Source of the DNA: a virus
Length of the DNA stretch: 47,504 nt
Strand: one strand, 5' to 3'
IMG/VR virus record: IMGVR_UViG_3300035703_000142
Coordinates: 1 to 47,504 of that record
In this document: in pieces, positions 1 to 47,504 of the stretch
Numbering within the stretch: position 1 is the first letter of the stretch
How the letters are laid out: each line of letters starts with the position of its first letter
Notes under the pieces: model-generated
Databases searched by the model: none
What the model saw: only the letters and a program-made list of their open reading frames with translations
What the model was told of the DNA's origin: nothing
Position numbers and translations under genes: made by a program

Positions 1-75
1 GCACAAATGAAAACATTCATTTTACAACCGGTGGCAGTGGAGACCAGAGAATTTCAGCAATCAACGATGCAAACA
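1..75. repeat. Terminal direct repeat, left copy
   Basis: Bases 1-75 are identical to 47430-47504. Joining the copies keeps the tail-fibre reading frame open, so this is the overlap of a circular or circularly permuted assembly, not a gene boundary. A true 75 bp physical terminal repeat lying in the middle of a fibre gene is less likely. Unique length is about 47,429 bp. Confidence 0.97.
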
Positions 76-977
76 ACGCAACAGTCCAATTAAGTCTTCA
101 AGGGTCACCTTTACTGTTTAGAGGATTAGGAGGAAGCGAAGTAGGCAGGTGGGATACGTCAGGTCGTTTTTTAGTTGGCACGTCTTCTAGTCCTAGCGCA
201 GGAAACGGTCAGTACGGACTTCTTGTTGTCCAAGGCTATGCAGGTGGTGCAACAGGAGGAGGATACATTTCTCTTCAGCGAGGCGAAGCAGCAACAGCAA
301 TTACCGCTGAGGAAGAACTTGGATACATCAACTTTGGAGATAATGCAGGCAATACCTTCGCAAACATTGCCTGTCGCGCTGATGCAACCGCCGGATCGGG
401 TGACTACCCTGGGCGCCTCGCATTCGCTACCACCGCCGACGGAGCGAGCAGCCCGACGGAGCGGATGAGGATTACATCGACCGGCCAAGTACGTCTTGCT
501 GGTGCCGGCATCACGTTCAACGGTGACACAGCGACGGCTAATGAGCTGGATGATTATGAGGAGGGGACTTGGACACCTGTTTATGTACCAAACACTGGAG
601 CTTTTAGCGCTATCACTTATGACCCCATTAGATATGGCAAATATACAAAAGTTGGTAATCTTGTAACTTGTAGTTTTGCTATTAGAACAGATGCTTTAAC
701 AGTTGGAACTGCATCAGGACCCATTACTTTGCAAGGTTTGCCATTCACTTCAGCTTCAACTGCCGGTTTTGATGCCGGTGGAGGAAGCCTCAACTATTCC
801 TCAACTTTCGGTGGCGACAATCCGACTTCTGCTGTTGTAATTGATAACAGCACAACATGCGAGCTGTATTACAGAGCAACTTCTAACGGAGTGTCCACGG
901 CTTTCGACACGACTGATTTAGGAACAGGTGCCAACAACAACTACATGCTGGGTACTTTGTCCTATTTCGTTTCTTAA
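1..977 (+). CDS. Distal tail fibre protein, C-terminal part (continues from 46190)
   Basis: This is the 3' part of a 738-residue fibre that starts at 46190 and crosses the circular junction; codons here begin at base 3. The visible protein is Gly/Ser/Thr-rich and beta-predicted, with fibre motifs such as GRLAFATTADGASSP and TERMRITSTGQV around 408-490. The last 140 residues differ in style and probably form the receptor-binding tip. Base composition is clearly more A/T rich than in most of the genome, as expected for a tip that is often exchanged. No enzymatic motif was seen. The stop is TAA at 975-977. Confident as a fibre; the receptor is unknown. Confidence 0.9.
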   Translation, partial: TNENIHFTTGGSGDQRISAINDANNATVQLSLQGSPLLFRGLGGSEVGRWDTSGRFLVGTSSSPSAGNGQYGLLVVQGYAGGATGGGYISLQRGEAATAITAEEELGYINFGDNAGNTFANIACRADATAGSGDYPGRLAFATTADGASSPTERMRITSTGQVRLAGAGITFNGDTATANELDDYEEGTWTPVYVPNTGAFSAITYDPIRYGKYTKVGNLVTCSFAIRTDALTVGTASGPITLQGLPFTSASTAGFDAGGGSLNYSSTFGGDNPTSAVVIDNSTTCELYYRATSNGVSTAFDTTDLGTGANNNYMLGTLSYFVS

Positions 978-990
978 TCCTCAGCCCGCA

Positions 991-1041
991 ATGGCTCAAA
1001 ACTACGAACCTAAACCCGTTACGTCTGGAGGACGTTCCTAA
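991..1041 (+). CDS. 16-residue mini-ORF coupled to the next gene
   Basis: An ATG at 991 opens MAQNYEPKPVTSGGRS. Its stop overlaps the next start (TAATG), the usual geometry of translational coupling. A GGAGGA-rich stretch at its end (1027-1033) also serves as ribosome binding site for the gene at 1041. It may be a real micro-protein, a leader peptide or chance. Function unknown. Confidence 0.4.
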   Translation: MAQNYEPKPVTSGGRS

Positions 1042-1241
1042 TGGCTCTCACTAAAGAAACCGTTGTTGACAAAATCGAAGTGCTGGAAAGCAACGCCATT
1101 CAAGTGCGTTCTGCTGTCCGAGTGCTGGAAGATGGCGAAGTGCTGTCTTCCTCGTATCACCGCCATGTGCTGCAGCCTGGTGATGACTTGAGCGGTGAAG
1201 ACCCGAAGGTAGTGGCGATTGCTAATGCTGCCTGGAGTTAG
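1041..1241 (+). CDS. Small conserved-looking phage protein, 66 aa
   Basis: The protein starts MALTKETVVDKIEVLESNAIQV, contains the segment SSYHRHVLQPGDDL and ends in ANAAWS. GGAGGACG lies just upstream. Small proteins of this look often follow fibre genes in cyanophages (remembered pattern, not searched). It is transcribed with the fibre, so a tail-related or fibre-assembly role is possible. No known domain recognised. Confidence 0.75.
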   Translation: MALTKETVVDKIEVLESNAIQVRSAVRVLEDGEVLSSSYHRHVLQPGDDLSGEDPKVVAIANAAWS

Positions 1242-1254
1242 TAGACCTACTCTC

Positions 1255-1312
1255 TACTTGCTCGGTACTTGCTCGGTGAGTAGTCACCGCTTCGGCGGGG
1301 CACATCTATAGT
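1255..1312 (+). promoter_or_regulatory. Tandem 11-bp repeat with possible -10 box
   Basis: TACTTGCTCGG occurs twice head to tail (1255-1265 and 1266-1276). It is followed by the small hairpin CCGCTTCGGCGG (1288-1299) and TATAGT at 1307-1312, about 50 bases before the ATG at 1366. No convincing -35 box is seen. Possibly an activator-dependent promoter for the accessory genes that follow. Confidence 0.35.
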
Positions 1313-1365
1313 GGTGGGGCAGCGAGTTTGCACCTCCTGCCCCTGGCCACAGTTCCCTAGAAACC

Positions 1366-1638
1366 ATGACCCAAGAAGATTACGACAACGATCTTGTCTT
1401 CCGTTCAGGCGGCGAAGAGTACGCCCGCGTTGACGGGAACAAAGAATGGAAGACTCGGACTCCTGCCACGAAGCTTGAGATCCGCGCCAAGGACAACGAC
1501 GAAGACGTGACAGAGCTGGTCAAGCACGCCGCCGAACTGGTTGAAGGCGTCACCATCACCACCAAAGAAGGTGGCAGCATCAAGATGACTGGCGACGCCA
1601 AGATTCAAATGTCCGATGGCGAAATCAAAATCGGCTAG
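1366..1638 (+). CDS. Hypothetical acidic protein, 90 aa
   Basis: The first half is charged and hydrophilic (MTQEDYDNDLVFRSGGEEYARVDGN). The C-terminal third reads like short beta strands rich in T/G/K (GVTITTKEGGSIKMTGDAKI), a pattern resembling spike or needle repeats. It opens the run of small genes after the fibre module. No catalytic motif or membrane segment; function unknown. Confidence 0.65.
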   Translation: MTQEDYDNDLVFRSGGEEYARVDGNKEWKTRTPATKLEIRAKDNDEDVTELVKHAAELVEGVTITTKEGGSIKMTGDAKIQMSDGEIKIG

Positions 1639-1657
1639 TCATTACCACTAATCACCC

Positions 1658-1987
1658 ATGACACAACAACATCCCATCACCCCGTCAGATGAGCTGATTG
1701 GCGAGTGGATTGATACTGACGAAGGCGGCCCAAATGTGATCAGCCGCATCGCCACCCGCGCCGCCCAATGGGGCGCAGATCAGGAGCTGAAGGCGTGCTG
1801 TGAATGGATGGCGGACGAGACGCCGACCAACTACATCAATGCACTCCGCGCCGCCCGCCGCTCCAAGCCGCCGAGCTTGAAGGAGCTGGCGTTAGAGGCG
1901 TTAGCTCACATTCTCAATAACAGCTCTACTCAACTTGGTGCAGACACCATCCGCCGCGCCCTTGAACAACTCTCCGACAACGAGTAG
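1658..1987 (+). CDS. Hypothetical helical protein, 109 aa
   Basis: A mostly helical, soluble protein beginning MTQQHPITPSDELIGEWID and containing the pair ACCEWM (Cys-Cys). The C-terminal half (LKELALEALAHIL through ALEQLSDNE) looks like two amphipathic helices. The style matches small hypothetical proteins common in cyanophages. It sits 19 bases after the preceding gene in the same direction. Function unknown. Confidence 0.7.
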   Translation: MTQQHPITPSDELIGEWIDTDEGGPNVISRIATRAAQWGADQELKACCEWMADETPTNYINALRAARRSKPPSLKELALEALAHILNNSSTQLGADTIRRALEQLSDNE

Positions 1988-2001
1988 TCGCTTCCACTTT
2001 T

Positions 2002-2241
2002 ATGCCTGAACTTTCACCCGGTGCGCGTTCAGTGTTTGACGCCTACATCAGTCACTGGACAGCAGATCCTTACGAAATAAGTCCCGAAGCACTGGCCGCC
2101 GCCCTGCGAGCTGCTGCGGATCAAGTGGTGCCGGATGAGCCGCTTTGCGGGGGTGATCAGCGCTGGATGTTTGAGCGCGATGCCCGTCAGGCTTGTCGCA
2201 AGAAACTCCTCGCAATCGCTGATGAGCTTGAAGCCCAGTAG
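2002..2241 (+). CDS. Hypothetical helical protein, 79 aa
   Basis: Starts at ATG 2002, 14 bases after the preceding stop. It contains ALAAALRAAADQVVPDEP and a basic C-terminal helix (RQACRKKLLAIADELEAQ). Its overall design resembles the neighbour at 1658 (small, helical, one or two Cys). No domain recognised. Confidence 0.65.
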   Translation: MPELSPGARSVFDAYISHWTADPYEISPEALAAALRAAADQVVPDEPLCGGDQRWMFERDARQACRKKLLAIADELEAQ

Positions 2242-2250
2242 TCACCTTCA

Positions 2251-2295
2251 CTAAGGCGGGCAACCGGCCTACTCAACAGGTTGCGCCACCCTTAG
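2251..2295 (+). other. Intergenic stem-loop
   Basis: Nested inverted repeats lie between two small genes: CTAAGG (2251-2256) pairs with CCTTAG (2290-2295), and inside it GCAACC (2260-2265) pairs with GGTTGC (2279-2284). There is no T-run, so it is not an intrinsic terminator. It may stabilise or process the mRNA. Confidence 0.45.
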
Positions 2296-2319
2296 TCTTA
2301 AGCCACAGCCACTACACCC

Positions 2320-2655
2320 ATGGCCGACACCTACACCTGGGCGATTGCCCAACTAGAAAGACTCGCTGCCACCGGCGAGATCCAGACGGTGCATTACACC
2401 GTGGCCGCTCGCAGTGAAGATCAGGTGTACGCCAGCTCGGCCTACGGCAGCCTCGGCCTCGACCCCGCTGACCCAGACAACATGATCCCCTTCGCCGATG
2501 TCACCGAGGCAGAGGTGGTGAGCTGGGTGCAGGCCAAGTTTGGCGAGGAGAAGGTGACAGAGATCCACCAGGCCCTCTCGCAGCAAATCGAGGATCAGCG
2601 TGCGCCCAAAGTCGCCCAAGGGTTGCCTTGGAGTGCAGCACCTGCAGCTGCCTAG
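2320..2655 (+). CDS. Conserved hypothetical protein, 111 aa (DUF7936-like)
   Basis: The protein begins MADTYTWAIAQLERLAATGEIQ, continues with HYTVAARSEDQVYASSAYGS and has FADVTEAEVVSWVQ in the second half. This layout (aromatic-rich N-terminus, beta strands, a V..WVQ helix) is what I recall for a small family found in T4-like and other cyanophages; the family name is from memory. No catalytic residues are evident. The long C-terminal Ala/Pro tail is probably disordered. Confidence 0.75.
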   Translation: MADTYTWAIAQLERLAATGEIQTVHYTVAARSEDQVYASSAYGSLGLDPADPDNMIPFADVTEAEVVSWVQAKFGEEKVTEIHQALSQQIEDQRAPKVAQGLPWSAAPAAA

Positions 2656-2716
2656 CGTCAAGCTGATAGAGCCCAAGCCCCTGTGCGTCCTTGAGGCGTT
2701 TCACGCTTGGGCCATC

Positions 2717-2792
2717 CACCCAGTCCGGGCCAATGGATAGGACGGCCACCGCCGCTGCGGTGGCGATGCGGGTTCGATTCCCGTCTGGGTTC
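2717..2792 (+). ncRNA. tRNA-like element lacking a normal anticodon loop
   Basis: A T arm is clear (stem GCGGG/CCCGT at 2768-2772 and 2780-2784, loop TTCGATT). A D-arm-like GGCC-AATGGATA-GGAC lies at 2728-2743, with one mismatch. The acceptor strands CACCCAG (2717-2723) and CTGGGTT (2785-2791) pair at six of seven positions. The anticodon arm is replaced by an 8-bp stem GCCACCGC/GCGGTGGC (2745-2752, 2757-2764) with a four-base loop CGCT, so no seven-base loop or U33 exists. The D loop is reminiscent of tRNA-Arg. It is either a decayed tRNA or a structured tRNA mimic, and should not decode. Confidence 0.5.
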
Positions 2793-2839
2793 CTTACACC
2801 ACAAAGCCCCAACCGACGCTGGCAGATGGGTTGGCCGGT

Positions 2840-2870
2840 GGCGGGTCCTCACGCGGTGCCCGCCTTTTTT
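2840..2870 (+). terminator. Rho-independent terminator
   Basis: The stem GGCGGG (2840-2845) pairs with CCCGCC (2859-2864), followed by six T (2865-2870). It ends the transcript carrying the accessory genes and the tRNA-like element. Confidence 0.85.
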
Positions 2871-2882
2871 CCCGCAGCCGGC

Positions 2883-2935
2883 TGCTACTGGACCGCCTAG
2901 ATCCCTCAAAAAAGGTCTAGGCGCAAATAGTAGCA
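2883..2935. other. Extended interrupted hairpin
   Basis: The outer arms TGCTACT (2883-2889) and AGTAGCA (2929-2935) and the inner arms CGCCTAGA (2894-2901) and TCTAGGCG (2916-2923) are all perfectly complementary: 15 pairs with a 14-base loop containing six A. It lies just after a terminator and before the gene at 3008. It could be a recombination site, an RNA structure or an operator. The stretch 2656-3007 holds only this element, the terminator and the tRNA-like element. Confidence 0.6.
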
Positions 2936-3007
2936 AGTACGACTCAGGGATGTAGCCCTATCCCCTCGCAATGGAGCACCTAATGTCATCTGAGAACGCC
3001 TCTAACC

Positions 3008-3157
3008 ATGGCCGTTAAGTCAAAGGTCGGCACTGCGCGCGTTGAGCACCAAGCCGGCGCCCCCAAGAAAACCCGCCAGGGCCGCTCGCTACGTACCTCG
3101 CTGTCCGCCACAAGCCGCAACGGCCGGGGCAAGCGCTACAGAGGACAGGGCCGCTAG
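3008..3157 (+). CDS. Small basic protein, 49 aa
   Basis: Starts at ATG 3008 with MAVKSKVGTARVEHQAGAPK and ends in SRNGRGKRYRGQGR. It is extremely rich in Lys/Arg/Gly/Ser with no acidic cluster, so nucleic-acid binding is plausible. I recall near-identical small proteins as hypothetical genes in several cyanophage groups, which supports real coding and the host type. No globular domain is expected. Confidence 0.75.
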   Translation: MAVKSKVGTARVEHQAGAPKKTRQGRSLRTSLSATSRNGRGKRYRGQGR

Positions 3158-3207
3158 AAACCAACGTAACCACGTTGTGTAGCGTGTGGATACGTCGCGG
3201 CGATGCC

Positions 3208-3429
3208 ATGCGTCCCTTCGAGATCTCACCTGAGGCGGAACTCCGTCGCGAATCCGTTCAGCGCACCCTCCTCGAGCTCTACGAAGACGAGGACTGGCAG
3301 AGCCTGCTCGCTCACGCCGAACTGCTCAACCACCTGTGGTGCCAACAACGCGAGATCTCCCGCTGGCTCGCCGCTGAGGCCGCCGAAAACCTCAACGCCG
3401 CTGTAATGGCAGGAGCGCCAAAAACATAG
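3208..3429 (+). CDS. Hypothetical helical protein, 73 aa
   Basis: I chose ATG 3208 (MRPFEISPEAELRRESVQ) over an in-frame GTG/TTG further up because the protein style begins there. The sequence is all-helical, acidic and Trp-containing (EDEDWQSLLAHAELLNHLW and ISRWLAAEAAENLNA). It lies immediately upstream of the putative holin genes. Function unknown. Confidence 0.65.
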   Translation: MRPFEISPEAELRRESVQRTLLELYEDEDWQSLLAHAELLNHLWCQQREISRWLAAEAAENLNAAVMAGAPKT

Positions 3430-3444
3430 AATTGGAAGAGCCTT

Positions 3445-3699
3445 TTGTCGGTCGTGATCGAGGTCATCGCAGCCGCAATCGGCGGAGCTATCACCATCGG
3501 CGCCATGGGTATCGGCTCGATGACCAATAGATCTCGCGAAGGCCGCGACGCTGTTATCCGACTAACTGCCGCGGTCGACAACGTCGCCACCCGCCTCGAA
3601 ACGCTGCACGTCGACATCAAAGCCGACCGCCGCGAGACCTACACGCGCTTAAACCTCATCGAGCAGCGCGTCGCCAAACTCGAAGCGCACGGCTCATGA
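3445..3699 (+). CDS. Membrane-anchored coiled-coil protein, holin/spanin-like candidate
   Basis: An 84-residue protein starting at TTG 3445. Residues 2-27 form one glycine-rich membrane segment (VIEVIAAAIGGAITIGAMGIG). Residues 30-80 form a charged helix with heptad-like spacing (DNVATRLETLHVDIKADRRE, LIEQRVAKLEAH). One membrane helix plus a soluble coiled coil, next to the endolysin, fits a class III holin, a holin regulator or an inner spanin. It overlaps the next gene by four bases (ATGA). No lysis protein family is firmly recognised. Confidence 0.7.
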   Translation: MSVVIEVIAAAIGGAITIGAMGIGSMTNRSREGRDAVIRLTAAVDNVATRLETLHVDIKADRRETYTRLNLIEQRVAKLEAHGS

Positions 3700-3947
3700 A
3701 CCCCCTCGTTGTCAACCTCGTCCTCCGCCTCCTCGTCGGCTGCTACGGCTACATGCTCGTCATGGCCAGCGCCAACGTCGCCTCCTGCGAAATCCGCCGC
3801 CCCGGCCAGTGCGGCAACCAGTGGACCCAAGCCTTCACCGTCGCAGGCGGCGCCGCCTCAACGATGTGGGCCTTTATCACCGACTCCCCCTCTCAGGTCA
3901 GTGCCACCAACGAGGGACGTCGCGGACGCCGGAACCTGGACACCTAG
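3696..3947 (+). CDS. Small membrane protein, holin candidate
   Basis: An 83-residue protein. Residues 3-26 are hydrophobic (PLVVNLVLRLLVGCYGYMLVM) and residues 49-64 form a second weaker segment (FTVAGGAASTMWAFITDS). Between them lie two Cys and a charged loop (CEIRRPGQCGNQW); the tail is basic. Two membrane segments with a charged tail is a class II holin layout. It is coupled to 3445 by an ATGA overlap and converges on the endolysin, overlapping it by four bases. The lysis role is inferred from position and topology. Confidence 0.65.
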   Translation: MNPLVVNLVLRLLVGCYGYMLVMASANVASCEIRRPGQCGNQWTQAFTVAGGAASTMWAFITDSPSQVSATNEGRRGRRNLDT

Positions 3948-5080
3948 AGACGACAGGTCAAGTACCAGCCCCCACTACCGCCTGGCCGCCACCTCGGTTC
4001 CCAATTCTTACGGCTGTAGACGATACCGGCCCCATTGCGATTGGTCGTGTACCCACCACCCACAAGTGACGCCTCCCCGTTGGGGTCGTTGTGGATCCAG
4101 TTCCCGTTCTCATCCACCCCAACGATCACCGACCAGTGCCCATCCCCACTCGGCGCGGACACCGGACCCTTATGCAACCAACCCACCGCGACAGGCCGCC
4201 CCTCGTCGATCTCCCGCCGCAGCGCCGCCACCGTTCCATCGGTCCTGAAATCAGCCCGCAGCCCTAGCGACCTCAACGCCGCCAACTGTGCCTGCGCACT
4301 GGTTGTATCCCCGTACTTGGCGCGAACCACGTTGTAGGCGTCATCACTCACAACCTTCTTGTAGAACATCGCCAACATCGCGCACGAGCTGCTGAAGCAC
4401 TCGCGATAACCCTTTCCACTCGCATTATCGAGTTGAGACTGATACCGCACCGCCAACACCTTCCTGCCACTTGAAGGCGGAACGGGCCTGTGTTGTGCCA
4501 TCAGTGCAATCAAGCGATCGCTGTATGCGGGCTGCGTCGCATACCCCTGCCTCTGCAGTTCCCTCGCAGCCTCGTCGCGATTGGCGGCACGGTTAACACC
4601 TGTATGCCCCTTCCAATCCAAATACCAACGCGTCACCAGATACTGCACCGCAGCATCCAACGACTCAAAATCAACGAACGTGTCCGAGATGGTGACGGTC
4701 TTTCCGTTCACGACCTCCTCGGTCTTCTTCGCCGTTCCCGGCCCCTTCAAACCAAACGGGTTGTTGGCGCCGCTCATGTATCTGCCGCCCCCTGATTCGA
4801 GCCAATACTGGGCCGCGACTAACTCAGGGAAACGGGCTCCGTGCTTTTTGGCGGCCTGCTCAATCCCATCCCAGGTATTGGGGATGTCTTTGACGGCCCG
4901 CCATAGCCCCACCCACTCGGCGCTGTCGGTGAGCAAGCACGGATCGGCGCTCCGAATGTGCTTGCCCAACTCGACGACCGCGCGGGTCTGATGATCCAGA
5001 CCTTTGTAATTCGACCAGAACTGCAGCCACTTCTGGTCGTCAAACTGCACGTCCTCGATCATCAGACCCAACGCAGTCAC
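3944..5080 (-). CDS. Two-domain endolysin: glucosaminidase + C39-like peptidase
   Basis: A 378-residue protein. Residues about 65-195 match the glucosaminidase/FlgJ-type fold: IEQAAKKHGARFPELVAAQYWLESG (candidate catalytic Glu95), NNPFGLKG, and the repeated region ending at YSDRLIALMAQH. Residues about 208-360 look like a papain-like C39_2 peptidase: SQLDN (oxyanion Gln216), ECFSSSCAML (nucleophile probably Cys228), GHWSVIVGVDENG (His315) and HNDPNG (Asp332). It should cut both glycan and peptide bonds of peptidoglycan. There is no signal peptide, so it depends on a holin. It converges with the two small membrane genes. Confidence 0.85.
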   Translation of the reverse strand: MTALGLMIEDVQFDDQKWLQFWSNYKGLDHQTRAVVELGKHIRSADPCLLTDSAEWVGLWRAVKDIPNTWDGIEQAAKKHGARFPELVAAQYWLESGGGRYMSGANNPFGLKGPGTAKKTEEVVNGKTVTISDTFVDFESLDAAVQYLVTRWYLDWKGHTGVNRAANRDEAARELQRQGYATQPAYSDRLIALMAQHRPVPPSSGRKVLAVRYQSQLDNASGKGYRECFSSSCAMLAMFYKKVVSDDAYNVVRAKYGDTTSAQAQLAALRSLGLRADFRTDGTVAALRREIDEGRPVAVGWLHKGPVSAPSGDGHWSVIVGVDENGNWIHNDPNGEASLVGGGYTTNRNGAGIVYSRKNWEPRWRPGGSGGWYLTCRL

Positions 5081-5083
5081 GTC

Positions 5084-5287
5084 TTACCCATTCTGGTGAC
5101 GCGCTATCGCGCCCCGCACAAGGTCCCTCAGTGCTTTGAGGCTGTTCAGCCAAGCCGTCGCCATGGTCCTTGTCACCTCGTTGTCCTGGACGTTGTCCCC
5201 GTAGTGATGGATCGCCGAGAGGAGGTCCTCGGTGACCTCAACCAGCTCTTCGACGATGGCCGTGATCCTGAAGCAATTCCGCTGCAT
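5084..5287 (-). CDS. Hypothetical helical protein, 67 aa, upstream of endolysin
   Basis: Begins MQRNCFRITAIVEELVEVTED and is predicted helical throughout, with RDLVRGAIARHQNG at the end. It ends three bases before the endolysin start, so the two are co-transcribed. The promoter should lie in 5288-5372, the divergent gap shared with the recombinase. Function unknown. Confidence 0.6.
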   Translation of the reverse strand: MQRNCFRITAIVEELVEVTEDLLSAIHHYGDNVQDNEVTRTMATAWLNSLKALRDLVRGAIARHQNG

Positions 5288-5372
5288 TGCAGGGTGTGTG
5301 CAGTTACCTGGCTAGATAATCAGGTCAATACAGGGACTGCAAGCCCCTCGTCGCAAATTTGGGGAGTCTTCT

Positions 5373-6680
5373 GTGTCGCAACCCGCGAGGCAGCAGCGCG
5401 TTGGCTACGTGCGCGTGTCCACCGCCAGCGGAGAACAGCTCGCCGCACTCGAAAACCAGCGCGCCCGCATCGAAGCTGCCGGCGTCGATCTGGTCTTGCA
5501 GGACATCCAGTCCGGGCGCGCCACTGACCGCGATGGCTACCAGCAGCTCCTCGAGCTGATCGCGACCGGCCGTGCCCGTGAGGTCGTCATCACTCGAGTT
5601 GACCGCCTTGGTCGTGACGCCGCCGACACCGACGCCGCCATCGCCTTCGCCGCGCGCAAGGGCGTCATCATCACCGCCCTCGACGGCGGCACCATCGAGA
5701 GCGTCACCCCCACCGGCTTCGTCATGAGCCGGATCATGACGACCATGGCCGAGATGGAGAGCCGAATGCTCTCCCAGCGCATCCGCTCCGGCCTCGCCGA
5801 GCGCCGCAAGCGCCGAATGCCCTGCCGCGGCAAAGCCCCCTGGGGCTACCGGATCAACGACGACCGCACCGCCCTCGAACCCCACCCCGTCGAGTGGGAG
5901 CGCGCGCAGCGATTTCTGCGCATTTTGGCAGCGCGGGACTGGCGCATGAACACCGCCCTCGACGTTTGGGCATCAGAAGGACGGGGCGACATCCCGCTCC
6001 ACAGCTGCCGTGCCGTCAAAGCTTGGCTATTGAACCCCGTACTTCGCGGTGGCCTCGGCTATGGCCAACAGAAGAACCACGTGTTTGTAGATATTGCCTG
6101 GAATACCCACGCTGCCCTTATATCTCACACAGAATTCGCGGCTATCGAGCGCCAACTTGATGCCAACCGACGTATGTGGGGACGACACAGTAAAAGCAAG
6201 CAGCGGCTCTTAACCAGCCTCTGCCGTTGCGGCAGCTGCGGCAAAGCCATGAGCTACGCCGGCTCCCGCACGATCCCCTCGGTAATGTGCCGAACCCGCG
6301 GCTGCGAGCAGCAGTACAAGAGCACCCACGAATCCCTCATCGCCGGCGCGATCGCCCATACCCTCGCTGCGCACGCCGACTCCCTCGCAACCAACGCCCC
6401 AATCCAGGACAGCCCGGAGGTAGCCGAGCTCCGCGCCTCCATCGCCACTCTCCAAGCCCTCGGCGATCCCGACCTTGAAGACGCCATCGCGGCTAAACAG
6501 CAACGCCTGCAGTCTTTATCGCAAGTACCCTCTGTCCCGGCCGAGCTCCTGGTAGCACTACGCGATCCGCGCCTCTACGAACACGCCTCCTACGAGGAGT
6601 TGACAGAGCTATATCACCGCTTTGTGGAGCGGGTGGTTGTAACCAAGCAGGAGGTTGAGCAGGTGGTCCTTCGTTTTTGA
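5373..6680 (+). CDS. Large serine recombinase (integrase/excisionase type)
   Basis: A 435-residue protein starting at GTG 5373. Residues 10-145 are the resolvase catalytic domain: GYVRVSTASGEQ with nucleophile Ser16, and TRVDRLGRD (74-82) with the conserved Asp/Arg. Residues about 155-265 match the Recombinase DNA-binding domain (GKAPWGYRIND and later VLRGGLGYG). A zinc ribbon follows with Cys284, 286, 289, 306 and 311, then a helical C-terminus with coiled-coil character (to about 430). This is the large serine recombinase architecture used by integrative phages and by the cyanobacterial XisF group. It implies site-specific integration or element excision. It is the only recombinase seen; attP was not located. 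Confidence 0.9.
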   Translation: MSQPARQQRVGYVRVSTASGEQLAALENQRARIEAAGVDLVLQDIQSGRATDRDGYQQLLELIATGRAREVVITRVDRLGRDAADTDAAIAFAARKGVIITALDGGTIESVTPTGFVMSRIMTTMAEMESRMLSQRIRSGLAERRKRRMPCRGKAPWGYRINDDRTALEPHPVEWERAQRFLRILAARDWRMNTALDVWASEGRGDIPLHSCRAVKAWLLNPVLRGGLGYGQQKNHVFVDIAWNTHAALISHTEFAAIERQLDANRRMWGRHSKSKQRLLTSLCRCGSCGKAMSYAGSRTIPSVMCRTRGCEQQYKSTHESLIAGAIAHTLAAHADSLATNAPIQDSPEVAELRASIATLQALGDPDLEDAIAAKQQRLQSLSQVPSVPAELLVALRDPRLYEHASYEELTELYHRFVERVVVTKQEVEQVVLRF

Positions 6681-6726
6681 GATATCGGTTCGCAAGCTCA
6701 ATTAGCAGCTCGTATCCCTCATCCAT
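6493..6726 (-). CDS. Possible small protein overlapping recombinase 3' end
   Basis: From ATG 6726 the frame reads MDEGYELLIELANRYLKNEG, which looks like a true helical N-terminus. The remainder, antisense to the recombinase, turns into Pro/Arg/Gly-rich sequence typical of shadow translation. It could be a short gene whose original end was lost when the recombinase region was joined. A longer in-frame start exists at 6813. Low confidence. Confidence 0.3.
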   Translation of the reverse strand: MDEGYELLIELANRYLKNEGPPAQPPAWLQPPAPQSGDIALSTPRRRRVRRGADRVVLPGARPGQRVLAIKTAGVAV

Positions 6727-6824
6727 GACCTTCCGATTTTCTTTAGGTCCAAGAGGTGGCGTAGACGATACACCTCCCCGATTAGATCGGCCACCTAAAT
6801 GCAGATATTGCATATCAGCGACTG

Positions 6825-7019
6825 CTAGTCCTTTTGTCGCCGTCCCCGCCACCCCTGGCGCTGCCGCTTCTTCCCGTACCTGACCTGCCTCGCAAACTCG
6901 AGGAACCTGGCCGCCCTGTCGAGCTCCCCAGCCGTCGCCATGGACATGGCCATCTGCAGCCGCCGCATCACCACCGACCGCAACACGCTGCCCTCGTCCA
7001 TCCGACCCGACGCCGTCAC
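6825..7019 (-). CDS. Small basic helical protein, 64 aa
   Basis: Starts at GTG 7019 (MTASGRMDEGSVLRSVVMRR). A Met-rich amphipathic segment follows (LQMAMSMATAGELDRAARFLE), then a Lys/Arg tail. It is the last recognisable gene of the minus-strand polymerase operon. Function unknown. Confidence 0.5.
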   Translation of the reverse strand: MTASGRMDEGSVLRSVVMRRLQMAMSMATAGELDRAARFLEFARQVRYGKKRQRQGWRGRRQKD

Positions 7020-7030
7020 GTAGGTTCATC

Positions 7031-7327
7031 CTATTCAGCTCGCTGGGACGCGGTATCACGCCGAAGGCGCTCAGCCACCAGCTGCGCGTACCCAGCGATG
7101 TCATGCCAGCTGTCGTCGTAGTCCGCGTCGCCGTTAATGATTCGCCCGATTTTGTGGAAAACCATGTCGAGCGCCTCCTGTTGGTCATCAGCGAGCGTCT
7201 TGCCCCGAATAGCCAACTCATCACCCACGACACGTTTCAAACGCATCGTCACCGTCGCATGTCCAACGAAGTCGCCGTAGCGCTCCCCCCGATGCTTGAG
7301 GGTGCTGTTTAGATCGGTGCCGCTCAT
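7031..7327 (-). CDS. Conserved phage protein, DUF6378-like, 98 aa
   Basis: The segment RGERYGDFVGHATVTMRLKR and the core QQEALDMVFHKIGRIINGDA with YDDSWHDIAGYAQLVAERL match the pattern I associate with a small family common in siphophages (QxEALDMxxxKIxRIxNGDxxxxDxWxDIAGYA). Its function is not established; the family is often linked to nucleotide metabolism genes. It sits in an overlapping operon between dcd-linked genes, ending at TAG 7031-7033. Confidence 0.8.
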   Translation of the reverse strand: MSGTDLNSTLKHRGERYGDFVGHATVTMRLKRVVGDELAIRGKTLADDQQEALDMVFHKIGRIINGDADYDDSWHDIAGYAQLVAERLRRDTASQRAE

Positions 7328-7671
7328 ACCGCCGGCTCCTCATTCAACCGCGCCGCTTCTGCCCGCAGGTACTCCTGAAACAGCCCGGTATAGCTGTGAT
7401 TCCCCTCTTCATACCGCTTGCTGCAGTCGTACAACCAATCCAGGAAGTCCTGCCGCTGCTGCTGTTCGACGGGATCACACGGGTTCTTCATGACCTCGAA
7501 ATCGGAAGAGTTGGAAAGGATTGGCAGGACAACCTTCAGCACAAAAAAGGCCACAGCCCCCATGCGCCTCGGGTCATCGAGCGTCAGCTCATTGAACGCT
7601 CGTTGCCAGTAGATGTCCGCGCATTGCCTGAGCACCCGCGCATCCAGAGCAGACCGCACCATCCGCCTCAC
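7324..7671 (-). CDS. Hypothetical protein, 115 aa
   Basis: A helical protein: MRRMVRSALDARVLRQCADI, then AFFVLKVVLPILSN (one hydrophobic stretch, probably a buried helix), and RQDFLDWLYDCSKRYEEG. It overlaps both neighbours by four bases, the sign of a translationally coupled operon with dcd upstream. No domain recognised. Confidence 0.7.
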   Translation of the reverse strand: MRRMVRSALDARVLRQCADIYWQRAFNELTLDDPRRMGAVAFFVLKVVLPILSNSSDFEVMKNPCDPVEQQQRQDFLDWLYDCSKRYEEGNHSYTGLFQEYLRAEAARLNEEPAV

Positions 7672-8249
7672 ACCCTAGCCGTCACGACGCGTTCAGGTTG
7701 CCCCTGGTACTTCCCCGACCGCGTCGAGTAGCACACCTCGCACGGATCCCCCTCGAGGAACAGCAACTGACAAATCCCCTCGTTGGCGTACAACCTGCAG
7801 TCCGCCCCCGAGCTGTTGCTGAACTCCAGCGTCAGATACCCCTGCCACCCCGCCTCCGCCGGCGTGGTGTTAACGATGATCCCCATCCTCGCGTAAGTGC
7901 TTTTACCTACCGCCACCCCCGTGACGTTCGACGGCATATTCAGCCGCTCCATCGCCACCCCAAGGCCATACGAATGCGCCGGCAGGATGAAGAACTCCCC
8001 TCGCTGATCCCGCCGCAACTCAACCTCCTCGAGGTTGTCCTCGTTGAAGCATTTGGGGTCCATGATCGTTCCCGGCACATGCCGAAACACCAAGAACTGC
8101 TTAGGCGACAGCCGCAGGTCATACCCATACGAGCTTGTGCCGTAACTGATCACCGAGCCGCCACTCGTCGTCCGCACCAACGCCGGCACAAACGGCTCGA
8201 TCATCCCGGACAGTCCCCTCGACTTGATCCAGACATCGTTCATGAGCAT
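7668..8249 (-). CDS. dcd: dCTP deaminase / dUTPase-fold protein
   Basis: From ATG 8249 the protein has 193 residues. AAGGAG lies eight bases upstream, favouring this start over a later ATG at 8243. Motifs fit the trimeric dUTPase/dCTP-deaminase fold: ISYGTSSYGYDLRLSP near the N-terminus, PAHSYGLGVAMERLNMP, VGKSTYARMGIIVNTTPAEAG and GYLTLEFSNSS near the active-site barrel. The Glu in PAEAGWQG is the candidate catalytic base of a deaminase, which argues against a plain dUTPase. It would convert dCTP to dUTP, feeding ThyX (17446). Confidence 0.88.
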   Translation of the reverse strand: MLMNDVWIKSRGLSGMIEPFVPALVRTTSGGSVISYGTSSYGYDLRLSPKQFLVFRHVPGTIMDPKCFNEDNLEEVELRRDQRGEFFILPAHSYGLGVAMERLNMPSNVTGVAVGKSTYARMGIIVNTTPAEAGWQGYLTLEFSNSSGADCRLYANEGICQLLFLEGDPCEVCYSTRSGKYQGQPERVVTARV

Positions 8250-8401
8250 TGGGCTCTCTCCTTCAGCCAAGCGGTCATCAGTTGATTTGCTTTGGGTTCT
8301 ACGAGGTGCCAGCTACTCACCACACCCGTCTGATCCCCAACTTTCACTCGAACGCAGCCGTCTTCTAACGACTCCGTTTCAACGGGAGGCAACTCAGTCA
8401 T
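8240..8401 (-). CDS. Small hypothetical protein, 53 aa
   Basis: An ORF from ATG 8401 to TGA 8240: MTELPPVETESLEDGCVRV, then KVGDQTGVVSSWHLVEPKA, ending KERAQCS. It overlaps the dcd start by ten bases and the 3' end of the upstream gene by eight, so it is an integral operon member. Beta-rich start, helical end. Function unknown. Confidence 0.65.
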   Translation of the reverse strand: MTELPPVETESLEDGCVRVKVGDQTGVVSSWHLVEPKANQLMTAWLKERAQCS

Positions 8402-8717
8402 GTGCCTCCTCCGACATCACAAGCCGCATCGAACACTCCTGTGCAAAACGCAGGTCTTTCATCGCCTCTGGAAAGCCCAGCGAGCACCCATAGCCTGCCC
8501 AGAAATTGCAGTCTGTGCACACCGCCCCGTCGACGGAATAGTGACCACACTCACGTCTCGGCAACTGCGGAGCCACCCTGCGGTAGGACTTACCCGAGCG
8601 CACATGGTTAACCGCCTGGCGACTAACCCCCAAGCGCTGAGCCACAACCCCATCACTCTCCTCACATTGAAGGATGTAGATCACATCGGACGGCCGAAGC
8701 CTGTTTTTAGGTGCCAT
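8394..8717 (-). CDS. Helix-turn-helix protein with Cys cluster, 107 aa
   Basis: The start is ATG 8717, with GGAG six bases upstream. Residues about 8-45 look like a helix-turn-helix of the type found beside HNH enzymes (SDVIYILQCEESDGVVAQRL then GVSRQAVNHVRSGKSYRRVA). The second half has six Cys (ECGHYSVDGAVCTDCNFWAG, YGCSLGF, QECSMR), suggesting a zinc or Fe-S site, but no HNH nuclease. It is a candidate DNA-binding regulator or a nuclease fragment; function not assigned. Confidence 0.7.
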   Translation of the reverse strand: MAPKNRLRPSDVIYILQCEESDGVVAQRLGVSRQAVNHVRSGKSYRRVAPQLPRRECGHYSVDGAVCTDCNFWAGYGCSLGFPEAMKDLRFAQECSMRLVMSEEAHD

Positions 8718-8964
8718 CAAAGACTCCTACAACCGAGCATTCGGCCATCGGCCAACGGTTCTTCGCATATTTCAGCGCATCCCGCTTGCTTGCGGCCGGC
8801 AAGATCGCGGTCATCGGCTTGGCGGTTGTGAACCGCACCACGACCCGATACATCCTCGTTTTCTGTCCCGGCTTCGGCCTCGAAACCCCCTCACCAAGAT
8901 TCGCCTGCTCGTGCTCCGGCAACCGCCACTGCAACACCGCGTTGTCCATCGCAGCCCGTTTCAT
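8707..8964 (-). CDS. Hypothetical protein after DNA polymerase, 85 aa
   Basis: ATG 8964 overlaps the polymerase stop in ATGA form. The centre has alternating strands and helices (MYRVVVRFTTAKPMTAILPA then SKRDALKYAKNRWP) and the end is VVGVFDGT. It is translationally coupled to the polymerase, so a replication-linked role is possible, but no family is recognised. Confidence 0.65.
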   Translation of the reverse strand: MKRAAMDNAVLQWRLPEHEQANLGEGVSRPKPGQKTRMYRVVVRFTTAKPMTAILPAASKRDALKYAKNRWPMAECSVVGVFDGT

Positions 8965-10820
8965 TTGCACTCACCCCACGACGGACCAAAACCACCCTCA
9001 CCTGTGAGCCTCACCTTGTCTCCAAGGATCGAGCGCCCCGCATCCTCCATCTCCGCGAGCATCATCGACTTGATCTCCTCGGCATCCTGCGGTCTGCACT
9101 CCACCAGGAAGGAGTCATGCACCGTGGCCACCAACTTGGCCCCCTCGTACCTCCCCAGCCTCCGGTGAATCTCAATTAGCGCGGCCTTCGCAATATCAGC
9201 CCCCGTCCCCTGCACAACATTGTTGGCCTGCGTCGTCACCTTGTTGTCCTTCTCGGCCAAATAACGACGACGACCAATCACCGTCCGCACGTCATCCCCA
9301 GCGACAGCCCGCCCCTCGCACTTCTCGTGCCACTTCTTAAATGCCGGGTACGCCGCGTGCCACAAGTCATAGAAGTTGGCAGCTTCCTTCATCGAGATGA
9401 AGACCCCAACAGTCGCGAAGTAGTTGCACAGCCCTCGGTGATGCGACCCATACAGCAAACCGAAGTTCGCCGACTTAGCCGCCTGCCGATGCGACTTAGT
9501 CACGTCGGCTTCATCCACTCCATACATCAACGACGCCGTAACGGTGTGAACGTCTTTACCGCTATTGAACGCATCAAGCATCTTCTGCTCACCCGCCAAA
9601 GCAGCCGCAATCCTCAACTCCATCGCGGAGAAATCCACCTCCACAAACACAAATTCCTCGGGCGCTCTAAACGCACAACGAAACGCAGGATCCCTAGGAA
9701 TGTTTTGCAGATTCGGACTACTCGACGACCAGCGACCCGTACCTGTGCCCAGCGGCATAAACCGAGCACGGATACGGTGATCAGGGTCCGCGTGCTCGGT
9801 CAGCTTCTGCGCCATCCCATAGCGCTTCTCCACGTTCTTGTAGCTGCGGTACATCCGCACCAACTCGTCACTCTGAAAACGAGCCAGCACCTTTTTATCG
9901 AGCGACCCCTTACCGGCATCATCAACCGGCTCGATACCCAACGAGTTGAAGTATTTGAGCACCTGCTGGGCTGAGTTCAGATTGAAGCCCGCGTACTTCT
10001 TAGTGCCCAGGCGAATCGAGCCACTGTCCTTGATCCTCGTATTGAACTGCCCGTCCTCTTCCCTCGGCAGCCCGTCCAACCCATCGTCCTGCAGCCGCCC
10101 ATCGAGCGTCTCCAAGAAACAGGACCGGCATTGTTCCACCTCCCTCTCGTAGATCTCGAGAGTCTCCCCAATGGCGTTGGGATCGAGGCGCATTCCCGTC
10201 GCCTCCATCTCCACCGTCGCCGGAATCAGCGCACACTCGAGGCGATACACATTCCAGAGCTCCTGTGCCTTCAGCTTCTTGTGTAGAACCCGACCGGCCT
10301 TGATCGTCCAACGCACGTCATCCATGGCGTAGGCGATCTCTTCGTCGGTGAGCTTCGCCTCCATCCAGTTGTTGGTCTGCAGCGTCTTATCCAAGACGTG
10401 AGCACACTCGCGCTTCACGATGGCGGCGAGGTTGCATTTGATGTTGGCCCGCCCGTTGTAGACGATCTGCGACGCCAGCATCGTGTCGTAAAACGTCGGC
10501 ACATGCGCCACCGACGGCTTACCGCCGAGATAGATCCCACACCCGAGCATCACCCGGTAGTCAAACGCCAGGTTTTGCCCCGTCACCTCGATGTCCGAGC
10601 GCTGCAGCATCTCACCGACCAGCTCGCGCTCCGCCTCACCCATCTCGAGGGTGTCGCAATAGAACTCGAACTCGTCGCCCTTGCAGAACTGCAGCAAGCG
10701 CACATAGTTCCACCCCTTAAACGAATCCGGCGCCATCGCCGTCTCCGTGTCAAAGCAGAACGCCTTCCCCAACCGCTCGAACTTCCGCTCGAGTTCCTTT
10801 GTCGTGAGCAACGCAGTCAT
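8961..10820 (-). CDS. polA: Family A DNA polymerase with 3'-5' exonuclease
   Basis: A 619-residue protein from ATG 10820, which overlaps the upstream stop (ATGA). The exonuclease domain has CFDTET (Asp24, Glu26), NLAFDYR (Asp87) and YAMDD (Tyr164, Asp168). The polymerase domain has RWSSSSPNLQNIPR (364-376), motif A DFSAMELR (396-403), motif B RQAAKSANFGLLYG (445-458, Phe retained) and motif C VHDSF (567-571). All catalytic residues are present. There is no 5'-3' exonuclease domain, as in T7-type phage polymerases. It is the replicative polymerase, heading an operon with dcd. Confidence 0.96.
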   Translation of the reverse strand: MTALLTTKELERKFERLGKAFCFDTETAMAPDSFKGWNYVRLLQFCKGDEFEFYCDTLEMGEAERELVGEMLQRSDIEVTGQNLAFDYRVMLGCGIYLGGKPSVAHVPTFYDTMLASQIVYNGRANIKCNLAAIVKRECAHVLDKTLQTNNWMEAKLTDEEIAYAMDDVRWTIKAGRVLHKKLKAQELWNVYRLECALIPATVEMEATGMRLDPNAIGETLEIYEREVEQCRSCFLETLDGRLQDDGLDGLPREEDGQFNTRIKDSGSIRLGTKKYAGFNLNSAQQVLKYFNSLGIEPVDDAGKGSLDKKVLARFQSDELVRMYRSYKNVEKRYGMAQKLTEHADPDHRIRARFMPLGTGTGRWSSSSPNLQNIPRDPAFRCAFRAPEEFVFVEVDFSAMELRIAAALAGEQKMLDAFNSGKDVHTVTASLMYGVDEADVTKSHRQAAKSANFGLLYGSHHRGLCNYFATVGVFISMKEAANFYDLWHAAYPAFKKWHEKCEGRAVAGDDVRTVIGRRRYLAEKDNKVTTQANNVVQGTGADIAKAALIEIHRRLGRYEGAKLVATVHDSFLVECRPQDAEEIKSMMLAEMEDAGRSILGDKVRLTGEGGFGPSWGECK

Positions 10821-11101
10821 TCCGCCTCCAGACCGCACGTAACGCCGTTGCGTAGCATCTCGCCGAAAAAGGTTTCGTCCTGCATCGACGTCAGATACTC
10901 GCAGTCCTGCAGGATCAACACCAACAGCTCAGGACTGACACTCCTGCCGTACCGAGCAAGCAGGTACCGGCGGATCTCATCTCGTCGGTCCCCCCACAAC
11001 CGCCACGCGGCCTCGATGTCCTCCACGAAGTGGAGATCACCCTGCCTGAGGGGATTCCACGTCACGGGCCTCGACCCGCAATTACCAACGCATGAACCCA
11101 T
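10817..11101 (-). CDS. Hypothetical protein upstream of polymerase, 94 aa
   Basis: I chose ATG 11101 (MGSCVGNCGSRPVTWNPLRQ), preceded by AGAGGG, over an upstream start at 11248 that would run through the divergent promoter region. The remainder is helical (DLHFVEDIEAAWRLWGDRRD, IRRYLLARYGRSVSPELLVL) with an acidic end. It is coupled to the polymerase by ATGA. Function unknown. Confidence 0.65.
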   Translation of the reverse strand: MGSCVGNCGSRPVTWNPLRQGDLHFVEDIEAAWRLWGDRRDEIRRYLLARYGRSVSPELLVLILQDCEYLTSMQDETFFGEMLRNGVTCGLEAE

Positions 11102-11210
11102 AGGACCCTCTGAGCTACGTGAGTAAGTATGCCCTTCAGCGTCCACCTCGTCAAGTAGTTCGCGGAGCCGTAGGCCCTCCCTAGCCTGTGGCCAGGACTG
11201 AAAAACCAGC

Positions 11211-11519
11211 GTGCGCAGGGCCCTGATCGCGGAAACCCACCTGATCACCCGCCGCTCCTTCCGTGACCAAATCCACCTGCACTGGGACTACCGGTGCGGG
11301 TACTGCGACGAGCCCCTCGGCCGCACCCCCACCCTCGATCACGTTCACCCCAAAGCCCTCGGCGGCCCCACCGAACGCCACAACCTCGTCAGCTGCTGCC
11401 TCCGCTGTCAGAGCTCCAAGGGCAGTCGCCCCTGGCTCGAGTGGTTCCGCGCCCAGCCCTTCCACTGCGGCCTCCGCGAAGCCGCCATCACCCACTGGCT
11501 AGCCGCTTCCGTTCCCTGA
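11211..11519 (+). CDS. HNH endonuclease
   Basis: A 102-residue protein from GTG 11211. It has the zinc-binding HNH core: CGYCDEPLGRTPTLDHVHPK, with the DH of the first catalytic motif, then GGPTERHNLVSCCLRCQSSKG, with the central Asn-Leu-Val and the second Cys pair. Four Cys frame the metal site, as in McrA/5-methylcytosine-type and phage HNH proteins. It runs against the direction of the neighbouring replication genes and overlaps the convergent gene by 32 bases, which fits a free-standing homing nuclease. Packaging-type HNH genes normally sit near terL, so that role is less likely. Confidence 0.88.
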   Translation: MRRALIAETHLITRRSFRDQIHLHWDYRCGYCDEPLGRTPTLDHVHPKALGGPTERHNLVSCCLRCQSSKGSRPWLEWFRAQPFHCGLREAAITHWLAASVP

Positions 11520-11790
11520 GCTCAAAGAACCCCTCGAGGTCCGGCTCCGCCTCCATCAGCTTCCTGGCGTACAGCGCCGTGAAGTTGTTGTTCAAGCGAT
11601 ACGTCCCCGCACTCGACGTCGTCGCCAGCGCCTCCTCGAACCGCAGCACCTCGTAGAGGGCCTTAATCCCCCACCGCTGCACCCCCCGCACTTTCAAGCG
11701 GAACGCCAACCGCTTCAGCCGCTCATAGACGTGGGGATTGTCCCGGTGGAACTCCTCGAAAGCGAGGAGGTGCTTCTCACTCACCCTCAC
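11488..11790 (-). CDS. Conserved phage protein, about 100 aa
   Basis: I favour GTG 11790 as start; an ATG at 11817 would make the operator-like element at 11794-11813 coding. The core FEEFHRDNPHVYERLKRLAF, RGVQRWGIKALYEVLRFE and YRLNNNFTALYARKLME with PDLEGFFELRERKR matches a small protein I recall as widespread in siphophages. Its biochemical role is not established. It lies downstream of the primase-helicase on the same strand, with the putative origin between them. Confidence 0.78.
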   Translation of the reverse strand: MRVSEKHLLAFEEFHRDNPHVYERLKRLAFRLKVRGVQRWGIKALYEVLRFEEALATTSSAGTYRLNNNFTALYARKLMEAEPDLEGFFELRERKRLASG

Positions 11791-11793
11791 CCG

Positions 11794-11813
11794 ACCTAGC
11801 TGCGTAACTACGC
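11794..11813. promoter_or_regulatory. ACCTAG-type operator, copy A
   Basis: ACCTAGCTGCGTAACTACGC differs by one base from the element inside the terL promoter (23143-23162). It sits just upstream of the minus-strand gene ending at 11488. Confidence 0.6.
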
Positions 11814-11935
11814 GCAAGCCTAACGCGACCTACTCGAGGTGGTCAGGTCGCGCGCGTGCGCGTAGACCGAACCCGATTACGAGAAAGTGCCCAAACCCCT
11901 GTGAGCGACTGGCGTTTGCCCTCGTAATGGGGGGT

Positions 11936-12040
11936 GTACGAGGTACGAGAAACGAGTGGGGTGAATTCTCGTACTCTCGTACTTTGAAAGTACGAGGGTA
12001 AATCCCTTGGTACGAGAGGGGTTTAGTTAGTTTCTCGTAC
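11936..12040. repeat. GTACGAG iteron cluster, candidate replication origin
   Basis: Seven exact copies of GTACGAG occur in 105 bp. Direct copies start at 11936, 11943, 11990 and 12010; inverted copies start at 11968, 11976 and 12034. Copies at 11976 and 11990 form a near-perfect dyad (CTCGTACTTT, one base, AAAGTACGAG). Variants lie at 11877 and 11921. The cluster is at the 3' end of the primase-helicase gene, in A/T-richer DNA, the usual setting of an iteron origin bound by an initiator or helicase loader. The last copy lies inside the helicase coding end. An alternative is a repressor site array. Confidence 0.7.
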
Positions 12041-14365
12041 TTTCTCTCTCACCCCCCGCATGAGGGACTCGTAAACGAAGGGAGCCCCCCTCACGCCTCC
12101 CTTCATGCGTCTTATGAGTCCCGCCTCCTTGGCCTTCACCAGGGCCTTCTCGATGGCAGCCTGGCTGTACTCCGACCCAATCAAGTCGCAAAGCGACGCC
12201 CTCGAGTGGGGTCCCGTCGTGTCGATGAGGTTGACGACCCGATCCATGCACGTACCCCCCGTCCTGGCCTCCCGCTCGTAGAACTCCAGGATTTTGAAGA
12301 CATCGGAGGTGCGGTCCAGCCGGCACAGAAGCTTCTGATCCACCCCTCGGTTTTTGGAGCCGGGGGCGATGAGGCGATCCGTCGCCGCGTTGAGGCCATT
12401 GGCCTGGCACTGCTCCTCGGAGGGTTTCTGCACCCGCCACACACTCGAGCACGCCGCCTCAATCGCGGTGGAGCCACGGATCGCGCCCCCTTTGTTGAGG
12501 TGGTGGAGGACGAAGAAGGAGACGGGCTGATCCAGCACCAACTGCTGCAACTCGTAGAGCGGGTTGGCGACCGCCGCCGAGTTCTCGTCGATCCCCGTCG
12601 TGCGGTTACACGACGCCAAGCTGTCGATCACGACGAGGTCGGGCTTGAAGCGTCGGATCCTGCGCTCCAGCGCCGTCACCATCGTCCACTGAAAGCCGGG
12701 CCAATAGTCGAGCGCCCCGCGCTCCCACAGGGCCGCGTACCCACCCCCCTCGTCGACCGCCATGAGTCCGGCGTTGACGAGCACGTCGCGAAAGTCCACG
12801 TCGTTGGTATCGGAGCTGACCCAAAGGACGCGGCCCTTCTGCACCGGCCGCTGCCGCCCCTTCACCTCGATGCTCCTCCCCTCGATGACGTGGCGCGCCA
12901 GCGCCCCGCAGAAGGAGGTCTTACCGGAGCCTCCGGCCCCCGCGAGGACGTAGACCGCGGCCTTTTGCACCAAGCCCGGCAGCAGGTACTCGCGCCCCGG
13001 CAACCCACACAAATCCTCGGGGGTCCTGATGCCGGTTCTCTCTTGCAGCGTGGCCTGTTTGTGCGCGGCCCAGATCCCAAGGATGTCCGTCACGTTCCTG
13101 CCGTACTCGCGCGCAATCTCCTGCAGTTTGAAGGTGATCAAGCTCGCGTTCTCGGCGTTCTGCTCGTACGTCTCCTCCATCGCGTGAATCAGCTGCGCGT
13201 GCCGCATCGCCGCCGCATCCGACCGCGCCTGCTGCACCACCCCCTCGATGGCCTCCCGCTGCCCCTCGGGAAACCGTTTGCGCTCGGGATCGTTCTGCTC
13301 CGCCAACCAAAACAGGGTCCCCGGCGTCACCGGCCGCCCCTGCCGCCCCCCATCCCGCTTAAACGTCTCCCACTGCCGCTCCAAATACGCCTCCGCCCGC
13401 CCCGACTCCCACTCGTCGGCGTAATCCGTATCCCGCCTCGACCACTCCCGCCACAACCCGCGCCCCACCTCATCCGGCAGCCGGTAGTGAATCGCCATCC
13501 CCACCGTCAACCAAAACTTCCTCGGCGTCACCCCCTCGGCCTCGAGCGACTCCGGCAGCGTCCCCTGCGGCGGAATCCACTGCAGCTGCCTGCGAATGAA
13601 CTCCGCCGCCTCCTCGTCGCTTTGGTTATCGCAAAACGACGCAAACAGTTTCCCCAGCGCCTGCGAGAACGACGTGTCCTTCACCGCCCGCCCCCGCATC
13701 TCCTCGATCACCCAGTGAGGTGCCTCCGGCACCTCACCTAAGTCACCGATCAAGCGATACACCCCCTCGGGGTAGGTCCCACACGAGCTGCCGGGGTACA
13801 CCCCCTCGATGACGGCGATGTTCCCGTGCCACAGGATCTGGTACGACCCTGCATCCACCTCGTGCAGGCCGTCCCACTCGCTCTCGGGCACGCGGAAGAA
13901 CTGTTTGAAGCACGTCCCCGCCGGCTTCCTCGAGGTGACATACGGCTTCTGCCGACTAAAGCCATGCGTGTGCTCAAGGGTGCGGAACGCCTCGGGCACG
14001 TCGATATCGAGACAGCACAACCCCGAATCCGGCCCCAGCGCCACGGCCACCGCTCCAAAGTCCTCCGGCCGCTTCTTCAACAGCACCTCGCACTGCGCCG
14101 GCGTCCTGCGCTTATACGGCCCGCCAAACGGCGACTTTCCCCGGTGCTCCTGCCCACTCGGCGACACGGTCCCCTTGCGGTACACGACGTTGAACCACGG
14201 CCGATCCGGCAACCGCCTCACCGCCCGCACCAGCTCCCCCGCCCCCGCGCCCCCCGCGCCTAGCGGCGCGGGGATCGCGTCCAACTCAGCACTCGCAGCC
14301 CCCGCGCCTTCCGGCGCGGCTGCCGACGTCACACCCTCGGTCGCCGGGACTTGATTCCCTTCCAT
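12023..14365 (-). CDS. Primase-polymerase / RecA-fold helicase fusion
   Basis: A 780-residue replication protein. Residues about 45-225 resemble bifunctional primase-polymerases: LCCLDIDVPEAF (metal-binding Asp120, Asp122), later KQFFRVP and a candidate His180 in LWHGN. Residues about 235-360 look like the PriCT-type connector. Residues 470-680 are a RecA/RepA-like ATPase: Walker A GAGGSGKTS (476-484), Walker B DLVVIDS (576-582) and a sensor-like HHLNKGGAIRGS. The last 60 residues look like a winged helix (SRASLCDLIGSEYSQAAIEK). The N-terminal 45 residues are Ala/Gly-rich, encoded partly by short palindromes at 14244-14320. It should prime and unwind at the nearby iterons. Confidence 0.9.
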   Translation of the reverse strand: MEGNQVPATEGVTSAAAPEGAGAASAELDAIPAPLGAGGAGAGELVRAVRRLPDRPWFNVVYRKGTVSPSGQEHRGKSPFGGPYKRRTPAQCEVLLKKRPEDFGAVAVALGPDSGLCCLDIDVPEAFRTLEHTHGFSRQKPYVTSRKPAGTCFKQFFRVPESEWDGLHEVDAGSYQILWHGNIAVIEGVYPGSSCGTYPEGVYRLIGDLGEVPEAPHWVIEEMRGRAVKDTSFSQALGKLFASFCDNQSDEEAAEFIRRQLQWIPPQGTLPESLEAEGVTPRKFWLTVGMAIHYRLPDEVGRGLWREWSRRDTDYADEWESGRAEAYLERQWETFKRDGGRQGRPVTPGTLFWLAEQNDPERKRFPEGQREAIEGVVQQARSDAAAMRHAQLIHAMEETYEQNAENASLITFKLQEIAREYGRNVTDILGIWAAHKQATLQERTGIRTPEDLCGLPGREYLLPGLVQKAAVYVLAGAGGSGKTSFCGALARHVIEGRSIEVKGRQRPVQKGRVLWVSSDTNDVDFRDVLVNAGLMAVDEGGGYAALWERGALDYWPGFQWTMVTALERRIRRFKPDLVVIDSLASCNRTTGIDENSAAVANPLYELQQLVLDQPVSFFVLHHLNKGGAIRGSTAIEAACSSVWRVQKPSEEQCQANGLNAATDRLIAPGSKNRGVDQKLLCRLDRTSDVFKILEFYEREARTGGTCMDRVVNLIDTTGPHSRASLCDLIGSEYSQAAIEKALVKAKEAGLIRRMKGGVRGAPFVYESLMRGVREKVRETN
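14244..14320. repeat. Small REP-like palindromes inside primase 5' end
   Basis: CCCCGCGCC-TAG-CGGCGCGGGG-type dyads lie at about 14246-14266 and, less perfectly, at 14300-14320. They encode the Ala/Gly linker of the primase. The same arms recur at the stop of the nuclease gene (17137-17156). They look like mobile mini-palindromes. Confidence 0.5.
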
Positions 14366-14376
14366 CTGAAGACATT

Positions 14377-14406
14377 GCGTAGATCGCGCCTACGCGATCA
14401 CGTAGG
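14377..14406. promoter_or_regulatory. Overlapping operator dyads between divergent units
   Basis: Three dyads overlap: GCGTAG/CTACGC (14377-14395), GATCGCG/CGCGATC (14382-14399) and CCTACG-N6-CGTAGG (14389-14406). The last half-site pair, with the same 6-base gap, recurs at 27117-27134. They lie between the primase start (14365, minus) and the HTH-like gene (14471, plus). A regulator could use this site to control both directions. 14407-14470 holds further related TACG motifs and nothing coding. Confidence 0.6.
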
Positions 14407-14470
14407 CCCGACGCAACGTAGCAGCTGTGCTAGATACGTGAGTAACTACATACGCAAGTAACCCCCCCTC

Positions 14471-15151
14471 GTGCACTACGCCAACCCAAACGACTCCGTC
14501 GACCTCGGCCGCAACCAACTCCAGACGTTGTGGCGTCGCTGCTCCCGCCAACGCGGCATGACCCAACCCAAGTGGATCAAGCTCGCCGCCGCCATCTTTC
14601 CCGGCCCCCAACACCTCCACTCCTCGCAGATCGGCGGCCTCGCCACCGGCAAGATGCGCGACCCCTCCCCCAAGTGCCTCCTCGTCCTCGGCCTCCTCAA
14701 CCTCTCCCTCGCCGCGTCGGCTCTCCGCGCCGACGGCTCCCGCGTCTACCCGGACGTTGACGCCCCCCGCTTCCCCGACAGCCTCCGCTACATCTGGCTC
14801 GGCCTGGACCCCATGGTTGGCCCTTCGGGCCAACCCCTCGGCCCTGCAGAGCTCTTCCTCGTGGCGACGGGCCAACTCGACCTCCACCTCGACACCACCC
14901 GCGAGATCCCCATGGACCTCGAGGACGAGTACAGCGCCCGCCTCGGCCGTCACCTCCGCCTCGGCCTGGCCGCCCTCGGCCGCGACTTCCTGAGCGAAAT
15001 GCCCGAGCTCCGCACCACCGCCCCCTCGTTGGAGCCCCTGCTGATGGGCCGCACGGTCCCCGGCGACACGATCCTCGCCGACCTCCCGGCCCTGGCCCAG
15101 CTGATCAACACCACCGACAGCGACCTCTGGGCCCGCCTGACCGACGCCTAA
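14471..15151 (+). CDS. Putative HTH regulator, 226 aa
   Basis: Starts at GTG 14471. Residues about 15-75 read as a Cro/CI-like helix-turn-helix module (NQLQTLWRRCSRQRGMTQPK, then HSSQIGGLATGKMRDPSPK with the recognition-helix-like QIGGLATGK). The remaining 150 residues are helical and acidic with no recognised domain; a dimerisation or sensing role is possible. It lies beside the densest operator cluster of the genome, the usual position of an autoregulated repressor. A hairpin encoded by GGCCCTTCGGGCC occurs at 14818-14830. The regulator call is inference from a weak motif and position. Confidence 0.55.
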   Translation: MHYANPNDSVDLGRNQLQTLWRRCSRQRGMTQPKWIKLAAAIFPGPQHLHSSQIGGLATGKMRDPSPKCLLVLGLLNLSLAASALRADGSRVYPDVDAPRFPDSLRYIWLGLDPMVGPSGQPLGPAELFLVATGQLDLHLDTTREIPMDLEDEYSARLGRHLRLGLAALGRDFLSEMPELRTTAPSLEPLLMGRTVPGDTILADLPALAQLINTTDSDLWARLTDA

Positions 15152-15165
15152 CCCAACCCCAGTGT

Positions 15166-15189
15166 GTAGTTACGCGCCTAGGTATAGTG
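15166..15189 (+). promoter_or_regulatory. Inverted ACCTAG-type operator followed by TATAGT
   Basis: GTAGTTACGCGCCTAGGTA (15166-15184) is the reverse complement of the ACCTAG-NN-GCGTA-NN-TAC element. It runs directly into TATAGT (15183-15188), a good -10 box. No clear -35 box. It probably drives the RHH gene at 15253. Confidence 0.55.
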
Positions 15190-15252
15190 GACACACGTAA
15201 CACCGCCGGCAGCGCCGGCGCCCTCGGCGTGACCCTCCCCGCATCCCGTCCC

Positions 15253-15486
15253 ATGGGCGGCACCCAACGCCGCACCGTCTGGCAGGAGGAGAAGCGCCAA
15301 CGCACCCTCTCGTTGACCGACACCGCCTGGGTCCTCGCCACCACCCTCGGCGAAACCCAGGGCCTCAACCGCTCCGAGGTCTTCGAGATCCTGCTGCGCT
15401 ACGCGCAGCAAAAGCACCTCGACCTCTCTTCTCTTCGGGGACAACTCACCGCGCCGCAGGTGCCGCCAACCCCCGCTGCTGTGTGA
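15253..15486 (+). CDS. Ribbon-helix-helix DNA-binding protein, 77 aa
   Basis: I prefer ATG 15253 (MGGTQRRTVWQEEKRQRTLS); a GTG at 15187 would start inside the promoter. The core RTLSLTDTAWVLATTLGETQ followed by GLNRSEVFEILLRYAQQKH has the strand, helix, turn (GLNRSE) and second helix of MetJ/Arc/CopG-type regulators. The Pro-rich tail is disordered. It sits directly downstream of an operator-overlapped -10 box, suggesting autoregulation, and just ahead of the ssDNA-binding gene. Confidence 0.7.
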   Translation: MGGTQRRTVWQEEKRQRTLSLTDTAWVLATTLGETQGLNRSEVFEILLRYAQQKHLDLSSLRGQLTAPQVPPTPAAV

Positions 15487-15490
15487 CAGA

Positions 15491-15513
15491 AAGTAGCGAG
15501 CGCAGCGAGCTAC
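15491..15513. repeat. Short GCGAGCGCAGCGAGC repeat, copy 1
   Basis: A quasi-palindromic GCGAGCG-C-AGCGAGC unit in the leader of the ssDNA-binding gene. Near copies lie before the gene at 17201 (17184-17199) and before the portal ATG (24761-24776). All three are within about 110 bases of a start codon. Confidence 0.5.
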
Positions 15514-15516
15514 CTA

Positions 15517-15545
15517 TTGACGTAGCCAACCAGACGGCGTAGGGT
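15517..15545 (+). promoter_or_regulatory. Sigma70-like promoter for the ssDNA-binding gene
   Basis: TTGACG (15517-15522), a 17-base spacer, then TAGGGT (15540-15545). The -35 box is strong and the -10 box weak. CTAC/GTAG half-sites flank the -35 box (15510 and 15522). Confidence 0.55.
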
Positions 15546-15598
15546 GGGCCCGAGCCCAGCAGGGACTCACCCACCAGACACTCGGACCAACGGACGTC

Positions 15599-16186
15599 AT
15601 GCCTTTCTTCAAAGCAGACTTCACCACCTCGCTGGCCGCCAAGGACAACGCCGGCGGCGGTTTCCTGAACCTCTCCAAGTTGGCGGACGGCGCCACCACT
15701 CGTTTCCACATCCTGAGCGACGCCCCCATCACCGGCTTCGAGGCATGGATCGAGAAGGCCGAGGGCGGCATGGCCCCTCGCCGCTCGGCCAAGCAACCCG
15801 ACCCCGAGCTGATCGCTGAGTGGGAAGCCGAGCTCGGCGGCCAGCTGGCGATGCGCGACGGCCGCCCGGCCCTCAAGAAGTTTGCCGCCATGTTCGTGTG
15901 GGACTACGACGCCGAGGAGGTCAAGGTCTTCGCCCCCACCCAAACCACCGTCCTGCGCGACCTCGCCCGTCTCACCGAGGACCCCGACTACTCGGACCTC
16001 TCGAGCTGGGACGTCTCGATCCTCCGCACCGGCGAGAAGCTGAACACCAAGTACGCGGTGGACATGAAGCCCACCCGTGCCACCGGCTCCCTCGCCGCCC
16101 GCATCACCGCCGCCTGGACCGAGGCCCAGGACAAAGGCGCCGACCTCGGCGCCCTCTTCACCGGCGGCAACCCCTTCGCGTCCTAA
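15599..16186 (+). CDS. ssb: Probable single-stranded DNA-binding protein
   Basis: A 195-residue protein. The N-terminus is FFKADFTTSLAAKDNAGGGF. The central part is beta-strand-rich (RFHILSDAPITGFEAWIE, KFAAMFVWDYDAEEVKVFAP). Then comes WDVSILRTGEKLNTKYAVDM, the pattern phage OB-fold SSBs share (I-R-x-G-E-x-x-T-x-Y-x-V). The C-terminus is not the acidic tail of bacterial SSB but GGNPFAS. It sits among replication and recombination genes with its own promoter. I am fairly sure of the role, less of the exact family. Confidence 0.7.
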   Translation: MPFFKADFTTSLAAKDNAGGGFLNLSKLADGATTRFHILSDAPITGFEAWIEKAEGGMAPRRSAKQPDPELIAEWEAELGGQLAMRDGRPALKKFAAMFVWDYDAEEVKVFAPTQTTVLRDLARLTEDPDYSDLSSWDVSILRTGEKLNTKYAVDMKPTRATGSLAARITAAWTEAQDKGADLGALFTGGNPFAS

Positions 16187-16194
16187 CGGCCGCG

Positions 16195-16217
16195 AACTAC
16201 GCGACTAGGTGACGTAG
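16195..16217. promoter_or_regulatory. ACCTAG-type operator (reverse) at gene start
   Basis: AACTACGCGACTAGGT (16195-16210) is the reverse complement of ACCTAG-TC-GCGTAGTT. A further GACGTAGG follows, ending three bases before the ATG at 16220. A protein bound here could affect transcription or ribosome access. Confidence 0.5.
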
Positions 16218-16219
16218 GT

Positions 16220-16426
16220 ATGGCGACCCACTCGCACCCTCGTTGGGGGCTGATGAACACCAAGGGCCAATACTTTTGCCACCCCTACCGCTGGGACGGC
16301 AAGTGGTTGGAGTGGGACTACTCAGCCCACGACGCGCACGAGTGGGTCGACCAAGACCGCGCCCACGCCGCCGCCCGCGCCTGGACGGAGGTCCACGGCG
16401 ACGAACTCGTCGTCGTACTGCTGTGA
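16220..16426 (+). CDS. Hypothetical Trp/His-rich protein, 68 aa
   Basis: Starts MATHSHPRWGLMNTKGQYFC, then PYRWDGKWLEWDYSAHDAHE and a helical end. It is unusually rich in Trp and His, as in small DNA- or metal-associated proteins, but no family is recognised. Its stop overlaps the nuclease start (GTGA), so the two are coupled. Confidence 0.65.
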   Translation: MATHSHPRWGLMNTKGQYFCHPYRWDGKWLEWDYSAHDAHEWVDQDRAHAAARAWTEVHGDELVVVLL

Positions 16427-17145
16427 GCCCGACCCCACCCCCTAGCAGCCGCCTCCGCCCCGGCGGCCTCGGCGCGATGCGCGGCTACGCCCGCCGCAGT
16501 CCCACCAAGGACGGCTACACCACACCCGCGGGCAAGCTCCCCTCGTGCACCGGCATCATCGGCGCCACGAGCGACGGCAAGGAGCACCTCCAACGCTGGC
16601 TGAAGCGCCCCAACGCCGAGGCCATCTCCCTCGACGCCCGCAGCCGCGGCACCTGGACCCACACCCGCATCGAGTCGTGGATCTCCGGCACCCCGCCCCG
16701 CGGCTTCGCCGTCCCCCTCGCCGACCTCCTCTGGGGCGACTTCTACCGCAACGTCGAGCCCTGGCTCGCCACCCACTTCCTCGAGGCCCTCGCCATCGAG
16801 CAAGCGGTCTGGCACCCCGCCGGCTATAGCGGCACCTTCGACTGCGTCGGCTACGCGGCCTACGGCAGCGACCCCACCGGCCGCGCCCTCACCCTGCTCG
16901 ATTGGAAGACCGCGCAGCGTGAGCGCACCGGCGGCCTCCTCGACGACTACCGCTGCCAGCTGGCCGCCTACCGCCACGCCATCCACTACTGCTTCGGCGT
17001 CAAACCCGAACGCGCCCTCCTCGTCATCGCCCGCCCCCACTCCGCGGGCCCCGACGTCCACGAGCTCCTCGCCCCCGAGCTCGACCACTGGGAGGCCGAA
17101 TTCTTCCGCCGCCTCCACCTCTACTACGCCGCCCCCCGCGCCTGA
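16423..17145 (+). CDS. Cas4/RecB-like PD-(D/E)XK nuclease
   Basis: A 240-residue protein from GTG 16423. The nuclease core is GYSGTFDCVGYAAYG (catalytic Asp in the TFD motif), then LTLLDWKTAQ (the D-x-K pair) and DDYRCQLAAYRHAI (motif IV Gln/Tyr). Upstream helices include GTWTHTRIESWISG with a conserved-type His. This is the arrangement of phage RecB-like exonucleases used in recombination. There are too few Cys for a Cas4 iron-sulfur cluster. With the SSB-like protein it suggests a recombination pair. The stop codon lies inside a GCGCC-TGAC-GGCGC palindrome. Confidence 0.85.
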   Translation: MSPTPPPSSRLRPGGLGAMRGYARRSPTKDGYTTPAGKLPSCTGIIGATSDGKEHLQRWLKRPNAEAISLDARSRGTWTHTRIESWISGTPPRGFAVPLADLLWGDFYRNVEPWLATHFLEALAIEQAVWHPAGYSGTFDCVGYAAYGSDPTGRALTLLDWKTAQRERTGGLLDDYRCQLAAYRHAIHYCFGVKPERALLVIARPHSAGPDVHELLAPELDHWEAEFFRRLHLYYAAPRA

Positions 17146-17200
17146 CGGCGCGGGGAGCACCTCCACCCTCTACCCCGCGCTCTGGCGAGCGCAGCGAGCC

Positions 17201-17446
17201 ATGCCTGTCATCCCCTCGCGGCCCCGCGCCATGGCGCCGGAGCCCGCCGACCGCCTCGTCTATCCCTGGCGCTTCCGCCTCGGCGACGCCGTCTACGCCC
17301 TCGGCCACTCCAGCAGCTTCACCGTCGTCGGCGGCGAGCTCTGGATGAGCTGCCCCCACCTCCACGCCGTCGGCATCGACGGCCGCACCTGGCGCCTCCC
17401 CCAACTCCACTGCGCCACCAAGCCCATCTCCACCCTCGTGAGCTGA
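17201..17446 (+). CDS. Hypothetical beta-rich protein, 81 aa
   Basis: ATG 17201 follows a GCGAGCGCAGCGAGC repeat. The protein is beta-rich: LVYPWRFRLGDAVYALGHSS, FTVVGGELWMSCPHLHAVGI, and ends in ISTLVS. The style resembles small SH3-like barrel proteins (compare FRLGDAVYA). The stop/start overlap TGATG couples it to thyX. Confidence 0.65.
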   Translation: MPVIPSRPRAMAPEPADRLVYPWRFRLGDAVYALGHSSSFTVVGGELWMSCPHLHAVGIDGRTWRLPQLHCATKPISTLVS

Positions 17447-18165
17447 TGGACCCCCGCTTCCGCGTCGCCGTCCTCGCCCGCACCGAGCACCCCCAGACCC
17501 TCTGCTGGTGGGCGATGCACCAGGACTACTCCGAAAACTTCGTTTTCGGAGAGGACCCGCCGGCGGAGGGGGAAGCCGGCTCCCTCGTTGTTAAGCACCT
17601 CCTCGCCAGCGACCGCGGGCACTACGGCCCCCTCGAGCACCCCGCCATCACCTTCAACGTCGGCGGCTTCCCCCACTCGGTGATGCAGCAGGCCCGCACC
17701 CACCGCGTCGGCATCAGCTTCGACGTCCAGTCCGGCCGCTACACCGGCCGCCGCATCCTCGACGTCTGCACCGGCGCCCGCGACGTCGAAGACGTCTTCT
17801 ACCTCCGCCCCGTCGGCACCTACCGCGACCGCCAAGGCAAGCGGTACGAGTACACCGACGACCAACGCCTCGTCCACCGCATCCTCTGCGTCGAATCCGC
17901 GGGCCGCTACAAGCTCGCCCTCGAATCCGGCTTCAGCGAAGAGCACGCCCGCGACATCCTCCCCTACGCGATCCGCCAGGACTTCGTCGTCAGCTTCAAC
18001 CTCCGCTCCCTCCTCCACTTCCTCGATCTCCGCGCCAAACGCGACGCCCAACTCGAGATCCAACAACTCTGCGACCTCCTCTGGCCCCACCTCGAAGCCT
18101 GGGCACCCGCCATCGCCTCCTGGTACGCCACCACCCGCCTCCACAAAGCCCGCCTATCGCCCTAA
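17446..18165 (+). CDS. thyX: Flavin-dependent thymidylate synthase
   Basis: A 239-residue ThyX. The signature region is QQARTHRVGISFDVQSGRYT: His86, Arg87 and Ser96 correspond to the RHR-x7-S motif, with Thr in place of the first Arg-type position and one extra residue. The core also has HYGPLEHPAITF near residue 60 and the C-terminal SEEHARDILPYAIRQDFVVS with NLRSLLHFLDLR. It methylates dUMP using methylene-tetrahydrofolate and FAD/NADPH. It complements the dCTP deaminase at 7668 and makes the phage less dependent on host thymidylate synthesis. Confidence 0.95.
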   Translation: MDPRFRVAVLARTEHPQTLCWWAMHQDYSENFVFGEDPPAEGEAGSLVVKHLLASDRGHYGPLEHPAITFNVGGFPHSVMQQARTHRVGISFDVQSGRYTGRRILDVCTGARDVEDVFYLRPVGTYRDRQGKRYEYTDDQRLVHRILCVESAGRYKLALESGFSEEHARDILPYAIRQDFVVSFNLRSLLHFLDLRAKRDAQLEIQQLCDLLWPHLEAWAPAIASWYATTRLHKARLSP

Positions 18166-18267
18166 CCCACCCCCTCGATGTTCCACCCCCTCGTTACTGC
18201 AATCACCCGCGCGATTCAGCATGTCCTCAACCCCCGAACTCCCTCGTTTCGGCGAGCCCAACGAGTC

Positions 18268-18498
18268 ATGGAGCCACCCACCAACTGCACCTACCTCGTC
18301 TTCCGCTACACCGACGCCTCGACGGAGGACCGCATCTTCATCTACCCGGGCCACATCCGCGACGAACCGCTCCACTCGGCGCTCGACGCGCTCATCGACG
18401 AGCACTACGAACCCTCGCTCAGCACCACGGTCGGCGTCATCTGGTTCGACGCCGCGGGCAACTACGACGAGGAAGAAATCACGTTTGAGCTGGCGTAA
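18268..18498 (+). CDS. Hypothetical protein, 76 aa
   Basis: From ATG 18268 codons are strongly C-ending like the neighbours: MEPPTNCTYLVFRYTDASTE, RIFIYPGHIRDEPLHSALDA, and the acidic end DEEEITFELA. An in-frame ATG at 18178 would add 30 residues of less typical composition. Another frame from 18221 reads MSSTPELPRFGEPNESW, which looks codon-like, so an old frameshift between the two is possible. Function unknown. Confidence 0.55.
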   Translation: MEPPTNCTYLVFRYTDASTEDRIFIYPGHIRDEPLHSALDALIDEHYEPSLSTTVGVIWFDAAGNYDEEEITFELA

Positions 18499-18649
18499 CG
18501 CCCTCCACCTCGCCGCCACCTCGATGGCGCCATTCATCTTCGGCTTCGCCCTCGGCGGCTACGTGTTCGACACGGCGCCTTACGGCGCCGGCCTCACCAA
18601 CCCCCTCCAAAAGCCCGCACAAGGCCCCAGCACCCCTCTCCCGCCCTAA
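18485..18649 (+). CDS. Small membrane protein, 54 aa
   Basis: Starts at TTG 18485, overlapping the previous stop. Residues about 3-28 are hydrophobic (ALHLAATSMAPFIFGFALGG). The tail is Pro-rich and includes APYGAG, encoded by a GGCGCC-TTAC-GGCGCC palindrome (18576-18591). One membrane segment, function unknown. Confidence 0.5.
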   Translation: MSWRNALHLAATSMAPFIFGFALGGYVFDTAPYGAGLTNPLQKPAQGPSTPLPP

Positions 18650-18659
18650 CACCCCCACC

Positions 18660-18887
18660 ATGGCCTCCACCCCCCTTCCCGGTGCCCCTAGCCCCCTCAG
18701 AGCGCGCTGCTACGCCACCGCCAAGGGCTACACCGTCTCCCTCGAACCCCCCACACCCACAACCCCCTCGAACCCCGCCACCCCTCGCTACTTCGCCACC
18801 CTCGCCGCCGCCATGGCCTGGCTTTACTCACCCCCCACACCCCCTTCGGGGGTGGAGCACCTAATTACTCAGTTAGTTAGCAATTAG
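18660..18887 (+). CDS. Hypothetical protein, 75 aa
   Basis: ATG 18660 opens MASTPLPGAPSPLRARCYAT, then a Pro/Thr-rich middle and RYFATLAAAMAWLYS. The compact pattern CYATAKGYTVSLE ... RYFATLAAAMAWLY resembles small strand-helix proteins. The last codons include a CACCCCC-TTCG-GGGGTG hairpin (18837-18854), which could act as the transcript end. Function unknown. Confidence 0.5.
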   Translation: MASTPLPGAPSPLRARCYATAKGYTVSLEPPTPTTPSNPATPRYFATLAAAMAWLYSPPTPPSGVEHLITQLVSN

Positions 18888-18952
18888 CGGAAACCGATCC
18901 ACTCGTGCTACCGAGCTATGTATCATTCGAGTAAGCGTTCAAGGTATCTCCA

Positions 18953-19327
18953 GTGAGCGAGGACATTGCTCCTCAGGAGCAGCCCCAAAAACAAAAGCGG
19001 GTTGGTTGGAACTCAGTGGAGATAACGGAGCAGATTGACTACGCTGCCGAGCTGATCTGCAACGGCAAACAGCCATGGCAAATTCGGCAGATCATGACGG
19101 AGAGGTGGCCCCTTGACCGTAGAACGGTAGAGCGAAGGACCCACGAAGCACGCAAACAATTAGCGCGCGAATTGTGCGGTATGGATAGAGGAGAAAAGGT
19201 TGCAGAAATGGTTGGCGCAATGCAGAAAGTGTTGGACATGAGTATGACCAACGGCCGAGGCTCTGACGCCATCGGCGCCATGCGCCTGATCACCGAGCTG
19301 CTAAACCTCAACCCCAGAAACCAGTAA
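18953..19327 (+). CDS. Putative terminase small subunit
   Basis: A 124-residue protein from GTG 18953. It has an N-terminal helix-turn-helix-like region (YAAELICNGKQPWQIRQIMT, then RWPLDRRTVERRTHEARKQL), followed by a helical half (VAEMVGAMQKVLDMSM ... AIGAMRLITELLNLN). DNA-binding N-terminus plus helical oligomerisation C-terminus is the TerS design, though it lies 4 kb before terL. The same plan recurs in the minus-strand gene ending at 19838. TerS is inferred from layout; a regulator is the alternative. Confidence 0.55.
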   Translation: MSEDIAPQEQPQKQKRVGWNSVEITEQIDYAAELICNGKQPWQIRQIMTERWPLDRRTVERRTHEARKQLARELCGMDRGEKVAEMVGAMQKVLDMSMTNGRGSDAIGAMRLITELLNLNPRNQ

Positions 19328-19341
19328 CGGCAAGGGGTTTC

Positions 19342-19435
19342 GCCATTCATCAGGGTTTCGGCCATTCATAGCCACCCAGCTCCAGCGGCCATTCATTGGC
19401 CGCTTTTTGCATTCACAGCGAAATTCGCCATTCAT
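19342..19435. repeat. Four GCCATTCAT repeats around a terminator
   Basis: GCCATTCAT occurs exactly at 19342, 19361, 19388 and 19427, all in the same orientation, immediately after the putative terS. One copy forms the stem edge and loop of the terminator at 19384-19408. The direct spacing is irregular (19, 27, 39). This is a candidate packaging-initiation (pac) or protein-binding array. 19440-19800 contains no gene, but several dyads. Confidence 0.6.
19384..19408 (+). terminator. Rho-independent terminator after terS-like gene
   Basis: AGCGGCC (19384-19390) and GGCCGCT (19398-19404) pair around a seven-base loop, with a T-run at 19404-19408. Confidence 0.8.
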
Positions 19436-19512
19436 AGCCTCCCGTGCCTACGGCGCTACGCCCGGCGCTAGCTGCAACGGATGCGCCAGCAAGCCGATGC
19501 CTGAGCGCTTTG

Positions 19513-19553
19513 CACTTAGCCCCACTAAGTGACACATAGGCCCCGGCCTATGT
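19513..19553. other. Two adjacent perfect dyads
   Basis: CACTTAG (19513-19519) / CTAAGTG (19525-19531) and ACATAGGCC (19534-19542) / GGCCTATGT (19545-19553) are perfect inverted repeats two bases apart. They lie mid-way in the 510-bp non-coding stretch 19328-19837. Further CTATAGG/GGCGCC-type dyads follow to about 19640. They may form the recognition site of the flanking terS-like protein or a recombination site. Confidence 0.6.
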
Positions 19554-19806
19554 AGTGCTCAGCTGCCGGCGGACGCTATATCTGGGGGCACCATAGGTAG
19601 CGCCGGGGTTGGCCGGGACGCTATGGGTGGCGCCATCTCACCCCCGCCAGGACCGGCGCCGCGGTGCCCGTCCTGACCCTCGCTGTCCCATACGCTCACC
19701 GCGGCCGCGCCGCTTGTGGGCCCATCTCGCAGGGGCAGCCTCGCCGCAGCCGATCCCCCGAAACCGGACATAGCGGACATAAAAGCGCGCCCCTCGCGGG
19801 GCGCAC

Positions 19807-19833
19807 AAAAAAAAAGCGGCGCTTAGGCGCCGC
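19807..19833 (-). terminator. Terminator of the minus-strand cassette
   Basis: Read on the minus strand, GCGGCGC/GCGCCGC arms (19816-19822, 19827-19833) with loop CTAA are followed by nine T (19807-19815). It closes the operon 22746-19838. A second GC-rich hairpin follows at 19787-19805. Confidence 0.85.
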
Positions 19834-19837
19834 GGGG

Positions 19838-20290
19838 TCAGAAGGGCCAGCTGGCATCAGGCGGCCGGATGCTCTCGCGGTGCGCTCGGCGTTGCCCCTC
19901 GCTGGGTTCCGCTACGGCGATGGTGTGGCCGGCGAGGCGCGCGGCCTGCAGGGTATCGGCTCGATAGATCGCGGCCAGGGTTCCGGCTGCCGCCTTGGCC
20001 GCGCCAACCGCGGCATTTAGGTTCCCGCGGGTCTCAGCTTGGTGGGAGAGGCGGTTGAGTCTCTCCACCGATTCCGCCAGGGCGGCCGCCAGGTCGGCGG
20101 CCCCGATCTCATCGGCGAGCTCGGCGGCGGCATCCGCCACGTAACGCCGAGCGGTTCGGCGATCGACGCGGTAACGCTCCGCCAGTTGCGTTACGGCTGC
20201 GGTGCGCGGCAGGCCGTTAGCCAGCAAAGCCGCGGCGGCATCCACGCGGCGGCGGAGCTCCGCCTCGCTACTGCGGTTCCGGCTGCCCAT
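19838..20290 (-). CDS. TerS-like HTH protein, 150 aa, in minus cassette
   Basis: ATG 20290 (a GTG three bases earlier is possible). N-terminal half: RRRVDAAAALLANGLPRTAA, then QLAERYRVDRRTARRYVADA, which lines up with the gene at 18953 (AA-LL-NG, the R-W/Y-x-hydrophobic-D-R-R-T element, then A-x-x-x-L). The C-terminal half is helical and Ala-rich. It is a paralogue or independently acquired relative of the putative TerS and the last gene of the cassette. A satellite-like packaging factor or a cassette regulator are both possible. Confidence 0.6.
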   Translation of the reverse strand: MGSRNRSSEAELRRRVDAAAALLANGLPRTAAVTQLAERYRVDRRTARRYVADAAAELADEIGAADLAAALAESVERLNRLSHQAETRGNLNAAVGAAKAAAGTLAAIYRADTLQAARLAGHTIAVAEPSEGQRRAHRESIRPPDASWPF

Positions 20291-20426
20291 CACGCAAGGC
20301 GGCCCGCAACAGGCTCGCCGTCAGGTTGCTGATACTGCGGCCCTCCATCTCGGCGAGCTCGCGCAACCGCTCGGCGATGGCAGCGGGAACCACGATGGAG
20401 AGGCGGTGAGATTTCGGGGCCGTCAT
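20268..20426 (-). CDS. Ribbon-helix-helix regulator, 52 aa
   Basis: From ATG 20426 to TAG 20268: MTAPKSHRLSIVVPAAIAER, then LRELAEMEGRSISNLTASLL and RAALRDGQPEPQ. The strand RLSIVVP, helix, GRSIS turn and second helix are the MetJ/Arc/CopG fold. The start overlaps the upstream stop (ATGA) and the end overlaps the next gene by 23 bases. Probable cassette repressor or copy-control protein. Confidence 0.75.
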   Translation of the reverse strand: MTAPKSHRLSIVVPAAIAERLRELAEMEGRSISNLTASLLRAALRDGQPEPQ

Positions 20427-21127
20427 TCCGCCGTCTCCTGCAGGGCCCGCTCGGCGGCCTTACGGCCCGTGCCATGGGCGCGGAACACGATGGCGACGTG
20501 TGAGGGCCGCGCGGCGCACAACTGACAGCGCTCGCATGTCATTCCCTCAAACCGCTGTGCAGGGCAAACGACCGCGCGATTCCCGCCGGCGGTTACCCAC
20601 GCGGTGCGCTGATCATCCGCCGGAACCACGAATACCGCGCGCAAACCGTCCGCCATAGCGGCGTCCGCCTCTCTCTCGCTGTGGCAGCTGGCGTTAACCG
20701 TGAACCCGTGGGCTGTGGCGGCCTTGAACGCTTGAACCGTGGTGGGCGTCCGCTTGTGGTGGCTGTAAGTGAACCCGCGGCGGCCGCGGTTTGCGTCCAC
20801 AAGCTCGGCGAGGGCCCTGCGACCTGCCGCAGTGCTCGGCGCCCACAGGTCGCCGGCTTGGTTATGGCGCCACAATTGGCCGGCGGGAAGGGCCCGGATT
20901 GTCTGCAGGAACCCGTGCCATGGGAGCCCGCGGGTTCCTTCGGTTACGGCCCGCCAATGGAGGGCAAGGGGCCCGCGTTCCGCGTAGCAGCCGTTGCCCT
21001 TGAACGCGCAAACCGCGGCGCTCGGGCATGTTTCGGCGCTGCTAGTGGAAACCGGGATTGGGCCGGTCTTGGCGTTAGCGCTGCGGGCCGTGAGATGGAA
21101 GCGCAGCGCGGTGAGCTTGGCGTGCAT
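20423..21127 (-). CDS. Cys-rich conserved phage protein, DUF7227-like
   Basis: A 234-residue protein. Its N-terminus has KTGPIPVSTSSAETCPSAAV, CAFKGNGCYAERGPLALHW and the segment LWRHNQAGDLWAP, followed by RGFTYSHHKRTPT, GFTVNASCHSEREAD and, near the C-terminus, CPAQRFEGMTCERCQLC. I recall this whole pattern from a widely distributed uncharacterised phage/plasmid family. Two Cys groups (CPSAAVCAFKGNGC and CERCQLC) could bind iron-sulfur or zinc; the layout looks enzyme-like, but no reaction is known. It is the central gene of the cassette. Confidence 0.8.
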   Translation of the reverse strand: MHAKLTALRFHLTARSANAKTGPIPVSTSSAETCPSAAVCAFKGNGCYAERGPLALHWRAVTEGTRGLPWHGFLQTIRALPAGQLWRHNQAGDLWAPSTAAGRRALAELVDANRGRRGFTYSHHKRTPTTVQAFKAATAHGFTVNASCHSEREADAAMADGLRAVFVVPADDQRTAWVTAGGNRAVVCPAQRFEGMTCERCQLCAARPSHVAIVFRAHGTGRKAAERALQETAE

Positions 21128-21162
21128 GGTGTGGTGGTGTGTGGTGACGTGACGTGGTGGCG

Positions 21163-21804
21163 TCAGACGATGCCGAGCAACCGGGGCCAGGCATCCGGGG
21201 CGTCCGGTTCAACCGTCCGGCCGTCCGGGGTTTCAGCGAGCGAGTCCAGCGCCCATCGCTCCACTTCGCCGTGGGTCGGAACCTGCCACCAGCGGCCGCG
21301 CCAGAGCATCTCCAAACCGTCCGGGCCGTCTCGCAGTAGGTCGGCGCTCACCGTCTCGCGGGCCGCGAACTGTTCGGCCGCCTCATCGTCTGCCGCGGGG
21401 ATGTAGGGAGAACCCAGCATCGCGGCGATGGCAGCCGCTACATCTTGTGAGCCCGGATTGTCGGGGAGAACGGGACCCTCTAGCGGTGCAATCCTGCGGT
21501 TCTCAGCCGCGGCAACATCCAGCTGCCAACTGCGCAAGTAACGCCAGCTGCGAGGGTTTGCGGCATCGATCTCACCGGCCGCGGTATCCCATAGGCGCGC
21601 AAGGGCTAGCGCGCTCTCCTTAGGGGCGCTCAACATGCCACCCATAGAAAGGCCGCTGGCCGTGTGGGTGACAGCCCATTGCCTCGGCGCGGGTTTGGCG
21701 CCATCTCGAAGAACCGGGCGATGCACGGCGAGGTTTGCGCCGACCCACGCCGCGGGAACCTCGCGCGGGCCGTTGCTTGTGCTGATCGTGATGGTGCGGG
21801 GCAT
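21163..21804 (-). CDS. Hypothetical protein, 213 aa, minus cassette
   Basis: MPRTITISTSNGPREVPAAW, then NLAVHRPVLRDG, QWAVTHTASGLSMGG, and a central helical region ALALARLWDTAAGEIDA. The C-terminal third has MLWRGRWWQVPTHGEVERWA. The pattern (LAVHR ... WAVTHxxSGL) reminds me of small proteins in proteobacterial and phage islands, often beside the DUF7227-like gene, but no function is known. No membrane segment. Confidence 0.65.
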   Translation of the reverse strand: MPRTITISTSNGPREVPAAWVGANLAVHRPVLRDGAKPAPRQWAVTHTASGLSMGGMLSAPKESALALARLWDTAAGEIDAANPRSWRYLRSWQLDVAAAENRRIAPLEGPVLPDNPGSQDVAAAIAAMLGSPYIPAADDEAAEQFAARETVSADLLRDGPDGLEMLWRGRWWQVPTHGEVERWALDSLAETPDGRTVEPDAPDAWPRLLGIV

Positions 21805-21808
21805 GGTG

Positions 21809-22075
21809 CTAGTTGCAAAGGTCAGGGCAAAGGTCGGCGGCGGCCTTGCGCCAGCTGGTCAGCTCGCGGGCCGAGACGTTGATCCGGGGCGCAAACGCTG
21901 CGAGCTCGCGGATCTGATCAGGCACGGCATGGCAGCCGCTATATCCCTCAGCCCAGAACCCGCGAAGCGCGTTGCGCTCAAACGCCACAAACGCGCGGTT
22001 TGGGTTGCCGTTGCGGTCGTTTGGGGCGCATAAGTGGAGAACTGTTGTCACTCCAGAGAGATTGATCTCAGGCAT
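21809..22075 (-). CDS. Conserved hypothetical protein, 88 aa
   Basis: ATG 22075 with a CA-rich leader. MPEINLSGVTTVLHLCAPND, RNGNPNRAFVAFERNALRGF, GYSGCHAVPDQIREL and the end INVSARELTSWRK follow a layout I recall from many phage and plasmid small proteins (LHLCAPNDRNGNP). Fold probably mixed alpha/beta. Role unknown; located directly before the 213-residue gene. Confidence 0.7.
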   Translation of the reverse strand: MPEINLSGVTTVLHLCAPNDRNGNPNRAFVAFERNALRGFWAEGYSGCHAVPDQIRELAAFAPRINVSARELTSWRKAAADLCPDLCN

Positions 22076-22101
22076 GGTGTGGTGGGGTGTGGTTATGCGA
22101 C

Positions 22102-22272
22102 CTAGTTGCGTTGCTCGCGGGCCTCGCAGTAGGCCGGGGAAAGGTTGGCCAGTTCGGCTTCTACGCGGCATGCAGTGAGCGCTAGGTGAGTGTTAATCGC
22201 GTCGGTGGTGGCGACGGCTGCGGCGCAAGTGGCGATGGAGAGGGCAGCCGCTGCGGTGATGTAGCGGAGCAT
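22102..22272 (-). CDS. Small secreted or membrane protein, 56 aa
   Basis: From ATG 22272 to TAG 22102: MLRYITAAAALSIATCAAAV looks like a signal peptide or membrane anchor, followed by HLALTACRVEAELANLSPAY and CEAREQRN. Its start shares one base with the upstream stop (TGATG), showing coupling. The end CEAREQRN resembles YCEARADV in the upstream protein, so the two may be related. Function unknown. Confidence 0.65.
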   Translation of the reverse strand: MLRYITAAAALSIATCAAAVATTDAINTHLALTACRVEAELANLSPAYCEAREQRN

Positions 22273-22493
22273 CAGCGGGCAAGGCGGCGAGCTTCCATCT
22301 CGCGGGCAAAGGCAACATCGGCGCGCGCCTCGCAGTAGCCGGCAGCGAAACCGCAGGCCGACAGGCTGATCACACCGCCGAGCATCAGCTCGGGGTTCTT
22401 GCCGGTCACAGCGGTCGTGATCATGCCGCCGACGGTGACACCGAAGGAGATGGCGATCGCGGAGAGGATAAAGGGGGCGTGCTGGCTGCGCAT
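22272..22493 (-). CDS. Membrane protein, 73 aa, two segments
   Basis: ATG 22493 with a CA-rich leader. Two hydrophobic segments: FILSAIAISFGVTVGGMITT (about residues 8-27) and LMLGGVISLSACGFAAGYCE (about 36-55), then a charged end ADVAFAREMEARRLAR. No signature family. It could be a small regulator or superinfection protein in the cassette. Confidence 0.65.
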   Translation of the reverse strand: MRSQHAPFILSAIAISFGVTVGGMITTAVTGKNPELMLGGVISLSACGFAAGYCEARADVAFAREMEARRLAR

Positions 22494-22527
22494 GGTGTGG
22501 TGGGTGGTGGTGTGTAGTGGTGGGTGA

Positions 22528-22746
22528 TCAGAGCGCGGTCACTTCCGCGATGGCGAAACGCCTACCGCAGACCGTGGCGGCTGGGCTGCGCTGATAAGTG
22601 GCCAGCTGCTTTTGAGCGAGCTGCAGACTTCCGCACCAGGTAACGGCTTCGGTGCCGTTAACGATGCAGTGGGTATAGGTGCGGGTTTTGCTCGTGCGCT
22701 TGACGGTCAGGCCGTCAAGGGTGGTGGCGGTAAAGGTGGTGGCCAT
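22528..22746 (-). CDS. Hypothetical protein, 72 aa, first gene of minus cassette
   Basis: MATTFTATTLDGLTVKRTSK, THCIVNGTEAVTWCGSLQLA and CGRRFAIAEVTAL. Beta-rich start and three Cys, no membrane segment. Starts at ATG 22746 after a CACCACACC-type leader and lies nearest to the putative cassette promoter (22815-22837). Confidence 0.6.
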   Translation of the reverse strand: MATTFTATTLDGLTVKRTSKTRTYTHCIVNGTEAVTWCGSLQLAQKQLATYQRSPAATVCGRRFAIAEVTAL

Positions 22747-22814
22747 TAGGTGTGGTGCGTGGTGGTGGCCCTGCGCTCCCTCACCTAACGGGGGAGGGGG
22801 CCTGACCTGATGCA

Positions 22815-22837
22815 ATTGTAAGCTACCTAGCTACGTA
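22815..22837 (-). promoter_or_regulatory. -10 box with operator upstream, cassette promoter candidate
   Basis: On the minus strand TACAAT (22820-22815) is preceded by TACGTAGCTAGGT (reverse of the ACCTAGCTACGTA element, 22825-22837), which fills the position of a 17-base spacer. The -35 box is poor (GCTGCA or CTGCAT), suggesting activator dependence or a specialised polymerase. Confidence 0.5.
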
Positions 22838-23139
22838 TGCAGCAGTCCACTTAACCACTCTTTACACCGCACACTCCAGGCGGGGCCTGCGATCCTGGCC
22901 AACTCGCGTACCTGTCCTTACCACAGGTACGCGGCTGAGATCCACTGCGGCACGGCCCTTTTACTCTGTCCAAAGTCGCTGGACAGCGCCCCGGCGCCAG
23001 CACCTCCCCCCGGGTAAAGGAGAACAGCTGTACTGGCGCAGGCGGGTGCTCTCACACCAAACCCCCCAGACTTACCTACTTACGCACGCACTTACCCCCA
23101 CACCCCGGCGCTCTCCACCCGCTCGTACCTCCCCCCACC
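22838..23139. other. Non-coding region with 11-bp inverted repeat
   Basis: There is no plausible gene here. A perfect 11-bp dyad is present, CGCGTACCTGT (22905-22915) and ACAGGTACGCG (22923-22933), with a seven-base loop. GTCCA/TGGAC flank 22968-22984. Another CTCGTAC unit, the iteron word, is at 22122-downstream position 23122-23128. Location in front of terL makes this a candidate cos/pac or control region. Confidence 0.5.
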
Positions 23140-23168
23140 TTGACCTAGCTGCGTAATTACGCTATATT
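23140..23168 (+). promoter_or_regulatory. Strong promoter upstream of terL with operator in spacer
   Basis: TTGACC (23140-23145), exactly 17 bases, TATATT (23163-23168). The spacer contains the perfect palindrome GCGTAATTACGC (23151-23162) within the 20-base element ACCTAGCTGCGTAATTACGC (23143-23162). A bound regulator would block or remodel the promoter. A second relative, ACCTAGTGACGTAGCTGCGC, lies at 23259-23278, just before the terL start. The leader of about 110 bases includes GTGCC-TTGG-GGCAC. Confidence 0.75.
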
Positions 23169-23285
23169 CACTAGGTGCCTTGGGGCACTCGGGGCTGTGG
23201 TGGCCCTTAAACAGCGGGGTTTTCCTGTGGTGGGAAGACCCTGCGCCCTCCCCGCGTAACCTAGTGACGTAGCTGCGCCCACTCG

Positions 23286-24641
23286 GTGTCTCTCCTCGGC
23301 TCGATACCAGGCGGCAAATGCCTCGAGCCTCCTATCAACACCAACACGCGGTGCCGCGAGACCCGCGAGCAAATCCGCGAGCGCATCTACGCCGGCCTTC
23401 TCCCCGCCCAGCGCGAGTTCGTCGACTGCACGGACCGCAAGATCATCGGCTACGTCGCCGGCTTCGGCGCGGGCAAAACCCACTCGTTGTGTGCCCTCGC
23501 CGTCCTCCGCGCGCTGGACAACGTCAACACAGTCGCCGCGGTCTTCGAGCCAACGCACATCATGATCCGCGACGTCTGGGTCCGCTCGTTCGACGACTAC
23601 CTCGACGCCAACGGCATCGACTACGACTTCCGCGTCTCCCCCCAACCCGAATACCGGTTGCACGTCCCCGGCGGCACGGTCACCCTGCTCTGCCGCGCGA
23701 CCGAGACCTACAACCGCATCCGCGGCCAAAACCTCTCGTACTGCATCGCGGACGAAATCGACACCTCCTCGGCCGAAATCGCCCAAAAAGCAACAGAGAT
23801 GATGCTCGCCCGCCTCCGCGGCGGCAAAAACCCCCAACTCGCCGTCGCCAGCACCCCCGAGGGCTTCCGCTGGATGTACCGCACCTTCGTCGAAGCCGAG
23901 GACCAAAGCGACCGCCACCTCGTCCGCGCCCGCACCCTCGACAACCCCCACCTCCCCCCAGGCTTCGTCGACTCCCTCTACAAGAACTACCCACCCCAAC
24001 TCCTCGCCGCCTACCTCGAAGGGCAGTTCACCAACCTCAACTCCACCACCGTCTACCCCTACTTCGACCGCGACCTCCACTGGACCGACACCGTCGTCCA
24101 ACCCGACGACCGCCTCTTCATCGGCATCGACTTCAACGTCGGCTGCTGCTTCGTCGAAGTCTGCGTCCGCCGCGGCGACGAGTTCCACTTCATCGACGAG
24201 TACCACCCCAAAGACACCCCCTCGGTGGTCAAAAAGATCCAGGAGCTCTACCCCGACCACATCGCCCGCGGCAACGTCGTCGTCATACCCGACGCCGCCA
24301 GCCGCCAACGCACCACCACCAACGCCAGCGAAAGCGACCTCGCCCTCCTCCGCAAGGGCGGCTTCACGGTCAAAGCCCAACCCGCGAACCCCGCCATCGA
24401 GGACCGCATCAACGCGATGAACGTGCTGATGATCAGCAACCGCTTCCGCGTCCACACTCGCTGCCGCTACCTCATCCGCTCCCTCGAAACCCAAGCCTTC
24501 GACGACAAGGGCCGCCCCGACAAATCCGGCCGCGGCATCGAGGACAAATCCGGCCCCGTTGACGCCGCCGGCTACATCGTCACCGCCCTCGCCGGCCTCC
24601 GCCGCTACGCCACCGGCGGCTCCAACTTCCGCACGTACTAG
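23286..24641 (+). CDS. terL: Terminase large subunit
   Basis: A 451-residue protein from GTG 23286. The ATPase domain has Walker A GFGAGKT (59-65), Walker B SYCIADEID (151-159) and coupling motif ASTPEG (188-193). The C-terminal RNase H-like nuclease has metal ligands in FIGIDFN (Asp282), FIDEY (Glu305 region) and VVIPDAASR (Asp336). All expected motifs are present, so packaging activity is likely intact. It opens the structural-gene operon. A perfect hairpin (24635-24657) spans the stop codon. Confidence 0.96.
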   Translation: MSLLGSIPGGKCLEPPINTNTRCRETREQIRERIYAGLLPAQREFVDCTDRKIIGYVAGFGAGKTHSLCALAVLRALDNVNTVAAVFEPTHIMIRDVWVRSFDDYLDANGIDYDFRVSPQPEYRLHVPGGTVTLLCRATETYNRIRGQNLSYCIADEIDTSSAEIAQKATEMMLARLRGGKNPQLAVASTPEGFRWMYRTFVEAEDQSDRHLVRARTLDNPHLPPGFVDSLYKNYPPQLLAAYLEGQFTNLNSTTVYPYFDRDLHWTDTVVQPDDRLFIGIDFNVGCCFVEVCVRRGDEFHFIDEYHPKDTPSVVKKIQELYPDHIARGNVVVIPDAASRQRTTTNASESDLALLRKGGFTVKAQPANPAIEDRINAMNVLMISNRFRVHTRCRYLIRSLETQAFDDKGRPDKSGRGIEDKSGPVDAAGYIVTALAGLRRYATGGSNFRTY

Positions 24642-24715
24642 GGCTGCGCCCTAGTACACAAGCCATAAACCCCTGCGGTGCAGGGGAAGTCAGCTACTTA
24701 ATAGTGATTAAGTAG
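24635..24715 (+). promoter_or_regulatory. Three consecutive perfect hairpins between terL and portal
   Basis: GTACTAGGGC/GCCCTAGTAC with loop TGC (24635-24657, containing the terL stop); CCCCTGC/GCAGGGG with loop GGT (24670-24686); CTACTTAAT/ATTAAGTAG with loop AGTG (24694-24715). None has a T-run, so they are not standard terminators. They could partly attenuate transcription, protect a processed mRNA end or be operators. An ACCTAG-type element (24724-24739) follows. Confidence 0.75.
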
Positions 24716-24776
24716 TGCCACATACCTAGCCGCGTAACATAGACAAAAGCACTTGGCGCGGGCGAGCGAAGCGAGC

Positions 24777-26324
24777 ATGGCCACCTCCGGCAGCACCTAT
24801 CCCGGTCGCGACCTCCCCAACTACGGCGGCTACCGCGCCCCCGGCGGCGCCGTCCACGAGCAACCCAGCGAGGACCCCTCGATCCGCGGCGCCAGCGTCC
24901 TGGCGATGATGCCCTACTGGGACCCAATCACCATCTGCCTCGGCGGCACCAAGCTCGTCCGCGCCCGCAGCGAAGACATCGTCCCCCGCGAACCCCGCGA
25001 AGACGACGACGCCTACAAGCGCCGCATCTTCCACCTCACCATGCCCCCGTTCCTCCAGCGCCTGGCCTCCCAGGCCGCGGGAACAATCCTCCGCAAGGGC
25101 ATCACCCTCGAAGGCGACCCCTACTGGGACGAGTGGCGCCAAGACGTCACCGGTGACGGCGTCACCCTCAACGGCTTCGCCCGCCGCCTGCTCACCAACG
25201 CCCTCCTCTACGGGCACTGCAGCACCCTCGTCGACTACAGCGCCCTCGAGCCCGCCCCCAACCTCGCCGCCCAACGCGCCAACGGCGACCGCCCCTACCT
25301 CTGCCCCGTCGACGCCACCCAAATCATCGGCTGGCGCACCGCCAACAACCGCGCCGAAAGCGCCCTCACCCAAGTCCGCATCCTCGAGCGCATCACCGAG
25401 CCCAACGGCACCTTCGGCGAAAGCGTCTTCGACCAAATCCGCGTCCTCACCCCCGACCGTTGGGAGGTCTGGCGCCTCGTCGGCGAAGGCCGCACCGCCG
25501 GCTGGTCCCTCACCTCCTCCGGCCCCCTCACCACCTCCACCCTCCCCCTCGTCACCGTCTACAGCAACCGCCTCGGCACGTTGATGTCCCGCCCACCCCT
25601 CCTGGAGTGCGCCTACCTCAACATCGCCTACGCCCAACGCTTCTGCGACTACCACCACGCCATCCACGTCGGCGCCAACCCCATCCTCACCCTCCGCGGC
25701 TTCGACCCCGACTCCGAGAGCCCTGTCGGACTTTCAGTGAATACGGCGATCCTGCTGCCCCCGGACGGCGGCGCCGAAATCGTCGCCCCACCCAGCGACG
25801 CCTACGCCGCCCAGCTCCAGTGCCTCAAGGCCCTCGAGGACCAAATCTCCCGCCTCGGCATCAACACGCTGGCCCAACAAAACATCACCAACGCCGCCGC
25901 CGAAGCCAAACGCCTCGATCGCGTCGACTCCGACTCGATCATGGCGATCATCAGCGAGGACCTCGAGCGCGCCATCACCGACATTCTCACCCTCGCGGGC
26001 GAATACGTCGGCGTCGAACCCCCCACCGTCTCGATCCCCAAGGACTACGAAAACCGCCTGATCGACGGCAACCAAATCACGGCCTACCTGCAGCTCTTCA
26101 TGCAGGGCGCCATCTCCCAAGAAACCCTCCTCGCCATCCTCCAGCAAGGCGAGGTCCTTCCACCCACCGTCGACCTCGAGAAAGAAATCATCGAAACCCG
26201 CGACTTCCTCGAGGAGCAGCAAGCGGTCGACGCCATGACCTCCCCCTCGGACACGCCCGACACCGCGTTGACGAACGCCACGCTCCCGACCCCACTCCGC
26301 CCAGACCGCAGCCGTGGCACCTAA
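24777..26324 (+). CDS. Portal protein (DUF4055-like)
   Basis: From ATG 24777 the protein has 515 residues. A TTG at 24753 would translate a GCGAGCGAAGCGAGC repeat, so it is not preferred. N-terminal YTGR-type loop sequences precede MMPYWDPITICLGG; a middle region has DRPYLCPVDATQIIGWRTAN. The long stem-like helix is NTLAQQNITNAAAEAKRLDR, followed by SIMAIISEDLERAITDIL. The C-terminus is acidic. Length and position between terL and the Mu F-like gene support a portal, the dodecameric gate of the capsid. Confidence 0.88.
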   Translation: MATSGSTYPGRDLPNYGGYRAPGGAVHEQPSEDPSIRGASVLAMMPYWDPITICLGGTKLVRARSEDIVPREPREDDDAYKRRIFHLTMPPFLQRLASQAAGTILRKGITLEGDPYWDEWRQDVTGDGVTLNGFARRLLTNALLYGHCSTLVDYSALEPAPNLAAQRANGDRPYLCPVDATQIIGWRTANNRAESALTQVRILERITEPNGTFGESVFDQIRVLTPDRWEVWRLVGEGRTAGWSLTSSGPLTTSTLPLVTVYSNRLGTLMSRPPLLECAYLNIAYAQRFCDYHHAIHVGANPILTLRGFDPDSESPVGLSVNTAILLPPDGGAEIVAPPSDAYAAQLQCLKALEDQISRLGINTLAQQNITNAAAEAKRLDRVDSDSIMAIISEDLERAITDILTLAGEYVGVEPPTVSIPKDYENRLIDGNQITAYLQLFMQGAISQETLLAILQQGEVLPPTVDLEKEIIETRDFLEEQQAVDAMTSPSDTPDTALTNATLPTPLRPDRSRGT

Positions 26325-27114
26325 CGCCGAGGCGTACCTCCGCCGCGTCGACCGCGAGCTCCGCTCCCTCGAGCTCCGCCTCCAACAACTAATCCGCGGC
26401 ACCGCGCTCCAGGCCCTCGCCCAGCTCCGCGACCTCCTCTCCTCGCTCCCCAGCGACGGCCTCAGCCGCCGCCTGGCCTACCGCCAACTCCGCCCCCGCC
26501 TCGAGACCGCCCTCATCCCCCTCAACGACACCCTCGCCTCCCTCCTCTCCCTCGAACTCCACCGCTTCACCACCCGCGCCCGCGAACTCGCCGCCCAATT
26601 CGCCGGTATCACGCCCGCCGACCCCGTGCCCCTCCCCGCCGAGGTGATGGCGCGCACGCGCTTCCTCGGCCGCACCCTCGCCGCCTACTTCGAGCGCCAC
26701 AGCCCCTCGCAGTTCATGCGCGAGATCCTCCGCCTCGCCGACCGCACCGTCGAAAAAGCCATCCTCGACGGCACCCCCACCCCGGACCTCCTCCCCCTCG
26801 TCCTCCCCGAAGCCACCCGCAAAGGCCGCCGGATCCCCATCGTCCGCCGCGGCAGCATCGCCTACACCGCCCTCGCCCGAATCAACGCCCTAATCACCAC
26901 CTCGATCTGGAACGTCTACAGCGCCGAGAGCCGCCAAATCTGGAACCGCCTACCCAACCTCGTCGCCTGGGAATGGGTCGCCATCCTCGACCCCAAAACC
27001 TGCCCCATCTGCCGCCCCCTCGACGGTCGCCGCGAGCAATCCCTCGAGAGTTTTGAAGTCTTACCCCAAGTCCACCCGCACTGCCGCTGCGTCGTCATCC
27101 CCATCCGTGAGTAA
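26314..27114 (+). CDS. Mu gpF-like head morphogenesis protein
   Basis: A 266-residue protein from GTG 26314, overlapping the portal gene by 11 bases. The N-terminal half is a long helical bundle (RRVDRELRSLELRLQQLIRG etc.). The C-terminal end holds the family signature WVAILDPKTCPICRPLDGR and VHPHCRCVVIP, with Cys/His residues able to bind zinc. These minor head proteins follow the portal in many siphophages and are packaged inside the head. Portal coupling is supported by the overlap. Confidence 0.9.
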   Translation: MAPNAEAYLRRVDRELRSLELRLQQLIRGTALQALAQLRDLLSSLPSDGLSRRLAYRQLRPRLETALIPLNDTLASLLSLELHRFTTRARELAAQFAGITPADPVPLPAEVMARTRFLGRTLAAYFERHSPSQFMREILRLADRTVEKAILDGTPTPDLLPLVLPEATRKGRRIPIVRRGSIAYTALARINALITTSIWNVYSAESRQIWNRLPNLVAWEWVAILDPKTCPICRPLDGRREQSLESFEVLPQVHPHCRCVVIPIRE

Positions 27115-27116
27115 TA

Positions 27117-27134
27117 CCTACGTGCGCGCGTAGG
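27117..27134. promoter_or_regulatory. CCTACG-N6-CGTAGG operator before scaffold-capsid genes
   Basis: CCTACG (27117-27122) and CGTAGG (27129-27134), spaced by TGCGCG. The identical arms and gap occur at 14389-14406. TAAACT (27139-27144), a fair -10 box, follows, and the scaffold ATG is at 27167. Confidence 0.6.
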
Positions 27135-27166
27135 ATGTAAACTAATGACGTAACCCTCTAGTTCCA

Positions 27167-27874
27167 ATGCCCGTTGAAGCCACCGGGGACCAGTCCGTGA
27201 CTGATCCGCAATCGCCCGTGGCGGTTGCACCCGAAGCGCCTCAAACTGTCGACCTCCTCGAATACCAGCGCGTCCTCAAGAAGCTCGAACTCGTTCAAGC
27301 CGACAAGGCCGCCGCCGGCGAGAAGAACCAACAGCTCAACGAGCGGTTGAAGGACATTGAGCGCCAACTCCAGCAACGGAACCAGCAGCAGCTCCAGGAC
27401 CAGGGCGAATACAAAGCGCTCTGGGAAGAAGCGAAGCAAACAATCGCTGCCCGCGAAGAGCGCATCACCGCCCTTGAAGCCGAGCTTTCCTCCGAGAGGA
27501 CAGCCACGGCCCAAGAGCGCCTGAAAGCCTCCGCAATGGCAAGCATCTCCCGCTCGGGCGCCATCGCCCCGGACCAGATGTACGCCCTCTTGCACTCGCA
27601 GCTCCGAGACGTCGAGGGCCGTCCAGTGGTGCTTGCGGGGGGCGCGGAGCAACCACTCGACGCCTACCTCGGCAACCTCAGAGCACCCGGCAGCGGTTAC
27701 GAGCACCACTTCTCCTCCACCGGAGCCCGCGGCATGGGCAGCACCGCCACGACGAGCGTCGCTCCCGGCATGAGCAACCCCTACAAGACCGGCAACCTCA
27801 CCGAGCGCATCCGCCTCGAAGTCGAGAACCCGGAACTTGCCAAGGCACTCATGGCCGAAGCCCAACGGGGTTAG
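27167..27874 (+). CDS. Capsid scaffolding protein
   Basis: A 235-residue protein. The N-terminus is acidic and disordered. Residues about 35-125 form one long coiled coil rich in Gln/Glu/Lys (QVLKK-like VLKKLELVQADKAAAGEKNQ, RQLQQRNQQQLQDQ, ITALEAELSSERTA). The C-terminal tail is basic/Asn-rich with NLTERIRLEVENPELAKALM. A coiled-coil protein immediately before the major capsid gene is a typical scaffold. It guides procapsid assembly and is then removed. Confidence 0.88.
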   Translation: MPVEATGDQSVTDPQSPVAVAPEAPQTVDLLEYQRVLKKLELVQADKAAAGEKNQQLNERLKDIERQLQQRNQQQLQDQGEYKALWEEAKQTIAAREERITALEAELSSERTATAQERLKASAMASISRSGAIAPDQMYALLHSQLRDVEGRPVVLAGGAEQPLDAYLGNLRAPGSGYEHHFSSTGARGMGSTATTSVAPGMSNPYKTGNLTERIRLEVENPELAKALMAEAQRG

Positions 27875-27900
27875 TCACGGAAACCCTGCCTTAAAGAGCC

Positions 27901-28977
27901 ATGTCTCTTCAAAACATGGGGGGCACGTTCCTCTCCAACCTCATTGCCCGTCCCGAATTCACTCGCTACCTGAGCGAGCGGATCTTCGAGCAATCCGCCT
28001 TCATCCAATCCGGCGTTATGGTGCGCAACAGCGCCCTCGACGCCCGCGCTGGCGGCACCCGCGTGCGCGTGCCTTTCTTCGACTTCATTGATCCCACCGA
28101 GGAGCAAATCAAGTCGACCAACGACTGGGGCACCAGCGGCGCCGGCTACCTCACCTCCCAACTCGTCACCGCCGACGAGGAAATCGCGACCATCCTGCAT
28201 CGCGGCTTCCAGTACGCCGTCGACGACCTATCTCGCCTCGGCACCGGTGAGGATGTTCTTGGTCACGTAGCCGACCAACTCGCCGCCGCGATCAACAAGA
28301 AGAAGACCGCAACCCTGCTGGCTCAGCTGGGCGGACTCTTCGGCAACATCTCCGGCAGCGGTGTCCTCGGCGCCAACACCTTCAACGCCACCGGCACCAC
28401 CACCGCCACCAGCTCGAACTACTTGACCGCGGCCAACGTGATCAAGGCCAAGAACAAGCTGGGTGAGCGCGCCGGCGACCTGACCACCATCGTGATGCAC
28501 AGCAACGTCGCTGCGTATCTCGAAGAGACCGGCTACACCCAAGTGCTGGTGTCCGGCGGCAGCGTCTCGGCCAACAGCGGTCTCCGCGGCCTGAGCGCCT
28601 CCACCTTTGCCAACCTCCGCGTGATCGTCGACGACCAAGTCGGCGTCATCGCTGGCGGCACCGCCACTCACCTGAACAAGTATCCGGTGTATCTGTGCGG
28701 CGCCTCCACCCTGATGGAAGGCGTGCAGCAGGACCTGCGCGTGGAGTACGACCGGAACAAGAGCTCCTTCCAGGACCTCCTGATCTGCGACTACCACTAT
28801 TCGCAGCACGTCCGCGGCACCCGCTGGGCCGCCGCCGGCGACAACCCCACCAACGCCACCACCTCGGGCAACCTGGGCAACACCTCGTCCTGGGCGCTGG
28901 CCTACGCCAACGTCAAGAACATCCCGATGGTGCGCCTGCTGGTCAACACCCCCTACGACACCGGCGTCTACGCCTGA
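27901..28977 (+). CDS. Major capsid protein
   Basis: A 358-residue protein starting MSLQNMGGTFLSNLIARPEF. Regions recalling other coat proteins include VPFFDFIDPTEEQIKSTNDW, TSQLVTADEEIATILHRGFQ with YAVDDLSRLGTG, the central ANVIKAKNKLGERAGDLTTI, and the C-terminal LLVNTPYDTG. Position after the scaffold, its own terminator and strong codon bias support the major coat protein, probably with the HK97 fold. N-terminal processing was not visible. Confidence 0.92.
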   Translation: MSLQNMGGTFLSNLIARPEFTRYLSERIFEQSAFIQSGVMVRNSALDARAGGTRVRVPFFDFIDPTEEQIKSTNDWGTSGAGYLTSQLVTADEEIATILHRGFQYAVDDLSRLGTGEDVLGHVADQLAAAINKKKTATLLAQLGGLFGNISGSGVLGANTFNATGTTTATSSNYLTAANVIKAKNKLGERAGDLTTIVMHSNVAAYLEETGYTQVLVSGGSVSANSGLRGLSASTFANLRVIVDDQVGVIAGGTATHLNKYPVYLCGASTLMEGVQQDLRVEYDRNKSSFQDLLICDYHYSQHVRGTRWAAAGDNPTNATTSGNLGNTSSWALAYANVKNIPMVRLLVNTPYDTGVYA

Positions 28978-28998
28978 GCGCTCCGCGCTCAAACCAAA

Positions 28999-29023
28999 GC
29001 CCCCGCAAAACGGGGGCTTTTTT
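28999..29023 (+). terminator. Terminator after major capsid gene
   Basis: GCCCCCG/CGGGGGC arms (28999-29005, 29011-29017) with loop CAAAA and T-run 29018-29023. A smaller GAGCGC/GCGCTC hairpin overlaps the capsid stop. Confidence 0.92.
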
Positions 29024-29042
29024 ATTGCCTACACAACCCTCG

Positions 29043-29312
29043 TCACACCTCCTCGAGCCCCAACCGCATCCGCTCCTGCCGCTCAAAGACGCCCACGGTA
29101 TCCATCGCCATCTTGTAGCTCTGGGTGATCACCTGATTCACCACGTGATAGGTGACATCCAACTCCGCACAAATCTGCGGCACCGTCATCCCCTCGTCGC
29201 GCAACCGTTGAATCTCCGGCACAACCTCCGACAACGCCCTCACCTTGGTGAGATCCGTCTGCTGCTGCAGGGTCATCCCCTCGACTTTGGGGGCGGACTT
29301 GCGGGCGGCCAT
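29043..29312 (-). CDS. Small helix-turn-helix protein in late region, 89 aa
   Basis: Reads opposite to the structural genes. The core PEIQRLRDEGMTVPQICAEL followed by DVTYHVVNQVITQSYKM is a helix-turn-helix of the Trp repressor/sigma-like type: the MTVPQICAELDVTYHVVNQ element has the right spacing. The N-terminus is basic and disordered. A regulator inserted between capsid and connector genes is likely a moron. It could control late or lysogenic genes. Confidence 0.7.
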   Translation of the reverse strand: MAARKSAPKVEGMTLQQQTDLTKVRALSEVVPEIQRLRDEGMTVPQICAELDVTYHVVNQVITQSYKMAMDTVGVFERQERMRLGLEEV

Positions 29313-29384
29313 CTAACTATTGACGCAACTACATCAGGTTAGCCAACCATACGCACTTAGACTGTCCCTAACGGAGGCGCGGCG

Positions 29385-29555
29385 ATGATCGGCATCATCC
29401 GCATATACGCCGAGCTCTCGTCTGACGTGCCGGAACACCTCTGGCCGCACAAAAGCGAGATGTTCAAAGTCATCGACTGCGCTCCACATCTCGTCCCCGA
29501 GATCCGCCGACGCCTCAAGCGCCAGGGCTACGACATCATCTGCGTCCCCCTCTGA
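29385..29555 (+). CDS. Small hypothetical protein, 56 aa
   Basis: An ORF from ATG 29385 (GGAGGC nine bases upstream) to TGA 29555, sharing a base with the next ATG (TGATG). MIGIIRIYAELSSDVPEHLW, KVIDCAPHLVPEIRRRLKRQ and GYDIICVPL look like a small alpha/beta fold. It is translationally coupled to the head-tail connector gene. Function unknown. Confidence 0.65.
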   Translation: MIGIIRIYAELSSDVPEHLWPHKSEMFKVIDCAPHLVPEIRRRLKRQGYDIICVPL

Positions 29556-30085
29556 TGGCCCCCACCCTCGTCTCCACCCTCGGCAGCGCCTCGGCCAACA
29601 GCTACCAACCGGTGGCCGACGCCACCACCTACTTCGCCAACACGCTGTTCGAGGCGCAGTGGACGGCCCTCAGCGCCGACACCAAAGCCCAAGCGCTAAT
29701 TACCGCCTGCCGCTGGCTCGAAACCCTGAGCTACACCGGCGCCCGCGTCTCAACCACCCAAGCCCTGCAGTGGCCCCGCGAAGCCACCAGCTCCAGCGGC
29801 ACCACCAACGACGGCACCTCGATCCCCAAAGAAATCCTCAACGCCCAGGCCGAACTCGCCCTCGCCCTCGCCACAACCCCGACCGCGATGACGGGCGCCC
29901 TCGGCTCCACCAACACCTACGGCGCCACCAAGCGCGAAAAGCTCGACGCCCTCGAGGTCGAATACTTCGCCCCATGGGCCCCCGACACCGGCGGCCTCCT
30001 CACCCGCTTCCGCTGGCTCCGCCCCATGCTCAGCACCTGGCTCACCAACTCCTCCCCCCAACTCGTTGAGAGGGTCCGCTCGTGA
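29555..30085 (+). CDS. Head-tail connector protein
   Basis: A 176-residue protein. The N-terminus has TLVSTLGSASANSYQPVADA, TTYFANTLFEAQWTALSADT and ALITACRWLETLSYTGARVS, then LQWPREATSSSG. This is the layout of the small DnaT-like/gp6-type head-tail adaptors of siphophages (a helical bundle ring below the portal). It starts four genes of neck type. The exact family is from memory. Confidence 0.75.
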   Translation: MAPTLVSTLGSASANSYQPVADATTYFANTLFEAQWTALSADTKAQALITACRWLETLSYTGARVSTTQALQWPREATSSSGTTNDGTSIPKEILNAQAELALALATTPTAMTGALGSTNTYGATKREKLDALEVEYFAPWAPDTGGLLTRFRWLRPMLSTWLTNSSPQLVERVRS

Positions 30086-30459
30086 GCCAAATCGACACCA
30101 CCTTCAGCGGCCTGCCCGGTCCCCTCCTGAAGAAGTGGGGCCGCACCGTCACCTTCCTCAAGGCCAGCAGCACCCCCACGTACAACACCACCACCGGCAA
30201 CGTCACTCTCAGCACCACCTCGTTTACCTGCAAGGCCGTCATCACCCGCGTCCAAGCCGAAGAAGCCAACGGCCTCCTGCGCACTACCGACTACAAACTC
30301 CTCCTCGATCCCGACCAGATCGGCGGTAACTACATCACCACCAACGACAGCTTCAGCTTCACTCGCGGCAACCGCACGATCCGAGCAAAGGTCATCGACG
30401 TCACCACCCTCGAGGGCGACGCACCCGTCATGTACCTCGCGTTCGTCCGCCCCGAGTAG
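30082..30459 (+). CDS. Head closure / stopper protein
   Basis: A 125-residue beta-rich protein: FSGLPGPLLKKWGRTVTFLK, CKAVITRVQAEEANGLLRTT, DYKLLLDPDQIGG and RTIRAKVIDVTTLEGDAPVM with YLAFVRPE at the end. The size, strand content and position after the connector match the head-closure proteins (gp16-SPP1/gpFII role). It overlaps its neighbour by four bases. Confidence 0.7.
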   Translation: MSQIDTTFSGLPGPLLKKWGRTVTFLKASSTPTYNTTTGNVTLSTTSFTCKAVITRVQAEEANGLLRTTDYKLLLDPDQIGGNYITTNDSFSFTRGNRTIRAKVIDVTTLEGDAPVMYLAFVRPE

Positions 30460-30461
30460 CC

Positions 30462-30920
30462 ATGGCCAAGCCGTTCAGCCGCCTGATCAAGGATGTCCTC
30501 CACGCCGGCGGTGAGATCGCCCGCCTGTCCACCACCCAACTCGCGCACGAGGTCCAAGACGCGAGCCCCTACTGGGACGGCTACTTCGCGAACGAGTGGG
30601 TCGTCCGCGCCGGCGACGTCGACATCCCCGCCTCCCTAAAGGGCGCCGACCCGAGCCCCGAACCCCAAATCCGCGACATCACCTACGCCAAGGTCCCCGA
30701 GCCCAAAAAGGTCGGCAACGCCTTCGTTTACACCATCGGCAACCAGATGGAGTACCGCCTCCGCGCGATGGACATCGAGCCCGGTCGTAACGCCGAGGGC
30801 AACGCTCGCAACTACGTCCCCAAGGGGTGGTTCGAGACCTACAACCAGGGCGGCGAGCAGCTGCGGGTCCTGCAGCAATCCACCAACCGCGTCATGCGCG
30901 CCCTCGGCTTCGGCAAATGA
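30462..30920 (+). CDS. Neck/tail-completion protein (HK97 gp10-like position)
   Basis: 152 residues: helical N-terminus PFSRLIKDVLHAGGEIARLS, a strand-rich centre with SPYWDGYFANEWVVR, and AKVPEPKKVGNAFVYTIGNQ with MEYRLRAMDIEPGR. The pattern SPYWDGYFANxWVV then IGNxxEYxxRxxD is that of the gp10-type neck proteins which anchor the tail. It couples to the next gene by ATGA. Confidence 0.75.
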   Translation: MAKPFSRLIKDVLHAGGEIARLSTTQLAHEVQDASPYWDGYFANEWVVRAGDVDIPASLKGADPSPEPQIRDITYAKVPEPKKVGNAFVYTIGNQMEYRLRAMDIEPGRNAEGNARNYVPKGWFETYNQGGEQLRVLQQSTNRVMRALGFGK

Positions 30921-31348
30921 CCCTCCAATCCATCCGCGCCTTCTACGAAGCGCCCCTCATCACCGCCTACGGCGCCCTCACCCCCGCCGTCCCCGTCTAC
31001 GTCGACAACCAACCGGTCCCCGAGTTCGACGCCCTCAGTGAATACGTCCTCCTCCGCCTGAGCTTCGGCCGCATCACCGAGCCCACCCTCGCCGACACCG
31101 CCATCTGGCACCGCGGCTCCCTCGTTGTTGAGTGCTACAACGCCAAAGGCGTCGGTCCCGGCCGCGGTCAAGTCCTCATCGAAACCGCGATCACCGTCTT
31201 CAACGGAATGAACGCCACGAGCTCCACCGCCGTCAACGGAGTGCGCGGCAGCGTCGGCGGAATCGTCGGCCCCTCGTACTTTGCACTCGACGGTCAACCT
31301 CACTACTTAACCCGCCTCAGTGTTCCCTTCCAAGCGCGAGTTATCTAA
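30917..31348 (+). CDS. Tail terminator protein
   Basis: ATG 30917 overlaps the previous stop (ATGA), giving 143 residues. MTLQSIRAFYEAPLITAYGA, VPVYVDNQPVPEFDALSEYV, LVVECYNAKGVGPGRGQVLI and YLTRLSVPFQARVI follow the small alpha/beta fold of gpU/minor tail terminators. Position after the neck protein and before the major tail gene agrees. It caps the tail tube and stops polymerisation. Confidence 0.75.
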   Translation: MTLQSIRAFYEAPLITAYGALTPAVPVYVDNQPVPEFDALSEYVLLRLSFGRITEPTLADTAIWHRGSLVVECYNAKGVGPGRGQVLIETAITVFNGMNATSSTAVNGVRGSVGGIVGPSYFALDGQPHYLTRLSVPFQARVI

Positions 31349-31444
31349 GTAGCAAGGTAACCGCGCGTTAGCGTGACTACAGCCGGGCTGTGCCCGTCGT
31401 GCCCCCACACAGCGCCCCCACCTGCTGTTCATTAGGCACCAATC

Positions 31445-32215
31445 ATGACCGCGACCGTTATTACGGGAACGTCTGGCGCGTTTTACTACAAGCCCGCCGG
31501 CACCATCGGCACGTTCGGCGAATCGGGCGTCAACCCAACCACTGACACCATCACGGTTCAGACCTACCTGGGCTTCCAGGTCGGCGACCCCGTGAAGTTC
31601 AGTGTGGCCAACAGCGCAGGCGCCAGCCCGACCGGCACCCTGCCCGCCGGCATCAGTGCCGGCACCACGTACTACGTGATCTCCTACACCGCCTCCAACG
31701 GCGCCCTGCAGGTATCCGCCACCGACGGTGGCGCCGTCATCAGCATCAGCGACGACGGCAGCGCCACCGGCAACAACTACTTCCAAGTCGCCTACGCGGC
31801 CTACGAAGCAGTCGGCCAAGTCCGCGAGTGGCAGTTTGAGATCACCCGCACCGAGATCGACGTCACCACCATCGGCCAACAGGCCGGTTCCCAGGCGCCG
31901 TTCCGCAGCTACGTGGCCGGCTTCGCCGAGGGCACAGGTTCCACCACCGTGTACTTCACCTCGGACGACGAGAACTTCGCCAACCGGATGATCAACGACA
32001 TCATCCAGCGCGTCCAAACCGGCGCCTTCGTGAAGCTTTACATCGACCGCGTGTTCTCTGGCGGCACCGTCAGCGACACGCTGAGCCGCTACCTCGAAAT
32101 GCCCGTGGTGCTGACCAGCGCCAGCCTGACCGTGAACCCCGACGACGCCATCGCCGTCGCGGTGAACTTCCGTCCCAGCTCCTCCCCCACCTTCGACCTC
32201 GTCACCACCGCGTGA
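31445..32215 (+). CDS. Major tail tube protein with inserted beta domain
   Basis: A 256-residue protein. Residues about 30-118 form an inserted module (TITVQTYLGFQVGDPVKFSV, GTLPAGISAGTTYYVISYTA, SVTDGG-like VSATDGGAVISI). The tube fold resumes with VREWQFEITRTEIDVTTIGQ and SYVAGFAEGTGSTTVYFTSD, then beta strands to the end. The REWQFEITR...FRSYVAGFAEGTGS block recurs in two later proteins (42016 and 42450). It should form the tail tube rings. Confidence 0.88.
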   Translation: MTATVITGTSGAFYYKPAGTIGTFGESGVNPTTDTITVQTYLGFQVGDPVKFSVANSAGASPTGTLPAGISAGTTYYVISYTASNGALQVSATDGGAVISISDDGSATGNNYFQVAYAAYEAVGQVREWQFEITRTEIDVTTIGQQAGSQAPFRSYVAGFAEGTGSTTVYFTSDDENFANRMINDIIQRVQTGAFVKLYIDRVFSGGTVSDTLSRYLEMPVVLTSASLTVNPDDAIAVAVNFRPSSSPTFDLVTTA

Positions 32216-32236
32216 CGAGCCCCCTCGAAGCCAACC

Positions 32237-32260
32237 GCCCCCGCTCTGCGGGGGCTTTTT
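32237..32260 (+). terminator. Terminator after tail tube gene
   Basis: GCCCCCGC (32237-32244) pairs with GCGGGGGC (32248-32255) around loop TCT, then TTTTT (32256-32260). Confidence 0.92.
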
Positions 32261-32286
32261 GCTGCGTAGTTGCGTACTACTAGAAT
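32259..32286 (+). promoter_or_regulatory. Promoter with dyad spacer before tail chaperone
   Basis: TTGCTG (32259-32264), a 16-base spacer, TAGAAT (32281-32286). The spacer holds GTAGT/ACTAC arms (32266-32280), the same half-sites as the other operators. A second relative (GTACGTGACTGCGTAGTT, 32293-32310) abuts the ATG at 32311, leaving a very short leader with no Shine-Dalgarno site. Confidence 0.65.
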
Positions 32287-32310
32287 CCGTATGTACGTGA
32301 CTGCGTAGTT

Positions 32311-32667
32311 ATGCCCTCGGTCAATTCCGGCCGCGCCATTGACCGCCTGTTGAAGGCCGCCGACCGTCGCCTCATCAAAAAGTCCGTCACCCTCGGCAAC
32401 GGCGACGTCTTCGAGTTCCACCACTACCGCCTCGTGATGGCGGAGCGTGAGCGCGCCCAGAAAGACGCCGGCAGCGACGACGCCAACGCCTTCGCCCTCC
32501 AACTCCTCGTCCTCAAAGCCCTCGACGAGAACGGCCAGCGCCTCTTCAGCAGCGGCGACATCGCCGTGCTCAAGAACGAAGTCGACGACGGCGACCTCCA
32601 AAAGCTGATGCTCGCGCTCCTGCAGGAGGCCGAAGAACCCCTCGACCCCAAAAGCGCTAAAGGCTGA
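32311..32667 (+). CDS. Tail assembly chaperone, short form (G-like)
   Basis: A 118-residue protein: MPSVNSGRAIDRLLKAADRR, KSVTLGNGDVFEFHHYRLVM, ERERAQKDAG and KALDENGQRLFSSGDIAVLK with ALLQEAEEPLDPKSAKG. Tail assembly chaperones lie between the tube and tape-measure genes and bind the tape measure while the tube grows. The reading frame closes at TGA 32665-32667, but a second frame continues (see 32609-32845). Confidence 0.82.
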   Translation: MPSVNSGRAIDRLLKAADRRLIKKSVTLGNGDVFEFHHYRLVMAERERAQKDAGSDDANAFALQLLVLKALDENGQRLFSSGDIAVLKNEVDDGDLQKLMLALLQEAEEPLDPKSAKG

Positions 32668-32845
32668 GCTCGCCAAGGACAACTGGCTACTGCTCCAATT
32701 CGGCGTCGCCAAAGAACTCGGCATGACCCTGGCTGCGCTACGCGCAGCCATGACGCCTGAAGAAGTGATCGGTTGGAGCTGCTACTTCGGCGTCTTGAAC
32801 GACGAGCAGCAGCGCGAGATCGAGAAAGCGAAGCGCAGGAGGTAG
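32609..32845 (+). CDS. Frameshift extension of tail chaperone (G-T like)
   Basis: The frame one base ahead is open from 32609 and encodes ALKAELAKDNWLLLQFGVAK, ELGMTLAALRAAMTPEEVIG and WSCYFGVLNDEQQ, ending at TAG 32843. This is the usual content of the second chaperone segment (L-x-L-A-x-x-L-G, then a-x-M-T-x-E-E-x-x-x-W-x-x-Y). It has no convincing own start. The overlap contains CCC AAA A (32647-32653), where Pro-tRNA (CCC to CCA) or Lys-tRNA (AAA to AAA) could slip +1. The fusion would be 177 residues. A -2 shift or sequencing error is less likely. Confidence 0.75.
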   Translation, partial: CSRSCRRPKNPSTPKALKAELAKDNWLLLQFGVAKELGMTLAALRAAMTPEEVIGWSCYFGVLNDEQQREIEKAKRRR

Positions 32846-32860
32846 GCCCACACGCCTACC
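32841..32860. promoter_or_regulatory. Dyad at end of frameshift product
   Basis: GGTAGGC (32841-32847) and GCCTACC (32854-32860) with a 6-base gap. It spans the TAG stop and precedes TAAACTGG (32861-32868), which recurs before the fibre gene (43323-43330). Confidence 0.45.
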
Positions 32861-32893
32861 TAAACTGGCTGTACGTGATCAGGTCGGCGCGCC

Positions 32894-35800
32894 TTGGCCA
32901 ACTACGACGCCAATATCAAGGTCAGCGCCGACACTAAGCAGGCTGAAAGTGCTGTCAGTCGCTTAGAGAGAACCCTCAACAAGCTGAGCGACTTTACGTT
33001 CAGCCTAAACAGCAGAGATATTGGCCGCCAAGTTAATCAGGTCGGCCAACAATTACGCGGCATCGCCGAACGCGGCGCCGTCGGCGGCCTCACCCTCGCA
33101 GCCGGCAAAGCCACCGCCGCACTCAGCGTTCTTGGCAGCAAGCTCGGCGTCGTTGGCGGCCTCGCCGCAACCGCCGGCGCGACTATCAACAACGCCCTCG
33201 GCGGAGTTCCCGCCGTCGTCACTGACATCCTGAACCAGCTGGGTCACGTACCCGAAGCGTTCGGACTCGCAGCGGTCGCCGCGCTGGCGTTCGCCCCACA
33301 GATCACAAAAGCGGCCGCCAGCGCCGTCGGTCTCGGCGCCGCCATCGACAAGGCCGTCGGCACCACGGCCCGCCAAAAGATCGCCGAGCTCACCGGCGGT
33401 GTCGGCGCCCTTCGGCAAGAGATCGAGGCGGTCAACACCAGCTTCGCCGACCTGATCTCGGGCAGCACCCTCAATGAGCTCAACGCCCAGCTGCGCGACG
33501 CGGTCACCCAAAGCGGTGCCTTCCACTCCTCGACCCTCGACGCCGTAACGGCCGCCGAGCAACTCGTCGCCGTCCAGCGCGAGCAAGCCTCCGAGCAGAA
33601 GGCGATCAACGACCTGATCCGCCAGGCACAGGGCCTGCAGCCCAAAGACGTCCGCGACGCGGAGGTCGCACGTCGCGTATCCGCGTTGAAGTCCCGCGAG
33701 CTGCAGCAGCGCAGGGACGCCCAACTGCAGAACCAGATCAACGCCGAACTCGCCGAATACGAGCGCCTCTCCGCCGAGGTAGCGGCCCAAACCAAGCGTT
33801 GGGCGGACAACCTCGACCGCATCGCGCGCTCCAGCCGCTCCGGCGTCCTCGGCAGCACCTCCCAGCTCCGCACCCGCATCCAGCAGTTCCGCGAGGACCG
33901 CAACAGCGCCGAGATCGCCCGCCAGCGCAACGCCGAGATCCAGGCCCTCGAAGCCCGCCAGCGCGGCACCAACTACAACCTGAACCAAGTGCCCGCTCGC
34001 GGGGAGCTGTTCCCCGGCGGCAACACGATGACCGCCTCGCCCCAGTACCGGGCGATGCTCAACGCCCAGGCGCAAATGCGCCAGGCGGCCACCAGCGCCC
34101 TCGTCCAATCCGAGCGCACCCTCCTCGGCTTCCAGGCCCAGACCCTGCGCACCGAGAAAGAAATCACCTCCGCCAAGCTCGAGCAGGCCGCGGTCGACCA
34201 GCGCAGCATCGCGATCGCCCGCGAGCGCAACAAAGTCCTCCTCGATCAATACCGCGCCGAGCAGCGCGTCGCCTCCGGCACACTTGATCGGGCCAGCCGC
34301 GTCGCCGACCTCCGCCGCCGCAGGGAAGTCGCCAAGGAAAACGCAGCCGGCTACGAGAACCTCGCCCTCGGCGTCGGCTTCCCGCTCCTCTTCGGCGGCG
34401 GCCCCGGCAGCATCCTCGGCGCGGCCGGCGGCTCCTTCATCGGCAGCGGCTTCGGCGGCCAAATCTTCGGCGGCGCCATCGGCCAAGCCATCGACCAATT
34501 CGCTCAATCCGCCATCGAGCTGGGCAAGGCCCTTGACTCCCCCACCGAAGCGTTCGACACCCTCAAGGAGCGCTCACTCATCTCGAGCCGCGAGCTCGAG
34601 AAACTGGGTGACAAGCTGCAAAAGGCCGGCTTCGCCGCCTCCGCCAGCGCCCTGGCCCAACAGGACGTCACCAACCAGCTCGGTTCTGACGGCGTCCGCA
34701 ACCTCCGCGAGCTTGCCGCCGCCTCCGACGAGTTCAACCGCTCCCTCGCGGCGCTGACCGCCCAAATCCAGGCCGCCCTCGCCGGCCCCCTCAAGGGCTT
34801 CGTCCAAAACATCGCCGACCTCGCAAGCCGCAACGCCCAGCGCGGCAGCGGCACATCTGTCCGCGGCAATCTCTCCGGCCCCAACCAGGCCAACTTCGAT
34901 CGCGACGTCAGCCGCGCCATCGAGCAGGTCGTCGCCAACCGCTTCGGGGTTCGCGGCACCAACTCCCGCAGCCCCACAGCCTCCATCAACTACCTCTCGA
35001 GCCTCGACCCCGAGAAGCTGCAGGCGATCCTCGACCGCTACGGCCCGCTGCAGGTCGGCGTCGAGGTCAAACTCACGCCCGAGCAGGTCCGCGAACAACT
35101 GCTCACGACCCTCGGCAAACAGATGGAGGCCATCGACCTGTCCCGCGGGCTGGTGCAGCAGGTCCGCGAGCGCGCCCGCGCCCAGGAAGACCTCGACCTC
35201 CAGCGCGCCGACCTCCTCCAACAACAAGAGCGTGCCCTCGGCGACCTCCGCCTCTCCATCGAACAGCGCGTCCAGGACATCCGCCTGGCCAACATCCAGC
35301 GCGAGAACGAACTCCTCGACGTCCAGGCCCAAATCCGCCTCCAGTCCCTCAAGAACAGCAACCTCGGCCTCCGCAACGGCTTCACCAACGACCAAGTCAG
35401 CGGCGCCGCCAACGCCGTCGCCGACTACCTCGAAGCCGAACTCCAAACCGCCAACGACGCCGCCAAGATCAAGCGCGACGCCGCCCTCGAGGTCCAACGC
35501 CTCGACATCGAAACCGAGCGCTTCAAGATCCAGGTCGCCACCCAAGTGGCCCGAATGAACCAGGACAGCGCCAAGCAGGTCGCCTCAATCCAGCGCAACG
35601 TTCTCCGCCAGAACCAGGACCAAGACACCCGCCGCTTCGAGCTAGAAAAGCAGATAGCGCGGATAAAACTAGAGATTCTTGCTGACGAGCTAGCCGTAGC
35701 TACCAGAGATTTAAGCGCCCCGGAGGAACTCCGAATAGCCGCGAAGCAAACATACGACGCTGTCAAGGGCGAGATTACTAAACTCGCCAACTACAAACCT

Positions 35801-37162
35801 CCTACTGCACTTAAGTTCAACGGCGCCGGCATTGGCTCCGGTGGCGCTGACACCAGCGGCATCACTACGGCCAACGCAAAAGCCGTCGAGCTCATCAACA
35901 ACATCCTCGCCGCCCGTCAGGGTTTACTCGATCTTGCGCAAGCCGGCGATTGGGCCGCCTTAGCGCAGCGCCTCGAGGCGGGCTTAACCAAACCCCTCGA
36001 GACCGCAGTCAGCGACGCCCAGCTTTTGTGGGGTGAGCTGTCGACTGCTCCGATGAACGCGTCAGTCGGCGCTCTCAGCAAAGGACTCGAGCTCGATCAG
36101 CTCCTCACGCAACTAGACGAGCTCAAGGCAAAAATCCCTGCAGGTCGCAAAGATATTCAAGACCTGCTGCAGACCTACGCCAACGAAATCCCATTCCTGT
36201 ATCAGCAGAACCAAGAGCTATCCATCAGCAACGAGATAAGCAAGAATTTACGCGATACCTATAGCGAGCTACAAGCCGAACTCGAGGCGATATCTACACC
36301 GTATGGCGAGCTGACAAGCGTACAGGAAGTGCGCAATAGGCTCCTGCGGGAGGGAATCAGTCTGGAAAGCGAGTACGCCCAGGAGTTAGTGCAGCAGGCC
36401 CAAGCAGTAGACGCCCTAAAGAGTCAGATTCGTCTTGCAACCGAGCTCCAGTCGGTATGGAAGGGCGTAGGAGACGCGATTGGCGATTCGCTTACTAAAG
36501 GAATTGCCGACATGGTTGTCGGCACCAGATCAGCAAAACAGATATTTGCCGACTTCTTGCAGTCTGTTGGTCAGACCCTGTCGCAAGCCGCTTCACAGAT
36601 GATCGCTACGTATGTTGCGATCGGAATCGCAAAGTTGTTTGCAGGCTTAGGCTCTGCCGGTTCATCGGCTGGAGGCACAGCGCCTCAAATCAACATCGGA
36701 CCATCCGGTCCGCTTTTGGGGGGTTTTCCAATGGCGGCCAAGGGAGCGTACAGCGACGGTTACTCAACCCACTTTGCCAACGGCGGTTTAGTGACCTCAC
36801 CAACGATGTTTAGGTTCAAAGATGGCGGAAACGTCGAAACAGGCGTGATGGGTGAGGCCGGGCCCGAGGCGATCATGCCTCTGCGTCGTGGTTCAAACGG
36901 ACGCCTCGGCGTTGACGCCACCGGACTACGAGACGCGATGGGTTCCGCTCCCGGTGCATCGACAAACACAACGGTCCTCAACATGAGCTTCCAGACCACC
37001 AACATCGGAGGGGTTGAATACGTCAGCCGCGACCAACTCGAGGCCGCAATGGCAGCCACCCGCCGTCAAGCGGCCAGCGACGGAGCTAAACGAGGCATGT
37101 CAATGACCCTCGATAAGCTGCAACAAAGCCCCCGCACTCGTAACCGCGTCGGACTCCGCTAA
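32894..37162 (+). CDS. Tail tape measure protein
   Basis: A 1422-residue protein from TTG 32894; its size fixes tail length (roughly 0.15 nm per residue, about 210 nm). It has an N-terminal coiled coil (KQAESAVSRLERTLNKLSDF), hydrophobic glycine-rich stretches (about residues 60-150 and 490-545, VGFPLLFGGGPGSILGAAGG) and long heptad helices. The C-terminal part contains FRFKDGGNVETGVMGEAGPE, the GEAGPEAIMPL motif seen in lambda gpH-like tape measures. The part from about 35640 to 36800 is more A/T rich. No peptidase or lysozyme motif was seen. Confidence 0.95.
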   Translation: MANYDANIKVSADTKQAESAVSRLERTLNKLSDFTFSLNSRDIGRQVNQVGQQLRGIAERGAVGGLTLAAGKATAALSVLGSKLGVVGGLAATAGATINNALGGVPAVVTDILNQLGHVPEAFGLAAVAALAFAPQITKAAASAVGLGAAIDKAVGTTARQKIAELTGGVGALRQEIEAVNTSFADLISGSTLNELNAQLRDAVTQSGAFHSSTLDAVTAAEQLVAVQREQASEQKAINDLIRQAQGLQPKDVRDAEVARRVSALKSRELQQRRDAQLQNQINAELAEYERLSAEVAAQTKRWADNLDRIARSSRSGVLGSTSQLRTRIQQFREDRNSAEIARQRNAEIQALEARQRGTNYNLNQVPARGELFPGGNTMTASPQYRAMLNAQAQMRQAATSALVQSERTLLGFQAQTLRTEKEITSAKLEQAAVDQRSIAIARERNKVLLDQYRAEQRVASGTLDRASRVADLRRRREVAKENAAGYENLALGVGFPLLFGGGPGSILGAAGGSFIGSGFGGQIFGGAIGQAIDQFAQSAIELGKALDSPTEAFDTLKERSLISSRELEKLGDKLQKAGFAASASALAQQDVTNQLGSDGVRNLRELAAASDEFNRSLAALTAQIQAALAGPLKGFVQNIADLASRNAQRGSGTSVRGNLSGPNQANFDRDVSRAIEQVVANRFGVRGTNSRSPTASINYLSSLDPEKLQAILDRYGPLQVGVEVKLTPEQVREQLLTTLGKQMEAIDLSRGLVQQVRERARAQEDLDLQRADLLQQQERALGDLRLSIEQRVQDIRLANIQRENELLDVQAQIRLQSLKNSNLGLRNGFTNDQVSGAANAVADYLEAELQTANDAAKIKRDAALEVQRLDIETERFKIQVATQVARMNQDSAKQVASIQRNVLRQNQDQDTRRFELEKQIARIKLEILADELAVATRDLSAPEELRIAAKQTYDAVKGEITKLANYKPPTALKFNGAGIGSGGADTSGITTANAKAVELINNILAARQGLLDLAQAGDWAALAQRLEAGLTKPLETAVSDAQLLWGELSTAPMNASVGALSKGLELDQLLTQLDELKAKIPAGRKDIQDLLQTYANEIPFLYQQNQELSISNEISKNLRDTYSELQAELEAISTPYGELTSVQEVRNRLLREGISLESEYAQELVQQAQAVDALKSQIRLATELQSVWKGVGDAIGDSLTKGIADMVVGTRSAKQIFADFLQSVGQTLSQAASQMIATYVAIGIAKLFAGLGSAGSSAGGTAPQINIGPSGPLLGGFPMAAKGAYSDGYSTHFANGGLVTSPTMFRFKDGGNVETGVMGEAGPEAIMPLRRGSNGRLGVDATGLRDAMGSAPGASTNTTVLNMSFQTTNIGGVEYVSRDQLEAAMAATRRQAASDGAKRGMSMTLDKLQQSPRTRNRVGLR

Positions 37163-37551
37163 TGGCCGCCCAATTCCCCGGCATCAAGCCCTCCGAACGC
37201 AGCTTCAGCGTCGGCCAATACCCAACTAAGACCTACCGCGCCCTCTCCGGCGCCACTGTCAAGCGCTCCTTCGGCAACCGCGCCTACGGCTACGAGATCC
37301 AACTCGCCTTCAACAACATCACCGACGCGGTCACCACCCAACTCCTCACCCACTACGACAGCACCTACGGCGGCCTAGACCGCTTCACCCTCCCCTCGGA
37401 ACTCTTCGCCGGCATGTCCAGCTCGCTGACGGCCAAGATCCAGTCCCCCACCCAAATCAAGTGGGAGTACAGCAAACCCCCCGAGGTCAAATCAGTCCAT
37501 CCCGGCCTCAGCAGCGTGACGATCACCCTCACCGGTGAGCTCGATTACTGA
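37162..37551 (+). CDS. Minor tail protein, lambda gpM-like position
   Basis: 129 residues. MAAQFPGIKPSERSFSVGQY, PTKTYRALSGATVKRSFGNR and SFGNRAYGYEIQLAFNN, then YGGLDRFTLPSELFAGMSSS and SKPPEVKSVHPGLSSVTITL. Beta-rich; the order tape measure, this gene, then a DUF1833-like gene and a P60-like gene is that of the lambda M-L-K block. It forms part of the distal tail. Confidence 0.75.
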   Translation: MAAQFPGIKPSERSFSVGQYPTKTYRALSGATVKRSFGNRAYGYEIQLAFNNITDAVTTQLLTHYDSTYGGLDRFTLPSELFAGMSSSLTAKIQSPTQIKWEYSKPPEVKSVHPGLSSVTITLTGELDY

Positions 37552-38015
37552 TGACCAACATCCGCATCGCGCAGTATTTCAAGCTGACAGCCTCCGGCGG
37601 CCAGACCTACCGCTACCAGAACTACTTCGTCGGCCAGTCCAGCTCCTACCTCAGCGAGTCCTACACCTTCGCCCCCTTCCGCGCCGATGGTGCCCTCGCC
37701 TCCCTTAACGGCGACAACGAAACCCTCCGCGTCCTGTTTCCCAACATCGAGGTGGCCATCCGCCTCGTCGAGGAAGCCAACGGCAACCGTCTCAGCGAAC
37801 TCACCCTCACCACCGCCTGGCTCAACACAAGCGAGCAGATCGTCACCACGCTGACCGATTACTACATCGGCATCGGCGCCAGCTACAGCGACTCCACCCT
37901 CGAGCTGCGCTTCCGCTCCGCTATCGACAGCGTCGGCAGTCAATTCCCCTCTCGCACGCTCACTCGCGACAACGTCGGTCCGCTGCCCCTCAACAGCGAG
38001 CTGTACCTCCGCTGA
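37551..38015 (+). CDS. Minor tail protein, gpL-like (DUF1833-type)
   Basis: 154 residues, beta-rich: MTNIRIAQYFKLTASGGQTY, YFVGQSSSYLSESYTFAPFR, then LNGDNETLRVLFPNIEVAIR and SELTLTTAWLNTSE. Strand-turn pattern and place in the M-L-K-like block support the role. No Cys cluster of lambda gpL is seen. It overlaps its neighbours by one base each (start/stop shared), indicating coupling. Confidence 0.7.
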   Translation: MTNIRIAQYFKLTASGGQTYRYQNYFVGQSSSYLSESYTFAPFRADGALASLNGDNETLRVLFPNIEVAIRLVEEANGNRLSELTLTTAWLNTSEQIVTTLTDYYIGIGASYSDSTLELRFRSAIDSVGSQFPSRTLTRDNVGPLPLNSELYLR

Positions 38016-38398
38016 TGTTCAACGACCTCATCGGACTTAAGCGCGCCTGGGCCGCCAAGCCCGGCGACGGCTCCGGCACGGTTGATTGCTGCCTCCTCGC
38101 CGCCGAAGTCCACCACCGCCTCGGTTACCACGACTACGCCCCCGACTTTGCCTGGGTCTTCGACACGTTCACCGACGAAACCTTCCCTCGCGTCTTGATG
38201 GTCCGCTGGCTCCTGGAAAACGGAACGCGCCTTAAGGAGCCACAACCCCACGCCGTAGTTCTTTTACCGGGACCGAGTGGGGGTGCAATGGGTACAGTTA
38301 TGGAGGACGGTCAGGTGCTGTTCATCAACGAAACAGCCGGCGTTGTTATCGCCCCGGTCCCCGCAACGATCGGCCACTACTTCCGCCTAAACAAATGA
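38015..38398 (+). CDS. NlpC/P60-like tail protein, catalytic His apparently lost
   Basis: 127 residues. The segment GSGTVDCCLLAAEVHHRLGY has the Asp-Cys pair typical of the P60 nucleophile. The later EPQPHAVVLLPGPSGGAMGT with VMEDGQVLFINETAGV aligns with the His-Val-Gly-hydrophobic segment of gpK, but Met replaces the expected His. The fold may be kept as a structural part of the tail tip, or His41/His42 or His113-type residues may serve instead. It is coupled to the tail-tip gene by ATGA. Confidence 0.7.
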   Translation: MFNDLIGLKRAWAAKPGDGSGTVDCCLLAAEVHHRLGYHDYAPDFAWVFDTFTDETFPRVLMVRWLLENGTRLKEPQPHAVVLLPGPSGGAMGTVMEDGQVLFINETAGVVIAPVPATIGHYFRLNK

Positions 38399-41300
38399 GC
38401 CGCCGTCTGCTTCCCTACGAGCACCAGCTCATTGAGGCTCTAGGAATCAGCGCGGACGACTACCTTGAGTTCTGCCAAGCACAGTTCGACCATTCCCGAC
38501 TCCCCGAGGACAAACTCCTCACCCCACAGGCTGACTTTGGCCTCGTCGCGCTCATCTTCACCGTCGTAGGGACCCTGACACAAGTCGGCGCAGCCCTCCT
38601 TGCCCCCAAGCCCGAAGCCCCGTCACAGAAAAACCAGCGCACCCGTCGAGAGGCTGTATTCGCCCCCCGCTTTGGCTTCAACAATACGCAGGAGCTCGCT
38701 AAATACGGCGATCCAATCAACCTCGTCTACTGCAACACCAACGACAACCCAACTGGTGGTGTTCGCGTCGCCACATCGCTGATCTGGTCGGCTGTTCACA
38801 GCGAGGGTTCAAGCCAGTTCATGCAAACGCTGCTGGTGCTGGGTGCATCACAGATTGGACGCATCGCACCCGCTCGCATCGCATTCGGTCAAACGCCAAT
38901 TCGCCAGCTAGCCGCCGGTAAAACTTGGATCTATCTCGGAGCCGATCGTCCCCTGCAGTTCTCCGACCTAATCCGCGGCGACACCACCGATCGAACCCGT
39001 ATCGGCGAAGCCGATAGTGCCTTTGTCTATCGCCCAACACTCGTCGGCGACCAGCACGCGGACGGCTTCAGTCAAGCCTTTTCGCCCAGCACCATGACGC
39101 GGTTCGGCGTCTACGCGCCGATCCCAATCAACGTGGACTACATCGACCGCGATGAGGACGGCGAGGAGAAGGACGCGCCGCTCGGCGTGGAGATTGATGG
39201 ATTGAGCGAATACTGGCCGCTCAACGTGTTGAACGACGCGCGTCCCGTGGTCCCGGTCGGCCAGCGCATGACGCTGATCTTCCGGCAGATCAGCTCAGGT
39301 GGCAGCGACACCGCACGCGCAGCCAAGGAGCTGCGCCGCACGCTCTCGAGCTACATCGACGCGGCCAGCACCTACAAGCTCGGCAGCGCCAAGTTCCGCG
39401 TGGCAGCACCGATCAAAAACGTGGAGCTAGAAGACGGCGCCATGCGCGTCGCGATGGAGTGCATTGAGGCTGGCGTCTGCCCGGCTGAGGACTACAACAC
39501 CACCGACTTCAAGAAGAACGGCCGCGAAGCACAGCGCGAGATCATCCAGCTGCAAGGTGAAGTTAAGGCGCTTAACGATCAGCTGCTACGCAATGAGCCG
39601 ATCCTGCTGCCTGGAATTGGCAGAAGCCTAGAGGACAAGCTTAGGGAGATTCGTGATCTCAAGGATACGGTTGAAGATTTAGCCGATCGCAAATGGACAG
39701 TCGCTGAATTAGACGAGCTTTTGCGTAATGGACTTGAGGTGGACGATCGGGTTAAAGAGTTTGCTGCGCGCGTCGATGCTTTGCGTGAAGAACGTAAGCA
39801 ATTGCGCGACGCTATTGAGGACGAACTTGATAAAGTAAGAGACAGGCGGGACCGCGATCAAATCCGCAGATGGCGCGAGCGACTGGCTCAAGTCAATGGC
39901 GCAATAAAACGAGCACAATCCAAGCTGAGTAAGGCATTTGAGCAGTACGGGCTAGCCGATGGCGTTATTCCAGGGCGCAATAAAACACTAAAAGAAGAAA
40001 AGAAATGGCTAAATAATCGTGAGCGCGAACTTAGCAATGAGATTGCCGACCTAACTTCAAAGGCGAACAATCTTGATCTGGCCGCAATGGCCAATCGAGA
40101 CAACGATTTGAGAGCCTCGATCACCAGCAAGCAGAATCGTATCGACCAGCTAGAACGCTACCTCGAAAACCCCAACAGCTGGAACGACTTCTTCAACACC
40201 AAGTGCTTGGTAAAGATGGAGGAAGCTGGCTACGAGACCATCACCGAGTGCCTCGTGGTTGACTTCGCGCTTAAGGCGAGGGTCTTCAAGCGCATCCAAG
40301 GCCGCGCACCTAAATACGGCGAGGAGAAGGTCGCTCGCTTCCGGGACAGCGATAACGGCACCAAGGTGCGCGCGGCCTTCTTCTGGCTGCGCTACCGCCG
40401 CACAGGGCAGGAGTGGAGCCGGCTGCCCTACATCTTCGCTGTGCGCCGTGGTGCCGACGTGGACAATTTCATGTCACTGAAGTTCATCGCTGACGACAAC
40501 CTCGGCAAGTGGCAGTTCCGCTTTGATCCGATCGCTGAGCCTGCTGCCGAGATGACCCAACACGGCTTCGCAGACTTCGCTTACATCGAGAACAGCGGTG
40601 ACGTCCAAACCATCGCCGGACCAGCCGGCGGCCAATTCACCTTCCTTGGGAGCATCCGCGCCCGCCAAGGACTAAAGCCACCAGTCAACGTCAACCCTTA
40701 CGAGGTTGATGAGTGGGGCCTATTCTCGATGCGCTCGGACACGCAGACCAGTTTCAGCTTCGAGGGCGGGCCCGAGTTCACCATCACCGCCGTCACCGAG
40801 CAACGCACCGAGCCCTTCAGCACCTACCCCAACCTCTACAGCGGTCTAGCCCTCCTCGGCTTCAACGCTTACAGCGGCCAGGGCATCCAGGATCTGCGCT
40901 CCCTCTCCGTGTTCACCCTCGAGGGCAAGAAGCTCCGGCGTCTACGCGATGACGGCACCTATCCATCAACACCAGACGGCAGCAGCAGCTACGCCCCTGA
41001 CATATTCCTCGACACGATCCTCGACACTGTTGACGGCATCGGCCAATACGCCAAGGTCGGTGGCATCGACCTCCTCGCCCTCGCCAAAGCCAAGCGCTTC
41101 TGCCAGGCCAACGCCCTCTTCTTCGACGGCGTCATCGCCGACCCCTCCTCCTGGCGCCAATTCTGGGCTGAGGTCGCCCCCTACAGCCTCCTCGAGCTCG
41201 GCCGCATCGGCGGTAAAGAAACCCTCGTCCCCGCCGTGCCCTGCGACAACGCCGGCAACATTACCCGCACCGTCCCCGTCAGCGCCCTCTTCAACACTGG

Positions 41301-41991
41301 CAACATCCTCGAGGGTTCCTACAAAGAAGAGTTCATCGACTACGGCAGCGGCGCCCAGGATCTGATCGCCACCGTCATATACCGCGACACCGAGATCGAC
41401 GGCGTCTTTCCCCGCAACGCCAGCGTCGACGTCCGCCTCGCGGGTGTGGCTGATGCCACCGCCATCCGCCAGACCTTCGATATCTCGCAGTACGTCACCA
41501 ACCGCAGCCAAGCAATCCTTTACGGAAAGCTGCTCTGCCAGCAGCGCCGGCACGTCCGCCGCACCATCGAGTTCAGCACCTTCCCAACTGACACCCCCCT
41601 CTCCCCCGGCGCCTACATCTACGTGGACCTTGGCCTCCAAGAGTGGCAGGGCATCTACAGCGGCCAGGTCGAAGACGCCGGTGCGCTCAACGTCCCCCTT
41701 GTCGACGGCATTCCCAACGGCACCTACAACGTTCTGCTGTACCGCAGCGGTTCTGCCGTCGTCACCACAACCACCTCGATCACCAACAACACAGCATCTG
41801 AGCTAGCTAGTTACGCAGGCTGGTTGTTTGTACTCGGCACCGCGGCCCGGTCCAAGCGGGTCTTCCGCGTCGTCGAGGTGCAAATGGACGAAGAAGGTGA
41901 AATCACCGTGCGCGCAACTGAGCACCCCTGCGACACCAGCGGCCAGAGCCTAATCGCTGACTTTAGCGATGGACTTTTCACAATTCGCTAG
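38395..41991 (+). CDS. Tail tip / host-specificity protein (gpJ-like) with inserted coiled coil
   Basis: A 1198-residue protein. The first 380 residues match the central tail-tip hub (LLVLGASQIGRIAPARIAFG, TTDRTRIGEADSAFVYRP etc.). Residues about 385-590 are one charged coiled coil (EAQREIIQLQGEVKALNDQL, LREIRDLKDTVEDLADRK, EVDDRVKEFAARVDALREER), more A/T rich at DNA level. The hub resumes with DFFNTKCLVKMEEAGYETIT and DFAYIENSGDVQTIAGPAGG. C-terminal strands end at FSDGLFTIR. It should form the tail tip and carry the fibres; the coiled coil looks like a later insertion. Confidence 0.85.
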   Translation: MSRRLLPYEHQLIEALGISADDYLEFCQAQFDHSRLPEDKLLTPQADFGLVALIFTVVGTLTQVGAALLAPKPEAPSQKNQRTRREAVFAPRFGFNNTQELAKYGDPINLVYCNTNDNPTGGVRVATSLIWSAVHSEGSSQFMQTLLVLGASQIGRIAPARIAFGQTPIRQLAAGKTWIYLGADRPLQFSDLIRGDTTDRTRIGEADSAFVYRPTLVGDQHADGFSQAFSPSTMTRFGVYAPIPINVDYIDRDEDGEEKDAPLGVEIDGLSEYWPLNVLNDARPVVPVGQRMTLIFRQISSGGSDTARAAKELRRTLSSYIDAASTYKLGSAKFRVAAPIKNVELEDGAMRVAMECIEAGVCPAEDYNTTDFKKNGREAQREIIQLQGEVKALNDQLLRNEPILLPGIGRSLEDKLREIRDLKDTVEDLADRKWTVAELDELLRNGLEVDDRVKEFAARVDALREERKQLRDAIEDELDKVRDRRDRDQIRRWRERLAQVNGAIKRAQSKLSKAFEQYGLADGVIPGRNKTLKEEKKWLNNRERELSNEIADLTSKANNLDLAAMANRDNDLRASITSKQNRIDQLERYLENPNSWNDFFNTKCLVKMEEAGYETITECLVVDFALKARVFKRIQGRAPKYGEEKVARFRDSDNGTKVRAAFFWLRYRRTGQEWSRLPYIFAVRRGADVDNFMSLKFIADDNLGKWQFRFDPIAEPAAEMTQHGFADFAYIENSGDVQTIAGPAGGQFTFLGSIRARQGLKPPVNVNPYEVDEWGLFSMRSDTQTSFSFEGGPEFTITAVTEQRTEPFSTYPNLYSGLALLGFNAYSGQGIQDLRSLSVFTLEGKKLRRLRDDGTYPSTPDGSSSYAPDIFLDTILDTVDGIGQYAKVGGIDLLALAKAKRFCQANALFFDGVIADPSSWRQFWAEVAPYSLLELGRIGGKETLVPAVPCDNAGNITRTVPVSALFNTGNILEGSYKEEFIDYGSGAQDLIATVIYRDTEIDGVFPRNASVDVRLAGVADATAIRQTFDISQYVTNRSQAILYGKLLCQQRRHVRRTIEFSTFPTDTPLSPGAYIYVDLGLQEWQGIYSGQVEDAGALNVPLVDGIPNGTYNVLLYRSGSAVVTTTTSITNNTASELASYAGWLFVLGTAARSKRVFRVVEVQMDEEGEITVRATEHPCDTSGQSLIADFSDGLFTIR

Positions 41992-42015
41992 AATGCCCTT
42001 AAACGCCTACGCGTC

Positions 42016-42450
42016 ATGGGCTTTTTTACAGGCCGTACCGGATCCCTCGTCTACGACGGCAAGCCCGTGGCCAAAATCCGCGATTGGTCGCTTGAAACAA
42101 CCGTCGAGCTTCTGAATACCAACGCGATCGACAGCACCGTTAATACATACACTCCCGGCATTAAAGGTGCCACCGGCAGCGCCACTCTTATCTACTACCG
42201 CCTCGAAGGTGGCGAAAGCGCATCGTTCACCCAGTTCACCAGCCTTCTTAGCAAGATCTACAAGACCGGCGCAGCAACCGACTCCGACCTTGTCTTCCTC
42301 GAGCTCAACGTCGGAGGAGATGCCAAAGACGACATTAAGTTCAGCGCATTTATCACCTCTGCCCAGGTGAGCTCGAGCACCGGCGAGTTGAGTGTAGTGC
42401 CGATCCAGTTCACCATGCACGGTGACTTCAGCGAAGTCATCACCGCCTAA
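42016..42450 (+). CDS. Tube-fold-like tail protein 2
   Basis: 144 residues: MGFFTGRTGSLVYDGKPVAK, then IRDWSLETTVELLNTNAIDS, TYTPGIKGATGSATLIYYRL and FITSAQVSSSTGELSVVPIQ. The W-x-x-E ... Y-x-x-G-x-x-G-x-G-S block matches the tube protein (31445) and the next gene. It may be an accessory ring at the tail tip or an alternative tube subunit. Codons are less C-ending than in the capsid genes. Confidence 0.7.
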   Translation: MGFFTGRTGSLVYDGKPVAKIRDWSLETTVELLNTNAIDSTVNTYTPGIKGATGSATLIYYRLEGGESASFTQFTSLLSKIYKTGAATDSDLVFLELNVGGDAKDDIKFSAFITSAQVSSSTGELSVVPIQFTMHGDFSEVITA

Positions 42451-43325
42451 TGGCCGTCTTCCTCGGTAACACCGGCAACGTCCGTCTTCGCCGAGGAGGC
42501 GACTTCAGTATCGGCACGCTCGAGGATGTCATCAAACCCGAGGATGTCACAACCACGCTGAACCGCCTCAGCTTCGACAAGTCTGCCGACAACCTTCTGA
42601 CCGGCGATCGCATCGAACTCGCTACAGACGACCCTAGAGGTTTGGTTTGCTTTCCGGCTGCAGCCTGGGACAGCGGAGTGGTGGAACCGTCTATCTCGGC
42701 CTACGTCAACGTCAACGCCGTCGGCGGCCTGCGCTTCTTTACGAGCTTAGAGAATGCGGTCAACAACGTGCGTGCAAATGAGATTCCCTTGCACGCGTTC
42801 ACAGGCAGTGAAATACCAATTACTTGTACAGTCCGTGACACACGCTACAACGTCTTAGGTAATGTCACGAACTACCAGCTGAATACAGATCGCGAAACCC
42901 TCGATGTCACCTCGTTGAGCGACAAGTTTCAGCGCCAGTATGCCGCCGGTGTCATTAGTGGTTCTGGCAGCATCGAGTGCCTGTTTGACTACTCGTCGAC
43001 GGGTGTAAAGGAAACACCGTTGCTAATGCTGCAGTTAATCCAGCGGATCGACATTGGCAGCGAGTTTGATCTAGCCCTCTACCTCGTCGACCGCGAGCTG
43101 GACAGCAGCCTTACGTCTGTTTTTTACGAGATCTCAGCCGTCGTCACGCGTGCTGGCGTCACTGTCGACAGCCAAGGAGCCATCGCCTGCACGATCGACT
43201 TTGTCTCAACCGGCGAGATGAAGCTTCTTATTGGTGAACCCACAGGCTATGTACTTAAGGAAGACGACGATCGCATTGAATTGCAGCAGTCCGTCGACTT
43301 CCTGCTACAAGAGACCGACGATTAA
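42450..43325 (+). CDS. Tube-fold-like tail protein 3, 291 aa
   Basis: Starts one base into the stop of 42016 (TAATG). The N-terminal third is specific (VFLGNTGNVRLRRGGDFSIG). The block NYQLNTDRETLDVTSLSDKF followed by QYAAGVISGSGSIECLFDYS aligns with the tube-like blocks at 31445 and 42016. The end is LKEDDDRIELQQSVDFLLQE. Probably an accessory protein between tail tip and fibres. Confidence 0.65.
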   Translation: MAVFLGNTGNVRLRRGGDFSIGTLEDVIKPEDVTTTLNRLSFDKSADNLLTGDRIELATDDPRGLVCFPAAAWDSGVVEPSISAYVNVNAVGGLRFFTSLENAVNNVRANEIPLHAFTGSEIPITCTVRDTRYNVLGNVTNYQLNTDRETLDVTSLSDKFQRQYAAGVISGSGSIECLFDYSSTGVKETPLLMLQLIQRIDIGSEFDLALYLVDRELDSSLTSVFYEISAVVTRAGVTVDSQGAIACTIDFVSTGEMKLLIGEPTGYVLKEDDDRIELQQSVDFLLQETDD

Positions 43326-43361
43326 ACTGGTCTGTAACAGCGGTCATTAGGGGGCACAGCC

Positions 43362-46136
43362 TTGGCTGACCAACGCATAACTCAGCTCACGGCGCTGCCC
43401 AAGGCTGCGGTGGCAGCCAGTGACGTCCTTCCCATTGCCGACGTCTCTGCAAGCCAGACCAAAAAGGTAACCGCAAAGGACTTAGTTGACGCCGGCCTCG
43501 ATCTGATCGACCTGGCCTCGATTGATCTCGACAAGCTCGATCAAAGCAGCACCACCAAACTCGGAACGATAGCGTTAGCTGACGACGCCGTTACCTACGC
43601 GAAGCTCCAGAACGTCAGCGCCACCGACCGACTGTTGGGTCGCAGCAGCGCGGGTGCGGGCAACGCGGAAGAGATCCCCTGCACAGCAGCCGGCCGAGCT
43701 CTCCTCGATGACGTCGACGCCTCCGCGCAGCGAACCACACTCGGTCTGGGCACCATCGCAACCCAGTCAGCCAGCGCTGTTGCGATCACCGGCGGCACGA
43801 TTACCGGTGGCACGATCACAGGCATCACGGATCTGGCCGTCGCAGACGGCGGCACTGGCGCCAGCACCGCAGCAAACGCCCGCGTCAACCTCGGCCTCGC
43901 GATTGGCACCAACGTCCAGGCGTACAACCCCTCGCTGCAGTCCATCGCCGGACTAACGACAGCCGCCGACCAAACGATTTACACCACCGGCGCCAACACC
44001 TACGCCGTCACCTATCTGAGTGCTGCTGGCCGCGCTCTGATCGACGACGCCGACGCGTCCGCTCAACGAACAACCCTCGGACTGGGTTCTCTCGCGACCC
44101 AAAACTCGAGCTCAGTCACGATCACCGGTGGAACAGCAACGCTTGGATCCGCCACCATCACCTCCGCCACGATCAACGGCGGAACAATTTCTGGCATCAC
44201 CGATCTCGCTCTTGCGGACGGTGGTACGGGCGCCAGCACGGCGAGTGGGGCCCGCACCAATCTCGGTGTTGCCATCGGTACGGATGTGCAGGCTTACGAC
44301 GCTGGGTTGCAGTCAATTGCAAACCTAACAACCAGCGCCGACCAACTCATCTACACAACGGCGGCGGACACCTACGCCACCGCATCACTCACCACGGCGG
44401 GTCGCGCACTACTTGACGACGCCGACGCTGCCGCCCAACGCGCCACCCTCGGCCTCGGCTCCCTCGCCACGCAATCCGGCACCTTTTCCGGCACCCACAG
44501 TGGCACCAGCTCCGGCACGAACACCGGCGACCAAACAATCACCCTGACGGGTGACGTGACGGGCTCGGGAACCGGTTCCTTTGCGGCAACGATTGCTAGC
44601 GGTGCTGTTGTTGAGGCCAAGCTCGGGGCGCTGGCCGTCACCACCGGCAAGGTGGCCGATGACGCGATCACAGCCGCCAAGCTGGCGGACAGTTCGGCCG
44701 CCATCGTCGCGGCAACAACCCCATCCGGCTCCGGCGCCTTCATCGGTCAGCAGTGGATCAATACAACCACCGCGATTGAGTACACCTGGGACGGCAGCAC
44801 TTGGCTGCGGCAGGCATCGCTGAGCACTATCAGCTTCAGCGATACCAGCCCGCTGTCGTTCACCGTCACTTACCCCGACGCCTACAGCGCGACCATCACC
44901 ACCTCGATGGATCTGCAGTCGGCCAACCGCATTCTTGCGGGGCCGACCACCGGACCTGACGCTGCGCCAACCTTCCGCGCGCTGGTGCCATCTGACCTGC
45001 CCGATGCCACCGGCGGCACCAAGGGCATCATCCAGCCCGGCACCGGCCTGTCGGTCAGCAGCGGCACGCTCAATCACAGCAACACCACCACCGCCGGCAC
45101 CTACACGAAGCTGACGGTTGACGCGCAGGGGCACATCACCGCCGGCACAACGCTCTCCGCTTCGGACATTCCGTCCCTCGACACCAGCAAGATCACCTCC
45201 GGGACCTTCGCGACAGCGCTGCTGGCTGACGATGCGGTGACCGCGGCCAAGATGGCCAACTACTCCACCGCGCAGATCGGCTCATCATTCCCGACAGCCG
45301 ACTTCATCGGGCAGTTCTTCCTGAACCCGCTGGAGCGCACCGTCTACATGTGGGACGGCAACGTCTGGCAGCCGGTGGGCATCACCGCCGGTACGGTGAT
45401 CTTCGGCGGCACCTATGACGCCAACACCAACCAGATTGCCTCGGTCACACCGGACGGGTCGGCGCTTGGCCTGAGCGTTGGCAACCCGCTGCCCGCCGCC
45501 AGCGCTAACAACCAGAACTACTTCGTCATTGTCAGCAACGCCGGCACTGGCACCAGCCCGGCGCCTGCTGTGGCACTGCTGCCGCCTGACCTGATCCTCT
45601 CCACGGGAAACGCATGGGTGCGGATTGAGTCATCCGACGCGTACGTCGCGCAGGTGGCCACGCAGGTCTCCTTTACTCCCGCCGGACAGATCGCCAGCAC
45701 CAACGTGCAGGCCGCGATCGAGGAGGTGAGCAGCGAGTGCCGCAACGCCACCAACATCACCAGCGGCACGCTGGCACCCACGGTCGGCGGCACCGGCATC
45801 ACCACCTACGCCAAGGGCGACCTGATCGCCGGCTCTGGCACCAACACGCTGGCCAAGCTGACAGCAGGCACCACCGGCTATGTACTGAAGGCCAACAGCT
45901 CAACAGCCACCGGCCTCGAGTGGGCGGCCTACGACGCTCTCGTGACCGGCGGCGGCACGATGACCGGAAACTTGGAGATCAGCTCCAGCGCCGCAATCGT
46001 CTTCGAGGGCTCCACCGCTGACACCTACGAAACGACGCTCACTGTTGCTGACCCCACCGCAGATCGCACGATCACGCTGCCAAACAGCACCGGCACCGTG
46101 GCGCTCACCAGCGATCTCGATGATGGGACCTACTGA
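43362..46136 (+). CDS. Tail fibre protein 1, 924 aa
   Basis: Begins at TTG 43362: MADQRITQLTALPKAAVAAS, a fibre N-terminus that docks to the tail. Three tandem repeats of about 110-125 residues follow (GRALLDDADASAQRTTLGLG, then DGGTGASTAANARVNLG, then TTAADQTIYTTGANTYAV), typical of trimeric fibre shafts. Two Trp modules (QQWINTTTAIEYTWDGSTWL and QFFLNPLERTVYMWDGNVWQ) occur further on. The C-terminal NLEISSSAAIVFEGSTADTY ... TADRTITLPNSTG is shared with fibre 2. No chaperone or intramolecular protease domain was seen. Confidence 0.88.
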   Translation: MADQRITQLTALPKAAVAASDVLPIADVSASQTKKVTAKDLVDAGLDLIDLASIDLDKLDQSSTTKLGTIALADDAVTYAKLQNVSATDRLLGRSSAGAGNAEEIPCTAAGRALLDDVDASAQRTTLGLGTIATQSASAVAITGGTITGGTITGITDLAVADGGTGASTAANARVNLGLAIGTNVQAYNPSLQSIAGLTTAADQTIYTTGANTYAVTYLSAAGRALIDDADASAQRTTLGLGSLATQNSSSVTITGGTATLGSATITSATINGGTISGITDLALADGGTGASTASGARTNLGVAIGTDVQAYDAGLQSIANLTTSADQLIYTTAADTYATASLTTAGRALLDDADAAAQRATLGLGSLATQSGTFSGTHSGTSSGTNTGDQTITLTGDVTGSGTGSFAATIASGAVVEAKLGALAVTTGKVADDAITAAKLADSSAAIVAATTPSGSGAFIGQQWINTTTAIEYTWDGSTWLRQASLSTISFSDTSPLSFTVTYPDAYSATITTSMDLQSANRILAGPTTGPDAAPTFRALVPSDLPDATGGTKGIIQPGTGLSVSSGTLNHSNTTTAGTYTKLTVDAQGHITAGTTLSASDIPSLDTSKITSGTFATALLADDAVTAAKMANYSTAQIGSSFPTADFIGQFFLNPLERTVYMWDGNVWQPVGITAGTVIFGGTYDANTNQIASVTPDGSALGLSVGNPLPAASANNQNYFVIVSNAGTGTSPAPAVALLPPDLILSTGNAWVRIESSDAYVAQVATQVSFTPAGQIASTNVQAAIEEVSSECRNATNITSGTLAPTVGGTGITTYAKGDLIAGSGTNTLAKLTAGTTGYVLKANSSTATGLEWAAYDALVTGGGTMTGNLEISSSAAIVFEGSTADTYETTLTVADPTADRTITLPNSTGTVALTSDLDDGTY
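43687..44490 (+). repeat. Threefold repeat inside tail fibre 1
   Basis: Units starting near 43687, 44024 and 44393 each encode GRAL(L/I)DD(A/V)DA(S/A)AQR(T/A)TLGLG followed by a Gly/Thr-rich shaft segment. The periods are about 337 and 369 bp, so the copies have diverged in length. Confidence 0.8.
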
Positions 46137-46189
46137 TCACCGCCGTTAGCCTGAACAGGTAACTTCCGGCCTCAAGGAGGCGTTAAGGA

Positions 46190-47504
46190 ATGGCACTGCA
46201 GCACCTGCGCTCGAGCACTGCGAACAAGCGCCCCACGCCGGCCGCGATGAGCGATGGCCAGCTGGCCATGAACACCAACAGCGCCAGCCCTGGCCTGTTC
46301 CTTAAGGACAGCAGTGGCGCGCTGGTCAAGGTGGGACCGGTGCATGTCGGCACAACGGCACCGAACGCCAGCCCGGCCAGTGGCGGCCAGTCGGGCAACA
46401 CCGTTGGCGAGCAGTGGCTGGACACCAGCAGCAGCACCTACGTCTTCAAGATCTGGGATGGCACGGCATGGCGCAGCGAGGCCGGCGAGTTCGTGAACGT
46501 CACCGGCGACCGGATGACCGGGAACCTTGAGTTCGGACCCGGCGCCACGATCATCTTCGAGGGCGCAACTGACGACGCTTTTGAGACGATCCTCACCGCG
46601 GCGGATCCGACTGCAGATCGCACGATCACGCTGCCGAACGTGAGTGGCACGGTGGTGACGACCGGCGACACCGGCACCGTCACCAGCGCAATGCTCGCCG
46701 ACGGCACCATCGTCAACGCCGACGTGAGCGCCAGTGCCGCCATTGCCGGCACCAAGATCAGCCCGGACTTCGGCAGCCAGAACGTCACCACCACTGGCAC
46801 GGCAACTGCTGCAGCATTGATCCCGAGTGGCAGCAGCGTGCCGACGAATGGGGTTTATCTACCTTCCGCAAATAACGTAGCCATCTCGACTGGTGCCTCT
46901 CAGAGATTGCTGATTGATTCCAGTGGAAATATTGGAATCAATGGAACCATTGCTGGCACTGCAAAACTTCAAGTAAGTGGTGCGTTGCGTTTATTCGGTT
47001 CTGGCGACGGCACTGAGACCAGTAATGCTTGTTTATTCCAGGCATCTGGTGGGGGATTGGGTTTTGGTGTCAACTCGTCTCAACGGATGATTCTTGATAC
47101 CAGTGGCCGTTTAGGTCTGGGGACTTCTACCGTTGACTACGCATTAGACGTTCGCGGCACAAACCCACGGATTCAGATTAAGCAGTCCTCTTCTTCTGAT
47201 CTTTCGTTATTTCAGATCGTAGATAACTCGTCCAACGCATTTTATATCGGCGCCGATAATAGCACTGGAAGCAACTTCTCTCAAGGAAACTACGCTCGCC
47301 TTATCTACTCAGCAGGCGCCTATCCGCTGAGGTTCTCCACTAACGGCACTCACGCCATGACGATTAACTCGTCACAGCGTGTAGGGATTGGCACTACTGC
47401 GCCCCTGGCAAAGCTGCATGTTAACAATGGCACAAATGAAAACATTCATTTTACAACCGGTGGCAGTGGAGACCAGAGAATTTCAGCAATCAACGATGCA
47501 AACA
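46190..47504 (+). CDS. Distal tail fibre protein, N-terminal part (continues at 1)
   Basis: Starts at ATG 46190 with CAAGGAGG upstream. The frame stays open to the window end and resumes at base 3, giving 738 residues. N-terminus: ALQHLRSSTANKRPTPAAMS, then QLAMNTNSASPGLFLKDSSG and GEQWLDTSSSTYVFKIWDGT. The module RMTGNLEFGPGATIIFEGAT ... TADRTITLPNVSG copies the end of fibre 1. From about 46850 the DNA becomes A/T-richer and encodes MILDTSGRLGLGTSTVDYAL-type fibre repeats. This is a classic cyanophage fibre style. Long DNA identities with fibre 1 could permit recombination. Confidence 0.9.
   Translation, partial: MALQHLRSSTANKRPTPAAMSDGQLAMNTNSASPGLFLKDSSGALVKVGPVHVGTTAPNASPASGGQSGNTVGEQWLDTSSSTYVFKIWDGTAWRSEAGEFVNVTGDRMTGNLEFGPGATIIFEGATDDAFETILTAADPTADRTITLPNVSGTVVTTGDTGTVTSAMLADGTIVNADVSASAAIAGTKISPDFGSQNVTTTGTATAAALIPSGSSVPTNGVYLPSANNVAISTGASQRLLIDSSGNIGINGTIAGTAKLQVSGALRLFGSGDGTETSNACLFQASGGGLGFGVNSSQRMILDTSGRLGLGTSTVDYALDVRGTNPRIQIKQSSSSDLSLFQIVDNSSNAFYIGADNSTGSNFSQGNYARLIYSAGAYPLRFSTNGTHAMTINSSQRVGIGTTAPLAKLHVNNGTNENIHFTTGGSGDQRISAINDAN
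47430..47504. repeat. Terminal direct repeat, right copy
   Basis: Identical to 1-75; the overlap of a circular assembly (see left copy). Confidence 0.97.

Follow-up and report, generated by a model that had tools for sequence, protein, structure and literature searches.

To our knowledge, the maintenance of lysogeny in cyanophages is poorly understood. Among host regulators, MetJ is a repressor that uses a cofactor and has a few targets, and one ribbon-helix-helix (RHH) dimer binds each of its tandem 8-bp quasi-palindromic met boxes. The 13-bp stoperators of L5 and other cluster A mycobacteriophages are asymmetric and polarised with respect to transcription; a monomer which combines an HTH with a stoperator domain binds them (PMC6550527, PMC9283540). 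In the Bacillus prophage SPbeta, the 15-bp SPBRE motif is bound by the tyrosine-recombinase-like MrpR, the master repressor (PMC10516654). A literature search on RHH-operated dispersed phage operators or cyanophage repressors returned nothing directly on point.

A dispersed element in an uncultured phage genome

The window, meaning the whole stretch of DNA analyzed, is a virus record of 47,504 bases whose ends carry identical 75 bases, as circular assemblies do. Judged from its genes, which include those for a terminase, portal, DNA polymerase A, primase/helicase, dCTP deaminase, ThyX, endolysin and large serine recombinase, it is an uncultured, cyanophage-like tailed phage. The closest named relatives of the terminase (23286-24641) were found in the cyanophages KBS-S-2A and S-H1 (43-44% identity), and a cyanobacterial host is therefore presumed. 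At the DNA level, the phage collection gave short terminase matches only. The large serine recombinase, or integrase (5373..6680, +; PF00239, 1.1e-27; phrog_95, 2.8e-47), is of the kind expected in a temperate phage, and this gene is the sole basis on which we infer lysogeny; no prophage was recovered from bacterial genome contigs by two alignments, with the HTH protein or the terminase. A tRNA search of the window found none. Boundaries of small genes are our own calls. Internal repeats of 73-76% identity (43785-43870/44157-44242 and 45950-46114/46504-46668) were noticed within or just past a large gene ending at 46136, and are probably tail-fibre-like.

A first-pass annotation had proposed that one dispersed element of ACCTAG type stands in front of many transcription units. 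Its seven elements were all found where it had placed them and on the same strands, and the pattern CCTAGNNRCGTA occurred seven times in the window versus 0.1 times per dinucleotide shuffle, its backward reading giving no occurrence. Because this pattern had been picked from the data, further tests were performed with position weight matrices (PWM). A PWM made from the seven seeds (iteration 0), with its cutoff set to allow one chance hit per 47.5 kb, retrieved nine sites in the first 12 kb of the related genome G001 and eight in the first 16.5 kb of G002. A second PWM, built solely from the relatives' sites and not fully independent because these had first been chosen with a window-seeded matrix, gave 22 matches in the window (minimum score of 12 bits) versus 0.68 in shuffles. 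About fifteen of them are non-seed sites, and 19 are noncoding, in a window of which 13.6% is noncoding according to a curated gene list. The looser TACG dyads of the annotation (sites 14377-14450, 27111-27160 and 32286) are further members of the family, and sites that it had not seen include those at 5297, 11108, 15509, 18858, 22097, 23071, 29312 and 31336. The element is enriched far above shuffles and conserved in relatives; the observation is confirmed, and it extends to more sites than had been noticed.

The matrix consensus is yTACCTAGTnRCGTARCTACG, and the PWM is self-similar at shifts of 4, 8 and 12. Over the whole window, TA dinucleotides were over-represented at spacings of 4, 8, 12 and 16 (z of 8.1, 3.8, 7.2 and 4.7, respectively), and stretches with three or more TA in five 4-bp steps numbered 22 versus 3.1 in shuffles. 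The effect is located in noncoding DNA, which gave z values of 5.8, 4.5 and 6.7 at distances 4, 8 and 12; coding DNA gave a z of 2.1 at distance 4. In the near clade, the strongest pair was TAC-N8-GTA (39 versus 5.4 expected), spacings 0, 4 and 12 being raised too, while the far clade displayed CTA-N2-TAG (48 versus 9.8 expected) together with CTA-N6-TAG; CTA-N10-TAG was enriched as well. These statistics suggest that a tandem 8-bp box, roughly YTACSTAR, accounts for the spacings of both clades; two tandem boxes would generate yTAC-N8-GTAr in this phage and its nearest kin. The self-similarity, the TA spacing and the CTA/TAG spacings are those expected of a MetJ-like operator made of tandem 8-bp boxes. 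Relatives keep the TA rhythm with different bases, in the surroundings of the terminase and elsewhere. Phages with a KRQRT-type RHH beta strand are enriched in RCGTAR and those with a KRCRS-type strand in CTACCTAG, a correlation which is suggestive only, because it amounts to essentially one split in the tree.

Array sites at promoters and gene borders

Array sites were found before early, leftward-cassette, late and integrase units. The site upstream of the integrase is at 5297..5320 (-; 14.0 bits with the PWM from relatives). In the early region, a site at 11108..11131 (-; 21.1 bits), which has a counterpart in G001 and G002, occupies the gap between a gene starting near 11101 (-) and an HNH gene at 11211 (+), and another at 11791..11814 (+; 23.8 bits), given as 11794 in the annotation, lies upstream of the leftward gene 11488-11775. 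This small HNH endonuclease gene (11211-11519, +; PF14279, 1.1e-8), with an array site upstream, is on the plus strand within an otherwise leftward replication module. Three sites (14389-14412, +, 14.2 bits; 14427-14450, -, 16.7 bits; 14445-14468, +, 13.0 bits) are packed into 14389..14468, in the divergent gap between the primase/helicase (-) and HTH (+) genes. They are followed by one site in the HTH-RHH gap (15163..15186, -; 21.2 bits), where relatives have arrays too, one in the RHH/SSB gap (15509..15532, +; 21.9 bits), found in the same gap of G001 and G002, and one in the SSB/exonuclease gap (16190..16213, -; 16.0 bits; 16195 in the annotation). The site upstream of the gene at 18953 (18858..18881, -; 20.9 bits) has syntenic arrays in G001, G002 and G004.

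A weaker site (22097..22120, +; 11.0 bits) precedes the leftward gene whose start is at 22051, and the leftward-cassette promoter has a site at 22822..22845 (+; 18.2 bits). The late region contains three sites, at 23071..23094 (+; 17.6 bits), where TTACCTACTTACG is conserved in relatives, at 23140..23163 (+; 23.4 bits), and at 23256..23279 (+; 23.8 bits), immediately upstream of the terminase. Other sites are located in the terminase/portal gap (24721..24744, +; 16.4 bits), after the gene ending at 27114 (27111-27134, -, 13.2 bits; 27137-27160, +, 19.3 bits), upstream of a small leftward HTH_23-like gene (29312..29335, +; 17.0 bits; gene 29043-29312, PF13384, 2.9e-4), at the end of the gene 30917-31348 (31336..31359, +; 15.4 bits) and upstream of the gene at 32311 (32286..32309, -; 17.3 bits). 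We noticed that the divergent regulator gap (14389-14468) and the late region (23071-23279), with three array sites each, are reminiscent of three-operator switches. A 40-nt G/T-rich repeat is also present in three copies (21124-21163, 22072-22111 and 22490-22529) at the starts of leftward-cassette genes; it is CA-rich on the minus strand, ends in CACCATGC and may represent a shared translation-start leader, and the copy at 22072 continues directly into an array site.

The first-pass annotation had placed several elements exactly between -35 and -10 boxes. This was verified for the late promoter, where the site at 23140 lies within TTGACC-17-TATATT, but does not hold as a general rule, the other claimed placements not being good promoters. 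A sigma70-type scan of positions 14000-33000 produced this single match (23140-23168) versus 1.5 expected by chance. In G001, the nearest distinct relative, the element, a -10-like TATAGT and the downstream leader are kept at this promoter, but TTGACC is not. At 15183 (TATAGT) and 22820 (minus-strand TACAAT), the element does adjoin a TANNNT hexamer, but there is no -35 box. At 32259, the spacer contains only a weak copy and the scoring copy, 32286-32309, is downstream of it. A strong terminator-like hairpin (32237-32255) directly precedes this array/promoter region, and another (28996-29020) follows the capsid gene. The 12-bp palindrome GCGTAATTACGC, reported at 23151, exists, but such palindromes number 15 in the window versus 16 in shuffles, and it was rejected as a special feature. 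In the leftward cassette, an array followed by a TANNAT hexamer, with no -35 box, was found in the window, G001, G002, L009, G004 and others, an arrangement compatible with an activator site as well as with an operator covering a weak promoter.

The HTH-RHH gene pair and its arrays in relatives

Three candidate binders had been named, an HTH-like protein and two RHH proteins. The genes at 14471 and 15253 remain candidates; they make up an invariant cassette with the element on its flanks. The third, a 52-aa RHH_5 protein (20268-20426), has homologues in only four related loci, not in all relatives, and was rejected as binder; it is a second, distinct RHH protein of this phage, and its gene is overlapped by that of a DUF7227 protein (20423-21127, -; PF23872, 1.1e-74). 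The HTH protein (14471..15151, +; AlphaFold pLDDT of 90.8) has an XRE/HTH_3-like N-terminal domain and a helical C-terminal domain. It gave no Pfam or PHROG match; Foldseek related its model to ClgR and a V. cholerae HTH_3 protein (probability of 0.87), as a partial match with weak E-values, in which the N-terminal domain is HTH_3/lambda-CI-like, and gave no confident PDB match for the C-terminal part. The RHH protein (15253..15486, +; a GTG start at 15187 is also possible) is the most likely binder. Its model (pLDDT of 84.6) superposed on CopG (1b01) with an rmsd of 0.7 over 41 columns, a target TM of 0.90 and a probability of 0.99, giving it the RHH fold of MetJ-like repressors; the Foldseek E-value is weak (0.3) because the chain is so short. 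RHH_1 was matched in Pfam by 6 of 12 RHH orthologues, the window copy itself having no match.

The two genes are conserved as neighbours, usually followed by SSB. Array thresholds were fixed after the window had been seen and used unchanged on later loci. Among 11 divergent phages, which, like all relatives counted here, are not independent samples, arrays were present before, between or after the pair in 27 of 33 regions versus 2.97 expected, and in 2 of 55 coding control windows. Loci fetched later, via the integrase, had arrays in 10 of 14 such regions (1.58 expected), including the HTH-RHH gap in 5/5 of those that have the RHH gene. Many arrays lie no more than about 20 bases from a start codon or extend over the stop codon of the HTH gene, and some far-clade RHH-SSB gaps have no array. 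In the main set, arrays were found upstream of 6 of 7 related integrase genes (0.13 expected; L058 and L052 are near-duplicates). In a wider set, integrase homologues of at least 43% identity had an upstream array in 9/23 cases (0.48 expected), and distant ones in 1/31 (1.4 expected). Several integrase homologues that have the HTH gene lack the upstream array. It is absent in L072, L077 and L085, whose integrase homologues share 54-63% identity and of which L077 and L085 have the HTH-RHH pair; integrase regulation may have been lost or moved. Arrays precede SSB in 7 of 12 cases (0.38 expected) and the terminase in 10 of 21 (2.2 expected), and are at or near chance for capsid, polymerase and other operon-internal genes.

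The HTH and RHH protein queries gave no match in a named-phage collection that includes KBS-S-2A and MED4-184. These two cyanosiphoviruses, which do not have the cassette, show neither arrays nor TA rhythm. KBS-S-2A (KBS2A; HQ634187) has a related terminase (43% identity), but the HTH-RHH pair is absent there, as are the integrase and other integration genes (PMC3751600).

Nature of the element and comparison with known systems

We consider it likely that the phage encodes a transcription regulator which controls lysogeny and for which the elements serve as dispersed operators, the RHH protein being the most likely binder; within the operator reading, this protein is probably the one that binds. 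This is the interpretation of the first-pass annotation with its emphasis shifted, and it is partly supported by the data. As in the case of MetJ and its met boxes, neighbouring RHH dimers would occupy adjacent 8-bp boxes and insert their beta ribbons into the major groove. The RHH protein would probably act with, or under the control of, the XRE-like protein encoded just upstream. From the position of the arrays before, between and after both genes, the pair is predicted to autoregulate. In a prophage, it would keep the replication genes of the early region, the leftward cassette and the integrase repressed, together with the late (terminase) promoter, by occluding the -35/-10 region or the point where the transcript begins. 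Binding itself, the identity of the binder, repression rather than activation and the link with lysogeny are read from sequence and models, and control of the early, leftward and late units and of the integrase from array position. The placement of about twenty copies before early, late, integrase and regulator genes, in this phage and in relatives, suggests that one small phage protein would switch most of the genome on or off.

The HTH protein could equally be the binder, since it is as conserved as the RHH protein and TAC-N8-GTA also fits an HTH dimer. According to this alternative, which we regard as rather unlikely as a whole, the XRE-like protein would bind the inverted repeat TAC-N8-GTA as a dimer, or the element as a two-domain monomer, and the RHH protein would be an accessory or antagonist. 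The excess of TAC-N8-GTA in the close clade, the lambda-CI-like N-terminal domain, the presence, in most relatives, of arrays immediately before the HTH start codon and the precedent of two-domain phage repressors on asymmetric dispersed sites (PMC9283540) agree with it. However, spacings 0, 4 and 12 are enriched too in this clade, the far clade has CTA-N2-TAG and CTA-N6-TAG, and repeated RHH half-sites explain a modular 4-bp rhythm better than a single fixed dimer spacing does. It is less probable still that the element is an activator site which replaces a missing -35 box, the regulator turning promoters on in a timed cascade. Such a role would explain the TANNAT hexamers that follow the leftward-cassette array without TTGACA in several relatives and the late promoter of G001, which keeps the element and the -10-like hexamer and not the -35, and RHH proteins such as AmrZ can activate (PMC3325190); but the distance from array to hexamer varies, many arrays are at start codons or after genes where no recognizable promoter is present, and weak -35 boxes are common in GC-rich phages.

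Roadblocks halting the elongating polymerase, like the stoperators of L5-type mycobacteriophages, appear very unlikely. About 20 dispersed sites lie in short intergenic gaps, including those between co-directional genes (24721, 27137 and 31336), and the motif varies among relatives as it does in cluster A (PMC6550527), but stoperators have a single orientation relative to transcription (PMC6550527, PMC9283540) and a hand tally of the clearly directed sites gave 7 sense and 8 antisense. We attach very little weight to the idea that the phage has borrowed the sites of a host regulator, for example the cyanobacterial nitrogen regulator NtcA. Promoters of the NtcA type lack a -35 box and have TANNNT as their -10, and the terminase relatives point to a cyanobacterial host; against this, the box letters differ from one phage clade to another, the arrays go with a pair of phage genes, and NtcA-like GTAN8TAC sites were rejected as being at chance level (3 versus 2.2 expected). 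The least probable reading is that of an element acting at the RNA level or as a recombination linker. The proximity of many arrays to start codons, or their overlap with the HTH stop codon, would suit it, but the arrays occur on both strands and in divergent gaps, their tandem TA pattern is strand-symmetric, and an Rfam search gave no structured-RNA match.

Returning to operators bound by the RHH protein, we tentatively propose, at somewhat short of even chances, a genome-wide prophage switch in which this protein and its XRE-like partner coat 8-bp boxes arranged in tandem at about 20 promoters and gene borders, the box letters and the DNA-reading beta strand covarying across a large group of uncultured cyanophage-like viruses and creating new immunity specificities. 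The clade change in letters could mean immunity groups. What emerges is a defined regulon in at least 16 related phages, comprising an operator code, a pair of candidate proteins and target promoters. Other phages can be screened for the system by its TA-every-4 signature. Should the RHH protein prove to be the binder, this would be a further solution to the control of a whole prophage through dispersed sites, besides L5 stoperators and SPBRE.

The logic of the proposed system resembles that of both. With cluster A stoperators, it shares dispersed sites (20-30 repressor sites there, 22 matches here, 19 of them noncoding), short intergenic gaps and promoters as locations, variation of the motif and a site before the regulator gene. 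In contrast, the sites described here are tandem TA-rhythm boxes associated with an HTH-RHH gene pair, the phages belong to an unrelated group, and the system is not classified as a stoperator system because its sites have no polarity. SPBRE/MrpR likewise combines an element dispersed over many phage promoter regions with a master repressor and a phage serine recombinase (PMC10516654), but its motif is unrelated, and no tyrosine-recombinase-like protein was identified among the candidate binders, which are RHH and XRE-like. The operator plan appears closest to that of the MetJ met boxes: MetJ and the Arc-CopG proteins share with the proposed regulator the RHH fold, tandem 8-bp boxes and, as proposed here, one dimer per box, whereas the present system comprises about 20 phage loci with YTACSTAR, and its sequence relation to MetJ is limited to the RHH fold.
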